A DNA stretch of 64,000 bases from NCBI GenBank assembly GCA_937951485.1, contig CALEDJ010000025.1, positions 1-64,000 on the forward strand. The letters are read 5' to 3'. A program made the translations under genes and the position numbers. The notes below the pieces were generated by a model. It was not told the DNA's origin. It searched no databases and saw only the letters and a program-made list of their open reading frames with translations. This document shows, piece by piece, positions 1 through 64,000 of the stretch (positions are counted from its first letter, which is position 1; every line of letters starts with the position of its first letter). This DNA is from an uncultured bacterium (GTDB lineage Bacteria > Hydrogenedentota > Hydrogenedentia > Hydrogenedentales > CAILVY01).

Positions 1-212
1 CAGCATACCTCAGGTCAGGCGGCAAACGCCCTCTCCCGCTGGGAGGGGGAGCAACAGCATTCCGCAGGTGGCGCGGCAAACGCCCTCTCCCTCTGGGAGA
101 GGGAATAACAGCATACCTCAGGTCAGGCGGCAAACGCCCGCTCCCTCTGGGAGGGGGAATAACAGCATACCTCAGGTCAGGCGGCAAACGCCCTCTCCCT
201 CTGGGAGAGGGG
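1..212. repeat. 54-bp tandem repeat, four units
   Basis: Four head-to-tail units begin at 1, 55, 109 and 163; the first three are exactly 54 bp and the fourth diverges after about 48 bp. Each unit starts CAGCATACCTCAGG (the second is the most diverged) and contains a GC-rich palindrome of the form CCCTCTCCC-TCT-GGGAGAGGG. The array is cut by the window edge and may be longer. There are no separate spacers, so it is not a CRISPR array. A structured intergenic repeat is the likeliest reading. Confidence 0.85.
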
Positions 213-561
213 TGGGGTGAGGGGGAACAAAACAGGACAACTCGGCACACGTGTCAATGATGCATCAAGAATCCCATGGAGAGGTTTTCGTATGGAATAA
301 GCCCGCCACATCATCTTGATTCAACAGGATTTTCCAAGGGTTTCGGACATGGTCTTTCATCTTCTTAATAATCTGTTTTGGACAACACTGAAATCACCTG
401 CAGGATAAGCAATGGCCAAGTGGATGTCGTGCTGCCAGTCTATGGGATGGCTGTGTAACTGATTGCATTTCTGCAACATGCACTATGGGGTTTCGTAATT
501 TTGATCTGTCGGAAAGGCTGCACGGCTGCGGCCGCATCATCCGCGTGGCGATGCTTGAAAC
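213..561. other. Non-coding stretch after the repeat array
   Basis: No convincing gene, RNA or strong hairpin is visible here. The stretch lies downstream of the leftward molybdate-transporter gene and is lower in GC than the surrounding coding DNA. Confidence 0.5.
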
Positions 562-1728
562 CTAGATGTTGTTATAGCGCAATATCTGGATGAGTTTCCA
601 CGTGAAAGCCGTGAGATGCCACGCGATTGTGCCGAAAATCATGGAGAAAAGAAAACCGTAGGGGAGAAGGATGCTTGCGATGCCGACCGTGGCGGCATTG
701 AACAGGGCGACGCGGTCCGGGAGGGTTTCCGTGAGGCGGCGGGTGAGGGCAAATCCTTCAAAAAACAGGAGTACGCCGAGAATGGGGAGGGGAAATGCAG
801 CGACAATGCCTGAGAATCCGCCGCTGAAGAAGCAGCCGAGGCCAAGGAAAAACAGGCCGTAGAGGAGGGGCGCGCCGCCGGTGCGCGCGCCGAAGAAATG
901 CATGCCGAGCATGCCGCCGGAGCCGTGGCACATGGGGATGCCGCTGAAAAAAGGCGCGATGAGGTTCATAAGGCTGTAGGACAAGCCGATTTGCCGGGTG
1001 GAGATGTTGCGGTGGGGGAAGAGGTCGTTTGCGAGTTGGCCGGTGGCAAAGATGGAATTGCCCAGTGAGACGGGAATCTGTGCGAGGCCAAGCAGAAGGA
1101 ATCCCTGAATAATATCAGTCGCGGCGGGGGTGTACAGCCGGGGGAAGGCAAACCCTGCGGCCCCCGCAATCGCGCTGAGCGAGGCGGCCCCGGAAAGGAA
1201 TGCGTAGGCCATGCCGAGGCCAATGACAAGGAGGGCGGGCGGCACGTGACGATTGCGATAAAGCAGCAAAATCAGCGCCGCGCCGGCGCATGCCAGAACG
1301 CCGCCTTGGACCCCGTCATTTGTTGCATAACCGATCGCCACCTCGATGAGTTTCAGACCCAGCCCGACTTGCAAGCCGAGAATGATTGGTCGGGGGACGA
1401 TCGCCCCCATTCGCGAGACAAGACCCGTCAGTGTCAATACCAGCATCGTTGCGCCGATGGCCAGTCCCGCGCCATAGACCAATGCGGCGGGCAGTTGCTG
1501 GGTAATGACCAACGCAGCCACGACTTTGAGCGGTTGCACCGGCATCGGAATGCCGTAATACAGGGCGGTGAAGAGTTGCGCCGCGCCGAAGAGGATGAGT
1601 ACGCTGGCGGCGTCCATGCCGGACACGAGGATCATACCGGCAATCAGCGGCAGGTCCGTCCCGATGTCTCCAAAGGCACCGCCGAGTTCATGCCGGTCCA
1701 TGCGGATGCGTTCGCGGAGGAATTTCAC
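562..1728 (-). CDS. MOT1-type molybdate/sulfate transporter
   Basis: This 388-residue polytopic inner-membrane protein has about ten hydrophobic segments and the MOT1/sulfate-permease-like pattern: an N-terminal GGAFGDIGTDLPLIAG segment, the PMPVQPLK motif, and a later PMCHGSGG segment. MOT1 proteins import molybdate, and some relatives carry sulfate. The start codon overlaps the mobA stop by 4 bp (ATGA), so it is probably the last gene of the rrf2-mobB-mobA operon. Its place beside Mo-cofactor genes and a molybdoenzyme operon supports molybdate as substrate. The family call is firm and the substrate is inferred. Confidence 0.85.
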   Translation of the reverse strand: MKFLRERIRMDRHELGGAFGDIGTDLPLIAGMILVSGMDAASVLILFGAAQLFTALYYGIPMPVQPLKVVAALVITQQLPAALVYGAGLAIGATMLVLTLTGLVSRMGAIVPRPIILGLQVGLGLKLIEVAIGYATNDGVQGGVLACAGAALILLLYRNRHVPPALLVIGLGMAYAFLSGAASLSAIAGAAGFAFPRLYTPAATDIIQGFLLLGLAQIPVSLGNSIFATGQLANDLFPHRNISTRQIGLSYSLMNLIAPFFSGIPMCHGSGGMLGMHFFGARTGGAPLLYGLFFLGLGCFFSGGFSGIVAAFPLPILGVLLFFEGFALTRRLTETLPDRVALFNAATVGIASILLPYGFLFSMIFGTIAWHLTAFTWKLIQILRYNNI

Positions 1729-2345
1729 GGGAAATCCTTCCGAAGGGGCGCGGGGACGGATCGCGTCGGGGAAATCGCCCTGTCCTCATCGTCCAAATCG
1801 GCGGGCCGGTTGATATTTCTGCATGCGTGCCAATCTTGCGGAAGCGGAAGCGCGCGGCCAAGAATGCGCCCGGAAAAGAACAACGCCGTCATCGCCAGGC
1901 GCCCTTCGGTCATCTGTGTATCTACTGCAGAGGCGACGGAGCAATGAAACAGCGCCGGGAACGGCTCTGGCCGGCGGTCCTGAAAATACACCATCTCGAT
2001 GCCTGCGCGCCGTCCATCGAGCAGAAGTTGCAACCAAACCGGGGAAAGCGGAACCATGTCGCAGGACAGCAGCAGGATCCAGGGTTCGGGCGCGCAGTCC
2101 CGCAGTGCGGCCTGCAATCCACCGAGTGGACCGCATCCGGGATGAATGTCGGCAATGCCGCGTAAGCCAAGATCGGCATACATTTCGGCGCGCCGCGCGA
2201 CCACTGTGATGCGCGAGGCGACGGCCTCTGCCTGTCTGGCGATATGAGAAAGAAGCGGTTTACCGCGCCACAAAGCGCGGGCCTTGTCATTGCCGAATCG
2301 GGAACTCCTGCCTCCCGCGAGGATGTACACGGGCAGCCGGTCCAT
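1725..2345 (-). CDS. mobA: Molybdenum cofactor guanylyltransferase MobA
   Basis: This 206-residue cytoplasmic nucleotidyltransferase shows the MobA signature LAGGRSSRFGNDKA near the N-terminus, a GPLGGLQAAL segment around residue 73 and LLLSCDMV around residue 92 with the metal-binding Asp. MobA transfers GMP from GTP to Mo-molybdopterin to form the guanine dinucleotide cofactor, in its bis form required by DMSO-reductase-family enzymes such as the one encoded at 9009-12482. It starts 2 bp after mobB and overlaps the transporter start by 4 bp, so translational coupling is likely. Confidence 0.93.
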   Translation of the reverse strand: MDRLPVYILAGGRSSRFGNDKARALWRGKPLLSHIARQAEAVASRITVVARRAEMYADLGLRGIADIHPGCGPLGGLQAALRDCAPEPWILLLSCDMVPLSPVWLQLLLDGRRAGIEMVYFQDRRPEPFPALFHCSVASAVDTQMTEGRLAMTALFFSGRILGRALPLPQDWHACRNINRPADLDDEDRAISPTRSVPAPLRKDFP

Positions 2346-2347
2346 CT

Positions 2348-2839
2348 TCAGACGACCTCCGCCAATTCCAGCACGGCCTCGGCGATTTCGGGGATGCGGT
2401 CGCGCTGCCAGATTATCCGGTCCGTCTCAATGGGATCGTTGGAGACGATTCCGCGAATATCGTCGCGCAGCATGGCAATGGGATCGCCGCCGACATCGGC
2501 CCGCCAGACCTCTATCTTGGGGCCTGGGCCGTCCAGGTCGCCTTCTACCAACACAATGTCACAGTGCTCAAAATGGGCGCGGATTGCCGCGTATGATCCA
2601 TTTTCCGCCTGCCGCTGCTGGAAGACAGCCATCTGGGAGGGGGTCAGCACCACGGTGGGTTCTGCGCCCGCCTGCCGGTGCAGGGCGGAGTCTTTGCCGG
2701 GAACGTCCAGCATGTGCTCGTGGCCGCAATGCTTGATGCTTCCCACCCGCATCCCCATCCGGGTCAAGTGCGCGATGAGTTCCGATATCAGTGTGGTTTT
2801 CCCGTGGTTTTTCCGTCCAACAACATGCAACACCTTCAT
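2348..2839 (-). CDS. mobB: Molybdopterin-guanine dinucleotide biosynthesis adaptor MobB
   Basis: A 163-residue P-loop protein begins MKVLHVVGRKNHGKTTL, a Walker A motif in the usual MobB position. It continues with GSIKHCGHEH and a DIVLVEGDLDG segment, both typical of MobB. MobB binds GTP and assists MobA. The frame stays open 33 codons upstream, but the Met directly before the P-loop strand matches family length, so I place the start at 2839. It lies 22 bp after the rrf2 stop and 2 bp before mobA, in one leftward operon. Confidence 0.92.
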   Translation of the reverse strand: MKVLHVVGRKNHGKTTLISELIAHLTRMGMRVGSIKHCGHEHMLDVPGKDSALHRQAGAEPTVVLTPSQMAVFQQRQAENGSYAAIRAHFEHCDIVLVEGDLDGPGPKIEVWRADVGGDPIAMLRDDIRGIVSNDPIETDRIIWQRDRIPEIAEAVLELAEVV

Positions 2840-2861
2840 GATTCTTTCACCTTTTTCCGCG

Positions 2862-3350
2862 TTATTTCCGCTTCCCCTGATCGCCCTGTTTTTTCGTTCT
2901 CCGCGCGCGGCCACGCGGCCCCATTCGTTCGTTTTCACGAGCGCTCTGCGCGATCAAATCCTTCAGCGTCTTCGCATGCAATTGCGTAAAAAGCCGTTCC
3001 CTGGCATTAGCCCACACGCCATGCAGCGGGCACGGGTTCCTGCCCCCGCATTCCGGAAGTCCCAGGATGCAACCGTCAAACGTGTCTTCGCCGTCTACCG
3101 CCCGGATGACTTCATACAAGGTAATCTCAGACGGATCGCGCGTCAGTTCATATCCGCCGCCCGGCCCCAGCACCGCGCGCAAAAAGCCCCCCTGAACCAG
3201 CGATTGCAGCACCTTCCGCGTGTATGGCTCCGGTATGCCGCCACGCCGGCAAACATCCCTGGCCTGAAACCGTTTTACAATGCCTTCGGGCGCGGCGCAC
3301 ATCAGGGCGCGGATGGCATATTCACACCCCTTTGAATACAGTCTGAACAC
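2862..3350 (-). CDS. Rrf2-family Fe-S transcriptional regulator
   Basis: This 162-residue protein has an N-terminal winged helix (KGCEYAIRALM, then GPGGGYELTRDPSEITLYEVI, both typical of Rrf2) and three Cys at 94, 101 and 107 (C-x6-C-x5-C), the arrangement that ligates an Fe-S cluster in IscR and NsrR. It is therefore probably a redox, iron or NO/nitrogen-oxide sensor. It is the first gene of the leftward mob operon and diverges from the NXR-like operon. A GTGGAT-N6-ATCCAG palindrome overlaps the -10 box of its own promoter and two similar sites lie before the divergent operon, so autoregulation and control of the operon are likely. The inducer is not predictable; NsrR, IscR and RsrR branches are all possible. 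Confidence 0.88.
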   Translation of the reverse strand: MFRLYSKGCEYAIRALMCAAPEGIVKRFQARDVCRRGGIPEPYTRKVLQSLVQGGFLRAVLGPGGGYELTRDPSEITLYEVIRAVDGEDTFDGCILGLPECGGRNPCPLHGVWANARERLFTQLHAKTLKDLIAQSARENERMGPRGRARRTKKQGDQGKRK

Positions 3351-3391
3351 GGCGCTCCCTTTTTCTTGCGGCGTAATCCGCGTGCGTTATT

Positions 3392-3409
3392 GTGGATAGG
3401 ATTATCCAG
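3392..3409. promoter_or_regulatory. Putative Rrf2 operator 1
   Basis: An 18-bp palindrome GTGGAT-AGGATT-ATCCAG covers the -10 box of the leftward promoter, about 42 bp upstream of the regulator start. The half sites and 6-bp spacing match the two sites at 3525 and 3549. Confidence 0.75.
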
Positions 3410-3429
3410 TTATTGCCGCAAATTGTCAA
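3401..3429 (-). promoter_or_regulatory. Promoter of rrf2-mobB-mobA-transporter operon
   Basis: On the minus strand a TTGACA box (3429 to 3424) is followed by a 17-bp spacer and GATAAT (3406 to 3401), a near-consensus sigma-70-type promoter. The -10 box lies inside the palindrome at 3392-3409, as expected for repression. Confidence 0.78.
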
Positions 3430-3504
3430 CCCCCGTGTGCAAGCCCCGGCAATCCCGGCGCACCCGGGGGAAACGGGGCGATTTTTTGGCAGCGGCGGAG
3501 GGTA

Positions 3505-3533
3505 TTGACAAACGCGGCACAATGGTGGATAAT
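3505..3533 (+). promoter_or_regulatory. Promoter of the NXR-like/Rieske-b operon
   Basis: TTGACA (3505-3510), a 17-bp spacer and GATAAT (3528-3533) form a near-consensus promoter about 90 bp upstream of the first start codon. Its architecture mirrors the divergent promoter exactly, and its -10 box lies inside the palindrome at 3525-3542. Confidence 0.8.
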
Positions 3534-3542
3534 AGCATCCAC
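3525..3542. promoter_or_regulatory. Putative Rrf2 operator 2
   Basis: A perfect palindrome GTGGAT-AATAGC-ATCCAC, extended by a further G/C pair, overlaps the -10 box of the rightward promoter. Confidence 0.78.
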
Positions 3543-3548
3543 CTTTTG

Positions 3549-3566
3549 GTGGATATAGAAATCCAC
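3549..3566. promoter_or_regulatory. Putative Rrf2 operator 3
   Basis: A second perfect palindrome GTGGAT-ATAGAA-ATCCAC begins 24 bp after operator 2, near or just after the expected transcription start. The tandem spacing suggests cooperative binding. Confidence 0.75.
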
Positions 3567-3620
3567 AAATAGACGCAGCGCGAGAGGGCATGCGAAGGCA
3601 GGCGGAGACAAGGGAGAACA

Positions 3621-5516
3621 ATGGGCGTCAAGGTGGAAGTGCCGGACCGGCAATACTGGAAGGAACAGATCAAGTGCCAGGCGGCGTGCCCGGTACATAC
3701 GGATGCGCGGGGGTATGTGCGGGCCATTGCGGAAGGGGACGACGCGCTGGCCTATCTGATCGCGCGCGGGCCGAATCCGCTGGCCTCGGTGTGCGGGCGG
3801 GTGTGCGGCGCGCCGTGCGAGACGGCATGCCGTCGGGGCGATGTGGACAAACCGATTGCGATCCGCGCGTTGAAGCGCTTCGTGTGTGACCGCTTCGGTC
3901 CGGAATCGCGCAAGGGTGATGGAAGCGCATTCATCGCATTTCTCAAAGAAGCCGCGTTGCGTGCGCAGTCGCGCGCGTGCCTTGACCGGGACGAACTGCT
4001 TTTCCTTCTGCAGGGATTGATGCGAGGCGATGTCACGCCTGTGACGGATAAAAGCGTCGGGGTTATCGGAAGCGGTCCGGCGGGCCTGGCCGCAGCGCAC
4101 GATTTGGCGCTCCTGGGTTTTTCCGTGACGATCTATGAAATGGAGCCGGTGCTGGCGGGCATGCTGACGACGGGAATCCCGGAATACCGTCTGCCGCGCG
4201 ACCTGGTGCGGGCGGAGGTGGACGTTATCCGGGCGATGGGCGTAAAGGCGGTCACCAACTGCCGGGTAGGGGAGGACATATCCTTTCCTGATTTGCGCGC
4301 GCGACACGATGCTGTTGTCATTGCCACGGGCGCCAAGTCCTCGCGGAAATTGAACCTTCCCGGCGCGGACGCCAAGGGCGTTTACGGCGGCGTCGAATTT
4401 CTGCGCGACGTGTTCCTGGGGCGTCCGCCGGCATTGGGACAGCGCGTGGTGGTCATCGGGGGCGGCAACGTCGCCTACGATGTCGGGCGCACCGTGCTGC
4501 GGCAAATCTCGCTGGATGCGGCGCGCACCGCCGTGCGGCGACCCGGCGTGGGCAAAGTGCATTTATGCTCGCTTGAATCGCTGGAGGAAATGCCTGCCGA
4601 CGACATCGAGATCATTGAAGGCGACGAGGAGGGGATTGTCCGCTGCAACAGCGTCGGTCCCAAGGCGATCCTGACCGATGCGCAGGGCGCGGTCCGGGGC
4701 GTGCTGTTTCAGAAATGCCTGCAAGTGTTCGATGCGGACGGTCGCTTCAAGCCGATATTCGACGAGAATGTGACCATGGAGATTCCCTGCGACAACGTCC
4801 TGCTGGCTATCGGCCAGACCTACGACCTCTCATTCATTGACGGCGAACGTGACGGACTGCGCTTGCTTCCCAACGGGTTGATTGAATGCGATCAGGAAAC
4901 TGGCAGGACCAGCGCGCCGGATGTTTTTGTCGCGGGCGACCTCGCCTACGGCACGAAACTTCTGATTCATGCCGTGGCTTCCGGCAAGGCGGTTGCCCGC
5001 ACTATTTATCAGTCGGTGACGGGCCGCGCGCTGCGCGCGGAATCAGTGGAATTGCATTTTCCGCTCGCGGACTATGCGCGCGAACCGGATTACGAGAAAT
5101 TGAAGCGCGTGCCGTTGCCGACGCTCCCGGTCGAACAGCGCCTGGCCAACCCCGCCGCGTTGGTGGAGGAGGGATACGACGAAGGGGCGGCGCGCCGGGA
5201 GGCGTCGCGCTGTCTGAACTGCGGGGTCAACACCATTTTTGACGGTGAAAAATGCGTGTTATGCGGGGGCTGTGTGGAAGTATGTCCGGAATCCTGTCTG
5301 GACATCGTTTCGGCGGGCGAGTTGCAGCCTGTGGCGCCGGTGCCTGCGCTGTTCGATGCCTTGTTGGAGCCGATGTCGCCCGTGCAGGCATCCGCCATTG
5401 TCAAGGACGAGACGCGCTGTATCCGTTGCGCGCTGTGCGCGGAACGCTGCCCCACCGGGGCGATAACGATGGAAGCGTTTCATTTCAAGGAGAATCCGTT
5501 ATGTCAGGGCGTTTAG
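3621..5516 (+). CDS. FAD/NAD(P)-dependent oxidoreductase with N- and C-terminal Fe-S modules
   Basis: This 631-residue cytoplasmic protein resembles the glutamate synthase small subunit/dihydropyrimidine dehydrogenase N-terminal family. Residues 19-90 hold a Cys-rich Fe-S domain (CQAAC, CGRVCGAPCETAC). An FAD-binding GSGPAG lies near residue 150 and an NAD(P)-type GGGNVA near 280. The last 100 residues carry a two-cluster ferredoxin (CVLCGGCVEVCPESC and CIRCALCAERCP). No membrane segment is seen. It is the first gene of the operon, with the SD-like AGGGAG upstream, and its 3' end overlaps the Rieske gene by 16 bp. Its likely role is to pass electrons between NAD(P)H and the quinone/cytochrome b machinery in either direction. 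From memory, FAD/NAD(P) subunits beside Rieske/cytochrome b genes are also described in anammox planctomycetes. Confidence 0.88.
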   Translation: MGVKVEVPDRQYWKEQIKCQAACPVHTDARGYVRAIAEGDDALAYLIARGPNPLASVCGRVCGAPCETACRRGDVDKPIAIRALKRFVCDRFGPESRKGDGSAFIAFLKEAALRAQSRACLDRDELLFLLQGLMRGDVTPVTDKSVGVIGSGPAGLAAAHDLALLGFSVTIYEMEPVLAGMLTTGIPEYRLPRDLVRAEVDVIRAMGVKAVTNCRVGEDISFPDLRARHDAVVIATGAKSSRKLNLPGADAKGVYGGVEFLRDVFLGRPPALGQRVVVIGGGNVAYDVGRTVLRQISLDAARTAVRRPGVGKVHLCSLESLEEMPADDIEIIEGDEEGIVRCNSVGPKAILTDAQGAVRGVLFQKCLQVFDADGRFKPIFDENVTMEIPCDNVLLAIGQTYDLSFIDGERDGLRLLPNGLIECDQETGRTSAPDVFVAGDLAYGTKLLIHAVASGKAVARTIYQSVTGRALRAESVELHFPLADYAREPDYEKLKRVPLPTLPVEQRLANPAALVEEGYDEGAARREASRCLNCGVNTIFDGEKCVLCGGCVEVCPESCLDIVSAGELQPVAPVPALFDALLEPMSPVQASAIVKDETRCIRCALCAERCPTGAITMEAFHFKENPLCQGV

Positions 5517-5968
5517 CACCCGAACCCGTGCCGCGCCGGGATTTTTTGGGGATGGCAGGGCTTGTGAGCGCGGGCGTGGCGATTTTCGGTTCCATCCTCG
5601 GGATGGCGCGTCTGCCCAAGCCGCGCGTGTTGCCGGAGGCGTCAAGCCGATTCCGGGCGGGGCACCCCGCTGAATTCCCGCCGGGTACGGTGAAAATCAT
5701 TTCACATCGCAACGTGCGCATTCTCTCCACCGAGGATGGAATCGCCGCCATGTCGCTCATCTGTACGCACCTCGGCTGCGTCGTCACCGAAACGCCGGAC
5801 GGCTTCCAATGCCCTTGTCACGGGTCCCGGTTCGATACGGAGGGCAAAGTGAAGCAGGGACCCGCACCCCGGGCGCTGGTCTGGTTGTCGGTAACGCGCG
5901 CGGCGGATGGGGCGCTGGTAGTGGACACCGCCCGCGAGGCGCCGCCCAACCAATACTTCAAAGTGTAG
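5501..5968 (+). CDS. Rieske iron-sulfur protein, Tat-exported
   Basis: This 155-residue protein starts with a twin-arginine signal (RRDFLGMAG) whose hydrophobic stretch probably stays as the membrane anchor. The 2Fe-2S ligands are complete: CTHLGC at residues 88-93 and CPCHG at 104-108, which also supply the disulfide pair. The chosen start at 5501 follows AAGGAG by 8 bp and lies inside the end of the upstream gene. Together with the cytochrome b at 5982 it would form a quinol-oxidising bc-type complex facing the periplasm. Confidence 0.95.
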   Translation: MSGRLAPEPVPRRDFLGMAGLVSAGVAIFGSILGMARLPKPRVLPEASSRFRAGHPAEFPPGTVKIISHRNVRILSTEDGIAAMSLICTHLGCVVTETPDGFQCPCHGSRFDTEGKVKQGPAPRALVWLSVTRAADGALVVDTAREAPPNQYFKV

Positions 5969-5981
5969 GGGAGGGCCGGAC

Positions 5982-7529
5982 ATGGCAAGCAGCGCACTCG
6001 CAAGTTTTTGGGAAAACCTCAAGGGACTCCCGCACAGGTTGCGGGATTCCGTGTTGCGCCACGGCGCGCCCACCTCGGACCGGGCGCGGTCCCAGGCGGT
6101 CTTCAGCAATTTCTTCCTGCACATTCACGCCACGCGCGTGCATCCCCGGTCCCTGGGACTGACCGCCACCTTTGGACTCGGCGTCGCGCTGGTGTCGCAG
6201 TTCATCATACTCACGGTCACCGGCGTGCTGCTGATGGTGTACTACAAGCCGTCGGTGGAACTCGCCTACGACAGCATCAAGGATTTGCATTATGTCGTGC
6301 CCACGGGGCGCTTCATACGCAACATCCACCGCTGGGCGGCCCACCTCATGGTGATCACGGTCATCCTGCACATGGCGCGGGTTTTTTTCACGGCCTCCTA
6401 CAAGTCGCCCCGTGAATTCAACTGGGTGCTGGGCATGATCCTCTTTGTCCTGACACTCATGTTCTCATTTACGGGCTATCTGCTGCCCTGGGACCAGTTG
6501 GCCTATTGGGCCATCACCATCGGGGCGAACATCGCAGCGTCGCCCAACGAACTGGTCGCCGCAATGGGATTGCCCGAAATCTTCAACGTGGGCGACTTGC
6601 AGCGCGAACTGCTCCTGGGCGCCACCAGCATTGGTCAGGAAGCCTTGACCCGGTTCTACCTCCTGCATGTGATGGTGCTCCCGATTGTCATGACCATCAT
6701 CATCTGCGTGCATATCTGGCGCATCCGCAAGGACGGCGGCCTGGCGCGCCCGGAAGGCTGCCCGACCGCCGCCGGCAAGGGCGTGGGCGCGCCGGTATCC
6801 GAGGCGCTGCCGCCGTCTGTGGCCCCCACCAAGACCTATGGCTTGATGGCGCTGGTGCGCGACAAGTCGCCCTACACCGGCAAGGTCATGGACGAAACGC
6901 TGCCATCCTGGCCGTATCTGTTGCGCGCGGAATTGCTGGTATTCATGATTACCATGTTGATTTGCGTGGCGCTGGGGCTTCTTTTCGACGCGCCCCTCAA
7001 GGAATTGGCCAGCCCGGATATCCCGGAAAATCCCGCCAAAGCGCCCTGGTACTTTTTGGGCTTGCAGGAAATCGTGTCCTATTCGGCCTTCGTCGGCGGT
7101 ATCCTCATACCGACCATCGCCGTGCTGGGCCTGTTGTTGATTCCTTACCTCGATCGCGAGTCGGAGCCTGGCGGGGTGTGGTTCAGCGGCCGGCGCGGGC
7201 GACGCGTCGCCATTGAATCGCTGGTCTTTGCGATCGCGGCCGCTGCGGCGGCGGTGGGGATCCCGGTCCGATACGGCTGGCTGCGCACCTGGTTCCCCGA
7301 TATTCCGCAGTTGTTCATCATCATTGTGAATCCGGGCAGCCTCCTGACCCTCGCCTATGCCCTGTGGTCTTTGTGGATAATCCGGCGCTTCAACTCGACG
7401 CGCATGGGCGCAATCGCGCTCTTCGTCTGTTTTTTGGCAGGGTTCGTCATTCTGACTTACGTCGGCGTCTCCCTGCGCGGGCCGAATTGGGATTTCTACT
7501 GGAGCCGGGCCGATTGGCCCGTCCATTAA
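5982..7529 (+). CDS. Cytochrome b of a Rieske/cyt b complex
   Basis: This 515-residue membrane protein contains both halves of a bc-type cytochrome b. Haem ligands are H116 and H130 (13 apart) and H229 and H244 (14 apart); the 14 spacing is the b6 type. The second half carries APWY at 354-357 where the quinol-site PEWY normally sits, then more membrane helices. A hydrophilic linker around residues 250-310 joins a b6-like part to a subunit-IV-like part. Extra helices after residue 400 lengthen it beyond a minimal cytochrome b. A GGGGAGGG ribosome site precedes the start, 13 bp after the Rieske stop. Confidence 0.93.
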   Translation: MASSALASFWENLKGLPHRLRDSVLRHGAPTSDRARSQAVFSNFFLHIHATRVHPRSLGLTATFGLGVALVSQFIILTVTGVLLMVYYKPSVELAYDSIKDLHYVVPTGRFIRNIHRWAAHLMVITVILHMARVFFTASYKSPREFNWVLGMILFVLTLMFSFTGYLLPWDQLAYWAITIGANIAASPNELVAAMGLPEIFNVGDLQRELLLGATSIGQEALTRFYLLHVMVLPIVMTIIICVHIWRIRKDGGLARPEGCPTAAGKGVGAPVSEALPPSVAPTKTYGLMALVRDKSPYTGKVMDETLPSWPYLLRAELLVFMITMLICVALGLLFDAPLKELASPDIPENPAKAPWYFLGLQEIVSYSAFVGGILIPTIAVLGLLLIPYLDRESEPGGVWFSGRRGRRVAIESLVFAIAAAAAAVGIPVRYGWLRTWFPDIPQLFIIIVNPGSLLTLAYALWSLWIIRRFNSTRMGAIALFVCFLAGFVILTYVGVSLRGPNWDFYWSRADWPVH

Positions 7530-7541
7530 ACCGGAGCATGC

Positions 7542-8984
7542 ATGATGGAGAAACCGGACATGGAAGTGCTGGACCGGCGCATCAAATGGGCGCTGTTAAT
7601 GGTCAGCCTGCTGACGTTGGTGTTCCTCGCCGCCGCCGCCGTGCAGGAGAATCTGATCGCGGAATGGCGCATTGTCCGCGGCCGCTATGCCCGGATACTC
7701 CGCGAAAAAGCCACGGATGACGCCGGGCGCGAGATTGCGCGTCAATTTGAGAACCGCATCATGCAAAATGTCATTCCCGCCCTGAACATCACCGACCGAT
7801 GCATCACCTGCCACCCCGGCATTGATGATCCGCGCATGGCCGACCAGGAGCAACCCTATCGCACGCATCCCGGCGACTACCTGGAAAAACATCCGCCGGA
7901 GCAATACGGTTGCACCATCTGCCATCAGGGACAGGGCCGGGCAACCGTCTTCGCCGACGCCAAAGCCGCCGATGTGCATTGGGACTATCCCCTTTTGCCC
8001 AAAGAATTCGCGCAATCCAGTTGCGCCATGTGTCATGCGCCCGATGCGATCAAGGAATACGCGCCGCTGGCCGCCCGGGGATATGAACTCTTTGTCGAGA
8101 AAGGCTGTTATGGATGCCACAAGGTGGCAGGTGTCGGCGGTGCGATGGGTCTCCCACTGGACACTGTGGGCGTCAAGAAAAAGGCGGCCTTCCCCTTTGC
8201 GTACATCGAGGGCGATCACACCATCGCCAACTGGCACATTGAACACCTGATGGATCCGCAGAAGATCGTCGCCGGCAGTACAATGAAGAACTACAATTTC
8301 ACCTATGACGAGGCCCTGGCGCTGACAAACTACATCCTGTCATTGCGCGGGCTTGACCTTCCAATGAATTACATCCCCAAGGACCGCATCGAATACGAGT
8401 ATCATAAGGCATTCCGCAAGGCATTGCCCGGCGAGGAACTGTACAAGCGCTATTGTTACGCCTGCCACCAGGACGGTCTCAGTTCTCATTACGATCCCAT
8501 ACTCAAACGTTATATCCCCACCGTCAGGAATCCCGCATTTACCGCGATTGCAACCGATGACTTCCTGAAGAGGAACATCGAGAAGGGCCGCCCCGGCCGC
8601 GACATGCCCGCCTGGGAAGAACAGGCCGGCGGACTGCGCGAGGATGAAATCCTCAATATCGTGGCCTATCTCCGGGGCGATACGCCGTTGTCCCCGGATT
8701 ATGATGAACGTTACCGCGCATCGGGCAATCCGGAAAGAGGCGCGTTCCTCTATGAGCGCAATTGCGCCGGCTGCCATGGGGAGACGGGCCACGGCATCCA
8801 GGCGCCCGCGCTGGCCAATCGCGTTTTCCAGGAAAGCGCCACGGACGCCTATATCAAGGCGACCATCGAGCGGGGACGGCATGGCACCACTATGACGGGT
8901 TTCGCCCAGGACTCGCCGTCTTTCGCCGCATTGACAAGCGCAGAAATAGAAGATTTGGTCACTTTTGTCAAAACCCTGCAATGA
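7542..8984 (+). CDS. Membrane-anchored hexahaem cytochrome c
   Basis: This 480-residue protein has one N-terminal membrane helix (about residues 16-35) and six CxxCH motifs: CITCH 87, CTICH 124, CAMCH 161, CYGCH 189, CYACH 305 and CAGCH 408. The first three sit in a compact multihaem segment and the last three resemble successive monohaem class I cytochrome c domains, so the gene looks like a fusion. It lies 12 bp after cytochrome b and takes the place of cytochrome c1, probably relaying electrons between the Rieske/b complex and the periplasmic molybdoenzyme. ATGs at 7542 and 7545 are both possible starts. Confidence 0.92.
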   Translation: MMEKPDMEVLDRRIKWALLMVSLLTLVFLAAAAVQENLIAEWRIVRGRYARILREKATDDAGREIARQFENRIMQNVIPALNITDRCITCHPGIDDPRMADQEQPYRTHPGDYLEKHPPEQYGCTICHQGQGRATVFADAKAADVHWDYPLLPKEFAQSSCAMCHAPDAIKEYAPLAARGYELFVEKGCYGCHKVAGVGGAMGLPLDTVGVKKKAAFPFAYIEGDHTIANWHIEHLMDPQKIVAGSTMKNYNFTYDEALALTNYILSLRGLDLPMNYIPKDRIEYEYHKAFRKALPGEELYKRYCYACHQDGLSSHYDPILKRYIPTVRNPAFTAIATDDFLKRNIEKGRPGRDMPAWEEQAGGLREDEILNIVAYLRGDTPLSPDYDERYRASGNPERGAFLYERNCAGCHGETGHGIQAPALANRVFQESATDAYIKATIERGRHGTTMTGFAQDSPSFAALTSAEIEDLVTFVKTLQ

Positions 8985-9008
8985 ACCGCTTATATAAAGG
9001 AATTTCCA

Positions 9009-12000
9009 ATGGGCGATGAACCGAGACAGAAACAGAGGCCCAGCCGGCGCGAGTTTCTCGCGATGGGCGCGGCGAGCGGGTTTGCGGCGCTGGTTTCCCA
9101 GGCCACGCGTGCCTGGGGCATCGAAACCGCGACCAACCCGCTGGACGATTACCCCGACCGGGATTGGGAAAGGGTTTACCGCAATATCTTCCAGTATGAC
9201 AGCAAATTCACGTTTCTTTGCGCGCCCAACGACACCCACAACTGCCTGCTGGTGGCGCATGTCAAGAACGGCGTGCTTACCCGCATCAGTCCCTCGTACA
9301 AATACGGCCAGGCCACCGACCTCTACGGCAACAAAGCGTCGCACCGGTGGGACCCCCGGTGTTGTCAGAAAGGATTGGCGCTGGTGCGCCGTTTTTATGG
9401 TGACCGCCGCGTCCGCGGCCCCCATGTAAGAAAAGGCTTCAAGGAATGGGTTGACGCGGGGTTTCCACGCGACCCGGTGACGGGCGCACCGCCTGCCAAG
9501 TATTTCAGACGTGCGGAAGACACATGGCTGCTGCTCTCCTGGGATGAAGCCACGGAAATCGCCGCGAAGGCGCTCCACAACATCGCCGCAACCTATTCCG
9601 GCGAAGAAGGTATTAAGCGGCTCAAGGCGCAGGGGCACTACTCGGAGGAGATGATTGAAGCCTATCAGGGCGTGGGGACGCAGGTACTGAAATTCCGGGG
9701 AGGCATGCCGCTGTTGGGCGCGCGCATCTACGCCATGAACAGGTTCGCCAATTCACTCGCCTTGCTTGACGACCACCTGCGCAAGGTCGGCCCTGATAAC
9801 GCTGTGGGCGGCCGGGGCTGGGACAGTTATTCGTGGCATACCGATCTGCCGCCGGGACATCCCATGGTCACCGGCCAGCAAACCGTGGATTTCGACCTGT
9901 GTTCGGTGGAACATGCGAAGATGGTTGTCGTGTGGGGCATGAATTGGATTTGCACCAAGATGCCCGACGCGCACTGGCTGACGGAAGCCCGGCTCAAGGG
10001 CGTGAAGGTGGTCGTGATTGCCTGCGAGTACAGCGCGACCTCCTCAAAGGCGGACGCGGCCATCGTGGTGCGCCCCGGAACGACGCCGGCGCTTGCCCTG
10101 GGTCTGGCCAACGTCATTATCCAGGAGAATCTGCATGACAAGGATTTCGTGAACAAGTTCACCGACCTGCCGTTGCTGGTCAGGCTCGACACCCGCACCC
10201 TGCTGCGGGCCGGCGACCTGTTCGGCGATCCCCCGGCGGAACTCGGCAACTTCACCAAAGTATTCACCAGGGATGAGACGCCACCGCCGCCGATGCGACA
10301 GCAACTGCAATGGATTCCCAAGGAACTAAGGGATGAATGGGGCGATTTTGTCGCCTGGGACCGCCGCCAGAATGCGCCGGTCAAAATCACGCGCGATCAT
10401 GTCGGTGAAAACTTCAGCGCGTTGCCGATTGATCCTGTGTTGGAGGGAACCTTCGAAGTCACCTTGAAGAACGGTCAAACGGTCCGGGTGGCGCCGGTCT
10501 TTCAACTGATCAAGAACAGCCTGGGCAGGAACTACACGCCCGAGATCACTTCGGAGATCACCTGGGCGCCGAAAGAGTCCATCATTGCACTTGCCCGCGA
10601 GATCGCGAAAAATGCGCGCGCGACGATGTTTCCCGTCGGCATGGGACCGAACCAGTTCTTCAACAACGATCTCAAAGATCGATCGGTGTTCCTGTTGGCG
10701 GCGCTGACCGGAAATATCGGCAATATCGGCGGCAATGTCGGCAGTTACGCGGGCAATTACCGTACCGCGTTGCTGAACGGCTATCCCCAATTCATCTACG
10801 AGAACCCCTTCGACATCGAACTGGACCCGGAGAAGCCCGCGAAAGTGAAACCATACTGGAAGGGAGAATCGGCCCACTTCTTCAATTATGGCGACCGGCT
10901 GCTCAGGGTCGGCGACAAAAACTTCACGGGCAAGGGGCACACGCCCACGCCGACCAAATCGGCATGGCTCTCAAACTCCAATTCGATCATCGGAAACGCC
11001 AAGTGGCATTACGACCTCGTGTACAACACCCTGCCCAAGGTGGAAATGTTGGTGCTGAACGACTGGTGGTGGACGGGGTCCTGCGAATGGGCGGACATCG
11101 TGTTCGGCGTGGATTCCTGGGCCGAAATGAAGCAGTCCGACATGACCGCCTCCGTCACCAATCCATTCCTTACCCTGTTCCCGGAAACGCCATTGCCCAG
11201 AATGTTCGACACCCGGGGCGATATGGAGGTGCTTGCGTTGGTCAGTGAGAAACTCGCCGGCATCACCGGCGACCGCCGCTTCGGCGATATGTGGCGCTTT
11301 GTCAACGAAGGTCGCGCCGACATATATCTCCAGCGCATCCTCAATATGAGCAACTGCACGGCAGGGTACCGTTTCCCCGACCTGCTGGACAAGGCCAAAC
11401 AGGGGATTCCGGCGCTCATGATGACGCGCACCACGCCGAGGTCCGTGGGCTATGAGCACACCCATGAGAATCGCCCCTGGTACACCAAGACCGGAAGACT
11501 CACCTTCTACTGCGAGGATCAGGAATTTCTGGACAACGGCGAAAACCTGCCGGTCCACCGCGAACCGGTGGACTCCACCTTCCACGAGCCGAACGTGATT
11601 GTGTGCGAACCCGACCCGATTGTGAACCCGTTGACGCCACAGGCATGCGGGTTTCCCGAGAGCGACCTGAGCGTGGAAACGCGGCAGGGACGGCATGTCA
11701 TCAAGAGTTGGAAAGAAGTGTCCCAGACGAAGCACCCCCTGATGAAGGACGGCTTCAGGTTCATCATGCACACCCCGAAATACCGCCACGGCGCGCACAC
11801 CACGCCCATTGACACGGACATCGTGGCGGTCTATTTCGGGCCGTTCGGCGACATGTTCCGCCATGACACCCGGATGCCGTTCGTCACCGAGGGCTATGTG
11901 GACATCAACCCAATGGATGCCAGGGAACTCGGTATCGCCGACGGCGACTATGTCTGGATTGACGCGGACCCGTCCGACCGGCCCTATCGCGGACACAAGC

Positions 12001-12482
12001 CCGGCGATGCCGCTTTCAAGGTCTCGCGTCTGCTGGCTCGCGCCCGCTACTACAACGGCACGCCCCGGGGCGTCACCCGCATGTGGTTCAATATGTACGG
12101 GGCCACACCGGGCAGCGTGCGGGGGCAGCGCGAACGCAAGGACGGCCTCGCCAAGAATCCCGACACCAACTACCAGGCGATGTTTCGCGGCGGATCGCAC
12201 CAGAGCGGTACGCGCGCCTGGCTGAAGCCCACCCTCATGACCGACTCATTGGTCCGCAAAGAGGGCATGGGGCACCTCATAAGAAAAGGCTTCCTGCCGG
12301 ATGTGCATTGCCCCACCGGCGCGCCGCGCGAAACCTTCGTGAAAATCACCAAAGCGGAAGACGGCGGGGTCGGCGGCCAGGGGCCGTGGAAGCCTGTCAC
12401 GATGGGCATGCGCCCTGCCAGTGAAAGCGATCAATTCAAGAAGTACCTGAACGGCGGCTATATCGAACAGCCGGAAGCGTAA
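9009..12482 (+). CDS. nxrA: NXR-like molybdopterin oxidoreductase, catalytic alpha subunit
   Basis: This 1157-residue protein has a Tat signal ([13 protein letters not shown]), so it acts in the periplasm. Cys71, His77, Cys79 and the Cys118-Cys119 pair lie where the FS0 cluster is bound in type II DMSO reductases. Asp279 in HTDLPPGHP aligns with the Mo-ligating Asp of NarG. Blocks such as [28 protein letters not shown] and [14 protein letters not shown] are as I remember them from periplasmic nitrite oxidoreductases of Nitrospira and anammox bacteria, and the length agrees. Related enzymes reduce nitrate, selenate, chlorate or perchlorate, so the substrate and direction are not settled by sequence. 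It precedes its beta subunit by 10 bp and needs bis-MGD from MobA/MobB. Confidence 0.88.
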
Positions 12483-12492
12483 GGAAACTCCC

Positions 12493-13620
12493 ATGGCGAA
12501 AGTGTTCAACTGGCAAATCAACCGGGAGACGGACTACTGGTACACCGGCGTGCGTCCCCAGCGGCAGTTCGGGGCCATTTTCGACATCAACAAGTGCATC
12601 GCCTGCCAGACCTGCACCGTGGCCTGCAAGACCACATGGACCGGCGGTCGCGGCCAGGAATACATGTTCTGGAACAACGTCGAGAGCAAGCCCTTCGGCT
12701 GCTATCCCATCATGTGGGATGTGCGCATTCTGGACATGCTCGGCGCGGGCGCCTGGAACGGCGCCACCTACGCCGGCCGCACCATCTTCGAATCCGCACC
12801 CGTGCGCCAGCGCGTGCTGGGATGGCAACCCTCAGACTTCGACTACGCCCACCCCAACATCGGCGAGGATGAAGTGAACCGGCCCATCGAGGGCGGCGCA
12901 TACTTCACGGGCAAACACGCGGCCTGGATGTTCTACCTGGCACGCATCTGCAACCACTGCACTTATCCGGCATGCCTCGCCGCGTGTCCGCGCGGCGCCA
13001 TCTACAAGCGGAAAGAGGACGGCATCGTGCTGGTGAACCAGAAGCATTGCCGGGGATACCAGGAATGCGTGAAGGCATGCCCGTACAAAAAGGTTTTTTA
13101 CAACGCTGTCGAGGGCGTATCGCAGAAGTGCATCGCCTGTTATCCGGCGATCGAACGCCGGGAACAGCCGCAGTGCTTCATGGCCTGCATCGGAAAAATC
13201 CGCATGCAGGGATGGATCAACCCGCCCGAACGGATTGTTGAAGACAACCCCCTGGATTACCTCGTTCACATCCGGAAAGTGGCGCTGCCGCTTTTCCCGC
13301 AGTTGGGACTCGAACCCAATGTCTATTACATTCCGCCGGTCCACGTCTCCGATGCCTTTCTCACACAGATGTTCGGCCCCGGCGCAAGAAAGGCTGTGGA
13401 AACCTATCTCCAGGCGCGAAAAGACAAGACCCTGGCGGGCATTTTCACGCTGTTGGGATCGACGCCCCACACGGTCTCGTTTTTCAAGATAGAAGGCGAC
13501 GAAGCGGTCGGGTTCGATGATGACCGGAATGAAACCTGTCGGGTTCCCATCAGCGAACCAGTCGTTACCCGTGATGCATTCGATGAAATACTTCAGGTGG
13601 GCAGGCACAACATCACATGA
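12493..13620 (+). CDS. nxrB: NXR-like iron-sulfur beta subunit
   Basis: This 375-residue NarH/NxrB-type protein carries four cluster-binding groups: C35/C38/C41/C45, C153/C156/C161/C165, C186/C192/C196 and C213/C216/C228/C232. Tyr189 replaces a Cys in the third group (CRGYQEC), matching the 3Fe-4S site of NarH where Trp occupies that place. The first group keeps all four Cys ([11 protein letters not shown]), whereas Nitrospira-type NxrB, as I recall it, has Asp in the fourth position. There is no signal peptide, as expected for co-export with the Tat-tagged alpha subunit. It should pass electrons from the alpha subunit to the haem gamma subunit. Confidence 0.9.
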
Positions 13621-13678
13621 CGGCGCGCCCGCGCGTCGGGCATTAGCATCAAAAAAAAGATGAAGCACAGGTGAAAGC

Positions 13679-14572
13679 ATGAAAAGAATCGGTTCCATAA
13701 TGCTTCTTATGGCGCTCACGTCCTGCGGCAACGAGCCTCCTGTATCGCTGGATCGTATCAAAGCGACCTACGCCGAGGGCGACCTGCGCGGCATAACGAT
13801 GGAAGACCCGCGTTGGAAAGCCGCCGTCGAAACCCCCATAACGCTCGCGAAACAGTTGATCGCTTTACCCAAGTCTGAGAATGACGGTGTTACGGAAATC
13901 AGGATCAAGGCTCTTTACAATGAGTCTTGGACGGCATTCCTGCTGACTTGGGATGATCCCACGCCGGACCATCTCGCCCGGATTGGCAAATACAGCGATT
14001 CGATTGCCATCCAGTTTCCCGGCGTTCCGGGCGATCTTCCGGACAGCGCGATGGGCGGTGCGCCGGGGAGCGCGCGCCCCGTCGTCATCCACCAGTGGAA
14101 AGCGGTCTGGCAGGAAGCCGAGGCCGGCAATATCGAAGGCATCAGAACCTTCTATCCCAACACATGGAGCGACATCTACATCTTCGAAATGGCCAAAGAC
14201 GACACCGCCAGAGCGGTCATGGAACGCACCTTCACCACGTCCGTCGCCGCTGAGAATCCCCTGGCCCACCACGGCACCGCCGTCCGCGACCTGGAATCCG
14301 TCGGTTTCGGTTCCGTGGAATTCGCCGCCGAGCAGACGTCCGCCGGATACGGCCAGTGGGAAAACGGCCAATGGCGGGTGATCATCTCCAGACCCATCGC
14401 GCGCGACCGCGGCGCTTTGGATACCTCGCGCCTTTTCTATGCCGCCTTTGCCGTGTGGGACGGGTCGCGCCTTGAAGTCGGCGCGCGCAAGATGCAAAGT
14501 TCCTGGTTTCCCATTCAGTTCGTCAAGAAGCCCGATGGCGCGGGCGCACAAAGGCCCCATGGTTCTCACTGA
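13679..14572 (+). CDS. Haem-b gamma subunit (ethylbenzene-dehydrogenase-like), lipoprotein
   Basis: This 297-residue exported protein has a short signal with lipobox ALTSC (Cys at about residue 16). Its body resembles the gamma subunit of type II DMSO reductases (EbdC, SerC, DdhC, NxrC class), with beta-strand segments such as IRIKALYNESWTAFLLTWDD and a C-terminal AAFAVWDGSRLEVGARKMQ. These subunits bind one haem b through Met and Lys; the KMQSSW segment is a candidate place for a ligand, but I cannot assign ligands confidently. A lipid anchor would hold the alpha-beta-gamma complex at a membrane. It follows the beta gene by 58 bp and precedes the chaperone by 5 bp. Confidence 0.83.
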   Translation: MKRIGSIMLLMALTSCGNEPPVSLDRIKATYAEGDLRGITMEDPRWKAAVETPITLAKQLIALPKSENDGVTEIRIKALYNESWTAFLLTWDDPTPDHLARIGKYSDSIAIQFPGVPGDLPDSAMGGAPGSARPVVIHQWKAVWQEAEAGNIEGIRTFYPNTWSDIYIFEMAKDDTARAVMERTFTTSVAAENPLAHHGTAVRDLESVGFGSVEFAAEQTSAGYGQWENGQWRVIISRPIARDRGALDTSRLFYAAFAVWDGSRLEVGARKMQSSWFPIQFVKKPDGAGAQRPHGSH

Positions 14573-14577
14573 AGATC

Positions 14578-15159
14578 ATGAATATGCCCGATGAAAAAAA
14601 ATTTCATGATGTTCTGACCACTTCAGCGGCGTTTCGCCTGTTTTCTCTTTGTTTTCAGCATCCCCGTCCGGGACGGCAACGGGAATTGGAAGAACTCTGC
14701 CGCGAAGTCGGCGGCCCCGCCAATCAACTCCTGGCACTGTCCCCCGACAAGGAAAACGATTATCATTTCATTCTCGGCGCCGGCGGCGTCTGTTCCCCCT
14801 GCGAATCGGAATATGTCGGCGACCGCCTGGGCGGCAAAGGCCCCCTCATGGCCGATGTGGCCGGATTCTACCGTGCCTTTTCCTTCGACCACCGCGTTGA
14901 GATCAACGAATCCGTGGACCATATCGCTGTTGAGTTGTCATTCCTGTCCTACCTGAATTTCAAGAAGGCATATGCGCTGTTCCGGGGAAATCCCGACGAA
15001 TTACGACGTTGCGACGACGCCCTCGATAAGTTCAGGGAACAGCATCTTCTGCTTTGGATTGGACCCTTCAACGAAAGACTCCACGCAAGCGCTCCGGATT
15101 CCTTCTACGCCCGCGCCTCCGCGCTCATGTGCGAATACTTCAGCAGGGCCACTTCCTGA
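14578..15159 (+). CDS. TorD/NarJ-family molybdoenzyme chaperone
   Basis: This 193-residue cytoplasmic, mostly helical protein shows the TorD/DmsD pattern: a CSPCESEYVGD segment around residue 80 (family form PPYESEY), then LMADVAGFYRAF and a downstream DHIAVELSFLSYL helix. Such chaperones bind the Tat signal of the catalytic subunit and hold it until the Mo cofactor is inserted. It is the last gene of the operon. A second ATG two codons in is an equally good start. Confidence 0.9.
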   Translation: MNMPDEKKFHDVLTTSAAFRLFSLCFQHPRPGRQRELEELCREVGGPANQLLALSPDKENDYHFILGAGGVCSPCESEYVGDRLGGKGPLMADVAGFYRAFSFDHRVEINESVDHIAVELSFLSYLNFKKAYALFRGNPDELRRCDDALDKFREQHLLLWIGPFNERLHASAPDSFYARASALMCEYFSRATS

Positions 15160-15235
15160 AACGGCACGACCGCAACCACCTGGATTTACTGCTTTGCGCG
15201 CCGCCAGGAATATTTCGGACTGTCCTGAATTAATG

Positions 15236-15241
15236 TATAAT
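15236..15241 (+). promoter_or_regulatory. -10 element before the DUF1080 gene
   Basis: A perfect TATAAT lies 36 bp upstream of the start at 15278; no good -35 box is visible at 16-18 bp spacing. It suggests the DUF1080 gene is transcribed separately from the molybdoenzyme operon. Confidence 0.45.
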
Positions 15242-15277
15242 GCGCCGTTCAAGACATGAATACAGGAGAGACCGAAT

Positions 15278-15967
15278 ATGAAACGCGCGACTACGTTTTT
15301 GGCCGTTTTTGCAGCCCTCATATCCCCGGGCGCGATGCTTCATGCGGCGGGTTCCGCCGAGGATGCCGCATCCAAAGCAGCGGATTCGGCGGAAAACGAA
15401 ACCATCTGCCTCTTCAATGGCAAGGACCTTGACGGCTGGCACGTTTATCTGAAGGAACCGGGGGTGGATCCGAAAGAAATATGGAAGGTTCACGAGGGGG
15501 CGATCTGGTGCAAAGGCGATCCCTTCGGTTTTCTGCGCACCAAAGAGGAGTACGGCGACTTCAAACTTGTCCTGGAATGGCGGTGGCCCGAAGAGCCTAC
15601 CAACAGCGGCGTTCTGCTGCGGATGACCAGTGAAGACAAGATATGGCCCCTTTGCCTGGAAGCGCAACTGAAGCACGAACGTGCCGGAGATGTCGTTGGC
15701 ATGGGATGCGATTTCAACGAGAATATCCGGCCCGCCGGCGAATTTTTCCGCGTCGCGCCGCGCCGGAATCCTTCCAACGAAAAAGAACCCGGCGAATGGA
15801 ACACCTACGAGATCATCTGCAAAGGCGACACCGTTGAGTTATATGTCAACGGCGAATTTCAGAACAAGGCGACGGGCGTGCAGGTTCCCCCTCGCGGCCA
15901 TATCGGCCTGCAGAGCGAAGGCTCCCCAATCATGTTCAGGAATATCGAACTCACGCCGCTTCGCTGA
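15278..15967 (+). CDS. Exported DUF1080 (3-keto-disaccharide hydrolase) protein
   Basis: This 229-residue protein has an N-terminal signal peptide ending around the ALA-like MLHAAGSAEDAA segment. It continues with one DUF1080 lectin-like beta-sandwich: ETICLFNGKDLDGWHVYL, EWRWPEEPTNSGVLLRM and a closing GHIGLQSEGSPIMFRNIEL. Members are called 3-keto-disaccharide hydrolases and are abundant in planctomycete-like genomes. The exact sugar substrate is unknown. It stands alone after the molybdoenzyme operon and converges on the next gene, with only 66 bp between them. Confidence 0.88.
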   Translation: MKRATTFLAVFAALISPGAMLHAAGSAEDAASKAADSAENETICLFNGKDLDGWHVYLKEPGVDPKEIWKVHEGAIWCKGDPFGFLRTKEEYGDFKLVLEWRWPEEPTNSGVLLRMTSEDKIWPLCLEAQLKHERAGDVVGMGCDFNENIRPAGEFFRVAPRRNPSNEKEPGEWNTYEIICKGDTVELYVNGEFQNKATGVQVPPRGHIGLQSEGSPIMFRNIELTPLR

Positions 15968-16033
15968 CACCTGTTTCGTTGCGTGGACCGGGCAAATGAT
16001 GTGACAACGCCGCGGAATCAGGATTGGCAATCC

Positions 16034-17800
16034 TCATAGGGACTGCGCTTCCGGCAATGCGAAGCATGCCGCCTCGTCGGCGTTTCTGACAAACAGTTTT
16101 CCGTGCGCCACCACGGGATGATTCCAGGTTTTCCCCGTCAGGGCCTGGAAACTCGCAACCTCATTGAAGCGCGTCGGGGTCGCCTCCACAAGCGTTACAA
16201 CGCCTTTCTCGCTCAACACCAGCAGCATGTCAATGTCCGCGACAAGCAGAACCTGCCCGCCATAGCGTTTGCCTTCCCAAAGACGATCGCCGGTCTTGAT
16301 GTTGATGCACAGCAGCCGGTCGCCGTCAAAACCGTAACAATATCCCTTGTGCAACACGGAGTCATTGAAATAGGGCCGGAACCGCCGTGTGGTCCATTCC
16401 TCCCGAACCTCCCAGGTGTCGCTCCGGCGCTGAATCCGGAGAAGGCGCGACCCCAGCGTGCCCGCAGACCCCATCATGACCAAATCACTGCCGACGACAA
16501 GGGGCTGAACGCAACGGGGATTGCCGGAGAGTTTCCACATATGCTCCCAAAGCGGATCACCCGTCTCCAGGTCGAAGGATTTCAGGCCGAAATCACTGAG
16601 TATCAACACCTGCGGAAAGCCGGCAATGTCGGCAAGATGCGGCGAACTGTATCCATTTGCCGCGTCACCCGCAGACCACACGATTTCGCCCGTTGCGCTC
16701 TGAAAGGCGATAAGGCTCTTTTCCTTGCTATCGCCCGCTCCCACGACAATTAATTCGTCCATGACCAACGGAGTGGCGGAAAAGCCCCAGTTCGGCATTT
16801 TGACCCCCATCTCCGTTTTCAGGTCTTTGCGCCAGATGGTTGTTCCCGTGGCCGCATCCAGACACTGCAAGACCCCTGTCGCGCCTTGGGTGTAGAGTCT
16901 GCCGCGGTTGAAGACCGGCGTCGCGCGGGGGCCGGAACCCATCGGGTCTTCATGAAAAGCGTCCACCCGGTTCACCCAGACATTCTCCCCCGTCGCTGCT
17001 CGATAACAGGTTACGAGTTCCGATTCGCCGTGCTGCTCCTGGGTAAACACATATTCGCCAACCACAGCAAAGGAAGACCAGCCGATGCCCACCCGCCGAC
17101 GCCATAACTGCCGGGGCGGGGTGCTCCAGTCCGGTGAAAACGTGATTCCGGTCACGCGGCCATCCCGTGATGGCCCTCGAAAACCCGGCCAGTCGCCCGC
17201 GCCGGCCTCCGCCGGCAACAACGCCGTTCCACCCCCGGCCAGTTGTGGTGGTTCGGACAGGAGTTCCTCCGAAATCGGCTCCCACCGAAAGGACATGACG
17301 GGCAGGAATGTACCGCCAAGCCCATTCACCCTGAAAAGGGTGAAGGCGCCTGCAGCCAGTAGCATCGTTGCCGCGGCAAACCATCGCTGTATCCGCCAAC
17401 CGAAGGGCAACGTAACGGCCATCGCCAGCACCGCGATTGCCGACAACGCCGGCAAGGCATACATGAGAAGCAGCGCGCCGTTCATCAGTGACCGCTGCGT
17501 CAGAAGTACCAACAACAACGCCGCCACAAACAACGCCAGACCAATCAACCGGTCGCGTCTCGGCGTCCGGCTCGCCCGCAACCACCACACCGTCAATAGA
17601 ATCATCGCTACGAACGGCGTCACCATGAAGACCAGAACATTGTGGATTATCGTCGAGGCGAACGGCGAAACACCGAGAATCAGGGCGCCTGCGACAACCA
17701 CGATGAGGACAGCCGGCCAGATACGCACACGCATACCCGGAATCCCTGAAGATTTTCCGCTTCCCCGCGAAATGTTCAACTGGTCCTGCCCATTTTTCAT
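16034..17800 (-). CDS. Membrane protein with PQQ-like beta-propeller
   Basis: This 588-residue protein has about five to six N-terminal membrane helices (residues 25-160) and an extracytoplasmic eight-bladed PQQ/WD40-like propeller from about residue 200. The propeller opens with DWPGFRGPSRDG, and each blade repeats the pattern of a strand followed by ATGExxW or similar (AATGENVW, AATGTTIW, SATGEIVW, LETGDPLW, IKTGDRLW). PQQ-ligand residues cannot be confirmed, so catalytic dehydrogenase activity is not implied; many such proteins are scaffolds or sugar/alcohol-related. It is probably a single-gene unit. Confidence 0.82.
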   Translation of the reverse strand: MKNGQDQLNISRGSGKSSGIPGMRVRIWPAVLIVVVAGALILGVSPFASTIIHNVLVFMVTPFVAMILLTVWWLRASRTPRRDRLIGLALFVAALLLVLLTQRSLMNGALLLMYALPALSAIAVLAMAVTLPFGWRIQRWFAAATMLLAAGAFTLFRVNGLGGTFLPVMSFRWEPISEELLSEPPQLAGGGTALLPAEAGAGDWPGFRGPSRDGRVTGITFSPDWSTPPRQLWRRRVGIGWSSFAVVGEYVFTQEQHGESELVTCYRAATGENVWVNRVDAFHEDPMGSGPRATPVFNRGRLYTQGATGVLQCLDAATGTTIWRKDLKTEMGVKMPNWGFSATPLVMDELIVVGAGDSKEKSLIAFQSATGEIVWSAGDAANGYSSPHLADIAGFPQVLILSDFGLKSFDLETGDPLWEHMWKLSGNPRCVQPLVVGSDLVMMGSAGTLGSRLLRIQRRSDTWEVREEWTTRRFRPYFNDSVLHKGYCYGFDGDRLLCINIKTGDRLWEGKRYGGQVLLVADIDMLLVLSEKGVVTLVEATPTRFNEVASFQALTGKTWNHPVVAHGKLFVRNADEAACFALPEAQSL

Positions 17801-17942
17801 ATTGGCAAAATCCTCATTGGGTTCAAATCCTCATGGATTATGAACAGAGTCCTTTGTGAAGACAAATAGAGCGACTGAATGCAGAGAATCCCGTCTGCGG
17901 CTTCCTGTCGGCAGATTGTCTGCAAAAGGGATTCCGTGACGT

Positions 17943-19312
17943 TTATTGCGGGTGTATGTGGCAAATGCCGCCGGCGGTTGTTTCAAAGGGATCGTTGCTT
18001 TCGGCCAACATTGTCTGGCCATGACAGGTGCTGATGAGGGTGGCGGCGACAACTATGCACGGTTGACCGAAGTCCGAACGGATTACGGCGTCTTTCAGGC
18101 GCCCCTCATGCCGGCGAATATCCACCTGGAATCCCCCGCGCGCACGCAATCCGGTCGCTTCCCCTTCCGGCCAGGCATCGGGCAGCGCCGGGAGCAAATG
18201 GATTTTTCCCGCATGACTCTGGAGAAGCATTTCGGCAATACCGGCCGCACCGCCAAAATTACCGTCAATCTGAAAGAGGGGGGGATTATCGAAGAGGTTC
18301 GGGACGGTTGATTTTGTGATCAGGGCGCAAAGGTTGTCGTGGGCGGCGTTGCCGTCGTGAAGCCGTGCGAAGAAGTTGATTATCCAGGCGCGGCTCCATC
18401 CGGTGCGCCCGCCGCCATGGGCGATCCGGCGTTCCAACGTTTTCCGGGCGGCAGCCGCCAGTTCAGGCGTGCCGTCCGGGGTGATGGCATCCCCCGGATG
18501 AAGCGCATACAGATGGGACATATGCCGGTGTCCAGACTCCGGTTCTTCATAGTCTTCAAGCAGCCATTCCTGTAAGTGCCCAAGCCTGCCGATCCTGTTC
18601 GGGGCGAGACGCTCGCGCGTCTCCGCCAATTGCTGACGGAAACCTTTTTCCATCGCGTACTGCCGCTTCTCGGGTCACGATGAAGGCGCACCGTCAAGTC
18701 CAGCCTGCCCGGGCCGGAAACATCGAGGCGGATAATCAGCGCATTGTCGGGAACGCTGATGAAATGCCTCCTATCGTACAGGATTTCTCCCATACGACAG
18801 GACACACGGGCAACACCCGTTTCCAGATTAAGAAGGCGTCTATATTCTGAAGCCTCTTCCCCCGACAAAAAGGTCAGACACAGATCGCCCAGCATCCGGC
18901 AGGAGCCGCAGGGATCACAGGCGCCATTGCCACGACCGGATCCCACGCCCCGGCATACGAGCCGTTTACTGGCCGACCGGTCCGCCGCCGCGACCTTGCC
19001 TTCAAAGAGCAGACGTCGAATTTCGGGAAGCGCATTCAAGGCGTCGGGATCATCCGCATCCTGCGAGTGACCTGACCACAGACTCTCCTCGTTCAAAGCA
19101 ATGCGCTCTTCCTTTACCCCCCCGAATACCATGGCGCCATTGGCGCCATTGCCACGCGGTAGCGCCTCGACCCAACCTTGGGCCGGCGCCGCGTACCAGA
19201 GTTCGGATTCTTCCACTGGATTTGATTCAGAAACGCCAAGCAATGATAAAATCCCCGCAATTGTTCTCAGAACCATGAAAGTCCGCCGTTCCATGTCTTT
19301 CCAGACCCGCAA
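17943..19312 (-). pseudogene. GH95 alpha-L-fucosidase remnant with internal deletion
   Basis: Two pieces of one GH95 enzyme lie in different frames. The N-terminal piece (19294 or 19312 down to about 18680) has ELWYAAPAQGWVEALPRGNG and NEESLWSG and runs about 215 residues to [10 protein letters not shown]. The C-terminal piece (about 18676 down to 17943) has [27 protein letters not shown] and [12 protein letters not shown], typical of the GH95 C-terminal half with its conserved Asp. GH95 enzymes are about 750-800 residues; some 300 residues, including the central catalytic part, are missing at a frame-shifted junction near 18655-18690. A clean deletion is likelier than sequencing error because coding material is absent. 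Confidence 0.8.
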
Positions 19313-19383
19313 GGTGCCTGGTAGAGCATTCGTGATCCGACAGGGCTGTGCATTCGTGTTCGGTTATTGCGTGATTCTTCATT

Positions 19384-19456
19384 GCTGGATTCCCGCTTGC
19401 GCGGGAACGCTGATCGTCGAACGCTGGCATTGCGCGCTGGATGTAAAAATCCAGCA
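19384..19456. repeat. Dispersed palindromic repeat
   Basis: TTCCCGC-TTGC-GCGGGAA (19390-19407) is a perfect 7-bp-stem hairpin, followed by CTGGAT-GTAAAA-ATCCAG (19438-19455). The first hairpin belongs to a palindromic repeat class seen in many bacterial genomes. It lies between the GH95 remnant and the next gene. Confidence 0.6.
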
Positions 19457-19510
19457 GTCGGTTTTCAGGAGACTCCTTCGCGTTGTCGGTTGCCGGATAG
19501 GGGAGGAGTC

Positions 19511-21163
19511 ATGAGCAAAGGGAGCCACATTATGCCGAGAAGCAGCCGCAGGACCTTTCTGAAGCAATCCCTGGCAATTGCCGGAACATCCGTTCCATTT
19601 ATCCGTCGGGTATCCGCCTTGAATTTAGGAGAAACGCCCATCGCCCCTATCAGAGACTCCATGAAACGTGTAGCCAAGTGTTGTCTGGCATGGCTGAATC
19701 CAGACGAAAATCATCTGCCCACGGGAGGCTATGAAGTCGCGCATGACACCGGACGATGGTGGGACGCCATGTTGCGGTACGAGGCCGCAACCGGCGAATC
19801 CATTCCCGCACACATCGAGAAGGATATGATGGAGAACCTGCGCGTGATGACGGACAACCCGGCCGCGTTGCTGATGAACGTGTCTGGGCCGTCGGAATCG
19901 CAAGTTATCAATCTACACAATATCCGCGAAACGATGCTGACATACGCCGCCCTCGTGAAATACCGAAGGAATGACTGGGCGAACCAGCAGGGAAAGAAAC
20001 TGGTTTCCGCCTTCGCTGGTTTCCTCAATCCGGACGGCCAACTGGATTATGAACGACTAAGGTCTTTCATAAGCGGCAAGGCAATCAATCCGGATCCGAT
20101 GATGTGTCCCCACGCTCCGGAGGGCGAGTGGTTTGACTCGACGGGGACGACTGGCCGCGCCATCGAGGCGATGCTGTGTTTTGCCGATATCACGGGCGAC
20201 GAAAGTGCGATGAGCCTGGCGAAGCGTCTGGCGGAGGCGCATCTGCGCACGATTATAGACCCAAGCGGCAAGGTGCGATCCGAATTGCTTGACCCCAACC
20301 ATGTCGGACACAACCATTCATATTGCGGAACGTTGCGGGGTCTCCTGTTGTACGGGCTTACTGCGAATGAACCGCAATATGTAGAGGCCGTGCTCAACAC
20401 CTATCGCAAAGGGCTTTGGGGAACGGTCATAAGCCATTCGGGGTGGACGCCGCATGACTTGGGCAAATTGCGTTTCCCGAACGGAGACGGCGACCCGCTT
20501 GGCGAACATGGCAGTTGCGCGGATGTGCTGCTGCTCGCTCTCTGGTTGGGGCTCAGGGTTGGCCAGACGGATCTGTTGGACGATGCAGAACGACTGCTGC
20601 GCGCCAGGCTGCTGCCTTCGCAGGGAAGAGATCCCAGCAATCCCCGAAATGACGGCGCTTGGGGGGTTTATGGCCATCCATTCAGTTTCGGTTCCATCCT
20701 CGACGTATTCGCGGCTGTTCTGCACGCACTCGTCGAAGTGGATGCCTGCACGGTTTCCGCGTTGCCCGACGGCACATGTTCGGTCAACCTCCATTTCACC
20801 TGCGATACTCCTTTGGCATCGGTAGTGGCAAGGCGGGAAAACACCGCGAAAATAGTCATCACCCCCAAACGCAATGCCGGTTTGCGTGTCCGCGTACCCG
20901 CATGGACCCCGCGGGATTCTGTGCAGATCACGGCCGGAGATAAAACGCTTGCGCAGCGCTGGGACGGTTCCTACCTGGTTTTGGAGGCCGCGGAGGTTTC
21001 TGTGGGGCATGTTGTCGTTCTTCAGTATGGACTGCCCCAGAAGACAACAACAGAAAAGATGCCCGTCAGCAAGCGGGAATTCACCTTGTCATGGCGTGGT
21101 GACGAGGTGATTGCATGCGATCCGCCCGTGCCGATTTATCCCGAAGAAGTCTGCCGGATTTGA
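19511..21163 (+). CDS. Tat-exported GH127/DUF1680-like protein
   Basis: This 550-residue protein starts at 19511, just after GGGGAGG, and has a Tat signal (SRRTFLKQSLAIAG). The body reads as an alpha/alpha toroid: DTGRWWDAMLRYEAATGE, GTTGRAIEAMLCFADITGDE, HNHSYCGTLRGLLLYG and GSCADVLLLALWLGLRVGQ. It is followed by a beta-domain tail with RVRVPAWTPRDSV and WDGSYLVLEAAEVSVGHVVVLQYGLP, which matches GH127/DUF1680 beta-L-arabinofuranosidase-like C-termini. The catalytic Cys/Glu of GH127 cannot be placed confidently, so a substrate is not assigned. It diverges from the GH95 remnant. Confidence 0.68.
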   Translation: MSKGSHIMPRSSRRTFLKQSLAIAGTSVPFIRRVSALNLGETPIAPIRDSMKRVAKCCLAWLNPDENHLPTGGYEVAHDTGRWWDAMLRYEAATGESIPAHIEKDMMENLRVMTDNPAALLMNVSGPSESQVINLHNIRETMLTYAALVKYRRNDWANQQGKKLVSAFAGFLNPDGQLDYERLRSFISGKAINPDPMMCPHAPEGEWFDSTGTTGRAIEAMLCFADITGDESAMSLAKRLAEAHLRTIIDPSGKVRSELLDPNHVGHNHSYCGTLRGLLLYGLTANEPQYVEAVLNTYRKGLWGTVISHSGWTPHDLGKLRFPNGDGDPLGEHGSCADVLLLALWLGLRVGQTDLLDDAERLLRARLLPSQGRDPSNPRNDGAWGVYGHPFSFGSILDVFAAVLHALVEVDACTVSALPDGTCSVNLHFTCDTPLASVVARRENTAKIVITPKRNAGLRVRVPAWTPRDSVQITAGDKTLAQRWDGSYLVLEAAEVSVGHVVVLQYGLPQKTTTEKMPVSKREFTLSWRGDEVIACDPPVPIYPEEVCRI

Positions 21164-21167
21164 GGTG

Positions 21168-21259
21168 TTTGCGAAATGGCCTTTTTTTTGCGTTCGAGAA
21201 CCCGAAATATGTGGGATTCCTGATGGAACTGAGGTCCGAAACGCCCATTTCGCAAATGC
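21168..21259. repeat. MITE-like inverted-repeat element, copy 1
   Basis: TTTGCGAAATGGC (21168-21180) faces GCCCATTTCGCAAATGC (21243-21259), an inverted repeat of about 13 bp enclosing about 60 bp. The same terminal sequence bounds the element at 44580-44684. It starts only 5 bp after the preceding stop codon, so it might also act as a transcript end. Confidence 0.6.
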
Positions 21260-21546
21260 TTCTGTTTGACAACAAAAAAGTTGGAGCCTTACCACGAGGC
21301 GAAGATTGTCGCGAATATTCATCCGGACCACGGGTCTTAATGACTTGTTAACAGCGGTCGCATCCCTGCCGGATTCAGGGGCGGGAAACGGCGATTCTCG
21401 TGTTGCGCTTCAAGTTACAACAGATGACGGGAAAATGTGTCGTAACGGGTGATAATGCGTCATTTTCCTCGTTTTGGAGAGAATGGTCAAAAAACGAAAA
21501 CATCCCAAGAAAAACGCTATTTTTCAAGGGGTTTCGGACAAAAAAA
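21260..21546. other. Intergenic stretch before tRNA-Arg
   Basis: No gene is supported here. It lies between the inverted-repeat element and the tRNA, downstream of the tRNA in its own reading direction, and contains no clear hairpin with a T-run. Confidence 0.4.
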
Positions 21547-21624
21547 TGGCGCGCCCGGCGCGACTCGAACGCACGACCCCTTGCTCCGGAGGCAAGTGCT
21601 CTATCCAAACTGAGCTACGGGCGC
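21547..21624 (-). tRNA. tRNA-Arg (anticodon CCG)
   Basis: The minus strand folds as a full cloverleaf: acceptor GCGCCCG with CGGGCGC, D-arm GCTC/GAGC, anticodon stem CTTGC/GCAAG around loop CTCCGGA (anticodon CCG), T-stem GTGCG/CGCGC with loop TTCGAGT, discriminator G and an encoded 3' CCA. It would read the Arg codon CGG. It stands alone; the flanks (21260-21546 and 21625-21880) show no gene. Confidence 0.95.
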
Positions 21625-21880
21625 GTTGGCCGTGTAAAGCGTAGCATATTTTCCGGGGAAAGTCCATTTTTTGGACGACACTCTTTTTTTGAGGCGAATG
21701 CTTTCCACTTGAACGATGAAAGTGGCTGGCGCCTGTTTGGCATCGCATAATTGGCCGGGCAGCATCGTATGCCGTTTGGGTTTCCCGGTGTCAGAGTGTC
21801 AGGTATGTGTTCAAAATCTCAGCACATCACCGGGATTTTTTGAAATGGCATTTCAGGGGGGATCGCCCCGCCATCGAGGT

Positions 21881-22912
21881 TTACGGGGTGGTTTTCGCCG
21901 GCAGGATGGTGTCAAGCGCGGCTTGGCATCCGGCTGGGAAATTGACGGGATTGCAGCGCGCGGGCGCGCCCTTGGGGAAAAGTACTTCGTAGCCGGTTTC
22001 GGGATGCGGGCTGCCGGGGGGATAGTCAGTGCTGACGATGTGCGCGCCGCTGGCGAAGGCGGCATCGCGGCGGGAGGTGTTGCCGTGCCGGGCCTCGCGC
22101 AGGCCGCTATCTGCGCGGGTGCGAATGATGAATCCGCGTCGGACCATCTCGGGAATGGAAGGATCGCGGGGATTGTCCATGACGATTGTGGCGGCGTCGG
22201 CTCGTTCCGGGGAGGAATTGACGAACATCAGCCGTCCCTCGAGAGAGGGCCGTCCGCAGGTGTACAAATCGCGCCACCTGCCGCGGTCGTGGAGGATGAA
22301 AAAGACTTTGCCGCAGGCGTCTTTGATCAGGGGCCAGCCCTGGTTTTCCACGGCCTCGCGCAGGGTGGGCGCATCTCCCCGCACCGTGTCGGGAGTGAGG
22401 ATGTTTTCGCGGGGAAAGACGGACAGAATGTCCGCTTCGATGTGGAGGAGGGTGCTTTCTTCAATGGGCATGACGGACCTTGTCGAGAGCCGCGTTTCCT
22501 CGACCTTGATCTCCATCAGGAAACTGATGGGCAGATGTCCGGGGTGCCGGTGGGACCAGTCGCGCACGGTCTGCAGACAGTCGGTAAAGCGTTGACAGGT
22601 GGTTTCTTCGTCGTAGAGGGGTACGTGAAACACTTCGATGCCCTCGGGGAAGACATGTAAATCCAGTTCAAAACTGAGGACGCCCCGGTCCAATTGCACG
22701 TCCAGCGGCGGATGCGTATATTCCCATGTTTGCGCATCAGGATAAATGCGGCGGATGGTTTCCAGAAATCGCGTTGCGGGCTGCACATGGTAACTGTTGT
22801 GGGTGCCAATCACCTGGATGTGGTTGAGCCGGAGGGGCGTCGTTTCCCGGGCATCCCCGGCGGCCACCGCGCCCAGCATCCCAATGGCTGCAAGACAAAC
22901 TTCGAAGGTCAT
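21881..22912 (-). CDS. Exported PI-PLC-like phosphodiesterase (PI-PLC-C1 type)
   Basis: This 343-residue protein has a signal peptide (MTFEVCLAAIGMLGAVAAGDA) and a Ca2+-dependent phosphoinositide phospholipase C-like TIM barrel. The X-box begins HIQVIGTHNSYHV with the first catalytic His, and continues with LDRGVLSFELDLHVF and EVFHVPLYDEETTC with the second His and acidic metal ligands. The family acts on phosphodiesters such as glycerophosphoinositol or related lipids; the natural substrate here is unknown. It is 19 bp downstream of the large SGNH-TPR gene on the same strand. Confidence 0.83.
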   Translation of the reverse strand: MTFEVCLAAIGMLGAVAAGDARETTPLRLNHIQVIGTHNSYHVQPATRFLETIRRIYPDAQTWEYTHPPLDVQLDRGVLSFELDLHVFPEGIEVFHVPLYDEETTCQRFTDCLQTVRDWSHRHPGHLPISFLMEIKVEETRLSTRSVMPIEESTLLHIEADILSVFPRENILTPDTVRGDAPTLREAVENQGWPLIKDACGKVFFILHDRGRWRDLYTCGRPSLEGRLMFVNSSPERADAATIVMDNPRDPSIPEMVRRGFIIRTRADSGLREARHGNTSRRDAAFASGAHIVSTDYPPGSPHPETGYEVLFPKGAPARCNPVNFPAGCQAALDTILPAKTTP

Positions 22913-22931
22913 GATTACAATACTCGTTTAT

Positions 22932-25442
22932 CTATGGAGAAGGTTGCCATGTTCCTTGTTCTCCTGCCTGCTTCCTCCCCGCGACCGGCGGCGCGATTTC
23001 CTCCGGTAATCCCGGCGGCGGCTGGCCGCCCATGGCTTCACAACGACGGACGGCTTCGAGCGCACCCTCAGCGTCGCCCATACGCCAGCGGAGCAGGGCG
23101 ATGCGTCCCTGCGCGTCCACGCGCTGCGGGTCGATCGCGACGACGCGCTCAAACGATGCGATGGCGGCGTCAAGTTTGTCGAGTGCCTCCTGGACGACAC
23201 CGAGCCGGAAGTGCAGCGCTGCGTCGTCCGGGCGCAATGCGACCATGGCCGAATAGGTTTCCAGCAATCCGGGCCGATCGCCCATGCGTTCGAGGGTTTC
23301 GGCGAGGATTACATATATGCCATAATTATCGGGTTGTTTTTCCATACCGCGCCGCCACTCCGCGATGGCCGCTTCCGTGTCGCCCTGCTGCCGGAGCGCC
23401 TTGCCGAGATAGTAATGCAATCCGGCGTGCGCGGGGTCTGCGGCGATACCCTCGCGGTAGGTCTGTATCGCGCCGGGCAGGTCTCCCATGGCCTCCTGCG
23501 CGGCGCCCAGCATCCAGTATGCCTCGCCCTTGCGCGGGTGCAGTGCGATGAATGTCCGGTAGGCCGCCAAGGCTTCCTCGTTGTGTCCGGCCTGTTGCAG
23601 TGCCTTGGCGTGATCGCGGTGGGTTTCCGCATGGAGGGGCGTCAATTCGGCGGCGCGCGCCAGCGATTCGGCGGCGGCGGGCGCGTCGCCCGCATCCAGC
23701 AATGTGCGGCCGAGTTCCAGCCAGATCTCGCCGGAATGGGGAATCATCTCGGCGGCAAGACGCCATTGTTCTGCTGCCGCTTGAGGATTGCCGAGTGCGC
23801 GGAGCACCTGTGCGTAGTTTCTGTGAATCATGGGATCGGATCGCTTGCGCGCCAGCATCTCCCGGAACCACACGGCGTATTGCCTGAGCCGGTCGGGTTC
23901 AATTTGCGGCGCGAGGGCGTCAATGCGATCCTGAAGCCGCTTTTTCCAGTCCGGATGGTCGAATCGGTCGGAGAACGGCGGCTTGTCGGAGACCAGCAGC
24001 ACGTATTGGAGATGATTTTTTTGTTGCAGGGGGGTCATGCCGAGGCGTTCCGCGCATTCCTGTTCATGCACGGGCGGGGCTGCCGGCGATCCGGCCGTCA
24101 GCGGTGCGCCGCCCAGCAGGGCGTGTGTTTGTTCAAAGACCGCGCGCGCGAGTGTGTGGTTTCCGGTGAAATTCGGGTGGCAATGATCATGGAAGAGGTT
24201 TTCCCCGGGGATGCCTTCGGCGCTTTGCGCAGCGAAGGTCTTTTCCACGTCCGCCAAGGCCGTCCCTTTTCCCATATTCTCGGCAGCCACCAGACGGATG
24301 CTCTCGTTGATGGCGGAATCGGCGCGGAAGCGCAGGGTGTCCAAGTCACGGGCGCGATCGAAGGCCAGACGCGCCGCATCATAGCCTTTCAAGGCCCAGT
24401 GACATTGGCCGATCCGAAATTGGAGGGCGGCGTGGGTGTCATCCAGTTTTGCGGCGCGGGTATAACGGCCAAGCGCATTGGCCCATTCCCCACGCGACGC
24501 CATGGCGTCGCCTTCCTCTACGAACGCTTGCCATGCTGCGTGCGCCGCGTCATCCATCCCTGGATGGTGCATCGAAGCCAGCGGTGAGAAATCCTTCAAG
24601 TTCTCCGCCATGGTGCATAGCACCACCCCCGCATCGGCGCGCCGCGCGATACGGCAGAGGGTGCGCAGATTTCGCTCGAATTTGGCGCGTGCATTTTCTC
24701 TGCGCGGGTCTTCCCATCGAATCCGGCGGTCCAGCCACATGCGCATGTCGCCCCAGGAAGGGGCTTCTTCATTGCGCCCGATGGCGTGAGCCAACGCCTG
24801 CAGCAACTGCGCGGTCCGCGTCGCGCGCAGCGCGATTTGCAGACGAATCAGGAAAAGCGGCTGACCCGGATTGCCCAGGTCGCCGCCGGGACCGAAAGGT
24901 CCGATGATTTCATTGTTGCCGGCATAGATCACGAAGAGGTCCGGTTGATACCGCGCACATTCACGCGCGATGGGCAGCATCACATGCGCGTTGATGGCAG
25001 GCATTGCGGTGTTGATGACCTCGAAGCGGGTGCCGGGGTAGTGCGCTTCGAGCATGACCTGAAGGATGCGGCTGAAACTGAAGGCTGCATCCGGGAATCC
25101 ATAGGCTGCGGACTCGCCGAAAATGAATATGCGCCGGGTGTTCTCGGCCTTTTCCGCCGGAAACGCGAAGGGGTAGGGTCGAATCGGCCATTGTTCGGGA
25201 AAGAAACGGCGCGCGAAATGGGGATTATAGACCAGCATGCGCGCCCCGCCAATCTCCTGCTCCTGGAAAAATCGCTCTGACCAGCCGTAGCCGCCCAGAC
25301 ACAAACCGCCCTCCAGCGCCGCAACCAGCGCCGCGCCAATAAGCAACGGCACAAAAAAGCGCAGGGAGGATTTCCAATGGGCGCCTTGCGTGGCAGCGCT
25401 TGCGGGGTTTGGATTATTGATATTTTCCGGGGCATTGGCCAT
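22932..25442 (-). CDS. Membrane-anchored SGNH hydrolase with C-terminal TPR array
   Basis: About 836 residues. An N-terminal helix (RFFVPLLIGAALVAALEG) anchors an extracytoplasmic SGNH domain: block I FIFGESAAYG (GES instead of GDS), block III/V IYAGNNE, and a DHCHPNFTGN segment with the Asp-His pair. The second half (from about residue 520) contains at least six TPR units such as GEIWLELGRTLLDAGDAP and AGLHYYLGKALRQQGDTE. Fusion of an esterase or acyltransferase-like domain with TPRs suggests a scaffolded envelope-modifying enzyme. The frame is open 29 codons upstream; the Met at 25442 is preferred because it directly precedes the anchor region, but no strong ribosome site is visible. Confidence 0.8.
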   Translation of the reverse strand: MANAPENINNPNPASAATQGAHWKSSLRFFVPLLIGAALVAALEGGLCLGGYGWSERFFQEQEIGGARMLVYNPHFARRFFPEQWPIRPYPFAFPAEKAENTRRIFIFGESAAYGFPDAAFSFSRILQVMLEAHYPGTRFEVINTAMPAINAHVMLPIARECARYQPDLFVIYAGNNEIIGPFGPGGDLGNPGQPLFLIRLQIALRATRTAQLLQALAHAIGRNEEAPSWGDMRMWLDRRIRWEDPRRENARAKFERNLRTLCRIARRADAGVVLCTMAENLKDFSPLASMHHPGMDDAAHAAWQAFVEEGDAMASRGEWANALGRYTRAAKLDDTHAALQFRIGQCHWALKGYDAARLAFDRARDLDTLRFRADSAINESIRLVAAENMGKGTALADVEKTFAAQSAEGIPGENLFHDHCHPNFTGNHTLARAVFEQTHALLGGAPLTAGSPAAPPVHEQECAERLGMTPLQQKNHLQYVLLVSDKPPFSDRFDHPDWKKRLQDRIDALAPQIEPDRLRQYAVWFREMLARKRSDPMIHRNYAQVLRALGNPQAAAEQWRLAAEMIPHSGEIWLELGRTLLDAGDAPAAAESLARAAELTPLHAETHRDHAKALQQAGHNEEALAAYRTFIALHPRKGEAYWMLGAAQEAMGDLPGAIQTYREGIAADPAHAGLHYYLGKALRQQGDTEAAIAEWRRGMEKQPDNYGIYVILAETLERMGDRPGLLETYSAMVALRPDDAALHFRLGVVQEALDKLDAAIASFERVVAIDPQRVDAQGRIALLRWRMGDAEGALEAVRRCEAMGGQPPPGLPEEIAPPVAGRKQAGEQGTWQPSP

Positions 25443-25619
25443 GGTTACGGATTTAAGCGTTGTGGCGGGTCCTCTGACCGTGCCACAGTTTCGACCGATG
25501 GTCTCCAAGAAATACCGTGCAACAGTCATGAAACACGGCGATCGCAGTATTTATGATGCAAACGGGACGCCTGCGCCACTTTTGCACCGCATGGAGGAAT
25601 GCCATCTATTGCGACACAT

Positions 25620-26726
25620 TTACTTTGCGGCGGGCAGATACAATTCAACGCCGCTGACCCAGATGCGTACGGCGGGACCGGGCGGCAGGCTTATGCCGAT
25701 CTTGTTGATGAATCCGTCTGCGACGCTGTAACCCTTTTCGTTCGCCTCCGCCAGCCGCTCGTTATAAAAATCGCGTTCGATCACGTACTGCTTCCAGCCC
25801 TCTTTTTCCTCCAAGGCTTCCCGATTCAGCGTGGTGGCCGACTGTCGCGCCGACTCGAACCAATACCCCAGCACCACCGCCACGCCTACAGGCGGATCCT
25901 CCTTAACGTGCAGACGCAACGCAAAGGGTTTTTGCGACAACGGCAGATAGGTGTCCATGCTGTACCAACTGCGGCCTTCGCCTTGCGCCTGTCCCAATTC
26001 AAGCAGGACAGCGGCGGCGCCCTGACGCCGCTCTATTGGATCCTGGCCTGCGGAAATCAGCGTTCGGCCCTGTTCTTCAACCACCTGTTCCAAGCGGGCT
26101 GCGTCGGGATTGCGGAAATCGTTGACGAAAATCCGGGGCGGTCCCTCCGTGCCCCATACGCGCGTCTGTTCCGCCGGGGACAGTGTCTTTTGCAGCGCAT
26201 GCAAGAATTCGACAGGATGCCCGCTGATCATTCCGGCGGCGGAGAAAGCGCGCAGGGCCGATTCCGCATCGTCGGATTCCAGAAAACGCCGCCCAAGCGC
26301 TTCGCCGAATTGCGCGGATTCCTCGCGGTCTTCTTCGGTCGCGTAGAAATAGCGACGGGTCCAGAACGCGGCTGCCGATTCCAGTTCCGTCAACGCCTGT
26401 GGCAGGCGATTCATGCCGGCATAGGCTTGGGCGCGCAGGGCAAAGACCTTGCCGTGGTGGTCACTGCGGTTCACGCCGGACTTCAACGCGCCCGTACAGA
26501 ATTCAATCGCTCGCTGGTGCCGCCCGGCGGCGATGGCCTCGCGCGCATAGGCCTCAAAGGTGGATACCTGGTATTGGGAAACCTCCAGGGATGCCAGACG
26601 GATGAAATGGAATCCCGGAATCAGCACCAACGAGCAGATCAGGAACAAAAGAACCTTCTGCCACGCGGAGAGCAATGGCGGCTCGGGCGAGGTGTCGGTT
26701 TCAAAGTATTCCTCTGAAATTGCCAT
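25620..26726 (-). CDS. Membrane-anchored TPR-containing protein of unknown function
   Basis: This 368-residue protein has one N-terminal membrane helix (about residues 23-45). It is followed by helical repeats resembling TPRs (AREAIAAGRHQRAIEFCTGA, FALRAQAYAGMNRLPQALTE) and a beta-rich C-terminal domain ending in AVRIWVSGVELYLP. The C-terminal part could be a carbohydrate-binding-like sandwich, but I recognise no family. It lies upstream of, and on the same strand as, the SGNH-TPR gene, separated by about 180 bp, so the two may work together. Confidence 0.65.
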   Translation of the reverse strand: MAISEEYFETDTSPEPPLLSAWQKVLLFLICSLVLIPGFHFIRLASLEVSQYQVSTFEAYAREAIAAGRHQRAIEFCTGALKSGVNRSDHHGKVFALRAQAYAGMNRLPQALTELESAAAFWTRRYFYATEEDREESAQFGEALGRRFLESDDAESALRAFSAAGMISGHPVEFLHALQKTLSPAEQTRVWGTEGPPRIFVNDFRNPDAARLEQVVEEQGRTLISAGQDPIERRQGAAAVLLELGQAQGEGRSWYSMDTYLPLSQKPFALRLHVKEDPPVGVAVVLGYWFESARQSATTLNREALEEKEGWKQYVIERDFYNERLAEANEKGYSVADGFINKIGISLPPGPAVRIWVSGVELYLPAAK

Positions 26727-26871
26727 TCGTCTTTTCCGAAAAGGATTTTTTGTGTCCGGGCGTTTCGGTGATCATCCCAGAGCAGCCTGCCCAAGTCAAA
26801 TCCCGCAGCGCTGCGATGCCGGGTGCCGCTGGGGACGTTGGCTTGCAGGATAGGTGTAATGCCGGTTGCCG

Positions 26872-26916
26872 GGACTGCAAGGACTGCAAGGACTGCAAGG
26901 ACAACAAGGACGACGG
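26872..26916. repeat. 9-bp tandem repeat (GGACTGCAA)
   Basis: Three perfect GGACTGCAA units are followed by GGACAACAA and GGACGACGG, all in 9-bp register. They fall in the 473-bp gap between divergent genes at 26726 and 27200, where I see no supported gene. Other 9-bp arrays occur at 37308, 41405, 57117, 58066 and 61646. Confidence 0.8.
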
Positions 26917-27199
26917 AGGCGGCGGAAACCGCAGGGATGGCAATGACACGTTAGGGATTGCAAGGTCTTGGTATTGCATTGGAGGATTGGTGCAAGAGGG
27001 AGGGGGCCACCGACATGCCAAAATAATGAGACGTTGGTTCCTTTTGCAGTCGGATTTAAATGCGTGTTTTCCGGTTGCGCGTGGCGTACTCGCTTGCTAT
27101 GATTGCGCGCATGGTGTCGGGGGTGCTTCAGATTCGAGGAGAAGGACCGGGGTGCAGGAGCAACTGGAAGCGATTGACGACACATGTGTGGTGTGGTGA

Positions 27200-28570
27200 A
27201 TGAAGCGGCGATTGACCGGGAAAACTGAGAAACGCACGGTGCTGGCGTTCAGCCTGCTGACGGATGCACTCATCCTGTGGGCCGCGATGAACATAGCGAC
27301 CTTGACGCGAACCCATACGCTGATCTATCTGGACAGCCTGTGGTTGCTTCACCGTGATCAGGCGGTGTGTGTCGGGTTGTATCTCGCCGCCATTTTCCTC
27401 GCCAACGGTTACCATCCCGGGCGCATTACCGACCGCTTCGATTCCATGTATTTTGCCTGTATCGGCTTGGGCAGCATGGCGGCAATCGTTCTCGGGGCGA
27501 CCCGTCTTATGCCGGAAGGCGTACTCGCCATTTCCGGACGAGAACTGACGATTGGCCCGGTGCTCGCCGGACTGGCCTTTGTTCTCTGGCGTTATCAACT
27601 GGGGAACATCGCCGTCCGATTTGCCTCGCTGCATCGCAGTTACCATGTCATCGGCCCGGAGGCGCAGTCCCGGCGCATTGCGGAGGCCATCAACGAGAAG
27701 TCGGACGTGCTTGCGGATGCCCGGTGCGTCACTCTTGCGGAATTGCAGAAGCAACTGGAACAGGCGCAAACGGAAGGCCGTCCGGATCCGTTCTTCGGCA
27801 TGGAGGCGATTATCGCGGGTGTTGACGCAACGCGCGAAGAATCTTTGAATGCGCTGGAATTCTGCGAGAACCGTTTTGGCCGCACCTACCTCTATCCCAG
27901 CCTGGATGACCTGCTCTTTTTTCGCCAGAGCAAACTGATGGCCATTGCAGGCATTCCCCTGATTGAAGTGGCCAACCGGCAGTTTTTCGCGCCCTATGTA
28001 TATCTGAAGCGCGGCCTGGACATTGCCTGCGCCGTCGCCGGGCTGTTGCTGGCCCTGCCCATCGGCGTGGCGGCCGCGATCGCCATCAAGTGCATGTCGC
28101 CCGGCCCCATTTTCTATACCCAGGAACGTATGGGGCTGCATGGACGCCCGTTCCGCCTGTATAAGTTTCGGACCATGATCCCCGAGGCGGAGGCGAAAAC
28201 CGGTCCCGTATGGGCCAGCGCCAAGGACGACCGCATCACGCCGGTGGGACGTTTTCTGCGCAAGCACCGCATTGATGAGATTCCGCAATTGTTGAACGTG
28301 CTCAAAGGCGACATGAGCCTGATCGGCCCGCGCCCGGAACGCCCCCATTTCCACAGGGAATTCTGCAAACAGTGGCCGCTTTTCGAGCGTCGGCTGGCGG
28401 TCCGTCCCGGCGTCACCAGCCTGTCGCACGTGCTGGGTTCGTATGACTCCGATCCGGCAGATCGACTGCGCTATGACCTGATGTATATCAGCAGCCTCTC
28501 GCTGCTTACCGATATGAAAATTCTGGTGGCGACCATTCGGGTTGTGCTGGGCGCGAAAGGAGCGCAATGA
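27200..28570 (+). CDS. Polyprenyl-phosphate sugar phosphotransferase (exopolysaccharide initiation)
   Basis: This 456-residue inner-membrane protein has four N-terminal helices, a central CoA-binding-like domain and a C-terminal bacterial sugar transferase domain. The C-terminal domain shows YLKRGLDIACAVAGLLLALP (membrane entry helix), FYTQERMGLHGRPFRLYKFRTM, and the catalytic block RKHRIDEIPQLLNVLKGDMS with LIGPRPERP. This is the WcaJ/PssY class that transfers hexose-1-phosphate from a nucleotide sugar to undecaprenyl phosphate, the first step of capsule or exopolysaccharide repeat-unit synthesis. It starts the rightward pair with the TPR gene at 28572. Confidence 0.92.
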   Translation: MKRRLTGKTEKRTVLAFSLLTDALILWAAMNIATLTRTHTLIYLDSLWLLHRDQAVCVGLYLAAIFLANGYHPGRITDRFDSMYFACIGLGSMAAIVLGATRLMPEGVLAISGRELTIGPVLAGLAFVLWRYQLGNIAVRFASLHRSYHVIGPEAQSRRIAEAINEKSDVLADARCVTLAELQKQLEQAQTEGRPDPFFGMEAIIAGVDATREESLNALEFCENRFGRTYLYPSLDDLLFFRQSKLMAIAGIPLIEVANRQFFAPYVYLKRGLDIACAVAGLLLALPIGVAAAIAIKCMSPGPIFYTQERMGLHGRPFRLYKFRTMIPEAEAKTGPVWASAKDDRITPVGRFLRKHRIDEIPQLLNVLKGDMSLIGPRPERPHFHREFCKQWPLFERRLAVRPGVTSLSHVLGSYDSDPADRLRYDLMYISSLSLLTDMKILVATIRVVLGAKGAQ

Positions 28571-28571
28571 A

Positions 28572-29216
28572 ATGACAGGCGCGTCCTGTTCTGAGCCGAA
28601 AAAGATATTGATTCGGTGGGCGTGCGGTATCCTGGCAGGCGCGGCCTTCGTCGGTTTGTTCAATTTCCTGCTGTTCCGTCATGTCGCCGCATTGCGGGAA
28701 GCCAGTCCCTGGACTTATCTGCGGGAAGCGGACCGGCTCCGGGCGGAGAATGACTGGATGGGGGCCGTGGGCATGCTTCGCGAAGCGGCCCGCCGCGACC
28801 CGGCTTCCCCGGTTCCCTGGGAGCGCATGGGGTTACTCTATTATAATGCGCGCCATTGGGACAAGGCGCTCGATGCCTACCGGACCGCCCTGAAAAACGG
28901 CAGCCGCGACGCCGATGTGCGCGGCAAAATCATCTGGTGCCTCATCCATCTCCATCGTTTCGACGGCGCCGCCGAATTCGGCAAGGCCTGTCTCGAAGAA
29001 GGCTACGCCTCGGCGCATATCCATCGCGCCATAGGCGAGGCCCTGCGCCGTGCCGGGCGACACGGCGAAGCCATCCCTTATCTGGAGACGGCCCTCAAAA
29101 GTTTCCCCAACGATATCTATCTCATTGATCAACTCGCCCAGGCGTGCCGCCTCGTTGGCGACGAAGAACGCGTTCAGCAACTGCGCCGGCGCATAGACGA
29201 CCTGCAGGGACGCTGA
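28572..29216 (+). CDS. Membrane-anchored TPR protein
   Basis: This 214-residue protein starts 2 bp after the sugar transferase stop codon, implying co-translation. It has one N-terminal helix (about residues 15-40) and then TPR units: DWMGAVGMLREAARRDPASP, PWERMGLLYYNARHWDKALDA and AIGEALRRAGRHGEAIPYLE. It is probably an envelope assembly factor for the polysaccharide pathway. No catalytic motif is seen. Confidence 0.78.
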   Translation: MTGASCSEPKKILIRWACGILAGAAFVGLFNFLLFRHVAALREASPWTYLREADRLRAENDWMGAVGMLREAARRDPASPVPWERMGLLYYNARHWDKALDAYRTALKNGSRDADVRGKIIWCLIHLHRFDGAAEFGKACLEEGYASAHIHRAIGEALRRAGRHGEAIPYLETALKSFPNDIYLIDQLAQACRLVGDEERVQQLRRRIDDLQGR

Positions 29217-29246
29217 TCGCATGCGCCGGAAACCGGCACATCCCGG

Positions 29247-30065
29247 TCATTTCGGCGCGATGTAATCAAAAGGCGCTTCGGTCAGGGCCGTCAACCGCAT
29301 GTTGCGAATGGCGCCGGTGGTGCGCCATGTGGCGATGCCAAGGGGCACTGACGGCTCCACTTCCCAGCGGATCCCGATTTTGCGCCCCGTGGTGACCACT
29401 TCCACGATCTGCCGGTCATCCAGCCATGCCTCGATTTTTTCCCCGTACACGCGCAAACGCACCCGGTACCATCGGCCGTTGTCAAAATGGACGATCCGGG
29501 CGGTCATATTGTTGGCTGCGTCCTCATAGTCAATGCTGGAGAGGCCGACCAGCGATCCGCCCCACCCGCCCAGGATCAGAGAACACGGATCCGGACCCAC
29601 CGGGAAGGTCAGCCCGCAGAAGAAATCACTTCCCGCCACGCGCATTGCCTCCAGCGTAATCTCGTAATCATTTCGAACAAGCGGCCCCCGCCAGGTGACC
29701 CCCGTCATGTCGTTGCCCTCTTCCAGGAACAAAACGCCGTCCTCCACCCGGACGTTCCCCTTCCCGTAGAAATCCGATACGCGCCAGTCGGCACTCTCCT
29801 GCATGGGGCCGGGGCGCGGCGCGCCGTCAGGACCGAGATTGTGCCGGAGCACGAAACCCGGCACCGGCTCCAAGTCCTCTTCCGGCGCGGGCGCTTCCGG
29901 AACCTGGACAGTTCCCTCACGTTCTGGTGCGCGCGCATTACCTGCTTGCACTCCGATGGTAGAGCAGGACGCCAAGGAGATCATTGCCGGCAGAAGAATC
30001 GGTAAACCGCCCCGCCTGATCACCCGCAAAAATCGATCACAAAGCGATTCTTCAACATACGACAT
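29247..30065 (-). CDS. Lipoprotein with DUF1080/LamG-like domain
   Basis: This 272-residue lipoprotein has a basic n-region, a hydrophobic stretch and lipobox LASC (Cys34), then a Pro/Glu-rich linker. Its beta-sandwich resembles DUF1080/concanavalin-like folds: VEDGVLFLEEGNDMTGVTWR, FFCGLTFPVG, GRWYRVRLRVYGEKIEAWLD and a terminal AIRNMRL. It is probably a carbohydrate-binding or hydrolase-like surface protein. It converges with the TPR gene at 29216. Confidence 0.7.
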   Translation of the reverse strand: MSYVEESLCDRFLRVIRRGGLPILLPAMISLASCSTIGVQAGNARAPEREGTVQVPEAPAPEEDLEPVPGFVLRHNLGPDGAPRPGPMQESADWRVSDFYGKGNVRVEDGVLFLEEGNDMTGVTWRGPLVRNDYEITLEAMRVAGSDFFCGLTFPVGPDPCSLILGGWGGSLVGLSSIDYEDAANNMTARIVHFDNGRWYRVRLRVYGEKIEAWLDDRQIVEVVTTGRKIGIRWEVEPSVPLGIATWRTTGAIRNMRLTALTEAPFDYIAPK

Positions 30066-30316
30066 ACCTTGGTCAGCCTCCTTCTCAGCGCCCGAAGCGT
30101 TGGCTTATTCCCACACGTCAATGCGCGGTCATCCCATATGTATTCTCCAACTACGATTTCATAATAGCCATCCTCGGTCGGCAAATGCTACCCCCTGTCC
30201 TCAGCGGGCTTTTCTATTGCCTGGTTTTGTGTTACCCTTATGGAGGACGACCAAGGTGCGTCCAGCGCGCAAGCGTTGTCATTGGCGAGGCGTGTCCTGG
30301 TGGGAGGGCAAGCGGT

Positions 30317-30709
30317 ATGGAATCGAAGCCGAACTGTCGAGAGTTCACCAGAAGCGAAGTGAACGCAAAAATGGAGGTGCGCCTTCCCAGCGGGATCGTT
30401 CTGGATGGGTGCAGCCGGAATGTGAGCCTGAGCGGCGTGCTTTTCGCCACGGAGCGCTCCCTGCCGGTGGGGAACAGCGTGCAGGCAACGCTACTGCTTC
30501 ACCACGGGCATGACGAACACCGCATCGCCGCGGAGGGCTTTGTGGTGCGTGTGACGGATTGCGGCGTCGCCATCGAATTCACGAAAATCTCCCCGGAGAG
30601 CCTGGAGCAATTGCGCCGGCTGATCATGGACGCTGCCAGTGATGCCGAACAGGTGGAACGCGAGTACCAGTCGCATTTGAAATCGAAACGCAAGAAGGAA
30701 GATGCCTGA
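30317..30709 (+). CDS. PilZ-domain protein
   Basis: This 130-residue protein begins at 30317 after a GGGAGGG ribosome site. PilZ features are FTRSEVNAKMEVR (place of the RxxxR motif), NVSLSGVLFATE (D/NxSxxG motif) and the closing VRVTDCGVAIEFTKI strand. PilZ domains bind cyclic di-GMP, but here the first motif is weak (only one clear Arg), so binding is uncertain. The last 8 bp overlap the acyltransferase-hydrolase fusion at 30702, so the two are likely coupled and PilZ may regulate that enzyme. Confidence 0.78.
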   Translation: MESKPNCREFTRSEVNAKMEVRLPSGIVLDGCSRNVSLSGVLFATERSLPVGNSVQATLLLHHGHDEHRIAAEGFVVRVTDCGVAIEFTKISPESLEQLRRLIMDAASDAEQVEREYQSHLKSKRKKEDA

Positions 30710-32975
30710 CGAACGGCGTCCTCGTTTGGGGCGCAGTGCGCAGGCGGCCCATACAATGCCATCCACCTTTGCCTTGTCACTGAGCAAATGGGCGTTGGAC
30801 GTCGCGACGAAAATCGTCAAAGCGGACGTCCGACTCCACCACGCCGATGTTGTTCGCGACGATCTGGCCATCGTTTTCGTGGTCAACCATTTTACGCGCC
30901 TCGAAACGCTGCTGCTGCCCTATGTGCTTTACAAGCACACCGGGCGCGAGGTGATGGGACTGGCCGCCGCGGAATTGTTCCAAGGGCGCATCGGTCGGTT
31001 TCTGCAATCCACGGGCGCTGTTTCCACTGCCGCGCCCGACCGGGACAAGATCATCGTCCGGTCCCTTCTGAAGGGGGACCATCCTTGGATGATTTTTCCT
31101 GAAGGGGCGATGATCAAGGACAAAAAGGTCATTGACCACAAGGGTGAATTCGCAGTTTATAACAACGGACAGCGACGTCCCCCCCATAAGGGCGCAGCGG
31201 TGCTGGCGCTGCGCGCCGAATTTTACCGCCGCAAGATCGAATGCCTTTACCACCGCCCCGGACGGGAAGGCCTGCAAGCGGCCCTTGAAAAATTCGGATT
31301 GGATTCCGCCGAGGAGGTCCTGGGCCGAAGAACTGTTATCATCCCCGTGAATATCACTTATTTCCCCATGCGCGCCCATGACAACGTGCTGCTGCGCATG
31401 GCCACACGCTTCGCCGAAGACCTGAGCCAGCGCGCTATCGAGGAATTGTCGGTGGAGGGCACGCTTTTATCCGAAGACACCGACATTGACATCACCCTCG
31501 GCGACCCCATTGAACTGGACGAATACTTGAACTTGCCGGAATACGCCTCACTCATGGCTTGTGGTGCGCGGGACTTGGACGACCTGGAAATGGACCCCTC
31601 TTCGCTATTCAATGATGCCGCGCGCCAACTCATGATCCGTTATATGCGGGAAATCTATGAACTGACCACCGTCAACTATGATCACCTCTTCGCGAGCCTC
31701 CTCCGGCACCTGATTTTCAACCGATTCGATGATCGTTGTCTTCGCGAGCGCGCCTTTCTTTGCGCATATCACTTGCGACGTCTGGGGGTACGCCGCATGC
31801 ACAGTCTGCTCGAGCGCACCTACCGGGGGCTTGTTTATGAGGACTCTTTCCAGAAATTCGACGATTTCCTCGCCCTGTGCCTGCAGGAAGGCGTGGTAAC
31901 ACAGGAAAACGGCGCGCTGGCGCGGAAGCCCAAGCCGCGTGTCGGAACGGAAGATTTTCACACCATGCGCGCCCGCGAACTCACAGAGGTGATCGCCAAC
32001 GAAATCGAACCGCTGCCACGCCTGTGCGAGCATATCCGCCGGGTGGCGCGCCTGCCGCGCGTCATGGTCGCGTGGCGGGTGCGTGAACTGCTGCTGCAGG
32101 AAGACATGCGGCTTTTCGAGGAGGACTACTCGCGCTATTTCAATCCCGGTCTGAGCAAAGGCCCGGAAGTGGGCCGACCTTTCCTGCTTCGGCCGCTGTG
32201 GGTGCGCGGCGGCGTTGTGCTTGCCCACGGTTACATGGCGGCACCGCTGGAAGTGCGCGCGCTGGCCGAGTATCTCTGTCAAAGGGGCTACGTGGTCTAC
32301 GGCGTACGGTTGAAAGGACATGGCACCTCGCCGGAGGACCTCGCGCATAGTGCGTGGGAAGAGTGGTACGAAGCAGTCAGTCGCGGTCACGCCATCGTGC
32401 GCACGTTCACAGACCAGGTGTTCGTTGGTGGTTTTTCCACCGGCGGCTGCCTGGCGCTTATTGCCGCCGCGCGCAAGCCCCGACATCTGCGCGGCGTCTT
32501 CTCCATCTGCGCTCCGCTCAAACTGCAGAACTATTCCGTGCGGCTTGCGCCGTCCATCGTCACGCTGAATTCGCTGCTTCGGCGTTTCGGCCGCAACCGC
32601 GAGTCCTGGGAATATGTGGACAATGATCCCGAAAACAAGCATATCAACTACACCCGCAACCCACTCACCGGCATCTCCGAACTGGTGAAGGTCATGGATG
32701 CGATGGAGGGTTGTCTGCCGCAGGTGAAGATCCCTGCACTCGTCGTCCAAGGCTCCAAAGACCCCACGGTGAATCCTGTCAGCGGCGCCCTCATCTTCGA
32801 CCAACTGGGGAGCGCCCGCAAAGAACTTGCACTTTTCGAACGCGAACGCCACGGCATCATCAACGGCGATGGGGCGGTGGAAATTTTCGACCGCGTGTAT
32901 CACTTTCTGCGCCGCGCCGGCGCGAAAAGCGCAGTCCCGGAAACCGCCGCACGCGCCACTCCGGCGGTCTTATGA
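30702..32975 (+). CDS. PlsC-like acyltransferase fused to an alpha/beta hydrolase
   Basis: This 757-residue protein has three parts. Residues about 30-270 are an acylglycerol-phosphate acyltransferase-like domain with VNHFTRLETL (HxxxxE in place of the usual HxxxxD), IFPEGAMI and IPVNITYFP. Residues about 290-480 are a helical linker with no family I recognise. The C-terminus, from about residue 510, is a serine hydrolase of the monoglyceride-lipase/carboxylesterase type with GGVVLAHGYMAAP (oxyanion loop), GFSTGG (nucleophile Ser), VVQGSKDPTVN (Asp) and ERHGI (His). The combination could remodel lipids or acylated glycans. It overlaps the PilZ gene by 8 bp. Confidence 0.82.
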   Translation: MPDERRPRLGRSAQAAHTMPSTFALSLSKWALDVATKIVKADVRLHHADVVRDDLAIVFVVNHFTRLETLLLPYVLYKHTGREVMGLAAAELFQGRIGRFLQSTGAVSTAAPDRDKIIVRSLLKGDHPWMIFPEGAMIKDKKVIDHKGEFAVYNNGQRRPPHKGAAVLALRAEFYRRKIECLYHRPGREGLQAALEKFGLDSAEEVLGRRTVIIPVNITYFPMRAHDNVLLRMATRFAEDLSQRAIEELSVEGTLLSEDTDIDITLGDPIELDEYLNLPEYASLMACGARDLDDLEMDPSSLFNDAARQLMIRYMREIYELTTVNYDHLFASLLRHLIFNRFDDRCLRERAFLCAYHLRRLGVRRMHSLLERTYRGLVYEDSFQKFDDFLALCLQEGVVTQENGALARKPKPRVGTEDFHTMRARELTEVIANEIEPLPRLCEHIRRVARLPRVMVAWRVRELLLQEDMRLFEEDYSRYFNPGLSKGPEVGRPFLLRPLWVRGGVVLAHGYMAAPLEVRALAEYLCQRGYVVYGVRLKGHGTSPEDLAHSAWEEWYEAVSRGHAIVRTFTDQVFVGGFSTGGCLALIAAARKPRHLRGVFSICAPLKLQNYSVRLAPSIVTLNSLLRRFGRNRESWEYVDNDPENKHINYTRNPLTGISELVKVMDAMEGCLPQVKIPALVVQGSKDPTVNPVSGALIFDQLGSARKELALFERERHGIINGDGAVEIFDRVYHFLRRAGAKSAVPETAARATPAVL

Positions 32976-33008
32976 TATGGGTGCAGCAAAACGGAACCCA
33001 TGCTGCCC

Positions 33009-34619
33009 CTATGAGCGGCCACTGCCGACGCTGTCGCGCGGGACCATCTCATTTTTCACAACCCCTTCACTGACCAGAAAATCCCGGATGTATGCGCCGA
33101 TGATATTCGTTTTGAGTTCGAGGCCAATAGGTGTCATATGACAGATGTCGAAAAAGTGGTCGTCGCCGGCAACAAAACGTTCCGCCACGGGCACATAGAG
33201 GATGCCCTCGTTTTCACACATCCGCTTCAGGACGCGGTTGTACAGGGCCATGATCTGCCGGTAGGTGGAGAAATACAGGGGGCCGCCGTGCCATACCTCG
33301 CGCAGGTTCACGTCGTAGTAGCGGCGCGCGCGGAAATGATGCCAGGAAATGGTCGGATAGGCGAAACTGCAGACCGCCATTTGGACATTTCGTTCGCGCG
33401 CGGCGACAGCCATCGCCCGCAGGTTGCGCATGGTCGTGGCGTTCATGAATGCCGCAAGAACATCGTCCGGAGGCAGAAGCCTGCGGTTAAATATCCGCCG
33501 CAGCAGCCGCGAACGGTTCAGGGCGCTGCGCCACGGATTCGGAGCGTCCAGCCAAATCGGAAAATGTTTGTGGCAGACATCATTGACAGCGTTGTAGTAG
33601 AGGATGAGATCAGGTTCCAGGTCCAGATAGTCGTTGATACGGCGGCGCTCGGTATACGATGTCAGACCACACAAGCCGGCATTCACCACGTCAATCTTGT
33701 CCGTGTTCAGCCATTCCCGCAGTTTGCGTTCCATGATGTTGGGATAGGTGGAGGCGTTGTCATTGCCTTCTTCCGTGGTGGAGCCGCCGACGCAGACGAT
33801 GCGAAACACGCCCGGCGGTTTGGGCAACACCACGTCGTCGTCACGGAAGCCATAATTGTTGGTGCTGAGGATGCTTTCCGGCATGGTCCAGTTTTTCTTA
33901 TACGAAAAGAAAGGCTTTTCCCACGGGGATTCCGGCGGCGGCTCGCTGAGAATCTGCGCTTCGATGGGCAATGCGTCGGTGATCTCACGGGCGATGACCT
34001 CGACGATATCCCTTTCATCCCGTCTCGGGGCGACTGTCACCATGTAATGATGCGGCAGCATTGGAAACGTGGTTTCCACATAATGCGTACGGAACGTTGT
34101 AACAGCGTCCACCGTGCGGATGGCGTCGAACACCGCCTGCCAGTCGGGACGCGGCTCCCAGTCGCTCTCGCCACCCAGATAGCGCCGAAGATACTGTTCG
34201 AGAAGCGGCTCGCCGTGCGCCTCCAGCAGCGTCCCGTCGCGGGTGAAACACAAGTGCAACTCGCCTTGGAGGGCCAGAATGACGCTGCGGTGTTCCGGGC
34301 TTTGTCCGGCATAGTCTTCCCTGGATTGCCTCACCGATTCTTTCGCGATGGTGGGAGATGCGGGCACTGAAACGGCCCACCCCCGATCGCTTTGTGGAAT
34401 AGTGAACTGGTGTTCTGGGCGCTTCAGTTCTTCCAGCGGCGCCATCCGATACACCTTTCGGTTTTGCGCCTCAAAATAGCGCTCGTAGGCGCGCTCGGCG
34501 ATCAGAACCCGGCCGCGCTCAAAAACTTCCAACCCCAACGCGATGACCAGAAGCCAGACGAGGGCAATGCCGAAGCAATAGGCGCAGCGGGCGATCATTT
34601 GCACGACCTTGCGAACCAT
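33009..34619 (-). CDS. Membrane-anchored SGNH-like hydrolase/acyltransferase
   Basis: This 536-residue protein has an N-terminal membrane helix (CAYCFGIALVWLLVIALGLE) and an SGNH domain: IVCVGGSTTEEG (nucleophile Ser), NAGLCGLTSYT, LYYNAVNDV, and a C-terminal DICHMTPIG with Asp-His. The start at 34619 is chosen because GGAGAGG sits 6 bp before it; an ATG eight codons upstream lacks such a site. Related proteins O-acetylate or deacetylate extracellular polysaccharides or lipids. Only 66 bp separate it from the upstream polytopic gene on the same strand. Confidence 0.8.
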   Translation of the reverse strand: MVRKVVQMIARCAYCFGIALVWLLVIALGLEVFERGRVLIAERAYERYFEAQNRKVYRMAPLEELKRPEHQFTIPQSDRGWAVSVPASPTIAKESVRQSREDYAGQSPEHRSVILALQGELHLCFTRDGTLLEAHGEPLLEQYLRRYLGGESDWEPRPDWQAVFDAIRTVDAVTTFRTHYVETTFPMLPHHYMVTVAPRRDERDIVEVIAREITDALPIEAQILSEPPPESPWEKPFFSYKKNWTMPESILSTNNYGFRDDDVVLPKPPGVFRIVCVGGSTTEEGNDNASTYPNIMERKLREWLNTDKIDVVNAGLCGLTSYTERRRINDYLDLEPDLILYYNAVNDVCHKHFPIWLDAPNPWRSALNRSRLLRRIFNRRLLPPDDVLAAFMNATTMRNLRAMAVAARERNVQMAVCSFAYPTISWHHFRARRYYDVNLREVWHGGPLYFSTYRQIMALYNRVLKRMCENEGILYVPVAERFVAGDDHFFDICHMTPIGLELKTNIIGAYIRDFLVSEGVVKNEMVPRDSVGSGRS

Positions 34620-34648
34620 GAATATCCTCTCCAGGTGATTCATTCGTG

Positions 34649-34669
34649 ATGCAGGCGTTTCGCCTGCAT
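34649..34669. other. Perfect hairpin between two leftward genes
   Basis: ATGCAGGCG-TTT-CGCCTGCAT has a 9-bp perfect stem and a 3-base loop. It lies between the stop of the gene ending at 34686 and the start at 34619. No T-run follows, so it may be an mRNA processing or stabilising structure, or a member of the dispersed hairpin families. Confidence 0.55.
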
Positions 34670-34685
34670 GAACAGGGTGGAACCT

Positions 34686-37232
34686 CTACTCCAGAACTGT
34701 AACGCAGGCGCTCCGCCGGCGATCAACATGAAATTCCTCGAAAAGTTGTTCGAGGGTGTCCGAAAACGCATGCAAGTAGACCGCGCTGCCATATAGCAGT
34801 TCCGGATTCAGGGCAAGCGCGCGCCGCAACGCTTCCTGCGCGACGCTGCGATCACCCGCTGTCAACAACGCTTTGCCCAGAAAATGCCAGGCACAGGATG
34901 ATCCGGGAGATGATTCGGTAATTGCGCGCCATCCCGCGACGCGCGCCCGCAAGCCGCCCCGTCGTTCAAAAAAATCATCCAGGGCATTGGCGGCGACAGG
35001 TTCGTGGGGATTCGCAGAGAGCAGCATTTCCAAGTTTCGCTGCGCCGCATCCGTGTCTCCCGCCTTTTCCTGAAGCGCAGCCAATTCCAGAACGGTTTCC
35101 ATGCGCCAAGGTTCGACTTGCGCCGCTTCCTGCAACAGATGCAGGGCCTCAGCATTCGCGCCCGATGAGGCCATCTCCCGCGCACGACGGCGTAGTTGCT
35201 GGTGATATGACTCACCGTATGGCACAAAACAGGGATTGACATCCTTCTGTCTCCATTGGATTTGCTGTGATCGCCGCATTGCAAGGGGCGGTTCGGGAAT
35301 GCCGATATTCATGATCAACCCGAAGGCTCCAATATGGCGCACCGTGTGCATGGCGCGCAGTTCCAGCCCTGAATCGTCAGGCAGCAGGATGCCGCGAAAA
35401 CGACTCCATCGCCTGAGGTCCACTGATTCATAAACAGGCAGGAAATAGCGGATAGCGCCTTCACCGGGCAAATAATCGGGGTATGCGGTAAGTTTGTGTG
35501 AGAAATCATGTATTCCTTCATAGAGAACCGAAAAGCACGGTACATGGCCCGATATATCAAAATCCAGAACGACATAGGATGTAAGAAATGTCTTTTCCTC
35601 CCACAGCGGACCTTCCGGGCGAAGCGCCAGGGGCTTCATTGGACAATAGAGACGTCCTGCCGGGTCGTTTCTTGCCGACATTTCAACTGGCTGCAACTCA
35701 GCGGCGGCGCACTGCGCCACCAGGGCATCTACTTGACGCATCTGGATATAACGTGCGACATGGAGGGGTGCGGCGATAATCAGCACTGCGGCGCCAGCGA
35801 AGATGGCCGTATTCCGCAGAGAACGCCCCTGCCATTGTCGCGGCCTAAGAGCGTCCTCCAGGAGGTTTCGACGCGGGTCTGAGCGACGCCGCGCCCGGAC
35901 GGTGGCGAGAATCCAGTCGGCCGACAGCCCGGCGAACCAATACGGTGCGAATGCCAGATGGAAACTGTGCCGGTACAAGTACTGGAGGCTTGTGACTCCG
36001 GCGTAATAGGCAAGGAAAAAAGCAACGAACGCCGCCAATCGCAGATTCCTGCCGGCCATGCACAGCAAGGTCGCGGCGGCAAGAAGCACCCACAGCGCAT
36101 TGGGCGATTTTGAATAGGTGGGGACGCCGCTTAGCACTTGTGCCACCGCCCCCCAACTTCGTGTAATTATATCTCCGGGAAATGTGCACGCCATTGCGAC
36201 CAGAAAATCCCGTTTGGCGCGATCGGGATACAGGCGGTATTTTTCCATGAAAACGGCAGAATCGTTCGTCCTTTCCGCAAAACTCATGGCGGTTTCGCTG
36301 GCATAGAGGTCGTGCAGAACGTAGATGCGTTCATAGGAAGCGCGGGACAATCCTGCGTTGTCATCCGAAACGGTGGCCAATCCCATGATCATGTCGTGAT
36401 AGCCGAGCGTGCCATGTTCCTGAAAACTTTTCAGAATGGGCCAGGCAGCGAGGAAAAACGCGGCCAGCATCAGAGCAGCACCCGCAAGCCGTTCCATGAT
36501 GGCAACGCGCATTGGAGGCCGTGCACACACCAAAGGGACCAGTCCGGCGGGCAACAGAAACACCATGAGATCGCGGCGGAATCCCAAGCCGATGCCGATG
36601 ACCAGCCCCAGCAGCGCGCACATTGCCCAGAACCAGCGGGTGCGGCGCGGTCTGACAATGATTGTTCCAAGGATGATCAACGTCGCAATGATGAACGGCG
36701 CTTTGGCGAAGTCGCGCAGGGTGGGCAATATCACCAGCGGGGCGGGAGACGCAATAAATGCGGCCGCAACCGTGGCCGCGAACGGGCGCCGCATGGCCAG
36801 ACGCGCCACCCCATAGATCAGCAACACGGTCAGCACATAAAACAAAACGCACACACCGCGCACCACATCCCATGAAACACCAAAGCACCGCCACGCCGCG
36901 CCGACCGTCCAGATCAGATACTGGTGATATTGCTGGTAGACATCCAGAGGCTGAAACTGCAAATTGTCCGGCAGCAGGTTCGCGGGAAAGGTCATTTCCT
37001 GAAAATCGAGAAAGGCGCGCAGTCCCGGAACATCGGCGGGTTCCACATTGACCAACCCGTGCCCATGCCCCATCATCAGCGAAGGAATATACAGGTCGTT
37101 GGTAAGCGATCCCGCCGGACCCTGCCAGTCGGACAACGCCCGCACCGCTGTCATGGCGGCGAGCAATGTCAGTACAGCGACAAATGGGATATCCCCGAAG
37201 CGCCGATATGCGCAGATGACCGGGCTGTTCAT
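34686..37232 (-). CDS. Polytopic membrane protein (GT-C-like) with C-terminal TPR domain
   Basis: About 848 residues. The first 460 contain about ten to twelve membrane helices with a large N-terminal loop, as in dolichyl/undecaprenyl-phosphate-dependent GT-C glycosyltransferases. I do not see a clear acidic DxD/ExD signature in the first loop, so this is tentative. Residues about 500-700 form a soluble extracytoplasmic part. The tail has TPR-like units (ARRARE..GANAEALHLLQEAA, METVLELAALQEKAGDTDAA). The upstream in-frame extension would be made of 9-bp repeat sequence, so the Met at 37232 is preferred. It probably handles surface polysaccharide or protein glycosylation. Confidence 0.65.
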   Translation of the reverse strand: MNSPVICAYRRFGDIPFVAVLTLLAAMTAVRALSDWQGPAGSLTNDLYIPSLMMGHGHGLVNVEPADVPGLRAFLDFQEMTFPANLLPDNLQFQPLDVYQQYHQYLIWTVGAAWRCFGVSWDVVRGVCVLFYVLTVLLIYGVARLAMRRPFAATVAAAFIASPAPLVILPTLRDFAKAPFIIATLIILGTIIVRPRRTRWFWAMCALLGLVIGIGLGFRRDLMVFLLPAGLVPLVCARPPMRVAIMERLAGAALMLAAFFLAAWPILKSFQEHGTLGYHDMIMGLATVSDDNAGLSRASYERIYVLHDLYASETAMSFAERTNDSAVFMEKYRLYPDRAKRDFLVAMACTFPGDIITRSWGAVAQVLSGVPTYSKSPNALWVLLAAATLLCMAGRNLRLAAFVAFFLAYYAGVTSLQYLYRHSFHLAFAPYWFAGLSADWILATVRARRRSDPRRNLLEDALRPRQWQGRSLRNTAIFAGAAVLIIAAPLHVARYIQMRQVDALVAQCAAAELQPVEMSARNDPAGRLYCPMKPLALRPEGPLWEEKTFLTSYVVLDFDISGHVPCFSVLYEGIHDFSHKLTAYPDYLPGEGAIRYFLPVYESVDLRRWSRFRGILLPDDSGLELRAMHTVRHIGAFGLIMNIGIPEPPLAMRRSQQIQWRQKDVNPCFVPYGESYHQQLRRRAREMASSGANAEALHLLQEAAQVEPWRMETVLELAALQEKAGDTDAAQRNLEMLLSANPHEPVAANALDDFFERRGGLRARVAGWRAITESSPGSSCAWHFLGKALLTAGDRSVAQEALRRALALNPELLYGSAVYLHAFSDTLEQLFEEFHVDRRRSACVTVLE

Positions 37233-37307
37233 GGCGCTGCAATCCTTCAGGCGTCTGATTTTCCAGGGTGCGTTTTGCAAGGGGCACTCGGGAGGTTCTT
37301 CGTGTCT

Positions 37308-37334
37308 GTCGGACAAGTCGGACAGGTCGGACAA
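37308..37334. repeat. 9-bp tandem repeat (GTCGGACAA)
   Basis: Three units GTCGGACAA, GTCGGACAG and GTCGGACAA stand in exact 9-bp register between two leftward genes. The same core (GTCCGACAA/GTCGGACCA) recurs at 57117 and 61646. Confidence 0.8.
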
Positions 37335-37374
37335 GCCAGGCGACCCGAATGCGGTGCGGTGTGTCCGTTCATGG

Positions 37375-38793
37375 CTATTCTACCGACACAGGTGTCCAAT
37401 AGCGGTCATAAAGCCGCTCGGTCTGGCCTTGGAGCGCGCGGAGCCGGTCCACCGCAGTCTCATCGCCCGCGGCGTACTGGATCATCAACCGGCCCTCCTC
37501 AAAGCAGAGTTCATCGTGTTGCGGAAACACTTCGCGCAGCAGAAACATGGTGTATTTAACCAGCCGAAAGGGACCATAAACACGCGGCAAGGTGCCCGCC
37601 GGCGCTTCGACCGCCACCGATCTCTGGTCCTTGATCGCGGCAATGAGATCAGCCGCGTCCGGAGACGGCGCGAAACATACGGTGAAATAGCGGCCAAAGT
37701 CATCACTGCCCTCAACCCAGTGTGTGTCGCTGACGCCGCAGATCGCGATACGCCGCCCTCTGGCGCGTTCTTCCTGGTATCTGGCGACCTGGATCGCGTT
37801 GATGTCCCGCGCGTGCGACGATTCCCAGTCGGAGCCACTGATCATTTCCAGCGCGTCGAAAACCTCCGTTTCGAATAAGTAGTTCAGCAGTGCTTCTTCC
37901 ACATTGTACCGGTTGCCGGTAACCCAATAAGGGTGACAGAGCATACTCAGGCCGCCGCGTTCGCGGATGCGTGCGGACGCCCACACGCACGCTGCATAGT
38001 GAAACCTGTTCACGTGGGGCGGAGTGGGGGGGAGCGACTCCATCAAGATCGCGACTTCCGCGCGATACGTGGTCTCGTCGTCCCGATACAATTCCGTGAT
38101 GCCGGCGTTCGCGCTGAAACTGACAATGTGGACCGGATTGTCCGGTGTGTGCACCTCTTCGCCGGGGTAAATGCGCAGATCGATCGGAAGACCGGCGAAA
38201 GCCTCCCGCGCCTCAATGGACGTGTCATACAAATGATGGTCGGTCAGCGCCATGAAATCCAATCCGGCGCGGCGGCACGCTCCCGCGACGTACGGCGGCG
38301 ATTCCACCCCGTCGGACCGGTGGCTGTGCATGTGGATATCGCCCTTATACGGGCGCAATGCGTACAAATCCGGCCCAAGCGAATATACATGAAAGATGAC
38401 CGAGCGCCTCTTGTCGCCGCAGGTCTGCTCAATAACGAACATGTGTTCCTGCTCGCCTTCGAACAACATCTTTATCCGGCCCCGTCCATTCTCGGCGGTG
38501 ATCGGTATCTTCGTTCCCGGCGCCCATCCGCCCTTTTGCGGCGGCGCTTCCATCGGCGCATAGGTCAGTTCATAGGTGCAATCCTCGCGGAGGCGTACAT
38601 GATCAAACAGCGGCACAATTTCGATCACAGACTCCTGATCCGCCGGAACAATGCGCGGCAGCACATCGAAATAGCGGTTTTCCGGGCGGATTTGCGCCCC
38701 GCTCGGCAATTTAGGACACAACAAAGGAGAGCCCGCTGCCGTGCCCACCAGGACGATACTGAACATCACGGCAAGTATTCTGAGTCTGCTCAT
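37375..38793 (-). CDS. Exported PHP-domain metal-dependent phosphoesterase-like protein
   Basis: This 472-residue protein has a signal peptide, a beta-rich N-terminal domain and a PHP domain from about residue 155. Metal-site segments are GDIHMHSHRSDG, ALTDHH, YPGEEVH, MLCHPYW and GVSDTHW, which keep the His/Asp/Glu set of active PHP phosphoesterases. The start at 38793 follows AAGGAGGA by 9 bp; a GTG two codons upstream is too close to that site. Exported PHP proteins of this layout are poorly characterised. The gene is on the same strand as, and 142 bp upstream of, the GT-C-like gene. Confidence 0.82.
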   Translation of the reverse strand: MSRLRILAVMFSIVLVGTAAGSPLLCPKLPSGAQIRPENRYFDVLPRIVPADQESVIEIVPLFDHVRLREDCTYELTYAPMEAPPQKGGWAPGTKIPITAENGRGRIKMLFEGEQEHMFVIEQTCGDKRRSVIFHVYSLGPDLYALRPYKGDIHMHSHRSDGVESPPYVAGACRRAGLDFMALTDHHLYDTSIEAREAFAGLPIDLRIYPGEEVHTPDNPVHIVSFSANAGITELYRDDETTYRAEVAILMESLPPTPPHVNRFHYAACVWASARIRERGGLSMLCHPYWVTGNRYNVEEALLNYLFETEVFDALEMISGSDWESSHARDINAIQVARYQEERARGRRIAICGVSDTHWVEGSDDFGRYFTVCFAPSPDAADLIAAIKDQRSVAVEAPAGTLPRVYGPFRLVKYTMFLLREVFPQHDELCFEEGRLMIQYAAGDETAVDRLRALQGQTERLYDRYWTPVSVE

Positions 38794-39144
38794 GAACACA
38801 TTCCTCCTTCGAAACGCATGTCAACCGTTTCTTCGTCGCCGACCGACCCATAAGGCATCTTCCACGCCTGAAATAAGACCGCCGTGGTTAATATGCGCAC
38901 CTGCCCTGCTCTGGACCTGCTCCGCCGCTGTTTCAGATTATCCTGATTTTGCCTGCAAAAACCAGTTCGGCGTGCATCAGCCGAAACAAAGTTCCGGAGT
39001 ATGGTTTCATCTTGCGCAATAACGCCATGACCCTTATACCAACTTCGCCGTTTGCCGTTTGTAATGACAGAATTTCTCAAGAAACACCCGCCTCAGGCAG
39101 GCACACTGCCACGACAATTCCCAACCATCAATCATCGGGCCTCT
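38794..39144. other. Intergenic stretch without recognised features
   Basis: About 350 bp between the PHP gene and the end of the GH116 gene. Short open frames exist but have no family-like sequence or ribosome sites. No tRNA, repeat array or strong hairpin is seen. Confidence 0.45.
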
Positions 39145-41223
39145 TCAGAAACCGCGCGTTGGCGCGTGCGCAGCCGGTCGTCCAAGCGCGGCATGGCCTT
39201 CCTGGTCCAGCGCCTGGAACAGGGTCCACACGCAGGTGTTCGAGTAATAATGAATGCCCCAACTGATTTCCCCGGTGTCGGGCTTGTAGGCCCAGGGGAT
39301 ATTCCACGGGTTTCGCTGGCGCAGGGCGATGTTGGCGTAACTTTCCTCGAAGAGCCGGACCGCCTCCTCGGTGCGGCCCGCGAAGGCGGCCATGGCGCAG
39401 AAGTTCCACACCTCCCCGATGGTAATGACGGCGGAATGCGCCGCAAAAGAATCGTCAATGCTTCCATCGGAGCGGACACCGTTCACCGCGCCGTATTCCG
39501 TGGCGCGGGCATTCAGTCGCAGCACGGCGTCTATCGTGGCGCGCAGTTTTTCCTCCGGTACGATGCGGCCCAGGCCGGCGGTGAAGGCGAACCACTGCCC
39601 GCACAGGGCGTTGGTCAGCGAGGTGTCGCTACGGCGCATGCCGGCGGGGTCGTTGTAGAGGCGGTAGTATTCGCCGGTCCAAAGCAGCCGGTCGAACGCC
39701 TCGGCGGCGCGTTCGCGGGTTTCCCGCATCAGTTCGGCGAAGGTCGCATCGCCCATACGGATTGCGGCGGCTTCCATGGCGTGCAACGCGGCGAGACTGA
39801 TGCTGCCCGTATAGACGCTTGTGCCGTACCACGGCCAAACGTCGTAATACTGGTTGGCGGGGAAGCCGCTGTCACTGCCCGGCGCGTCGTTCACCAGCCC
39901 GTTACCGTCGGTATCCAGGGTCATGGCGAAACGCATCGCGCGCTGCATCGCCGGGTAAACTTCCCGCAGATAGGCGTCGTCGTTCCAGAGTCGGGCGTTG
40001 CGCCAGCAGGTGAGCACAAACTCGGTCGAAACGATGGGCTTCTGCAGGTCCCACATCGGCGTCCGTGTGCCCATCGGGGTCCCGAAACCAAAGGCGATTT
40101 GCCCGGATTCCGCCTGGGTGCGGATGAATTCCCGCATCGTCGCTTTTTCACATTCCGGCCACAGCAGCGCCAGGGGAAAAGACCCGTTAAAACGGCAGAC
40201 GAACGTTTCGGTGATCGGGCAGCCTGTGAAGGATTCGTTCAGGAAGAATCGTCCGTCGTCCATCCACCACGAATTGCGGCCCAGAATGTACAGACCGTTG
40301 ATCAGCGCATCCTGGAGCATCGGAGGAATGTCGCTGTGGTAGATGCGCTCCTGCCACCGGACAATCGCGGCCTCGATGGCCCTGCCCTGCGGCAACGCGG
40401 CGTCCAGCACCCGCGCGGCGTCCGCATAGGTCGCGGCGTAGCGGTGGCGGAGTCGTTCCCCGTCGCTGGAGTCCCACTCCGGAAAATGCCATGCCAGCGC
40501 GAACAGCACATCGGCGGACTCACCGGGTTGCAGCATCTTCAACGCCGAGCACCACATCAAGGTCTCATCTTTGCCGTGCTGTATTGTCCATCCCTCGCCC
40601 AGCGCGCCGATGGCGTACGATCCCTTCGCGATCCGGCAGGCGAGGCCGTGGCGGGGTGCTTCCGGCTGGGCGGGGTCTTCGCCGAAAAACCGCGCCCTCC
40701 GCACCTCATCCTGCATCGGGTCCCAGTCAAACCGTATGGCTGCCTCCTTGGGCAGTATCCCGCTGTTTTCCACGGTGAAGCGGAAGAAAATCACAGGCAT
40801 TTCGGACGCCGCGTAGTCATGCGGAATCAATGGCGCAAACGCGCGCAAATGAACGCGGGCATCCCTGAATCTGTCGCCGAAATCCACATCGGCGCAGGGG
40901 AAATGCCCCCAGAATCGCAGACCTGTTCGAGGAGGATGCGCGGAAAACATCGGAAATTCCTCGCCTCCGATGCGCAACAGGAAGCCGCAGCGCGGCCCCG
41001 TCGGCGCGGGCGACAGCCAGTTGTTCTCCAGCGTGTTCGCACCAAGGACTCCCGCTGAAGTGAACTCCACAAAGCCGGTACCCAGCGCTCCCAGCGGAAC
41101 CCCTTCGGCGGCGTTGCCGCACTCATACCACACGCCGGATACGGACCCCGCATAGCCCGGGGCGTTAAAAACGGCGATTTCCGACTGTGCATGTAACAAA
41201 AGAAGAGAGATCATGATCGTCAT
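39145..41223 (-). CDS. GH116-family glycosidase (beta-glucosidase/glucosylceramidase-like)
   Basis: About 692 residues with a short signal-like N-terminus (MTIMISLLLLHAQS). The N-terminal beta-domain starts GVPLGALGTGFVEFTSAG, the typical GH116 entry. The alpha/alpha toroid follows with STEFVLTCWRNARLW (region of the catalytic Glu), YLREVYPAMQRAMRFA and PANQYYDVWPWYGTS (region of the catalytic acid Asp). It ends with a GEVWNFCAMAAF segment. The open frame continues 190 codons upstream, but that part overlaps a clear opposite-side neighbour and lacks family sequence, so the start is set at 41223. Substrate could be beta-glucosides or xylosides. Confidence 0.88.
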   Translation of the reverse strand: MTIMISLLLLHAQSEIAVFNAPGYAGSVSGVWYECGNAAEGVPLGALGTGFVEFTSAGVLGANTLENNWLSPAPTGPRCGFLLRIGGEEFPMFSAHPPRTGLRFWGHFPCADVDFGDRFRDARVHLRAFAPLIPHDYAASEMPVIFFRFTVENSGILPKEAAIRFDWDPMQDEVRRARFFGEDPAQPEAPRHGLACRIAKGSYAIGALGEGWTIQHGKDETLMWCSALKMLQPGESADVLFALAWHFPEWDSSDGERLRHRYAATYADAARVLDAALPQGRAIEAAIVRWQERIYHSDIPPMLQDALINGLYILGRNSWWMDDGRFFLNESFTGCPITETFVCRFNGSFPLALLWPECEKATMREFIRTQAESGQIAFGFGTPMGTRTPMWDLQKPIVSTEFVLTCWRNARLWNDDAYLREVYPAMQRAMRFAMTLDTDGNGLVNDAPGSDSGFPANQYYDVWPWYGTSVYTGSISLAALHAMEAAAIRMGDATFAELMRETRERAAEAFDRLLWTGEYYRLYNDPAGMRRSDTSLTNALCGQWFAFTAGLGRIVPEEKLRATIDAVLRLNARATEYGAVNGVRSDGSIDDSFAAHSAVITIGEVWNFCAMAAFAGRTEEAVRLFEESYANIALRQRNPWNIPWAYKPDTGEISWGIHYYSNTCVWTLFQALDQEGHAALGRPAAHAPTRGF

Positions 41224-41317
41224 GGCGGATTTCCCTTCTCGCTGTGTTTCAATATCATAGCGGAATGGGGCATGGAACCGCGAACATCGCGTGATGGGGA
41301 GGAGGCCATCCTCTCTT

Positions 41318-41404
41318 GTTATACCGCTCCTGCGGTGTAACGCAAAGGTATCTGAGATGATGTGCCGCCGGATCATTGCGTTGCCCCGCAGGTGCGGTGC
41401 AACG
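41318..41404. repeat. Pair of GTTGCACCGC-type hairpins
   Basis: GTTATACCGC-TCCT-GCGGTGTAAC (41318-41341) and CGTTGCCCCGC-AGGT-GCGGTGCAACG (41379-41404) are related hairpins with 10-11 bp stems and 4-base loops. A third family member is at 61618-61643. Confidence 0.7.
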
Positions 41405-41440
41405 AGGCCTACAGGTTCTATATGTCCTATCAGGCCTGTT
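41405..41440. repeat. 9-bp tandem repeat (GGTTCTATA type)
   Basis: Units AGGCCTACA, GGTTCTATA, TGTCCTATC and AGGCCTGTT are in 9-bp register. A closely related array, also ending GGCCTGTT, is at 58066-58092. It lies just downstream of pilT. Confidence 0.6.
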
Positions 41441-41461
41441 CTCTCAAAAATATAAGCGTGA

Positions 41462-42952
41462 TTACTTGAGAATTTTCCGGCCTTCGGAGGACTTGATGCC
41501 GGAAATAATGCGCTCAAAGCCTTCCTCGTTGCTGCACGCGGAAATGGCTTCCTCTTTGGTGACCAGGCCCTTTTGATAAAGTTCCACGGCGTACTGGTCG
41601 AAGGTGCGCATGTCGCCGTCAATTTCCATGATCCCGTGGAGTTTGTCGAGGTCTCCCTCCAGAATGGCATCGCGGACGATGGGACGCCCGCCGAGCAGGA
41701 TTTCCACGCAGGGGATACGTCCGCCGCCGATGCGTTTGAGCAGTCGCTGGCAGACGACGCCCTGAAGGGTGTAGGCAATTTCCTGGCGAATAAGGTCACG
41801 CTCGTTTTGCGGGAAATAACTGATCATGCGGTTGATGGTGTCCACGGCGGTGGTCGTGTGCAGGGTGCTGAAGACCAGATGGCCGGTTTCCGCTGCGCTC
41901 AACCCGGCGCGAATGGTGTCAATGTCCCGCATTTCGCCGACCAGGATTACATCGGGGTCTTCGCGAAGCGACCCGCGCAGCGCGTTGGCGAAAGACAGCG
42001 TGTCGCGCCCCACCTGACGTTGCGAGACGATGCTCTGCTTGTCGGTGTACACGTATTCGATGGGGTCTTCGATGGTGATGATGTTCACCTTTCGGGTGGC
42101 GTTGACGTAGTCAACCATGGCCGCCAGCGTGGTGGATTTGCCGCTGCCGGTAACCCCGCAACAAAGGAACAAGCCACGGTGTTTGTGGCAAATCTGCCGG
42201 ACCACGTCCGGGATATGCAGTTTTTCGAAGGGCAGCGGATTTTCCGGGATCAACCGAATGGCAAGGGCGGTGGCGCCGCTTTTAATATAGCCGCTGATAC
42301 GGAGATAACCGATACCCGCCGCGTGGTACTGGAAACTTGATTCCCGTTCGGTTTCCAGCAGGTTCAGTTCGGATTCCCCGCCGAGTTGCAACATGATTTC
42401 GCGCATGTCCTCGGCGGATATCACCGGCATGTCCAGCGGCATCAGATCATTGTCCACCCGGATGAAGGGCCGGTTGCCCGCACGCAGATGAAGGTCCGAC
42501 GCATTACGCTTTCGCATCAACTCGATCATCAAATTGATGTTGAAGCCGGACTTGACATACGAGTCAACATCCAATGTCCAAGTCTTGGACCGCATGGTCT
42601 CTTTCGCGAAGGATTCAACCATTTTGTCCAGCGGCAGCAACTGTGAGATTTGTCGCCATTCAAAAGGCGGGGCCGTCAGACGACAGATGCCGTCCTCCAT
42701 TTTCACCCGTCCGCCGATCTGCGATGATTTCATCGCAGCATCAACCTCTTCGGGATTCACGCCCTCCCGCAGGACGAACGAGACCATCATGTAGTTGACC
42801 CGTTTGCTCAGGTCCGTCCCTTTCGCATGAATGGAGCACCCCGATGTCTTGAAGTGTACTTCAGCAGGCGTGCCGCACTGCCGGATGACCTCGTGCAAGC
42901 CGATGCGGAAAACATCAAGGATTGTACTGCTGGATTGACTGCCGATGAACAT
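41462..42952 (-). CDS. pilT: PilT-like type IV pilus ATPase with N-terminal extension
   Basis: This 496-residue protein has a C-terminal PilT/VirB11-type ATPase: RKRNASDLHLRAGNRPFIRV, Walker A GVTGSGKST, Asp box IITIEDPIEYVY, Walker B DPDVILVGEMRD, His box TGHLVFSTLHTTTAVDTINR, and a PilT-like tail with CVEILLGGRPIVRDAI. PilT proteins are about 345-370 residues; here about 130 additional N-terminal residues form an unrecognised domain. PilT powers pilus retraction in the cytoplasm. No other pilus assembly gene is adjacent, although DUF1559 prepilin-like genes occur at 44741 (relic) and 56073. Confidence 0.9.
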   Translation of the reverse strand: MFIGSQSSSTILDVFRIGLHEVIRQCGTPAEVHFKTSGCSIHAKGTDLSKRVNYMMVSFVLREGVNPEEVDAAMKSSQIGGRVKMEDGICRLTAPPFEWRQISQLLPLDKMVESFAKETMRSKTWTLDVDSYVKSGFNINLMIELMRKRNASDLHLRAGNRPFIRVDNDLMPLDMPVISAEDMREIMLQLGGESELNLLETERESSFQYHAAGIGYLRISGYIKSGATALAIRLIPENPLPFEKLHIPDVVRQICHKHRGLFLCCGVTGSGKSTTLAAMVDYVNATRKVNIITIEDPIEYVYTDKQSIVSQRQVGRDTLSFANALRGSLREDPDVILVGEMRDIDTIRAGLSAAETGHLVFSTLHTTTAVDTINRMISYFPQNERDLIRQEIAYTLQGVVCQRLLKRIGGGRIPCVEILLGGRPIVRDAILEGDLDKLHGIMEIDGDMRTFDQYAVELYQKGLVTKEEAISACSNEEGFERIISGIKSSEGRKILK

Positions 42953-43164
42953 AGACCACCTTCATAACGCCGCAGAACGCAGACCTCGCGGTTGGTTTCA
43001 AGGGGAGGGAAGCATAGCACAAGACGTTCAGGACAGTCAAAAGCCGCGCGCGCTTGACATTGTAGTCGCATTTGCGCGAATCTGTAGGAAATGGAAGGCC
43101 GGTCGGGTGAGGCAAGCCTGCGACCGGCGTGTGCGGCCAAACCATTACCAAAGGGAGGCATCTC

Positions 43165-44544
43165 ATGAAACGACTGATTGTTGTTCTGATTGTTCTCGTT
43201 TTATTTTCCCTGTCGCTTCCGGTGTCCAACCTGATTGCGGGTCTTCCGGCCGGCACGCTGCGCACAGTCACCTCGGACGATCCGCTATATCGCAACGCAA
43301 TGGCGGTGCTGGGGGCGAAATGTGTGAACTGCCATACTCCGGAATACAAGCTGCCATTCTATGCGGCTTTCCCTATTGCCAAGGGCATCATTGAGCATGA
43401 CATCCGCACCGGTCTCAAGTTCATCAACTACCTGGAAACCCTGATTCCGGAGGAAGGTGAACCGGTATCCGAAGTGGTGCTGGCGAAGACCGAGCAGGTC
43501 ATCGCGGATGGGAGCATGCCGCCGATGCGCTATCTTGCGTTGCATTGGAACGGCGGACTTACGAAGGCGGAACGTGAAACGGTGCTTAAATGGATTCAAG
43601 ATGTTCGCGCCCAGCACTATGCCACCGAAGGGGTTGCGCCGAAATTCCGGCATGAAATGGTGCAGCCGCTTCCCCCAGTGGAAAGTCTGAACCTCGATGC
43701 GCGAAAGGTCGCCCTCGGTGACAAACTGTTCCACGATCCGCGCCTTTCCACCGATAACACCATTTCCTGCGCCAGTTGTCATGACTTGCAGAAGGGCGGC
43801 ACCGACCAGGCGCGATTTTCCACGGGCGTGGGCGGCGCCGTCGGCGACATCAATGCGCCGACTGTCTTCAACGCCGGCTTCCAGTTCATGCAGTTCTGGG
43901 ACGGCCGCGCCGCCGATTTGCAGGAGCAGGCTGATGGGCCGGTCAATAACCCCATCGAAATGGCGTCAAACTGGCCGGAGGTCATCGGAAAACTGGAGCA
44001 GGACGAGGCGCTCACGCGGGAATTTCTGGCTGTCTATCCGGGAGGTTACAGCAAAGATACCATTACCGAAGCCATTGCAGTCTTCGAGGAATCTCTGCTG
44101 ACCCCTTCACGCTTTGACCGCTATCTCCAGGGTGAGGAAAACGCCTTGACCGATAATGAGAAACGCGGCTACGCCTTATTCAAGCAGTATGGATGCGCCA
44201 CCTGTCACGCAGGAAAAATACTTGGCGGACAATCGTTCGAGAAGATGGGGCTGTATCAGGACTACTTCGCGGATCGGGGTAATGTGCACACCCCGGATTA
44301 CGGGCGCTTTAATTTCACACAGCGCGAAGAAGACCGCTTCAAACTCAAGGTGCCCACCCTGCGCAATATCGCCATAACGTTCCCCTATTTCCACGACGGC
44401 ACGACCAGCGACCTCAAGGAAGCGGTCAACACCATGGTGAAATATCAGACGCGCCATGCGCGCATCAGCGACCGCGAAGCGGACCTGATTGTCGCTTTTC
44501 TCAAATCGCTGACCGGCGAATTGGCGGGGCAGCCGCTCCAGTAA
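43165..44544 (+). CDS. Trihaem cytochrome c peroxidase (CcpA/MauG family)
   Basis: This 459-residue exported protein has a signal/anchor helix and three CxxCH motifs: CVNCH 53-57, CASCH 202-206 and CATCH 344-348. The last two, with FSTGVGG, PTVFNAGFQFMQFWDGRAA and FKVPTLRNIAITFPYFHDG-like segments, form a standard dihaem peroxidase. The first belongs to an added N-terminal haem-binding domain, as in trihaem quinol peroxidases of the YhjA type. It probably reduces H2O2 in the periplasm with electrons from quinol or cytochromes. The start follows AAGGGAGG. It diverges from pilT across 212 bp that include a TTGACA box but no clear -10. Confidence 0.9.
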   Translation: MKRLIVVLIVLVLFSLSLPVSNLIAGLPAGTLRTVTSDDPLYRNAMAVLGAKCVNCHTPEYKLPFYAAFPIAKGIIEHDIRTGLKFINYLETLIPEEGEPVSEVVLAKTEQVIADGSMPPMRYLALHWNGGLTKAERETVLKWIQDVRAQHYATEGVAPKFRHEMVQPLPPVESLNLDARKVALGDKLFHDPRLSTDNTISCASCHDLQKGGTDQARFSTGVGGAVGDINAPTVFNAGFQFMQFWDGRAADLQEQADGPVNNPIEMASNWPEVIGKLEQDEALTREFLAVYPGGYSKDTITEAIAVFEESLLTPSRFDRYLQGEENALTDNEKRGYALFKQYGCATCHAGKILGGQSFEKMGLYQDYFADRGNVHTPDYGRFNFTQREEDRFKLKVPTLRNIAITFPYFHDGTTSDLKEAVNTMVKYQTRHARISDREADLIVAFLKSLTGELAGQPLQ

Positions 44545-44579
44545 CAGAAGCGATGTCTTCAAGCGGGTTTCCGATCGAC

Positions 44580-44684
44580 GCATTTGCGAAATAGGCTTTT
44601 TCCCGGAACATCAGAAAAATTTCTGTCGGAAATAGCAGGAGTTTTCGATCGCAGGGTCGGCAGCAATGCTCATTTCGCAAATGC
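44580..44684. repeat. MITE-like inverted-repeat element, copy 2
   Basis: GCATTTGCGAAATAGGC (44580-44596) faces GCTCATTTCGCAAATGC (44668-44684), and the left arm continues into TTTTT as in the copy at 21168-21259. The internal sequence differs, so only the termini and layout are conserved. It starts 35 bp after the peroxidase stop. Confidence 0.62.
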
Positions 44685-44740
44685 CTGCGTTCCGAATTCT
44701 GGCACAGAATCGGAATCCCGCGCCCCTTTTCGTTCATGAA

Positions 44741-45269
44741 CTATCTTGTCATGTAACGGGGAATTACAGGGCGTTGCCAAGTACGCTGACACCATACAGT
44801 GTTCGCGCCGTGGTCGCATTCGCGGGGGGGCTTTCCGGTGGGGACATATTGCACGAACTCCGCGTGGCCATCCATATACAGGGTATTTGCGCCACCCGGC
44901 ACATGGTTCATGGCAAACCCCACACCGGAAGAGGAGGGTTCTTCATTTACCACGTCGAACGCGACAATGATCGTGGACTGCGCCTGCGCGCTGGCCGCCG
45001 GGTTGTTGATGTCGGTGATCATGAAGTGCTCGATGCCTTCCCGAAGCCGATAGATGGTGCTGCCTCCCCGCAGTCCAAAGGGCGGATGGACCTGGAGATC
45101 GCTGTCGAAGTGTGCGGCGCGCCTCTGCGGCTTGCTGCGGCGGCAACTCAGAGGTGGTAAGGGCATTTCCGCTTATTCCAATTACCACAAGTAACTTAAT
45201 CAACTTGAACCCCCAGCGTTTTTTGCTTGAACATGGCTTCATTTCTCCTTTCATGCCAACAGGGATCAT
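44741..45269 (-). pseudogene. DUF1559 prepilin-like gene remnant
   Basis: A start near 45242 gives a degraded prepilin leader, RWGFKLIKLLVVIGISG, where the intact relative at 56073 has [16 protein letters not shown]; the conserved Glu5 is replaced by Lys. The frame then loses similarity. In a second frame the DUF1559 C-terminus appears: [12 protein letters not shown], then FAMNHVPGGANTLYMDGHAE, close to the end of the intact gene. About 150 codons of the middle are missing. The leader mutation, frame change and deletion together indicate a dead gene. Confidence 0.8.
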
Positions 45270-45369
45270 CGCCCTGCCACTGTATGATGCGTCGTAACAA
45301 CGCCAACAACAGCCTTCATCATATCAGATATGCGGAAAATACGAAAGACTTATAACGCGAGGTGGGCAG

Positions 45370-46521
45370 TCAATCTGTTGCGCCGGCGTTATCAGGCTTT
45401 TGCGCGAGCGTGCGCAGGAGTCCCTCGGCGTAGAGCGCGCGGCGGCAGGGTCCCAATCCCGGTACTGCCGCCAGTTCTTCCGGGGTTTGCGGATTGAGGC
45501 GGGCGATTTCCCACAGGATGTCACGGGGCATAACCACGTCCGACTCAACGCCCCGGCTCTGGGCGGCTTCTTTCCGCCATTGCTGCAACAAGCGATAGCG
45601 GTTGCTGATTTCCCTGGGTTGCCTCGTATTGGCCTTGGGGAGTTCGGGGGTGCGTTGGTGTTTGCTTTTGGCGATGGCCGCAAGAATGCGCGGGCCGTAG
45701 CGGTCGGCGAGTTTCGAGGGGAAGCCTTGCAGGCTGCGAAGTTCCTGGACGTCGGCAGGGGCGCATTCTGCAAGCAGCAGCAGGTGGGCATCGCTCAGCA
45801 CTTTGAACGGGGGCAGATTGCGGCGTCGGGCTTCCGCATCGCGAAAGGCATACAGCGCCCTGAGGATGGCGCGCGCCTCCGGCGCGATGCGACGCGCGCC
45901 CCGCACCGACCAGAATCCCTCCACGCCGTCGTTTCGGTCCTCCAGCACGATGTAGCGTTCCTGATCAAAGATTTCCAGCGCCTCTTGCAGCCGCCCCGCC
46001 GCGTCGAGCCGCGCCGCGAGATCATCGCGAAGTCGCAGCAGGTAATGGGTATCCATTCGGGCGTAGTCCAGCAGCGCCTTGGCGATGGGGCGCGCCGCCC
46101 AGTTGGCTTTTTGGTATTTCTTGCTCAGCGCAACCCCGTAAAATTTCTGGAGCAGGCCCGCCAGTCCCATGCTCTCATAACCCAATACCCGCACCGCCCA
46201 CATCGTATCAAAGAGATTGGTCACGTCCCATCCATAATGACGTTTCAGCAGTAATAAGTCATAACTGGAGGCATGAAAAACCTTTTCGATGCCGGAATCG
46301 GCCAGAATTTCGCCCATGCCGCACAGGGGGAATCCGGCCAGGGGGTCTATGATGAAATCGCGGTCCGCCGTGGAGACCTGCAAGAGGCAGATGCTTTCCT
46401 GGTAGGCGAAGAGGCTGTTCGCTTCCAGATCAACTGCAATACGCGGCTCCTGGCGAAGGATTTTAATGCATCCTTGCCAGGCTTCCGGCGTTTCAACGAG
46501 TTCGTAGGCGGGTAATTCCAC
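45370..46521 (-). CDS. rnd: Ribonuclease D
   Basis: This 383-residue cytoplasmic 3'-5' exonuclease has the DEDD-y set: IAVDLEANS (Asp, Glu), NLFDTMWAVRVLG (Asp) and DYARMDTHYLLRL (Asp with Tyr four residues later). Two HRDC-like helical domains follow (about residues 210-290 and 310-375), as in E. coli RNase D. It trims tRNA precursors and other structured RNAs. It appears monocistronic. Confidence 0.93.
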   Translation of the reverse strand: MELPAYELVETPEAWQGCIKILRQEPRIAVDLEANSLFAYQESICLLQVSTADRDFIIDPLAGFPLCGMGEILADSGIEKVFHASSYDLLLLKRHYGWDVTNLFDTMWAVRVLGYESMGLAGLLQKFYGVALSKKYQKANWAARPIAKALLDYARMDTHYLLRLRDDLAARLDAAGRLQEALEIFDQERYIVLEDRNDGVEGFWSVRGARRIAPEARAILRALYAFRDAEARRRNLPPFKVLSDAHLLLLAECAPADVQELRSLQGFPSKLADRYGPRILAAIAKSKHQRTPELPKANTRQPREISNRYRLLQQWRKEAAQSRGVESDVVMPRDILWEIARLNPQTPEELAAVPGLGPCRRALYAEGLLRTLAQKPDNAGATD

Positions 46522-46620
46522 AAATACCTTTTATCCTTCATGACTGCCCTATTATACAATCTTTGTTGAGGCCGGCACATCTCCCCGTGACATGGGACCG
46601 CTCATCACCATGGCGTTGCC

Positions 46621-48396
46621 TTATTCCCAGTGAATCACATACATGTGGGCGCTGGTGTCTGAACTGCGGACGATGACCCGGTTCTTCTCGGGCAGATAAC
46701 CCCATGCATCGCTGTCGAGAGAGCGGCCGTCGCATTCAATCCGGGTGGGGCGGCGTTCAGCGAAAATACGCAATATGTGTGGTTTGCCGATGCCGTCCAA
46801 GGCGATCCGCGTTGTCGCGCCGTGCGCCACCGTCACGGTCAACGCGCCGCTGTAGTCCGTGTGGTGGACGGTGAACCGGTTCTCCCCGCAGGGGTAGAGG
46901 TTCAGCGTCAGGAAACCTTCCCAGTCACGTTCGCCGATGCCGGTATAGTCGCGGGCTATCTGCATGGGGATGATGGCGCCGTCACGGACATAAACCGGGA
47001 ACTTCTCGACGGGAAAATCGCTGGTGAAGGTTGCGGGGCCTTCGATGAGTTGCCTGTCATCGAAGAAATAACGCCAGCGTCCCGGCGGCAACGCCACCTC
47101 GCGCGACTCGCCGGGCCGGTACATGGGCGCAACCAGGAAATCATCGCCAAAGAGATAATGATATTTCCCTTCTTTCAGGGGGCGCATGAGCGGTTTGCCG
47201 CCGTGGTGGCAGGCGACGGTGTGGCTGTACATGTAGGGGACCAGTTCGGTGTGCAGCCAGGAGAAGCGGCGGATGAGTTCCAGTTCGAGTTCGCTGCGCT
47301 TCCACATGCGGCGCTCGCCATGTCCGCCGTTCAGAAAGAGGCCGCAAAACGTGGAGAACTGCGCCCAGCGGATGTACAGCGCGGGGGGGATTTCTCTGCC
47401 GCCGTGATAGCCGCCGATGTCTGATCCGATGATGTTGTAGCCCATCCTGGCGCTTTCCAGAATCAGCCGGATGGCGCGTTCCAAACCCCGCCGTTCCTCT
47501 CTCCACTCATGACGGGTGTCGCCAATCCAGTTGACGGGCGAGGCGTCAAAGGGCGAAAACCCTTCCGGATGCCCCCAGGGCATGACACTGTCCAAAGACC
47601 GCGACAGTGTGATAAACTCCGGGTTCCGGGTTAAGCCATGTTGGTATTCATCGCGGTAATAATGGTCCATGTAGCGGCGGGTGGTTTTCCATCCGCCATG
47701 TACGCGCTTATAGGGGATGGGGACTTTTCCTCCGACCCAGTTCGCGAAATAGGTCGCGGTACCGTCCAGTTTCCAGCCGTCAACGCCCCAGTCAAAAACC
47801 TGCTGTTGCAGGCCGCGCCACCAGCGCATCGCCTCGGGATTCGTGTAATCAATCAGCCCGCCACGCCCTTTCCACCAGGGTATTTCGGCGTCGTCGGTCG
47901 CAAGATATCCTTTACGCACGGCTTCCTGAAACCAGTCACCGGAGTCCTGGATGGCGGTGTCCTTGCTGTAACTGTTGACCATCCCCGTCATCCAGAGGAC
48001 CACGCGGATGCCCCGGTCTTCCAAATCCTTGAAGAATTGCGCGGGATTGGGGAATCGCGCCTCGTCCACGATAAAATCGTTGTAGCGCGTGGACCATGGA
48101 CTGTCAATCAAGATCGTGCGCACGGGGAAATCATGCTCCAGATAGCCGTTGAGCAGTTCCAGCGTGAACTCGGCGGTGTTATAGTCGTCTTCCCACAGCC
48201 AACACTCCAACGCCCAGGGGGGCGTGATGGGCGGTCGCGTGTGCCGCTGGGCGTTGAATGGCATGCCCCAGAAGGGCAACACGACAGAGAAGTAAAAAAA
48301 GACCAGCAAAAAAATCAACGCGCCTGCAATACCAATCGCGAAACGCCGCAACCAGGTTTTCCACCGGCTGCGTCTCTGATGATTTCCAATCGCCAT
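46621..48396 (-). CDS. GH31-family alpha-glycosidase, membrane-anchored
   Basis: About 591 residues. An N-terminal basic segment and membrane helix (IGIAGALIFLLVFFYFSVV) anchor an extracytoplasmic GH31 TIM barrel. The nucleophile Asp is in VDGWKLDGTATY, the acid/base Asp in NWIGDTRHEW, and the family segment GSDIGGYHGG follows; C-terminal beta domains complete it. GH31 covers alpha-glucosidases, alpha-xylosidases and sulfoquinovosidases, so the substrate stays open. The start at 48396 follows GGGAG by 8 bp. It diverges from the GH106-like gene, suggesting a shared promoter region (48397-48525). Confidence 0.9.
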   Translation of the reverse strand: MAIGNHQRRSRWKTWLRRFAIGIAGALIFLLVFFYFSVVLPFWGMPFNAQRHTRPPITPPWALECWLWEDDYNTAEFTLELLNGYLEHDFPVRTILIDSPWSTRYNDFIVDEARFPNPAQFFKDLEDRGIRVVLWMTGMVNSYSKDTAIQDSGDWFQEAVRKGYLATDDAEIPWWKGRGGLIDYTNPEAMRWWRGLQQQVFDWGVDGWKLDGTATYFANWVGGKVPIPYKRVHGGWKTTRRYMDHYYRDEYQHGLTRNPEFITLSRSLDSVMPWGHPEGFSPFDASPVNWIGDTRHEWREERRGLERAIRLILESARMGYNIIGSDIGGYHGGREIPPALYIRWAQFSTFCGLFLNGGHGERRMWKRSELELELIRRFSWLHTELVPYMYSHTVACHHGGKPLMRPLKEGKYHYLFGDDFLVAPMYRPGESREVALPPGRWRYFFDDRQLIEGPATFTSDFPVEKFPVYVRDGAIIPMQIARDYTGIGERDWEGFLTLNLYPCGENRFTVHHTDYSGALTVTVAHGATTRIALDGIGKPHILRIFAERRPTRIECDGRSLDSDAWGYLPEKNRVIVRSSDTSAHMYVIHWE

Positions 48397-48525
48397 GTTT
48401 CTGTCTCCCATAGCGCTAGTGTCATGCCGTCCCCGGCGTCTATCGTACCTGCTGCGCAGACCGATTGTCACATAAAGTCCCCTCTTATGGTTGCCCTGGC
48501 CTCGGACGACCCCCGGAGCCGCACG

Positions 48526-50391
48526 ATGGATGAAAATACAAGGCCGCTGCTGGATGTGTTCCGTGACCCGCCCCGGAAATACACCCTCGTTCCGTTCTGG
48601 TTCCTTAACGACGACCTGGACGAGGCGGAATTGCGCCGGCAAATTGATGATTTCGCCGATCACGGCGTTTACGGATTCATCCCCCATGCCCGCATCGGAC
48701 TTGCGGAGCATATCGGTTTCATGTCGGAACGCTGGCTGCACTATATCAAGGTCTGCGTGGACTATGCGGCCCAAAAAGACATGCTGGTCATTCTCTACGA
48801 CGAGGGCATGTATCCTTCCGGGTCTTGCGCCGGCCAAGTCGTGGCCGCCAATCCCCGCCACGCCACCCGCTGTCTCGTGCGCGTGCCGACCGGAAATGAA
48901 TCGCTGGAGGACGACGACGAGATCATCGCGCGCGATGATCGCTTTGTCTATGTTCACACGCGGTCTCTGGGGACGATTCGCGGGGTGCATTACGGACAGG
49001 ACGACCGGGAACCCGGCGCGCCGCCTTCCGGCGACATTCTCAACCCGGAAGCGGTGGCCAGTTTCCTGCATCTGGTCAACGACCGCCACTATGAAGCGCT
49101 CAAGGACCATTTCGGCAAGACCGTCATCGCGATTTTCACCGATGAGCCGGATGTGCTCGGACGCGGCCATCGCAAGGACGCCCGCCCCTGGACCCGGGGT
49201 TTTGAAGACTATCTGGAAAAGCGTCTCGGCTACGATTTCCGCCCCTGGCTCCACACCCTTTGGGACAGCGACGCACCGGAAGCCGAACGCCGCCGCAAAG
49301 ATTTCTATCTCACCGTGAACACGCGCCTGGAGGAGGTCTATTACAAGCCCTACCGCGACTGGTGCGACGCCCACGGCGTCGCCCTCACCGGGCACCCCGC
49401 CGGGCCGATGGACATCGGCACGCTCAAGTATTTCCATATTCCCGGTCAGGACGTGGTCTGGCGCTATCTGGAACCCTTCCAGGACAAATCTCTCGAAGGG
49501 CCGCAATCCACCATGGGGAAATGTTCCGCGTCGGCGCAAGTGCACTACGGACGCGCCCGGAATCTCAACGAATGCTTCGGCGCATACGGCTGGGAATTCA
49601 CCTGGGGGGAAATGCGCTGGCTCACCAACTGGCTCTTCGCGCGCGGGGTCAACATGCTCGCGCCGCACGCCTTCTACTATTCCATCCGGGGCAAGCGCCG
49701 CGATGAGCGCCCCCCGGACGTCGGCCCGAACAACGTCTGGTGGGACCAATACAAGACCTACGCCGACTACTGCCGACGGGTCTGCTGGCTCCTGGCCGAA
49801 GGCCGACAGGTCTGCCGCATCGCCATCCTCGGCGGACCGACCTGGCTGCCCTGGCGCGCCGCGCGCGTCTGCTACGAACGCCAGCGGGATTTTAACTACC
49901 TCGATACAGACACGCTTTGCGATCGCGCCGAAGTCACCTCGGACGCCATCACCGTCGCCGCCATGCGCTATGAAGCGCTCATCATTGACGGCAATGACGC
50001 CATACGTCCCGAAGTGTTGACCCGCCTCCAACCCTTCCTCGACTCCGGCCGCGTTATCGCCTACGGCGAACCCGTCCCCGGTGTGCCGACGCTGGCGGGG
50101 AATCCCGGCGAACTTATCAGCGCACTCGATGCCATCACCCCGCCCGACGTTCAACTCGACCCGCCGGCCCCCGACATCCGTTACCACCACGTGCGCCACA
50201 CTGATGCCGACCTCTATTTCTTCGCCAATGAAGGGCCTGGTCCCGTGGATGCCGCCCTCGCCGTCGCCGCGCGCGGTCCCCGCGCCTGGTGGGACCCCGA
50301 AACCGGCCACCCCGTCCCCGACGCCGACCCCGCCCGCATCCAACTCGATATGTTCAAGGCCCTGGTGCTGTATGTCCCGGATAGCCAATAG
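48526..50391 (+). CDS. GH106-like glycoside hydrolase family protein
   Basis: About 621 residues, apparently cytoplasmic (no signal peptide). It opens YTLVPFWFLNDDLDEAELRR and continues GVYGFIPHARIGL, VILYDEGMYPSGSCAGQVV, AIFTDEPDVLG and a NMLAPHAFYYSIRG segment. This pattern of a TIM barrel with repeated acidic motifs resembles GH106 alpha-L-rhamnosidase-like proteins but is shorter than classical GH106. Start 48526 follows GGAG by 7 bp; the long open frame upstream covers the antisense of the GH31 gene and is not coding. Likely partner of GH31 in breaking down one glycan. Confidence 0.68.
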   Translation: MDENTRPLLDVFRDPPRKYTLVPFWFLNDDLDEAELRRQIDDFADHGVYGFIPHARIGLAEHIGFMSERWLHYIKVCVDYAAQKDMLVILYDEGMYPSGSCAGQVVAANPRHATRCLVRVPTGNESLEDDDEIIARDDRFVYVHTRSLGTIRGVHYGQDDREPGAPPSGDILNPEAVASFLHLVNDRHYEALKDHFGKTVIAIFTDEPDVLGRGHRKDARPWTRGFEDYLEKRLGYDFRPWLHTLWDSDAPEAERRRKDFYLTVNTRLEEVYYKPYRDWCDAHGVALTGHPAGPMDIGTLKYFHIPGQDVVWRYLEPFQDKSLEGPQSTMGKCSASAQVHYGRARNLNECFGAYGWEFTWGEMRWLTNWLFARGVNMLAPHAFYYSIRGKRRDERPPDVGPNNVWWDQYKTYADYCRRVCWLLAEGRQVCRIAILGGPTWLPWRAARVCYERQRDFNYLDTDTLCDRAEVTSDAITVAAMRYEALIIDGNDAIRPEVLTRLQPFLDSGRVIAYGEPVPGVPTLAGNPGELISALDAITPPDVQLDPPAPDIRYHHVRHTDADLYFFANEGPGPVDAALAVAARGPRAWWDPETGHPVPDADPARIQLDMFKALVLYVPDSQ

Positions 50392-50472
50392 CGCCATCAT
50401 CATCTGAATCCCTGGGGCGTGCATTGACGAACAGGCAGATGGCTGTTATCATCAATACGGGAGTGATTCACC

Positions 50473-52137
50473 ATGCCGCAGGTAATCATCGAACAACCAG
50501 GCGTATCCCCGATGACGGCGCCGTTGACGGGTTCGGAAATCCGCTTTGGCCGCGCTGAGGATAACGACGTGGTGCTGGTGGCGGACGAGGTGTCACGGCA
50601 CCATGCAAAGATTTGCCGGCGTGGCGGCAAGATGGTGCTGGTGGACTGCAAGAGCCTCAACGGGACCTATGTCAACCGTCAGCGGGTGGTGGAACGGGTG
50701 CTCGCGCATATGGATGAAATCTGGTTTGGCAGCAAGTGCCGCCTGGTTTACCGCGACGACACGCAGGTGGGCAGACCAGCCCAGGACGAGACTACGTCCG
50801 CCTCTGACAGCCACATCATGCAGAGCGTGGTGAAAATCCGCGATGAAATGAACCGCGTGGGCGACCACATGACCATTATCGGCGGACGCACCACCCAGCC
50901 GGATGCGATGCAAACGGCCGCCATGCCCGCCGCTACGCCCGAAGACTTGGTCCGGATGGGGCGCGCCTACCGCCGGATCGCCGCCTTGTACAAGGCGAGC
51001 CAGGTGATGGCATCGCATTTTGACCTGAACCAGCGGCTGGCGCGTGTCCTGGACATTGTGATGGAAGTCCTGAACGCGGAACGCGGCTTCGTTTTGCTGC
51101 GCCAGGAAAACACGAACAATCTGATGGTGAAGGTGGCGCGTGAAATGGGGCAGGACCTGCAGGCCAGTTCGCCAAGCATGGGCATCGCCGGTCGCGCCGC
51201 CATTGACGGCGAACCGGTGCTCATGAATGACAGTTCGCTGGACCAGGATTTCGGCATGCGGGAGAGTATCATCGTCAACCGCATCGCTGGGGCCATGTGT
51301 GTGCCGCTGCGCATCGAAAACCGTATTCTCGGTTCGATTTATGTTGATACGCGCAAGAAAAATGTGACCTTTTCCGAAGAAGACCTCGAACTTTTCTGCG
51401 CCCTCGCGGCCCAGGCCGCACTCGCCATTGACGGTGTGCAGGCGCACGAGAAGGTGGTCGAAGCGGAAAAGAAACGGCAGCATTTTGCGCGTTTTCTTTC
51501 GCGGCAGGTTGTCGAAAAAATCATGAACGACGATACGGGCCTCACGTTGGGCGGCCAGAAAACGGTGGTCACCACGCTCTTCTGCGACATTCGCGGCTCC
51601 AGCAAGATCGCCGAACAACTCACCCCGCAAGAACTCGTCATGCTGCTTAATGAACATTTCACCGCAATGACCGAGATTATCTTCAAGTATGGCGGCACGC
51701 TTGACAAATACATCGGGGATGAAATCATGGCCGTGTTCGGCGCGCCCATTTCCTCCGGCGATGACGCCTTTGATGCTGTCTGCACGGCCTTGGAAATGCT
51801 TCATCGCAACGAGGAACTGAACAGGGAGCGGGCCAGGGAAAAACGGCCGGAACTGTTGTTGGGCATCGGCATTGACACCGGCGAGGTTATCGCGGGCTAT
51901 ATCGGATCTCCGATGCGCATGGAGTTTACCGTCGTCGGAGACCGTGTCAACACCGCCAAGCGCTTCTGCGACATGGCCGGCCCTGCAAGCATCGTTGCAG
52001 GGCAGGAGACATGGGCCGCTGTCAAGGACCGGGTGAAGGGAAACCCCATCGGCACAATTATGCTCAAGGGCAAAGAAGTTCCTGTGCAGGCGCATAAAAT
52101 CCTCGGACTTAAGCCCGGCGCCGCCCGGAAAGCATAA
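50473..52137 (+). CDS. FHA-GAF-class III nucleotide cyclase
   Basis: This 554-residue cytoplasmic signalling protein has three domains in order. The FHA domain (about residues 20-90) shows EIRFGRAEDNDVVL, SRHHAKI and SLNGTYVN. A GAF domain (about 175-335) includes ERGFVLLRQ and VNRIAGAMCVPLR. The C-terminal class III adenylate/guanylate cyclase (about 370-520) has both metal-binding Asp segments, FCDIRGSSKIAEQ and GGTLDKYIGDEIMAVFG. FHA binds phosphothreonine, so the output (probably cAMP) may respond to a Ser/Thr kinase. No kinase is adjacent. Confidence 0.93.
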   Translation: MPQVIIEQPGVSPMTAPLTGSEIRFGRAEDNDVVLVADEVSRHHAKICRRGGKMVLVDCKSLNGTYVNRQRVVERVLAHMDEIWFGSKCRLVYRDDTQVGRPAQDETTSASDSHIMQSVVKIRDEMNRVGDHMTIIGGRTTQPDAMQTAAMPAATPEDLVRMGRAYRRIAALYKASQVMASHFDLNQRLARVLDIVMEVLNAERGFVLLRQENTNNLMVKVAREMGQDLQASSPSMGIAGRAAIDGEPVLMNDSSLDQDFGMRESIIVNRIAGAMCVPLRIENRILGSIYVDTRKKNVTFSEEDLELFCALAAQAALAIDGVQAHEKVVEAEKKRQHFARFLSRQVVEKIMNDDTGLTLGGQKTVVTTLFCDIRGSSKIAEQLTPQELVMLLNEHFTAMTEIIFKYGGTLDKYIGDEIMAVFGAPISSGDDAFDAVCTALEMLHRNEELNRERAREKRPELLLGIGIDTGEVIAGYIGSPMRMEFTVVGDRVNTAKRFCDMAGPASIVAGQETWAAVKDRVKGNPIGTIMLKGKEVPVQAHKILGLKPGAARKA

Positions 52138-52280
52138 TGCGCGAGCATGGATTGGTGAAGAATTGGTTGTATCGAGAAGAGGAATCGAAGAGACGAGAAG
52201 GACGGGAGATATCTTGTTTGCCGGCGTGAAACTGAAAAGGGGAGGGCGTTTTATCGGCAGGCAGGTGTCTATAATGGGGA

Positions 52281-52877
52281 TCAGATGAAAACCATTTTTT
52301 TCAGAACAATTGCGGCAAGGACAATCCCTATCAAAGCCATTGTGATATGTCCACCCCATTGCCGCATCCATCCGGGGCTTCCCGGTGAAAGGCCGGGCAG
52401 GTGAGGCGTCTCATCGGGCGTAATCTCCACAGGTTGGGGGCGTAAACGCGCCTCCACTGACGCAGCCATGTCGCGGGCGCGCCGGGCGAGTTCAATTTCC
52501 TGGCGGAGGATCGGGCGGCGACCATCCGGAGTATCCATAAAGACATAGCCGGCGGCGTCCCAACCTTGTTCGAGGCGCTTACGGCGCAGAGCGGGCGGCT
52601 CATAAGTGTATTCCCGCACGCGGCTCAATACCGTTGGAAATGACGGCTGGGGGTTCCACGGCGTATCAAAGACCACTTCGATGCGACGCAGTCCTGACTC
52701 CAGGTCCTGAGGATCGTTCACCCAGTCATTTCCTCTGCGAATGCCGCCGACGTACTCGCTTTCATCGTTCTGAAAACGGAGTTTGAACGTCGCGGCATTC
52801 TCCGGTACAGCACCGAAAAAGAAAGTGTTGTTCTGGGAAACCAGGATGAAAATGATTATCGGCATCATATGTATCAT
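52281..52877 (-). CDS. Hypothetical exported protein with C-terminal membrane anchor
   Basis: About 198 residues. The N-terminus (MIHMMPIIIFILVSQNNTFFFGAV) reads as a signal or anchor. It is followed by a beta-rich region (ATFKLRFQNDESEYVGG, GLRRIEVVFDTPWNP), a charged helix (RQEIELARRARDMAASVEARL) and a terminal helix (MALIGIVLAAIVLKKMVFI). The frame opens 50 codons earlier, but those overlap the divergent gene at 53014. I do not recognise a family. Confidence 0.55.
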   Translation of the reverse strand: MIHMMPIIIFILVSQNNTFFFGAVPENAATFKLRFQNDESEYVGGIRRGNDWVNDPQDLESGLRRIEVVFDTPWNPQPSFPTVLSRVREYTYEPPALRRKRLEQGWDAAGYVFMDTPDGRRPILRQEIELARRARDMAASVEARLRPQPVEITPDETPHLPGLSPGSPGWMRQWGGHITMALIGIVLAAIVLKKMVFI

Positions 52878-53013
52878 GGTATTCAGTATAGAATGCGGCG
52901 GCGTGAGTCTCAAGCAAGGCTTTGCACATGACGGGGGCCTTCCGAGTGGGGAATAACACAGCCAGTGCGCTTGAATTTGAAACCTTATCAACAACCTGTG
53001 TATCAATAGCATT

Positions 53014-54054
53014 ATGAAATTCAACATATATCGCAGTCGTTGGTGCGTGCCGCTGGCGGTGCTGGCGGTGCTGGGCTGCGCTTCACACGGAAAGCCGCCA
53101 AAACCCTATCCGCCGTATGAAGGCCCCAGACCGGCGGACGCGGTGGATTTTCCGCGTGTGACGCTGACCCGGGATTTCAGCCCCTTGGATGACACGGTGC
53201 GATGGGTCGGCGAGCGCATTGGCGGCGGTCTGGTGACAATGAACGGCATCGGGGACCGGCCGTTGCCGCCGATGAAGATGAAGCGGAAGCCCTACGAACA
53301 TCTGGTCGCGCAACTCGCCATGTACACGGGCTGCCGATTCCATGCCGGACCGTATTATTTCTTGCTGTACGCGCCCGGATATGAGACCCTCACCAACATT
53401 TCCCTGCAAGACCGGCTGCATGATCGGTATGCCGGCTTGAGCGGCGCGATGGCTTTCGGCGCCAACACGGAACTCTTCAACGTGTTCGCGATGCTGAGCA
53501 AGAGCCTGGACATCACGGTCATCGCCGACAATCCCATTGCGGACAGCCGCTGCGGTGAGATGGCGCTGGCGGAAATCCCGTTGCGAGCGGCGTTGGAGGC
53601 CATTCTGCAGTCGGCGCGCATTGCCCCCGGCGCTTTCAGCGTGGACAGCACGGAAGAGTACATCTTTCTTCATTCCCTGCAAAACCCGAACCCGCGTTCC
53701 CTGTTGCTGAACGAATCCGAACTCAACAGCGACCAACTCGGCCTCTTGAATCGCAAGATCAGCCTTATGTTGCCGGAACCGCCAATCGTCACGGCGGGCA
53801 TGGTGTTCCGGCACAATGCATCGGCGTTGGGTCAGGTGCTGGGGCCGATGTCCAGCCAGATGGGCGTGCGGGTCGGCGTGGATGACGCGCGCCTGCTCCC
53901 GCTGCCGGTGAATCCGTGCGTGATGAACAATGTCCGCATCCGCACCGCGATGGATTTGCTTATCCGCCAATGGCCGCTGCCCGAATTCGGTTATGTGCTG
54001 CGCGGAGACCAGATCGTGATTGTACGGCGGAACGCGGTTCCGGCGGCGCAATAG
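53014..54054 (+). CDS. Lipoprotein with secretin/TonB short N-terminal (STN)-like repeats
   Basis: This 346-residue lipoprotein has signal MKFNIYRSRWCVPLAVLAVL and lipobox VLGC. It contains at least two alpha/beta modules resembling STN domains found in secretins and TonB receptors: a central LDITVIADNPIADSRCG..IPLRAALEAILQ and a C-terminal GVRVGVDDARLLPL..RIRTAMDLLIRQW..YVLRGDQIVIVRR. It converges with exbB, ending 19 bp from it, and may contact an outer-membrane or TonB system. No pore-forming secretin domain is present. Confidence 0.66.
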   Translation: MKFNIYRSRWCVPLAVLAVLGCASHGKPPKPYPPYEGPRPADAVDFPRVTLTRDFSPLDDTVRWVGERIGGGLVTMNGIGDRPLPPMKMKRKPYEHLVAQLAMYTGCRFHAGPYYFLLYAPGYETLTNISLQDRLHDRYAGLSGAMAFGANTELFNVFAMLSKSLDITVIADNPIADSRCGEMALAEIPLRAALEAILQSARIAPGAFSVDSTEEYIFLHSLQNPNPRSLLLNESELNSDQLGLLNRKISLMLPEPPIVTAGMVFRHNASALGQVLGPMSSQMGVRVGVDDARLLPLPVNPCVMNNVRIRTAMDLLIRQWPLPEFGYVLRGDQIVIVRRNAVPAAQ

Positions 54055-54073
54055 GCGGATGCGGCGAACCGCA

Positions 54074-54694
54074 TTATTGCCCCTGGTAATGCTGCAATTT
54101 CACCAGGAATGCCGTGGCGCGGTCTTGCATTTCCGTGGCGAGTTCATCCACACGCTTGTTGAACAGGCTGTGGAAGGCAAGCGCGGGTATGGCGATCATC
54201 AGCCCCGCCACGGTGGTGACCAGCGCCTTGGATATGCCCGCGGAGAGCACCTGCGGGTCGCCGAGTCCCCGTGCGGTGATGGCATCGAAGACCTGGACCA
54301 GCCCCAGCACGGTGCCGAGGAGTCCCAACAGCGGGCTGATCCCCGCGACGATTTCCAGCACGGTCAAGCCGCGCTCCAGGCGTCCCACCTGGGTGCGCCC
54401 CACCGCACGCAGACTTTCCACCGCCTGCGCGTGGTCGAGTCGCCGGTTGCGGATAACCTCCGCGAGAATGCCCGCAAAAGCCCCTGCGCAGCGCTGGCAG
54501 GCGATGAGCGCCGCCGGCGCTGATGCCTCGCCCTCGTAGTCCTCGATGATCCGCAGGGTGACGGGGTCAATCACGCGGTTGCGACGGAGCGCCATCGCCC
54601 GCTCGATGATGATAGTCAGCGCCACCACCGAGCAGATGCCCAAGGGAAGCATTGTCCAGCCGCCCTGGCGGACCATATGCAGCGTTTCAAACAT
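54074..54694 (-). CDS. exbB: ExbB/MotA/TolQ-family proton channel
   Basis: This 206-residue inner-membrane protein has three helices: an N-terminal one (MLPLGICSVVALTIIIERAMAL) and a pair with the family segment LTVLEIVAGISPLLGLLGTVLGLVQVF and LVTTVAGLMIAIPALAFHSLF. The Thr/Pro and glycine pattern is standard ExbB/TolQ. It should harvest proton motive force for the TonB-like protein encoded upstream on the same strand. The usual ExbD/TolR gene is absent from the 258-bp gap between them. Confidence 0.92.
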   Translation of the reverse strand: MFETLHMVRQGGWTMLPLGICSVVALTIIIERAMALRRNRVIDPVTLRIIEDYEGEASAPAALIACQRCAGAFAGILAEVIRNRRLDHAQAVESLRAVGRTQVGRLERGLTVLEIVAGISPLLGLLGTVLGLVQVFDAITARGLGDPQVLSAGISKALVTTVAGLMIAIPALAFHSLFNKRVDELATEMQDRATAFLVKLQHYQGQ

Positions 54695-54952
54695 GCCCGA
54701 ACTCCCGACCGCGTCGGCGCGCCGTGCTCAGAGGACGCAAACGACACAAACGACGCAAAGAACGTATCTGATAAGCGCAGAATCGGGTGCATTATAAGAT
54801 AGAAATGACAGCAAGGGCGAAAAAGGCATGAGGACGTTCTAGCGATTGTACTTTTGTGGCCGGTCTCCAGATCGTGCCGCAGATGCGACCGCGGGTCTCC
54901 ACTCCAGATCGCTGGTGCGCGCATTGGGGGCCTTTTGCACCCGCCTTGTCGT

Positions 54953-55921
54953 TTATCGCTGAAGGAAACTGAAAGTCCATCGAATTTCCAGGTGCTTCTC
55001 GCGGTACAAGTCCGGCATCTCAAAGGGGAACGGGGGGAATGGCGCGGCCTGTTCCAGTGCCGCCCTGCACAGCGCAGCAAAAACCCGGTCCTGCGGCCGG
55101 CCCACGATGCGGGCAAAAAGAAGCGACCCATCCGGCGCGATGGCGCAGTCAATCACGGCTTCGGTCGGATGGACACCTGAATAGCGCGTCAGCAGGGCGA
55201 CATGCCAGCGGCGCTCGACGCGGCGGCGCACCTCGCGCAGATAAGGCGCGATCTGATCCTGCATCGCCTCGAATCCGGCAAGGCCGCGCTGCTTGACCTG
55301 ATCCCGCACCCGCCCTTTGGTGGTGCGCGATTCCTCTTCCAGAGGGGCGGGCCTGTCGGCGGCGGGGCTGTCATAGTCAGGAAACGACGGGGGCATTGAC
55401 GGCGGCAGAGGAACGTGCGGCGGCAAGATGGGGGAGGGGGTGGAGATGCGTGCATCCGCCACACGCAACGGCGCATCCGGGACTGTGTCAGGTTCCAACT
55501 CGGTCATCTGTGCGGGGGATTCCGCAGTGGCGTCTGTGGCGTCTTCTTGCAGCATTGGTTGCGGTGGGGCCGGCGGGGTGGGCGCCGCAGGCGCGGGGCT
55601 TGCGGCGAGCATGTCGAACTCCGCCACTTCGTCCACCTGTGGCCCCGCTTCCCCGCCATCGCGCAGCACTTCGTCCGCGGCCTGCGCGTCAAATTCGCCG
55701 ATGAGGTCGGTCGGTTGCACCGGTTCCCCGGCGGGGGTCTGCACATCCGCGAGACGCCGGATGGCTTGCGGCGGTTGCAGGTTCAGCACCAGCGGCGCGT
55801 GATGCGGAGTCAGTCCCCAAGAATCCCGCGCGGACCGCGCACTCCATGGCGCCGCCAACAGCAGGACATGGATCAGCACCGAAGCGACCGCCGATCTTTT
55901 CATGCGCTGTGCGTATGTCAT
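54953..55921 (-). CDS. TonB-like energy transducer
   Basis: This 322-residue protein has an N-terminal membrane helix (SAVASVLIHVLLLAAPW), a long Pro/Ala/Glu-rich periplasm-spanning stretch (about residues 50-200) and a C-terminal TonB-like domain (RRVERRWHVALLTRYSG..ALEQAAPFPPFPFEM). This is the standard TonB/TolA layout. It is upstream of exbB on the same strand without an ExbD. A Met six codons in (55903) is an alternative start. Confidence 0.82.
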   Translation of the reverse strand: MTYAQRMKRSAVASVLIHVLLLAAPWSARSARDSWGLTPHHAPLVLNLQPPQAIRRLADVQTPAGEPVQPTDLIGEFDAQAADEVLRDGGEAGPQVDEVAEFDMLAASPAPAAPTPPAPPQPMLQEDATDATAESPAQMTELEPDTVPDAPLRVADARISTPSPILPPHVPLPPSMPPSFPDYDSPAADRPAPLEEESRTTKGRVRDQVKQRGLAGFEAMQDQIAPYLREVRRRVERRWHVALLTRYSGVHPTEAVIDCAIAPDGSLLFARIVGRPQDRVFAALCRAALEQAAPFPPFPFEMPDLYREKHLEIRWTFSFLQR

Positions 55922-56072
55922 CGCCTGTCCAGATCGCCCGTTTCAGACTTGCAACCGGCATTCTGTTGTCTCGTCTGATTCCACATCATGGATGAACTGG
56001 ATGCGATAACGCCCTGCGAATCTGCGAAGAAGACTGATTCATGAGGTCCTGAAACCTTTGTGCCGGCACCGG

Positions 56073-56936
56073 CTAAAAGATTTCCGTGAGATGCATTCCC
56101 ACGTAATTCGCCGGAAATTTGCTTGGCCAGCGCAGAAACTCGACATGGCCATCCATGAACAGACAATTTCCGCCTCCCGGCACATGGTTGAAGGAAGTGG
56201 CCCCGCCTTTATAAGCGATTTCATCCCACATGATGGGAATCTCGCTGGCGGCCTTGGCGCTGGCGGCCGGGTTGTTGATGTCGGTGATGAAGAACCGCTC
56301 GATGCCCATGCGCAGGCGCGGGATGGGACCCAAATCCTGGTGCATCAGTTTGACCCCTTCGCGTACAAGGTCCTGCCCTGAAAGCGTCGTGAGCACGGCA
56401 ACCAGTTCCAATATTTTCATGACAACTTCAGGACGAAGGTAGGTGAGCAGTTGCATGGGGTCCGGCAAGCGGTAATGCGGCGGCTCGACGCCCGGCTGCA
56501 ACAGCCGGTCTTCCATGAACGCGTAGCCGAGATAATAGTAACTACCCCGTGCCAGGCGGCATGGATCCACGGGTTTGTTCAGATCGTTATCCTGGTGAAA
56601 CGCCCTGCGCACACTCTCAGCGTCGGAATCCGAGGGACACACGCAGACATTTACATCGGTCAGGTATTCAGGATAAACCGCCGGACCGTTGAAAGTCGCG
56701 TCACCGCTGAAATCTCCATTGCAATTTAACAGTTTCTTTGTCGGGAACATGTTGCCAGGCGCTTCATTCGCATACATGTTGAAAACAAGCCCCATCTGCT
56801 TCAGATTGTTCTGGCAGGAGGCGCGTCGGGCCGCTTCGCGCGCCCGCGCCAATGCCGGCAGCAGAATCGCCGCCAGAATCCCGATGATCGCAATGACCAC
56901 CAATAACTCAATCAGAGTGAATCCCAGTCTTTTCAT
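56073..56936 (-). CDS. DUF1559 prepilin-like protein
   Basis: This 287-residue protein starts at 56936 after GGGAGGAAGG. It has a type IV prepilin leader cut after Gly ([19 protein letters not shown]) with Glu5 intact, then helix [19 protein letters not shown], a variable globular part and the family tail [14 protein letters not shown] with [18 protein letters not shown]. These proteins are massively expanded in planctomycetes and relatives; their function is mostly unknown, and they are probably pseudopilin-like surface proteins. The relic at 44741 is a decayed paralogue. Confidence 0.9.
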
Positions 56937-57116
56937 GACCTTCCTCCCTTGCAATGCAGTAATCAATGACTTTTGACCACGCCGCCCGCCGTGCCCATGC
57001 AGCGTTCCGTAGCAGGTTCTATTGTAAACCTTTCATGGTGAAATGCAAGCGGAGTTTTTCGCAGTTCGGCGAGGTGAAAAAGGGAGCCGACATCCTTCCA
57101 TCTGTTACGTGTGTTT

Positions 57117-57152
57117 GTCGGACCAGTCTGACATGTCGGACCAGTCGGCCGC
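57117..57152. repeat. 9-bp tandem repeat (GTCGGACCA)
   Basis: Units GTCGGACCA, GTCTGACAT, GTCGGACCA and GTCGGCCGC stand in 9-bp register in the 330-bp gap 56937-57266, which holds no supported gene. Confidence 0.75.
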
Positions 57153-57185
57153 CTCGGCCATTGTTTCTCAGATGATAAGAGAAAA

Positions 57186-57216
57186 GTTCTGGAATACAGG
57201 CTTTAGCCTGTCGGGA
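57186..57216. repeat. CTGGAGTACAGGC-type hairpin repeat
   Basis: The sequence AAGTTCTGGAATACAGGC continues into CTTTAGCCTGTCGGGA, forming a hairpin ACAGGCT-TT-AGCCTGT. An almost identical copy, including the AAGTTCTGGA lead-in, occurs at 62657. Confidence 0.75.
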
Positions 57217-57266
57217 TCACAGGCAAACCGCACCTGCTACTTCGTTCCGCACTCCGCATTCGCGCG

Positions 57267-57959
57267 CTACTCCAGTTTTCGAATCACAATGTTTCGGTAC
57301 CAGGCTTCCCCGCCGTGATCCTGAAGCATCAGCATTCCCTCAAGCGGCAAGTCATTGTAAGCGATCTTGAATTTTCCGAGGGGGATGGTCATTTTGGACA
57401 AATCCGTGTGGATGATCCGCCACCCATTCATGAAAACGACGACCTCTTTCCCTTTCACGGTAATATCGAAGGAATTCCACTCGCCGGCGGGTCGGGACAT
57501 GTTAAACATGGGAGTGACAATGTCGTAGATGGACCCGCAACTGTTCTTGCCGGGCGGCTTGCCGTGGTCTTCGAGCACCTGGATTTCAAAGCCGCGCTGA
57601 ACGGGGTCATTGGGCTGGGAACGCAGAAAGACGCCGCTGTTGGCGCGGCGGGCGAGTTTGAATTCGATGTGCAATTCAAAATCGCCAAAACGCTCAGGCG
57701 CATACCCCACATACCGGAGAGGATAGATGGTCTTCCCATAGATATGCAGCGTGCCGTCTTTGATCTCGAAAATGTCTTTGTCATCGGTAATGTTTTTCCA
57801 GCCCGGGGCGTGTTCCGCATCCAGAAGATCAATCCATCCCTCGCCTTCAGGGCGGGGCGTGGGTTGACCCAGAGATGCAGGGCCTTTTGAGGGGCCGCCG
57901 CACGCGGTAAGTGCCATGGCGTACAGCAGCGTACAGAACAAAGGGATGATGTTTTTCAT
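57267..57959 (-). CDS. DUF1080 lipoprotein
   Basis: This 230-residue lipoprotein has lipobox ALTACGG (Cys at about residue 20) and one DUF1080 sandwich: GWIDLLDAEHAPGWKNI, HIEFKLARRANSGVFLRSQ, RGFEIQVLEDHGKP, WNSFDITVKGKEVVVFMNG and a closing EAWYRNIVIRKLE. The start at 57959 follows GGAGG by 8 bp. It diverges from the GH109 gene and is probably part of the same glycan-use set, acting at the cell surface. Confidence 0.9.
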   Translation of the reverse strand: MKNIIPLFCTLLYAMALTACGGPSKGPASLGQPTPRPEGEGWIDLLDAEHAPGWKNITDDKDIFEIKDGTLHIYGKTIYPLRYVGYAPERFGDFELHIEFKLARRANSGVFLRSQPNDPVQRGFEIQVLEDHGKPPGKNSCGSIYDIVTPMFNMSRPAGEWNSFDITVKGKEVVVFMNGWRIIHTDLSKMTIPLGKFKIAYNDLPLEGMLMLQDHGGEAWYRNIVIRKLE

Positions 57960-58065
57960 GGTTGAATCCTCCAATGCAACAGATAGGACCGGCAAGACAA
58001 AGCACTTGGGTGGCCGGCATGAACTGCACGACTTTTCAAGCGCCATATGTGTAGTTGATTTTATG

Positions 58066-58092
58066 GGTTCTACAGGTTCTATGGGGCCTGTT
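58066..58092. repeat. 9-bp tandem repeat (GGTTCTACA)
   Basis: GGTTCTACA, GGTTCTATG and GGGCCTGTT in 9-bp register; closely related to the array at 41405-41440. Confidence 0.6.
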
Positions 58093-58111
58093 TCATCTTT
58101 CAAACCCATGC

Positions 58112-58139
58112 TTGTCGCCGCCTCGACTGATGTTATACT
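58112..58139 (+). promoter_or_regulatory. Candidate promoter of the GH109 gene
   Basis: TTGTCG (58112-58117) and TATACT (58134-58139) are separated by 16 bp, about 62 bp upstream of the start codon at 58201. Confidence 0.45.
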
Positions 58140-58200
58140 GTACCGGATCATGGGATGCAAGGCGACCGGCAAGACCCCGGACAGGCAAGGAGACAAGGAC

Positions 58201-59511
58201 ATGCAAACAGGGATGAATCGGCGGCATTTTCTGGGGGTGGCGGCGGGCGCGGCGGTGGCGGCGGGAATGGCGACACACCGGGCTTCAGCAGAAGCGGGCA
58301 AGCCGGTGCGGGTGGGCGTGATCGGCACGGGCAACCGGGGACGTTCGCTCTCCGGCACGATGCTGCACATGCCGGATATAACGATTCCGGCGGTATGCGA
58401 TATCCGTGAGGCAGCGGTGGAGGCCGCGCAAGATTTGGTGGAAAAGGCAGGCCATCCGCGACCGGAGGCTTACACAGGCGATGAATACGCATACCGCAAA
58501 TTGCTGGCGCGGGACGACTTGGACGCCGTAATCATTGCGACACCCTGGAACTGGCACACGCCGATGGCGGTGGATGCGATGCGGGCGGGCAAATACGTTG
58601 GTGTGGAAGTGCCCGCCGCGATTACTTATGAAGAATGCTGGGCGCTGGTGAACACCTGCGAGGAAACAAAGGTGCCCTGCATGATGCTGGAAAACTGGAG
58701 TTTCCGACGCGACAACCTTGCTCTCCTGAACATGGTGCGGCAGGGGCTTTTCGGCGAAATTGTGCATGTACACTGCGCGCATTCGCACGATTGCATAGAC
58801 CACTGGTTTTTTGACACCGAAGGGAACATGCGCTGGGGCGGCGAGTTCCTCGTAAAGCGCAACTGCGATCAATACCCCACGCACAGCCTGGGACCGGTCC
58901 TGAGTTGGATGGATATCAACTGTGGCGACGCCTTCGCCACGATGACCTCAACCGCGACGGCTTCGCGCGGGATCAACGCCTATTTCATTCGAAAGTTCGG
59001 ACCGGACCATCCCAACGCAAAACGCGAGTACAAACAGGGTGACATCGTCACTTCGGTGGTGCGCACGCAAAACGGCAAGACGCTGGTCATCAACTACGAC
59101 ATGCAACTGCCGCGCCCCTATGACAACCGCTGGATGCTGCAGGGCACGCTGGGCGTGTACAGCGAGATGCGCGATGCGCTGTATCTTGAAGGCCGCAGTC
59201 CCGGGTACCATGAATGGGAGCCGTTCCCGCCGTATCAGGAGGAATTTGAGCACCCCTGGTGGCAGGCGATTCTGGCGGAAGCGGCGCAACATGGTCATGG
59301 CGGCACCGATTACCTGGAATTGAAACTTTTCCTCAAGGCTGTGCGCGATAAAACGCAAACGCCGATTGACGTGTACGATTCGGCCACGATGAGCAGCGTC
59401 ATCCCCATGTCGGAGGAATCCATCGCCAAGGGAAGCGCGCCCGTCACCTGCCCGGACTATACGCGCGGCGCGTGGAGAACCCGAAAACCGACATTCGGCG
59501 TGGTCACATAG
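58201..59511 (+). CDS. GH109-like Gfo/Idh/MocA oxidoreductase-fold glycosidase, Tat-exported
   Basis: This 436-residue protein has a Tat signal (NRRHFLGVAAGAAVAAG), an NAD-binding GVIGTGNRGR motif and the Gfo/Idh/MocA fold. ATPWNWHTPMAVDAM and YPTHSLGPVLSWMD match GH109 alpha-N-acetylgalactosaminidases, which use bound NAD+ for a redox-type glycoside cleavage. The start at 58201 follows AAGGAGACA. Tat export fits a cofactor-loaded enzyme folded in the cytoplasm. A non-hydrolytic dehydrogenase role remains possible. Confidence 0.85.
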   Translation: MQTGMNRRHFLGVAAGAAVAAGMATHRASAEAGKPVRVGVIGTGNRGRSLSGTMLHMPDITIPAVCDIREAAVEAAQDLVEKAGHPRPEAYTGDEYAYRKLLARDDLDAVIIATPWNWHTPMAVDAMRAGKYVGVEVPAAITYEECWALVNTCEETKVPCMMLENWSFRRDNLALLNMVRQGLFGEIVHVHCAHSHDCIDHWFFDTEGNMRWGGEFLVKRNCDQYPTHSLGPVLSWMDINCGDAFATMTSTATASRGINAYFIRKFGPDHPNAKREYKQGDIVTSVVRTQNGKTLVINYDMQLPRPYDNRWMLQGTLGVYSEMRDALYLEGRSPGYHEWEPFPPYQEEFEHPWWQAILAEAAQHGHGGTDYLELKLFLKAVRDKTQTPIDVYDSATMSSVIPMSEESIAKGSAPVTCPDYTRGAWRTRKPTFGVVT

Positions 59512-59513
59512 CG

Positions 59514-61526
59514 CTATTCAATCACCAGCACGTTGTGGATCGCAAGACCTGCAATGTGCGCGGTGAGCGCGCCGTCTTTCCAGGTCCAATCCAGACCCGC
59601 TTCGTCGGGGGCCATGTAGCAGCGGCGCGGCCGTTCGGACAATGGCACGCGCACGGTGAAGGCGCCTGCATCCGGCACATGTTCAACCATGTGCCGGTCG
59701 GGTGCGAGATAGCCTTGCGCCGCGCGGTTTACGAACTGGATCAGCCGGCGCCCATCCTTCTTGCGCGCGGCCATTTCGATGTGCCACGGTCCATCATGCT
59801 TGATGATCCCAGGCGCTTCCAGCGCCGCCAGGGCATCGCCGATGAAGCGACGCAGTCCCGGATAATGGCTTTGATGATAACCGCGGAAGATGGGGCCGTG
59901 AATCGCGACGACGACGCCATCGCCGAATCGGTTCACCGTGGCCGCGGCCATGTCGCGGCGGTTCAGTTCCGGCTCCTGCTGGTACAGCATCGGCGCGAGT
60001 TCCGATGCGCCGACGAGATTCGTAGCCTGATACGCGCCGGCAGCGATTACCGCGCCATTGCCCACCGGCAGCCATCCGCCGTGGCGTTCCTCGCCGCGCG
60101 CCTCCACGCCCGCGAGTTCTCCGTACTGCGCCGCAACGTGCGCGCCGCTGATCAGCAGGCGGCCGCCGCCGCGTACATAGGCCGCAATCGCTGCTCTCAC
60201 GTCGTCGGGCACATGCTCCTGCTCCGGCACGACCACGATGGCATATCCGGTGATCCGTTCCATCAGCGTCGGCTCATTGAGAATATCCGCGCTGTATCCG
60301 TTTTCCAGCACGGCGTGGAGCGCGCCTTCCATGGGGTGATTGGCCTGCGCGAAATTGAAGAGCGGATCATTGTGACGGTAATACGACGTTTCGCTGTGCA
60401 AGATAGCGACCTGTGGGATGGTTTCGGTCTGAAAGCAGTATTCCCTGCGTTTCCGGCAGAAATCCGCCACCTGCCCCAGCAGTTCCTGATGCCATTCGGT
60501 GAGGCGTCCGGACCGTTGCGGCTGGTTGTAAATAAACACCGCGCCGCCCTGCGCCAGCACCATGGAAACCTCCTGGCATAGATGCGGAACGGTCTTCATG
60601 GTCCAGCCCTGCCCGCCGGTCTGCAGGAACGACCACGCCATCAAATCCCACGGCTTGCCGCGACTGGCCAGAAAGCGCGCTTCGGCGCATGCGCGCGCCG
60701 CGCCGAAGGACGGATCAAAATCGCCGCTGAGATAGTCCACCGGCGCGGAGATGGCCTCCGGTTGCCGCACGCTGTACATCCAGTTGCTGCATATCAGACA
60801 GGACGGCTTGACCTCATGGACGGCATTGACGACATTTGTGACGTGTTGCGTGAAAAGGTCGCGGTGGAATGCGAGCCAATCGTGCCAGTGGGGGTCATCG
60901 GGCTTGCGCGGAATCTCGCGGATACCGGTCTTTTCGGTGAACGCTTTCTTGCACGATTCGCTCCAGCAAGGGTGGCTCGCCCAGTTCTCGCCGTCAATCC
61001 ACATGCCGTCCACATCGTATTCGCGGACCACCTCGATCAACTGCGGGATCATCAGTTCGGCGTCGTAATCGCTGAGGCGGCAGGTATTGTTGGGGTCGGG
61101 TTTGCCGTGCTGATCAATGCGCGCCCATTCAGGATGCAGTTCGATGGCGCGCGTATCCCACACGCCGGAATAGTGGATGGAAAGCGGAATGCCCATCTCG
61201 CGGGTGATTTCCCGCCACACCTTGAGCGCATCGTTCACGATGCCCGGCGATGGCGACCCAATCCTGGTGGGATAGCCGGTATAGCCGGGATGGCCCTTGC
61301 AGTCATACTGCACGAAATCCGGCCGCACCTTTTCCAGCATGGCGCGGACATGATCATGCGTCGTCTCGCGCCCCAGTTCCGTATCCCCGGCATTCGGGTG
61401 AAGATCATAATGCAGCCCGAAAAACGCCGTGTCCCGCCAGTTGCCTTCGCCCATCGCCGCGCTCCCCGCTGTTGTCGCCACAACCCCCAAACAGATCGCT
61501 GTCCAGACAGGAAAAACACACTTCAT
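59514..61526 (-). CDS. Exported TIM-barrel glycosidase with beta-galactosidase-trimerisation-like domain
   Basis: About 670 residues with a signal peptide (VWTAICLGVVATTAGSAA). The N-terminal TIM barrel has FFGLHYDLHPN, FVQYDCKGHPGY, SIHYSGVWD and DVDGMWIDGENW, as in GH29/GH42-related families. A second domain from about residue 390 (QVAILHSETSYY, YAIVVVPEQEHVPDDV, YVRGGGRLLISG) resembles the amidotransferase-like trimerisation domain of GH42. An alpha-L-fucosidase or beta-galactosidase activity is possible; I cannot decide. The start at 61526 follows GGGAGG. It converges with GH109, leaving 2 bp. Confidence 0.75.
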   Translation of the reverse strand: MKCVFPVWTAICLGVVATTAGSAAMGEGNWRDTAFFGLHYDLHPNAGDTELGRETTHDHVRAMLEKVRPDFVQYDCKGHPGYTGYPTRIGSPSPGIVNDALKVWREITREMGIPLSIHYSGVWDTRAIELHPEWARIDQHGKPDPNNTCRLSDYDAELMIPQLIEVVREYDVDGMWIDGENWASHPCWSESCKKAFTEKTGIREIPRKPDDPHWHDWLAFHRDLFTQHVTNVVNAVHEVKPSCLICSNWMYSVRQPEAISAPVDYLSGDFDPSFGAARACAEARFLASRGKPWDLMAWSFLQTGGQGWTMKTVPHLCQEVSMVLAQGGAVFIYNQPQRSGRLTEWHQELLGQVADFCRKRREYCFQTETIPQVAILHSETSYYRHNDPLFNFAQANHPMEGALHAVLENGYSADILNEPTLMERITGYAIVVVPEQEHVPDDVRAAIAAYVRGGGRLLISGAHVAAQYGELAGVEARGEERHGGWLPVGNGAVIAAGAYQATNLVGASELAPMLYQQEPELNRRDMAAATVNRFGDGVVVAIHGPIFRGYHQSHYPGLRRFIGDALAALEAPGIIKHDGPWHIEMAARKKDGRRLIQFVNRAAQGYLAPDRHMVEHVPDAGAFTVRVPLSERPRRCYMAPDEAGLDWTWKDGALTAHIAGLAIHNVLVIE

Positions 61527-61617
61527 CGCATGAGCCTCCCTCTTGAAATGCCTGTTGCCATATGCCATCACTTTCACGTCGTCACGGCTTTTTCAAGCGC
61601 GGCGCGTTTCCCCATCC

Positions 61618-61643
61618 CGTTGCTCCGCAGGGGCGGGGCAACA
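61618..61643. repeat. GTTGCTCCGC-type hairpin
   Basis: CGTTGCTCCGC-AGGG-GCGGGGCAACA, a hairpin of the same family as the pair at 41318-41404. Confidence 0.65.
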
Positions 61644-61645
61644 GC

Positions 61646-61699
61646 GTCCGACAAGTCCGACAAATCCAACTGGTCCGGCATGTCCGACATGTCCGACTC
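61646..61699. repeat. 9-bp tandem repeat (GTCCGACAA), six units
   Basis: Six units in exact 9-bp register: GTCCGACAA twice, ATCCAACTG, GTCCGGCAT, GTCCGACAT and GTCCGACTC. It is the longest such array in the window and ends 8 bp before the SMP-30 stop codon. Confidence 0.85.
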
Positions 61700-61707
61700 C
61701 CCAAAAA

Positions 61708-62604
61708 TCATTCCGCATGCTCGACGTCCGTTGCCGGACGCAGACGCGCGGCAGGACGAATGCCCTCCACCGTGGTCCGCACCTTGTACAGTCCGCTGCG
61801 CGCCGTCACATAGAGCGTTTTCCCGTCGTCATCCCCGAAGGTGCAATTCGCGGGCGCTTGCGGGAAACGTATGCTCTGCAGGGGCTCCCCGCTGGGACTG
61901 AAAACCTCCACGCCCGCGCCGCCGGTGCACCAGATATTGCCGTTTACATCCACCTTCATGCCGTCCGGCCAGCGGATTTCACAGATCACCCTGCCATTAC
62001 CCAGCGAGCCGTCCGCCGCCACCTCGAATACACGGATATGTTTGGCCTCGGTGTCTGCGATGTACAACGTTTTTTCATCCGGCGACAAAGCGAGGCCATT
62101 GGGTCTCTTGAAATCCTTGACCAGCAGTTTGACCTCGCCGGCCGGGGTGATGGCGTAGACGCCGGAAAAGCCCAACTCGTCGTTGGGACCACCCGGGCCG
62201 CCTTCAAGGCCATACGGCGGGTCTGTGAAGAAGACCATGCCGTCGGACCGCACAATGACATCATTCGGACTGTTGAAACGTTTGCCGTCATAGCGGTCGG
62301 CGAGCGTTTCCACCGTCCCGTCGGCATTCGTCCGGCTGACGCGCCGGTTCTTGTGTTCCGCCGCGATGAGCCGGCCCTCCAGGTCCAGCGTCAGGCCGTT
62401 GGATTGCCCGCTGGGATGACGGAACACCGTCTTGTCGCTGCGATAGATGGTGTCGGCGGGAATGTCGCTGAATATCAGTTCCCCCGATGGCAGCCACAGC
62501 GGCCCTTCGGTGAATTGAAACCCGTCTGCCGACAGTTCCACCTCACCCGCCAGGAATCCTGCTTCCGCCCCCAAGAGCAGCGCACTCAGCAACAACATTG
62601 ACAT
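61708..62604 (-). CDS. SMP-30/gluconolactonase-like protein, exported
   Basis: This 298-residue protein has a short signal peptide ([16 protein letters not shown]) and a six-bladed propeller of the SMP-30/gluconolactonase/LRE type: [18 protein letters not shown] (metal-site Glu), [14 protein letters not shown] (metal-site Asn), [18 protein letters not shown] and [16 protein letters not shown] (metal-site Asp). Such enzymes open sugar lactones. It belongs with the neighbouring glycosidases, probably acting on oxidised sugars in the periplasm. Confidence 0.9.
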
Positions 62605-62656
62605 GGCTTGTTCCTCCTGTCGTTCACGATATACATGCCCTCAGTATAACCCGCCC

Positions 62657-62820
62657 AAGTTCTGGAGTACAGGCTTCAGCCTGTCGGGGATAGAAGCAAA
62701 CTTTTCGGTGTTTCCCATCTCCCGCACGCTAAAGCGTGTACTCCAGACTTTGCCCCGTTCAGGAACAGGGGGCTTCAGCCTGTCGGGATTTTGGAGTCCG
62801 GGCTTCAGCCTGTCCGGAGG
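62657..62820. repeat. Cluster of four CTGGAGTACAGGC-type hairpin repeats
   Basis: Copies with the core ACAGGCTTCAGCCTGT or variants lie at about 62657-62690, 62720-62746 (inverted orientation, core CACGCTAAAGCGTG, flank GTACTCCAG), 62766-62788 and 62790-62820. The first shares its AAGTTCTGGA lead-in with the copy at 57186. The cluster fills most of the gap 62605-62878. Confidence 0.75.
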
Positions 62821-62878
62821 CGTACACCACCCCTGCGCTTGTCCGAAGGCGCTTCGCGCCGATACAATCGGGTCGGCC

Positions 62879-64000
62879 ATGAAAATAATGTGTCAATATG
62901 TCGTCGCCCTGTGCTGCGCGGCTGCGCTGTTGAGTGGCTGCGACGCAGTGCGCCGCAGCGGCGGCGATGCTTCGGAAGAAGTGAAGGTTGAAGTCGCGGT
63001 GTTTGAAGGCGGCTATGGCGTTCACTGGCATATGGGGGTCGCACGGCGTTATGAACAGGAAATGGCGGCGCAGGGAAGGACAGTGCGCGTTGATTTATGG
63101 GGTGATCCCCGGCTCTCGGAGAAAATAAAGCCCCGTGTTCTTCGGGGGGACCCGCCCGACCTTGTCTTGATGCACGACCTGCCGTTATGGTTGCTCATTG
63201 CGGCAGGGAAGGTGTTGCCGTTTGACGATGTGCTGGACCAGCCGGCGGTGGGCGCCGACGGACGATGGCGCGATCTGTTCATGCCCGGCATGTTGGCCAC
63301 GTACCGGGCCGATGACAGGACCTTTGCGGTTCCATCCGCGGTACAGGCGTGGGCATGCTGGTACGATGCGCGGCTTTTTCGCAGGCACGGCTGGACACCG
63401 CCCGCCACATGGGCGCAGTTTATGGCGCTGTGCGACAGCATTCAAGCAACGGGTATCGCACCGCTCGCGTTTCAGGGCAAATATCCGGGCTATGCCTGGT
63501 TCACGTTCATTTCGCTGGTGCAGCGTTGCGGGGGTCTGGCGGCCATCAATCGCATCAATCTCATGGAAGAAGGCGCATTCAGGCACCCGGATGTGGTCTG
63601 GGCCGCGTCGCTGCTTCAGGACATGGCGCGTCAGCATTTCCAGCGCGGCGCAATGGCCATGACCCACACCGAGAGTCAGTTGCAGTTCGTGAACAACCAG
63701 GCGGCGCTCATCTTCTGCGGTCTGTGGCTGCACAATGAAATGAAAGCCTCCACGCCACCGGGCTTTGAAATGCGCTGTTTTACCGTGCCCGCCGTAGAAG
63801 GCGGCAAAGGCAATCCGCGGCTGATAAACGGCGCGGGCTCGGAATTTTTCTTCGTGCCCGCTGACGCCCGCCGTCCGGAAGAAGGCTTCGCATTCGCGAG
63901 GTACATGATTTCTCCGCGCAACGCGCCGGAAATGGGCAGGGCCATCGGCGTGTTGTCGCCGTTGCATGGCGGTACGCCGCGTGAGGCCCTGGACCCGCCG
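62879..64000 (+). CDS. ABC sugar-transport substrate-binding lipoprotein (3' end beyond window)
   Basis: An open frame of 374 codons runs from ATG 62879 to the window end without a stop. The N-terminus is a lipoprotein signal (VVALCCAAALLSGC). The body is a type 1 extracellular solute-binding protein: VRVDLWGDPRLSEKIKPR, PPDLVLMHDLP, AVPSAVQAWACWYDARLF, WTPPATWAQFMALCD, and NNQAALIFCGLWLHNEM. This pattern fits binding proteins for oligosaccharides or glycerol-phosphate-like sugars, in line with the adjacent glycosidases. TTGTCC-N18-TACAAT ends only 10 bp before the ATG, and no ribosome site is evident. Permease genes probably follow outside the window. Confidence 0.88.
   Translation, partial: MKIMCQYVVALCCAAALLSGCDAVRRSGGDASEEVKVEVAVFEGGYGVHWHMGVARRYEQEMAAQGRTVRVDLWGDPRLSEKIKPRVLRGDPPDLVLMHDLPLWLLIAAGKVLPFDDVLDQPAVGADGRWRDLFMPGMLATYRADDRTFAVPSAVQAWACWYDARLFRRHGWTPPATWAQFMALCDSIQATGIAPLAFQGKYPGYAWFTFISLVQRCGGLAAINRINLMEEGAFRHPDVVWAASLLQDMARQHFQRGAMAMTHTESQLQFVNNQAALIFCGLWLHNEMKASTPPGFEMRCFTVPAVEGGKGNPRLINGAGSEFFFVPADARRPEEGFAFARYMISPRNAPEMGRAIGVLSPLHGGTPREALDPP

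Follow-up and report, generated by a model that had tools for sequence, protein, structure and literature searches.

The window, the 64,000-nucleotide stretch of DNA analysed here, is contig 25 of a 4.55 Mb Hydrogenedentota genome. Eight open reading frames of the same orientation, named F, R, b, c, A, B, G and D, span positions 3621-15159 and carry the expected cofactor motifs. The features of the locus, including the divergent genes upstream, are as follows.

562-1728, minus strand: MOT1-type molybdate transporter, part of a molybdenum-supply module (PF16983, 152 bits)
1725-2345, minus strand: MobA-like molybdenum cofactor guanylyltransferase, read from the translation (LAGGRSSRFGNDKA motif and MobB neighbour)
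2348-2938, minus strand: MobB, MGD biosynthesis adaptor (TIGR00176, 110.9 bits, cut-off 76.2)
2862-3350, minus strand: divergent Rrf2-family regulator, IscR/RirA/NsrR-like, with three Cys (PF02082, TIGR00738 above cut-off)
3390-3409, plus strand: operator-like palindrome TTGTGGATAGGATTATCCAG covering the -10 box of the divergent promoter
3505-3533, plus strand: operon promoter TTGACA-17-GATAAT (11/12 of the consensus)
3523-3542, plus strand: operator-like palindrome covering the -10 box of the operon promoter (second copy at 3547-3566)
3621-5516, plus strand: F, cytoplasmic FAD/NAD(P) 4Fe-4S oxidoreductase with an NfnB/GltD-like core (family scans)
5501-5968, plus strand: R, Rieske [2Fe-2S] protein with a Tat-like anchor (CTHLGC and CPCHGS motifs)
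5982-7529, plus strand: b, cytochrome b6 fused to a five-TM subunit-IV-like half (Cytochrome_B N-domain)
7542-8984, plus strand: c, membrane-anchored hexahaem cytochrome c (six CxxCH, Cytochrom_C domains)
9009-12482, plus strand: A, Tat-exported NXR-type catalytic subunit (Tat signal, FS0 and Mo ligands)
12493-13620, plus strand: B, four-cluster Fe-S subunit of the NxrB/NarH type (15 conserved Cys)
13679-14572, plus strand: G, lipoprotein-like haem-b subunit of the EbdC/NXR-C type (EB_dh, PF09459)
14578-15159, plus strand: D, TorD/DMSO-type-II assembly chaperone (Nitrate_red_del/TorD)

F and R overlap by 16 bp, and the following intergenic distances are 13 (R-b), 12 (b-c), 24 (c-A), 10 (A-B), 58 (B-G) and 5 bp (G-D). 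Scans with Pfam and NCBIfam returned the expected families for the eight-gene set. A preliminary description of this DNA had proposed an operon-like unit of eight tightly ordered genes with all cofactor motifs present, and both points are borne out: the reading frames are collinear, spaced by -16 to +58 bp and preceded by a good promoter, and the motifs are found in the translations and by the family scans. The genes at 3621-15159 are predicted to form one transcription unit. A twin TTGACA-17-GATAAT promoter on the minus strand (3429-3401) faces the divergent side, and three GTGGAT-N6-ATCCAC-like palindromes together cover the -10 boxes of both promoters; the exact form occurs twice in the 64 kb, both times at the operon promoter. 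The sister genome G017 has the same promoter layout upstream of F, with one near-exact copy of the palindrome in the same place. Rrf2, MobB, MobA and MOT1 are encoded divergently, so that regulation and molybdenum supply adjoin the operon. Rrf2 genes adjoin F in further loci too.

F is composed of Fer4_20 and Pyr_redox_2 domains and a C-terminal 2x4Fe-4S domain, and the Glu in its SLExxEEMPAD motif suggests the use of NAD rather than NADP. Residue S109 of R is invariant. Among PDB entries, R is matched best by 9rk4 ('Similar to the Rieske Protein II of bc1 complex'), which, to judge by this title, is very probably one of the two Rieske proteins of the anammox bacterium Kuenenia. Cytochrome b has the haem ligands His116/130/229/244 and a fifth invariant histidine, His47. 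Its subunit IV half is fused in the window and is a separate gene in five relatives; an AF2 model, weak (pLDDT 61) and serving for the helix count only, has 4+5 long helices. Cytochrome c, with an N-terminal helix at residues 12-56, is read as an adaptor between the front end (F, R and b) and the partner enzyme.

The catalytic subunit A matches Kuenenia NxrA (PDB 7b04) from end to end with 889 bits, whereas matches to PcrA (177 bits), EbdA (148 bits) and NarG (about 138 bits) are weaker. With the FS0, substrate and Mo ligand assignments published for NXR (PMC8387239), its residues are FS0 C71/D75/C79/C119, substrate Asn74 and Mo ligand Asp279; in the alignment C71, N74, D75, C79, C119 and D279 correspond to Kuenenia C67, N70, D71, C75, C115 and D275. 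The NXR active-site features, namely an Asp ligand of FS0, the substrate Asn, the Mo-Asp and Tat export, are therefore all present. Those of canonical cytoplasmic NarGHI are not: A has Cys at the FS0 His position and the gamma subunit belongs to the EB_dh family instead of NarI. In G, the haem-ligand residues M125 and K271 are invariant in 29 loci and, judged by family and conservation, probably correspond to Met155 and Lys305 of NXR-C (PMC8387239). Kuenenia NXR thus resembles the window enzyme in having A, B and G of the same family, an FS0 with three Cys and one Asp, the substrate Asn, the Mo-Asp and a Met/Lys-ligated haem b. The two differ in that A is 42% identical to Kuenenia NxrA, falls in a separate clade and has the NarG-like sequence WHTDLPPG beside the Mo-Asp where NXR has WHGDQAPG. 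Moreover, the Kuenenia R and b genes have other locus numbers, apart from the nxr cluster.

The eight-gene unit is conserved across about five bacterial phyla. Looking for the same order elsewhere, as proposed with the preliminary description, recovered F-R-b-c-A-B-G-D in dozens of genomes of Acidobacteriota, Planctomycetota, Myxococcota and Actinomycetota, and because of this recurrence the order exceeds chance. Overlaps of 4 bp between operon genes are kept across phyla. Among 68 Hydrogenedentota genomes the full operon was seen in two (G000 and G017), and a copy in G039 ends with its contig; the remaining genomes have a more NXR-like enzyme in a different gene order, or none. For the alpha tree, a quick search with SH-aLRT support values, 80 loci were chosen by closeness to the window alpha, and frequencies among them do not represent prevalence. 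On this tree, the loci that carry F-R-b-c group as a single clade within the NXR-like family (branch 97). Absences of F-R-b-c within this clade are mostly contig ends; rescored by upstream length, the presence of F-R-b-c shows 3 changes over the 70 scorable rows kept, which corresponds to one gain and about two losses. Relatives from Methanoperedens, Thioalkalivibrio and Magnetococcales have the molybdoenzyme genes without F-R-b-c. Kuenenia and the NC10 NxrA copy fall together in a group of their own (SH-aLRT 100), and the window clade sides with Methanoperedens NarG. The window alpha is therefore not inside the NxrA clade of this tree, the NXR side of which comprises Kuenenia (sequence rebuilt from alignments), NC10 and four relatives, without Nitrospira and Nitrospina. 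The NarG sequences of Thermus and Variovorax branch as distant outgroups, and the refuting case named in the preliminary description, an alpha within ordinary NarG, did not arise.

Pairwise distances of F, R, b and c track those of A (rho 0.84-0.87, 0/1000 permutations), and the correlation between F and b distances is 0.92. Cytochrome c tracks G more than F in 1000/1000 bootstraps. A closer tracking by c of A than of b in the mirror-tree comparison held in only 93% of bootstraps and was dropped.

The front end also occurs with other enzymes. The F search found F in 23 of 294 Planctomycetota and 85 of 396 Acidobacteriota genomes. Counted over distinct F copies with R, b and enough flank, the partner of F-R-b is NXR-like in 53 cases, NosZ in 16 (885-925 bits among those scanned), cbb3 (CcoNO) in 12 and NarG in 4; NapA/Fdh-like enzymes (2) and an octahaem cytochrome (1) are rarer, and none was seen in 6. 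Copies with the same kind of partner tend to group together on the F tree (nine changes, against a possible minimum of six), and the NXR-like partner was joined to the front end at least twice. The haem count of c follows the partner, being mostly 6 with NXR-like enzymes, 5 with NosZ, 10 with NapA-like enzymes and 7 with cbb3. F keeps company with R-b across six partner kinds and has moved to the operon end in the cbb3 loci. Of these partners, NosZ, cbb3 and NarG are simply terminal reductases. This exchange of the front half points to a general, little-studied type of respiratory complex. In the openly accessible literature (subscription journals were outside the scope) no earlier description was found of the complete operon, nor of F-R-b-c paired with NosZ or cbb3.

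His47 of b, in the motif N-x-x-L-H before TM1, is shared by all 93 F-linked copies, and 16 F-unlinked cytochromes b of the same genome set have E, K, Q or R at this position, counts which are non-independent events as the copies share ancestry. Among F-unlinked copies, the b protein of locus L261 carries the motif, although no F was seen within its short flank, and that of L241 has an aligned His without the motif. In AF3 models of anammox complexes an extra haem b is bound by His43 or His62 of the b subunits (PMC12954380). The match between His47 of the window and Kuenenia His43 (Kuste4571)/His62, made by position and motif only, is suggestive. Gln73 of b aligns with Cys35 of b6, meaning that the haem-cN Cys is absent in the window; it occurs in 5 of 53 Nxr-linked b copies. 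As the window and most relatives lack this Cys, haem cN cannot be required on their electron path to F.

Among known systems the nearest are the Rieske/b complexes of anammox bacteria, which include an NAD(P) oxidoreductase; they have been proposed to form NAD(P)H by bifurcation, and high potentials were measured for their Rieske proteins (PMC12954380). Kustd1480-1485 and Kuste4569-4574 are like the window in combining a Rieske protein and a b6-like cytochrome b with a five-TM subunit-IV-like part, a multihaem c and an FAD/NAD(P) Fe-S subunit, and possibly also in the extra His before TM1. In the window, however, b and subunit IV form a single polypeptide, the haem-cN Cys is absent and the partner is an NXR/Nar-type molybdoenzyme of the same operon, whereas the anammox partner is an octahaem HAO-like protein or none. 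Thermogutta terrifontis R1 has the same operon at THTE_1506-1512 (D, G, B, A, c, b and R, with F adjoining; PMC5673643). This locus was published as cytoplasmic NarGHI (THTE_1509-1507) with an adjoining 'complex III' (THTE_1510-1512); F, the conservation of the unit and the kinship to NXR are not discussed in the accessible part of that paper. The alpha subunit of the Methanoperedens nitroreducens NarG (L101/L103), an exported enzyme proposed to be a nitrate reductase (PMC4683180), is 58% identical to A, but its loci have no F-R-b-c within 10 kb upstream and have NapH-like and HCO II-like partners of their own. The idea behind the haloarchaeal nar operons is similar, in that a Rieske/b complex encoded alongside would feed a nitrate reductase on the positive side, with no F gene reported (PMC4683180); at the one haloarchaeal homologue locus included here (L105), Rieske/b was not seen in 15 kb. 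The haloarchaea, T. terrifontis and the anammox complexes are counter-cases to the statement of the preliminary description that bc complexes are usually encoded elsewhere, which is not quite right in that general form.

As to the direction of the reaction, the enzyme very probably works as a nitrate reductase. The operon is present in T. terrifontis R1 (G256/L144), a cultured heterotroph reported to grow anaerobically with nitrate and to convert nitrite to ammonium via Nrf (PMC5673643). The window host encodes NrfHA, and RuBisCO was found neither in this host nor in most operon carriers. Nitrate reduction is favoured because of these observations, the WHTDLPPG sequence and the sharing of the front end with terminal reductases. 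The preliminary description had left the direction undecided between nitrite oxidation and reduction of nitrate, selenate or a chlorine oxyanion; reduction of nitrate now stands out, and the latter two substrates find support only in family kinship. No NapA or NarG is among the host's four molybdopterin matches, as identified from their sequences. The host also has NQR and a separate caa3-type oxidase cluster. A suspected internal stop in host nrfA proved to be the normal stop codon of the gene.

The best explanation, which we consider likely, is that the locus encodes a periplasm-facing respiratory nitrate reductase with its own quinol-oxidising Rieske/b complex and an NAD branch, in one unit. 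The dedicated chain joining NAD(P), Rieske/b complex and molybdoenzyme of the preliminary description thus gains support as a conserved unit. The analysis establishes the gene content, the conservation of the operon, the joint inheritance of its genes, the cofactor residues and the interchangeable partners, whereas how the subunits dock, which route the electrons take and which way the NAD branch runs are inferred. Menaquinol would give up its electrons at the Qp site of the R-b complex. One of them would pass from the Rieske cluster through hexahaem c to the haem b in G and on along the clusters in B, reaching the Mo centre in A and reducing nitrate to nitrite; in the window host NrfHA would take nitrite on to ammonium. 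The second electron would travel over the b haems to the cytoplasmic side; F would dock there and most likely hand it to NAD+ (bifurcation). That electrons reach the molybdoenzyme via R-b-c is highly probable, and F probably acts on the b haems; for net NAD+ reduction as the outcome of the NAD branch we see an even chance. Operon hosts carry other NADH dehydrogenases, and most also oxidases, which makes the need for this branch less evident. A role of F as complex I substitute in the host is weakened by the presence of NQR.

More broadly, F-R-b may be a general bifurcating b6f-like complex that forms NADH from quinol and passes the second electron via an exchangeable multihaem c to a plugged-in acceptor enzyme (for nitrate, N2O, O2 or nitrite), with the fifth His for an extra haem toward the flavin; anammox would be one case and nitrate the acceptor in the window. 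We put this forward tentatively, at somewhat below even. The anammox complexes are not genetically tractable and one of the two has no named favourable partner reaction (PMC12954380). The window operon offers a candidate for such a reaction, nitrate reduction, and its occurrence in cultured T. terrifontis R1 makes Rieske/b-driven NAD+ reduction directly testable.

The NAD branch could also run in reverse, with F feeding electrons from NADH to the b haems or the Qn site in an NADH-to-nitrate chain with Q-cycle proton translocation. Its gene content marks the host as a degrader of sugars, NuoD was not found in it and the Glu at the NAD site suggests NAD(H), all of which would suit this arrangement. 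We nevertheless regard it as rather unlikely: the host has NQR and complex I is present in most operon carriers; in addition, feeding in NADH has been argued to be energetically wasteful, and bifurcation agrees with the high potentials of the Rieske proteins in the anammox relatives (both PMC12954380). It is less probable still that F is an unrelated soluble flavoprotein on a shared transcript and R-b-c an ordinary Q-cycle quinol:cytochrome complex feeding the nitrate reductase. The Kuenenia docking models are indeed predictions, but the F-b distance correlation, the association of F with R-b across six partner kinds, even when displaced in the cbb3 operon, and the confinement of the His47 signature to F-linked b argue against it.

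A nitrite oxidoreductase, from which electrons would be driven uphill to NAD(P)+ via Rieske/b by the proton motive force, is very improbable. A has an NXR-type active site, a 2023 study guessed NXR for this broad clade in Planctomycetota (PMC10732223) and Kuenenia NXR runs in both directions (PMC8387239), so that sequence by itself would allow nitrite oxidation. Against this, T. terrifontis lives as a heterotroph that reduces nitrate, the alpha subunit branches outside the NxrA clade, RuBisCO was not found in the host or most carriers, and the front end also serves NosZ and cbb3, which solely accept electrons. NXR-like alphas of this kind in metagenomes should accordingly not be called nitrite oxidisers. 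Least probable of all is another substrate (selenate, chlorate, perchlorate, arsenate or a hydrocarbon): the type II DMSO reductase family contains such enzymes and NCBIfam matches are at family level only, but A has the substrate Asn and FS0 Asp like NXR, and PcrA and EbdA match far more weakly. The MobA, MobB and MOT1 neighbours suit any molybdenum enzyme.

In Acidobacteriota, the NAD-linked Rieske/cytochrome b front end, consisting of a FAD/NAD(P) 4Fe-4S oxidoreductase (F), a Rieske protein (R), cytochrome b (b) and a multihaem cytochrome c (c), is immediately followed by clade II NosZ at loci L207, L209, L212, L216, L220, L222 and L227, where NosD/F/L/Y-like genes accompany it. As judged from this gene order, N2O reduction would be served by the same front end at these loci. 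At loci L232-L240, L146, L147 and L225, F-R-b-c is paired with CcoN-CcoO of a cbb3 oxidase; the usual order in the Acidobacteriota cbb3 loci is R-b-c-CcoN-CcoO-F, with F shifted to the end. Loci L136 and L138 carry a NapA/Fdh-like enzyme and NapG-like ferredoxins alongside F-R-b and a decahaem cytochrome c.

The nearest named relative of the NXR-type catalytic subunit, alpha, is found on a 6 kb contig labelled Nitrospirae (L024, JAHFER010000001.1), which may be misbinned because its kin belong to the phylum of the window, Hydrogenedentota. In NC10 CSP1-5 (L067), an adjoining pair of molybdoenzymes, one NXR-like and one Nar-like and ca. 8 kb apart, represents each alpha clade once.

Other features of the window are:

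17943-19312 (-), a GH95 fucosidase split between two fragments that overlap, the catalytic domain lacking its middle
43129-44544 (+), a fusion protein that combines a Haem_bd domain with a cytochrome c peroxidase of the MauG/CCP type

The fucosidase gene is decayed or misassembled. At 19367-19500, DSSLLDSRLRGN is encoded in frame and looks like a translated dispersed palindromic repeat.
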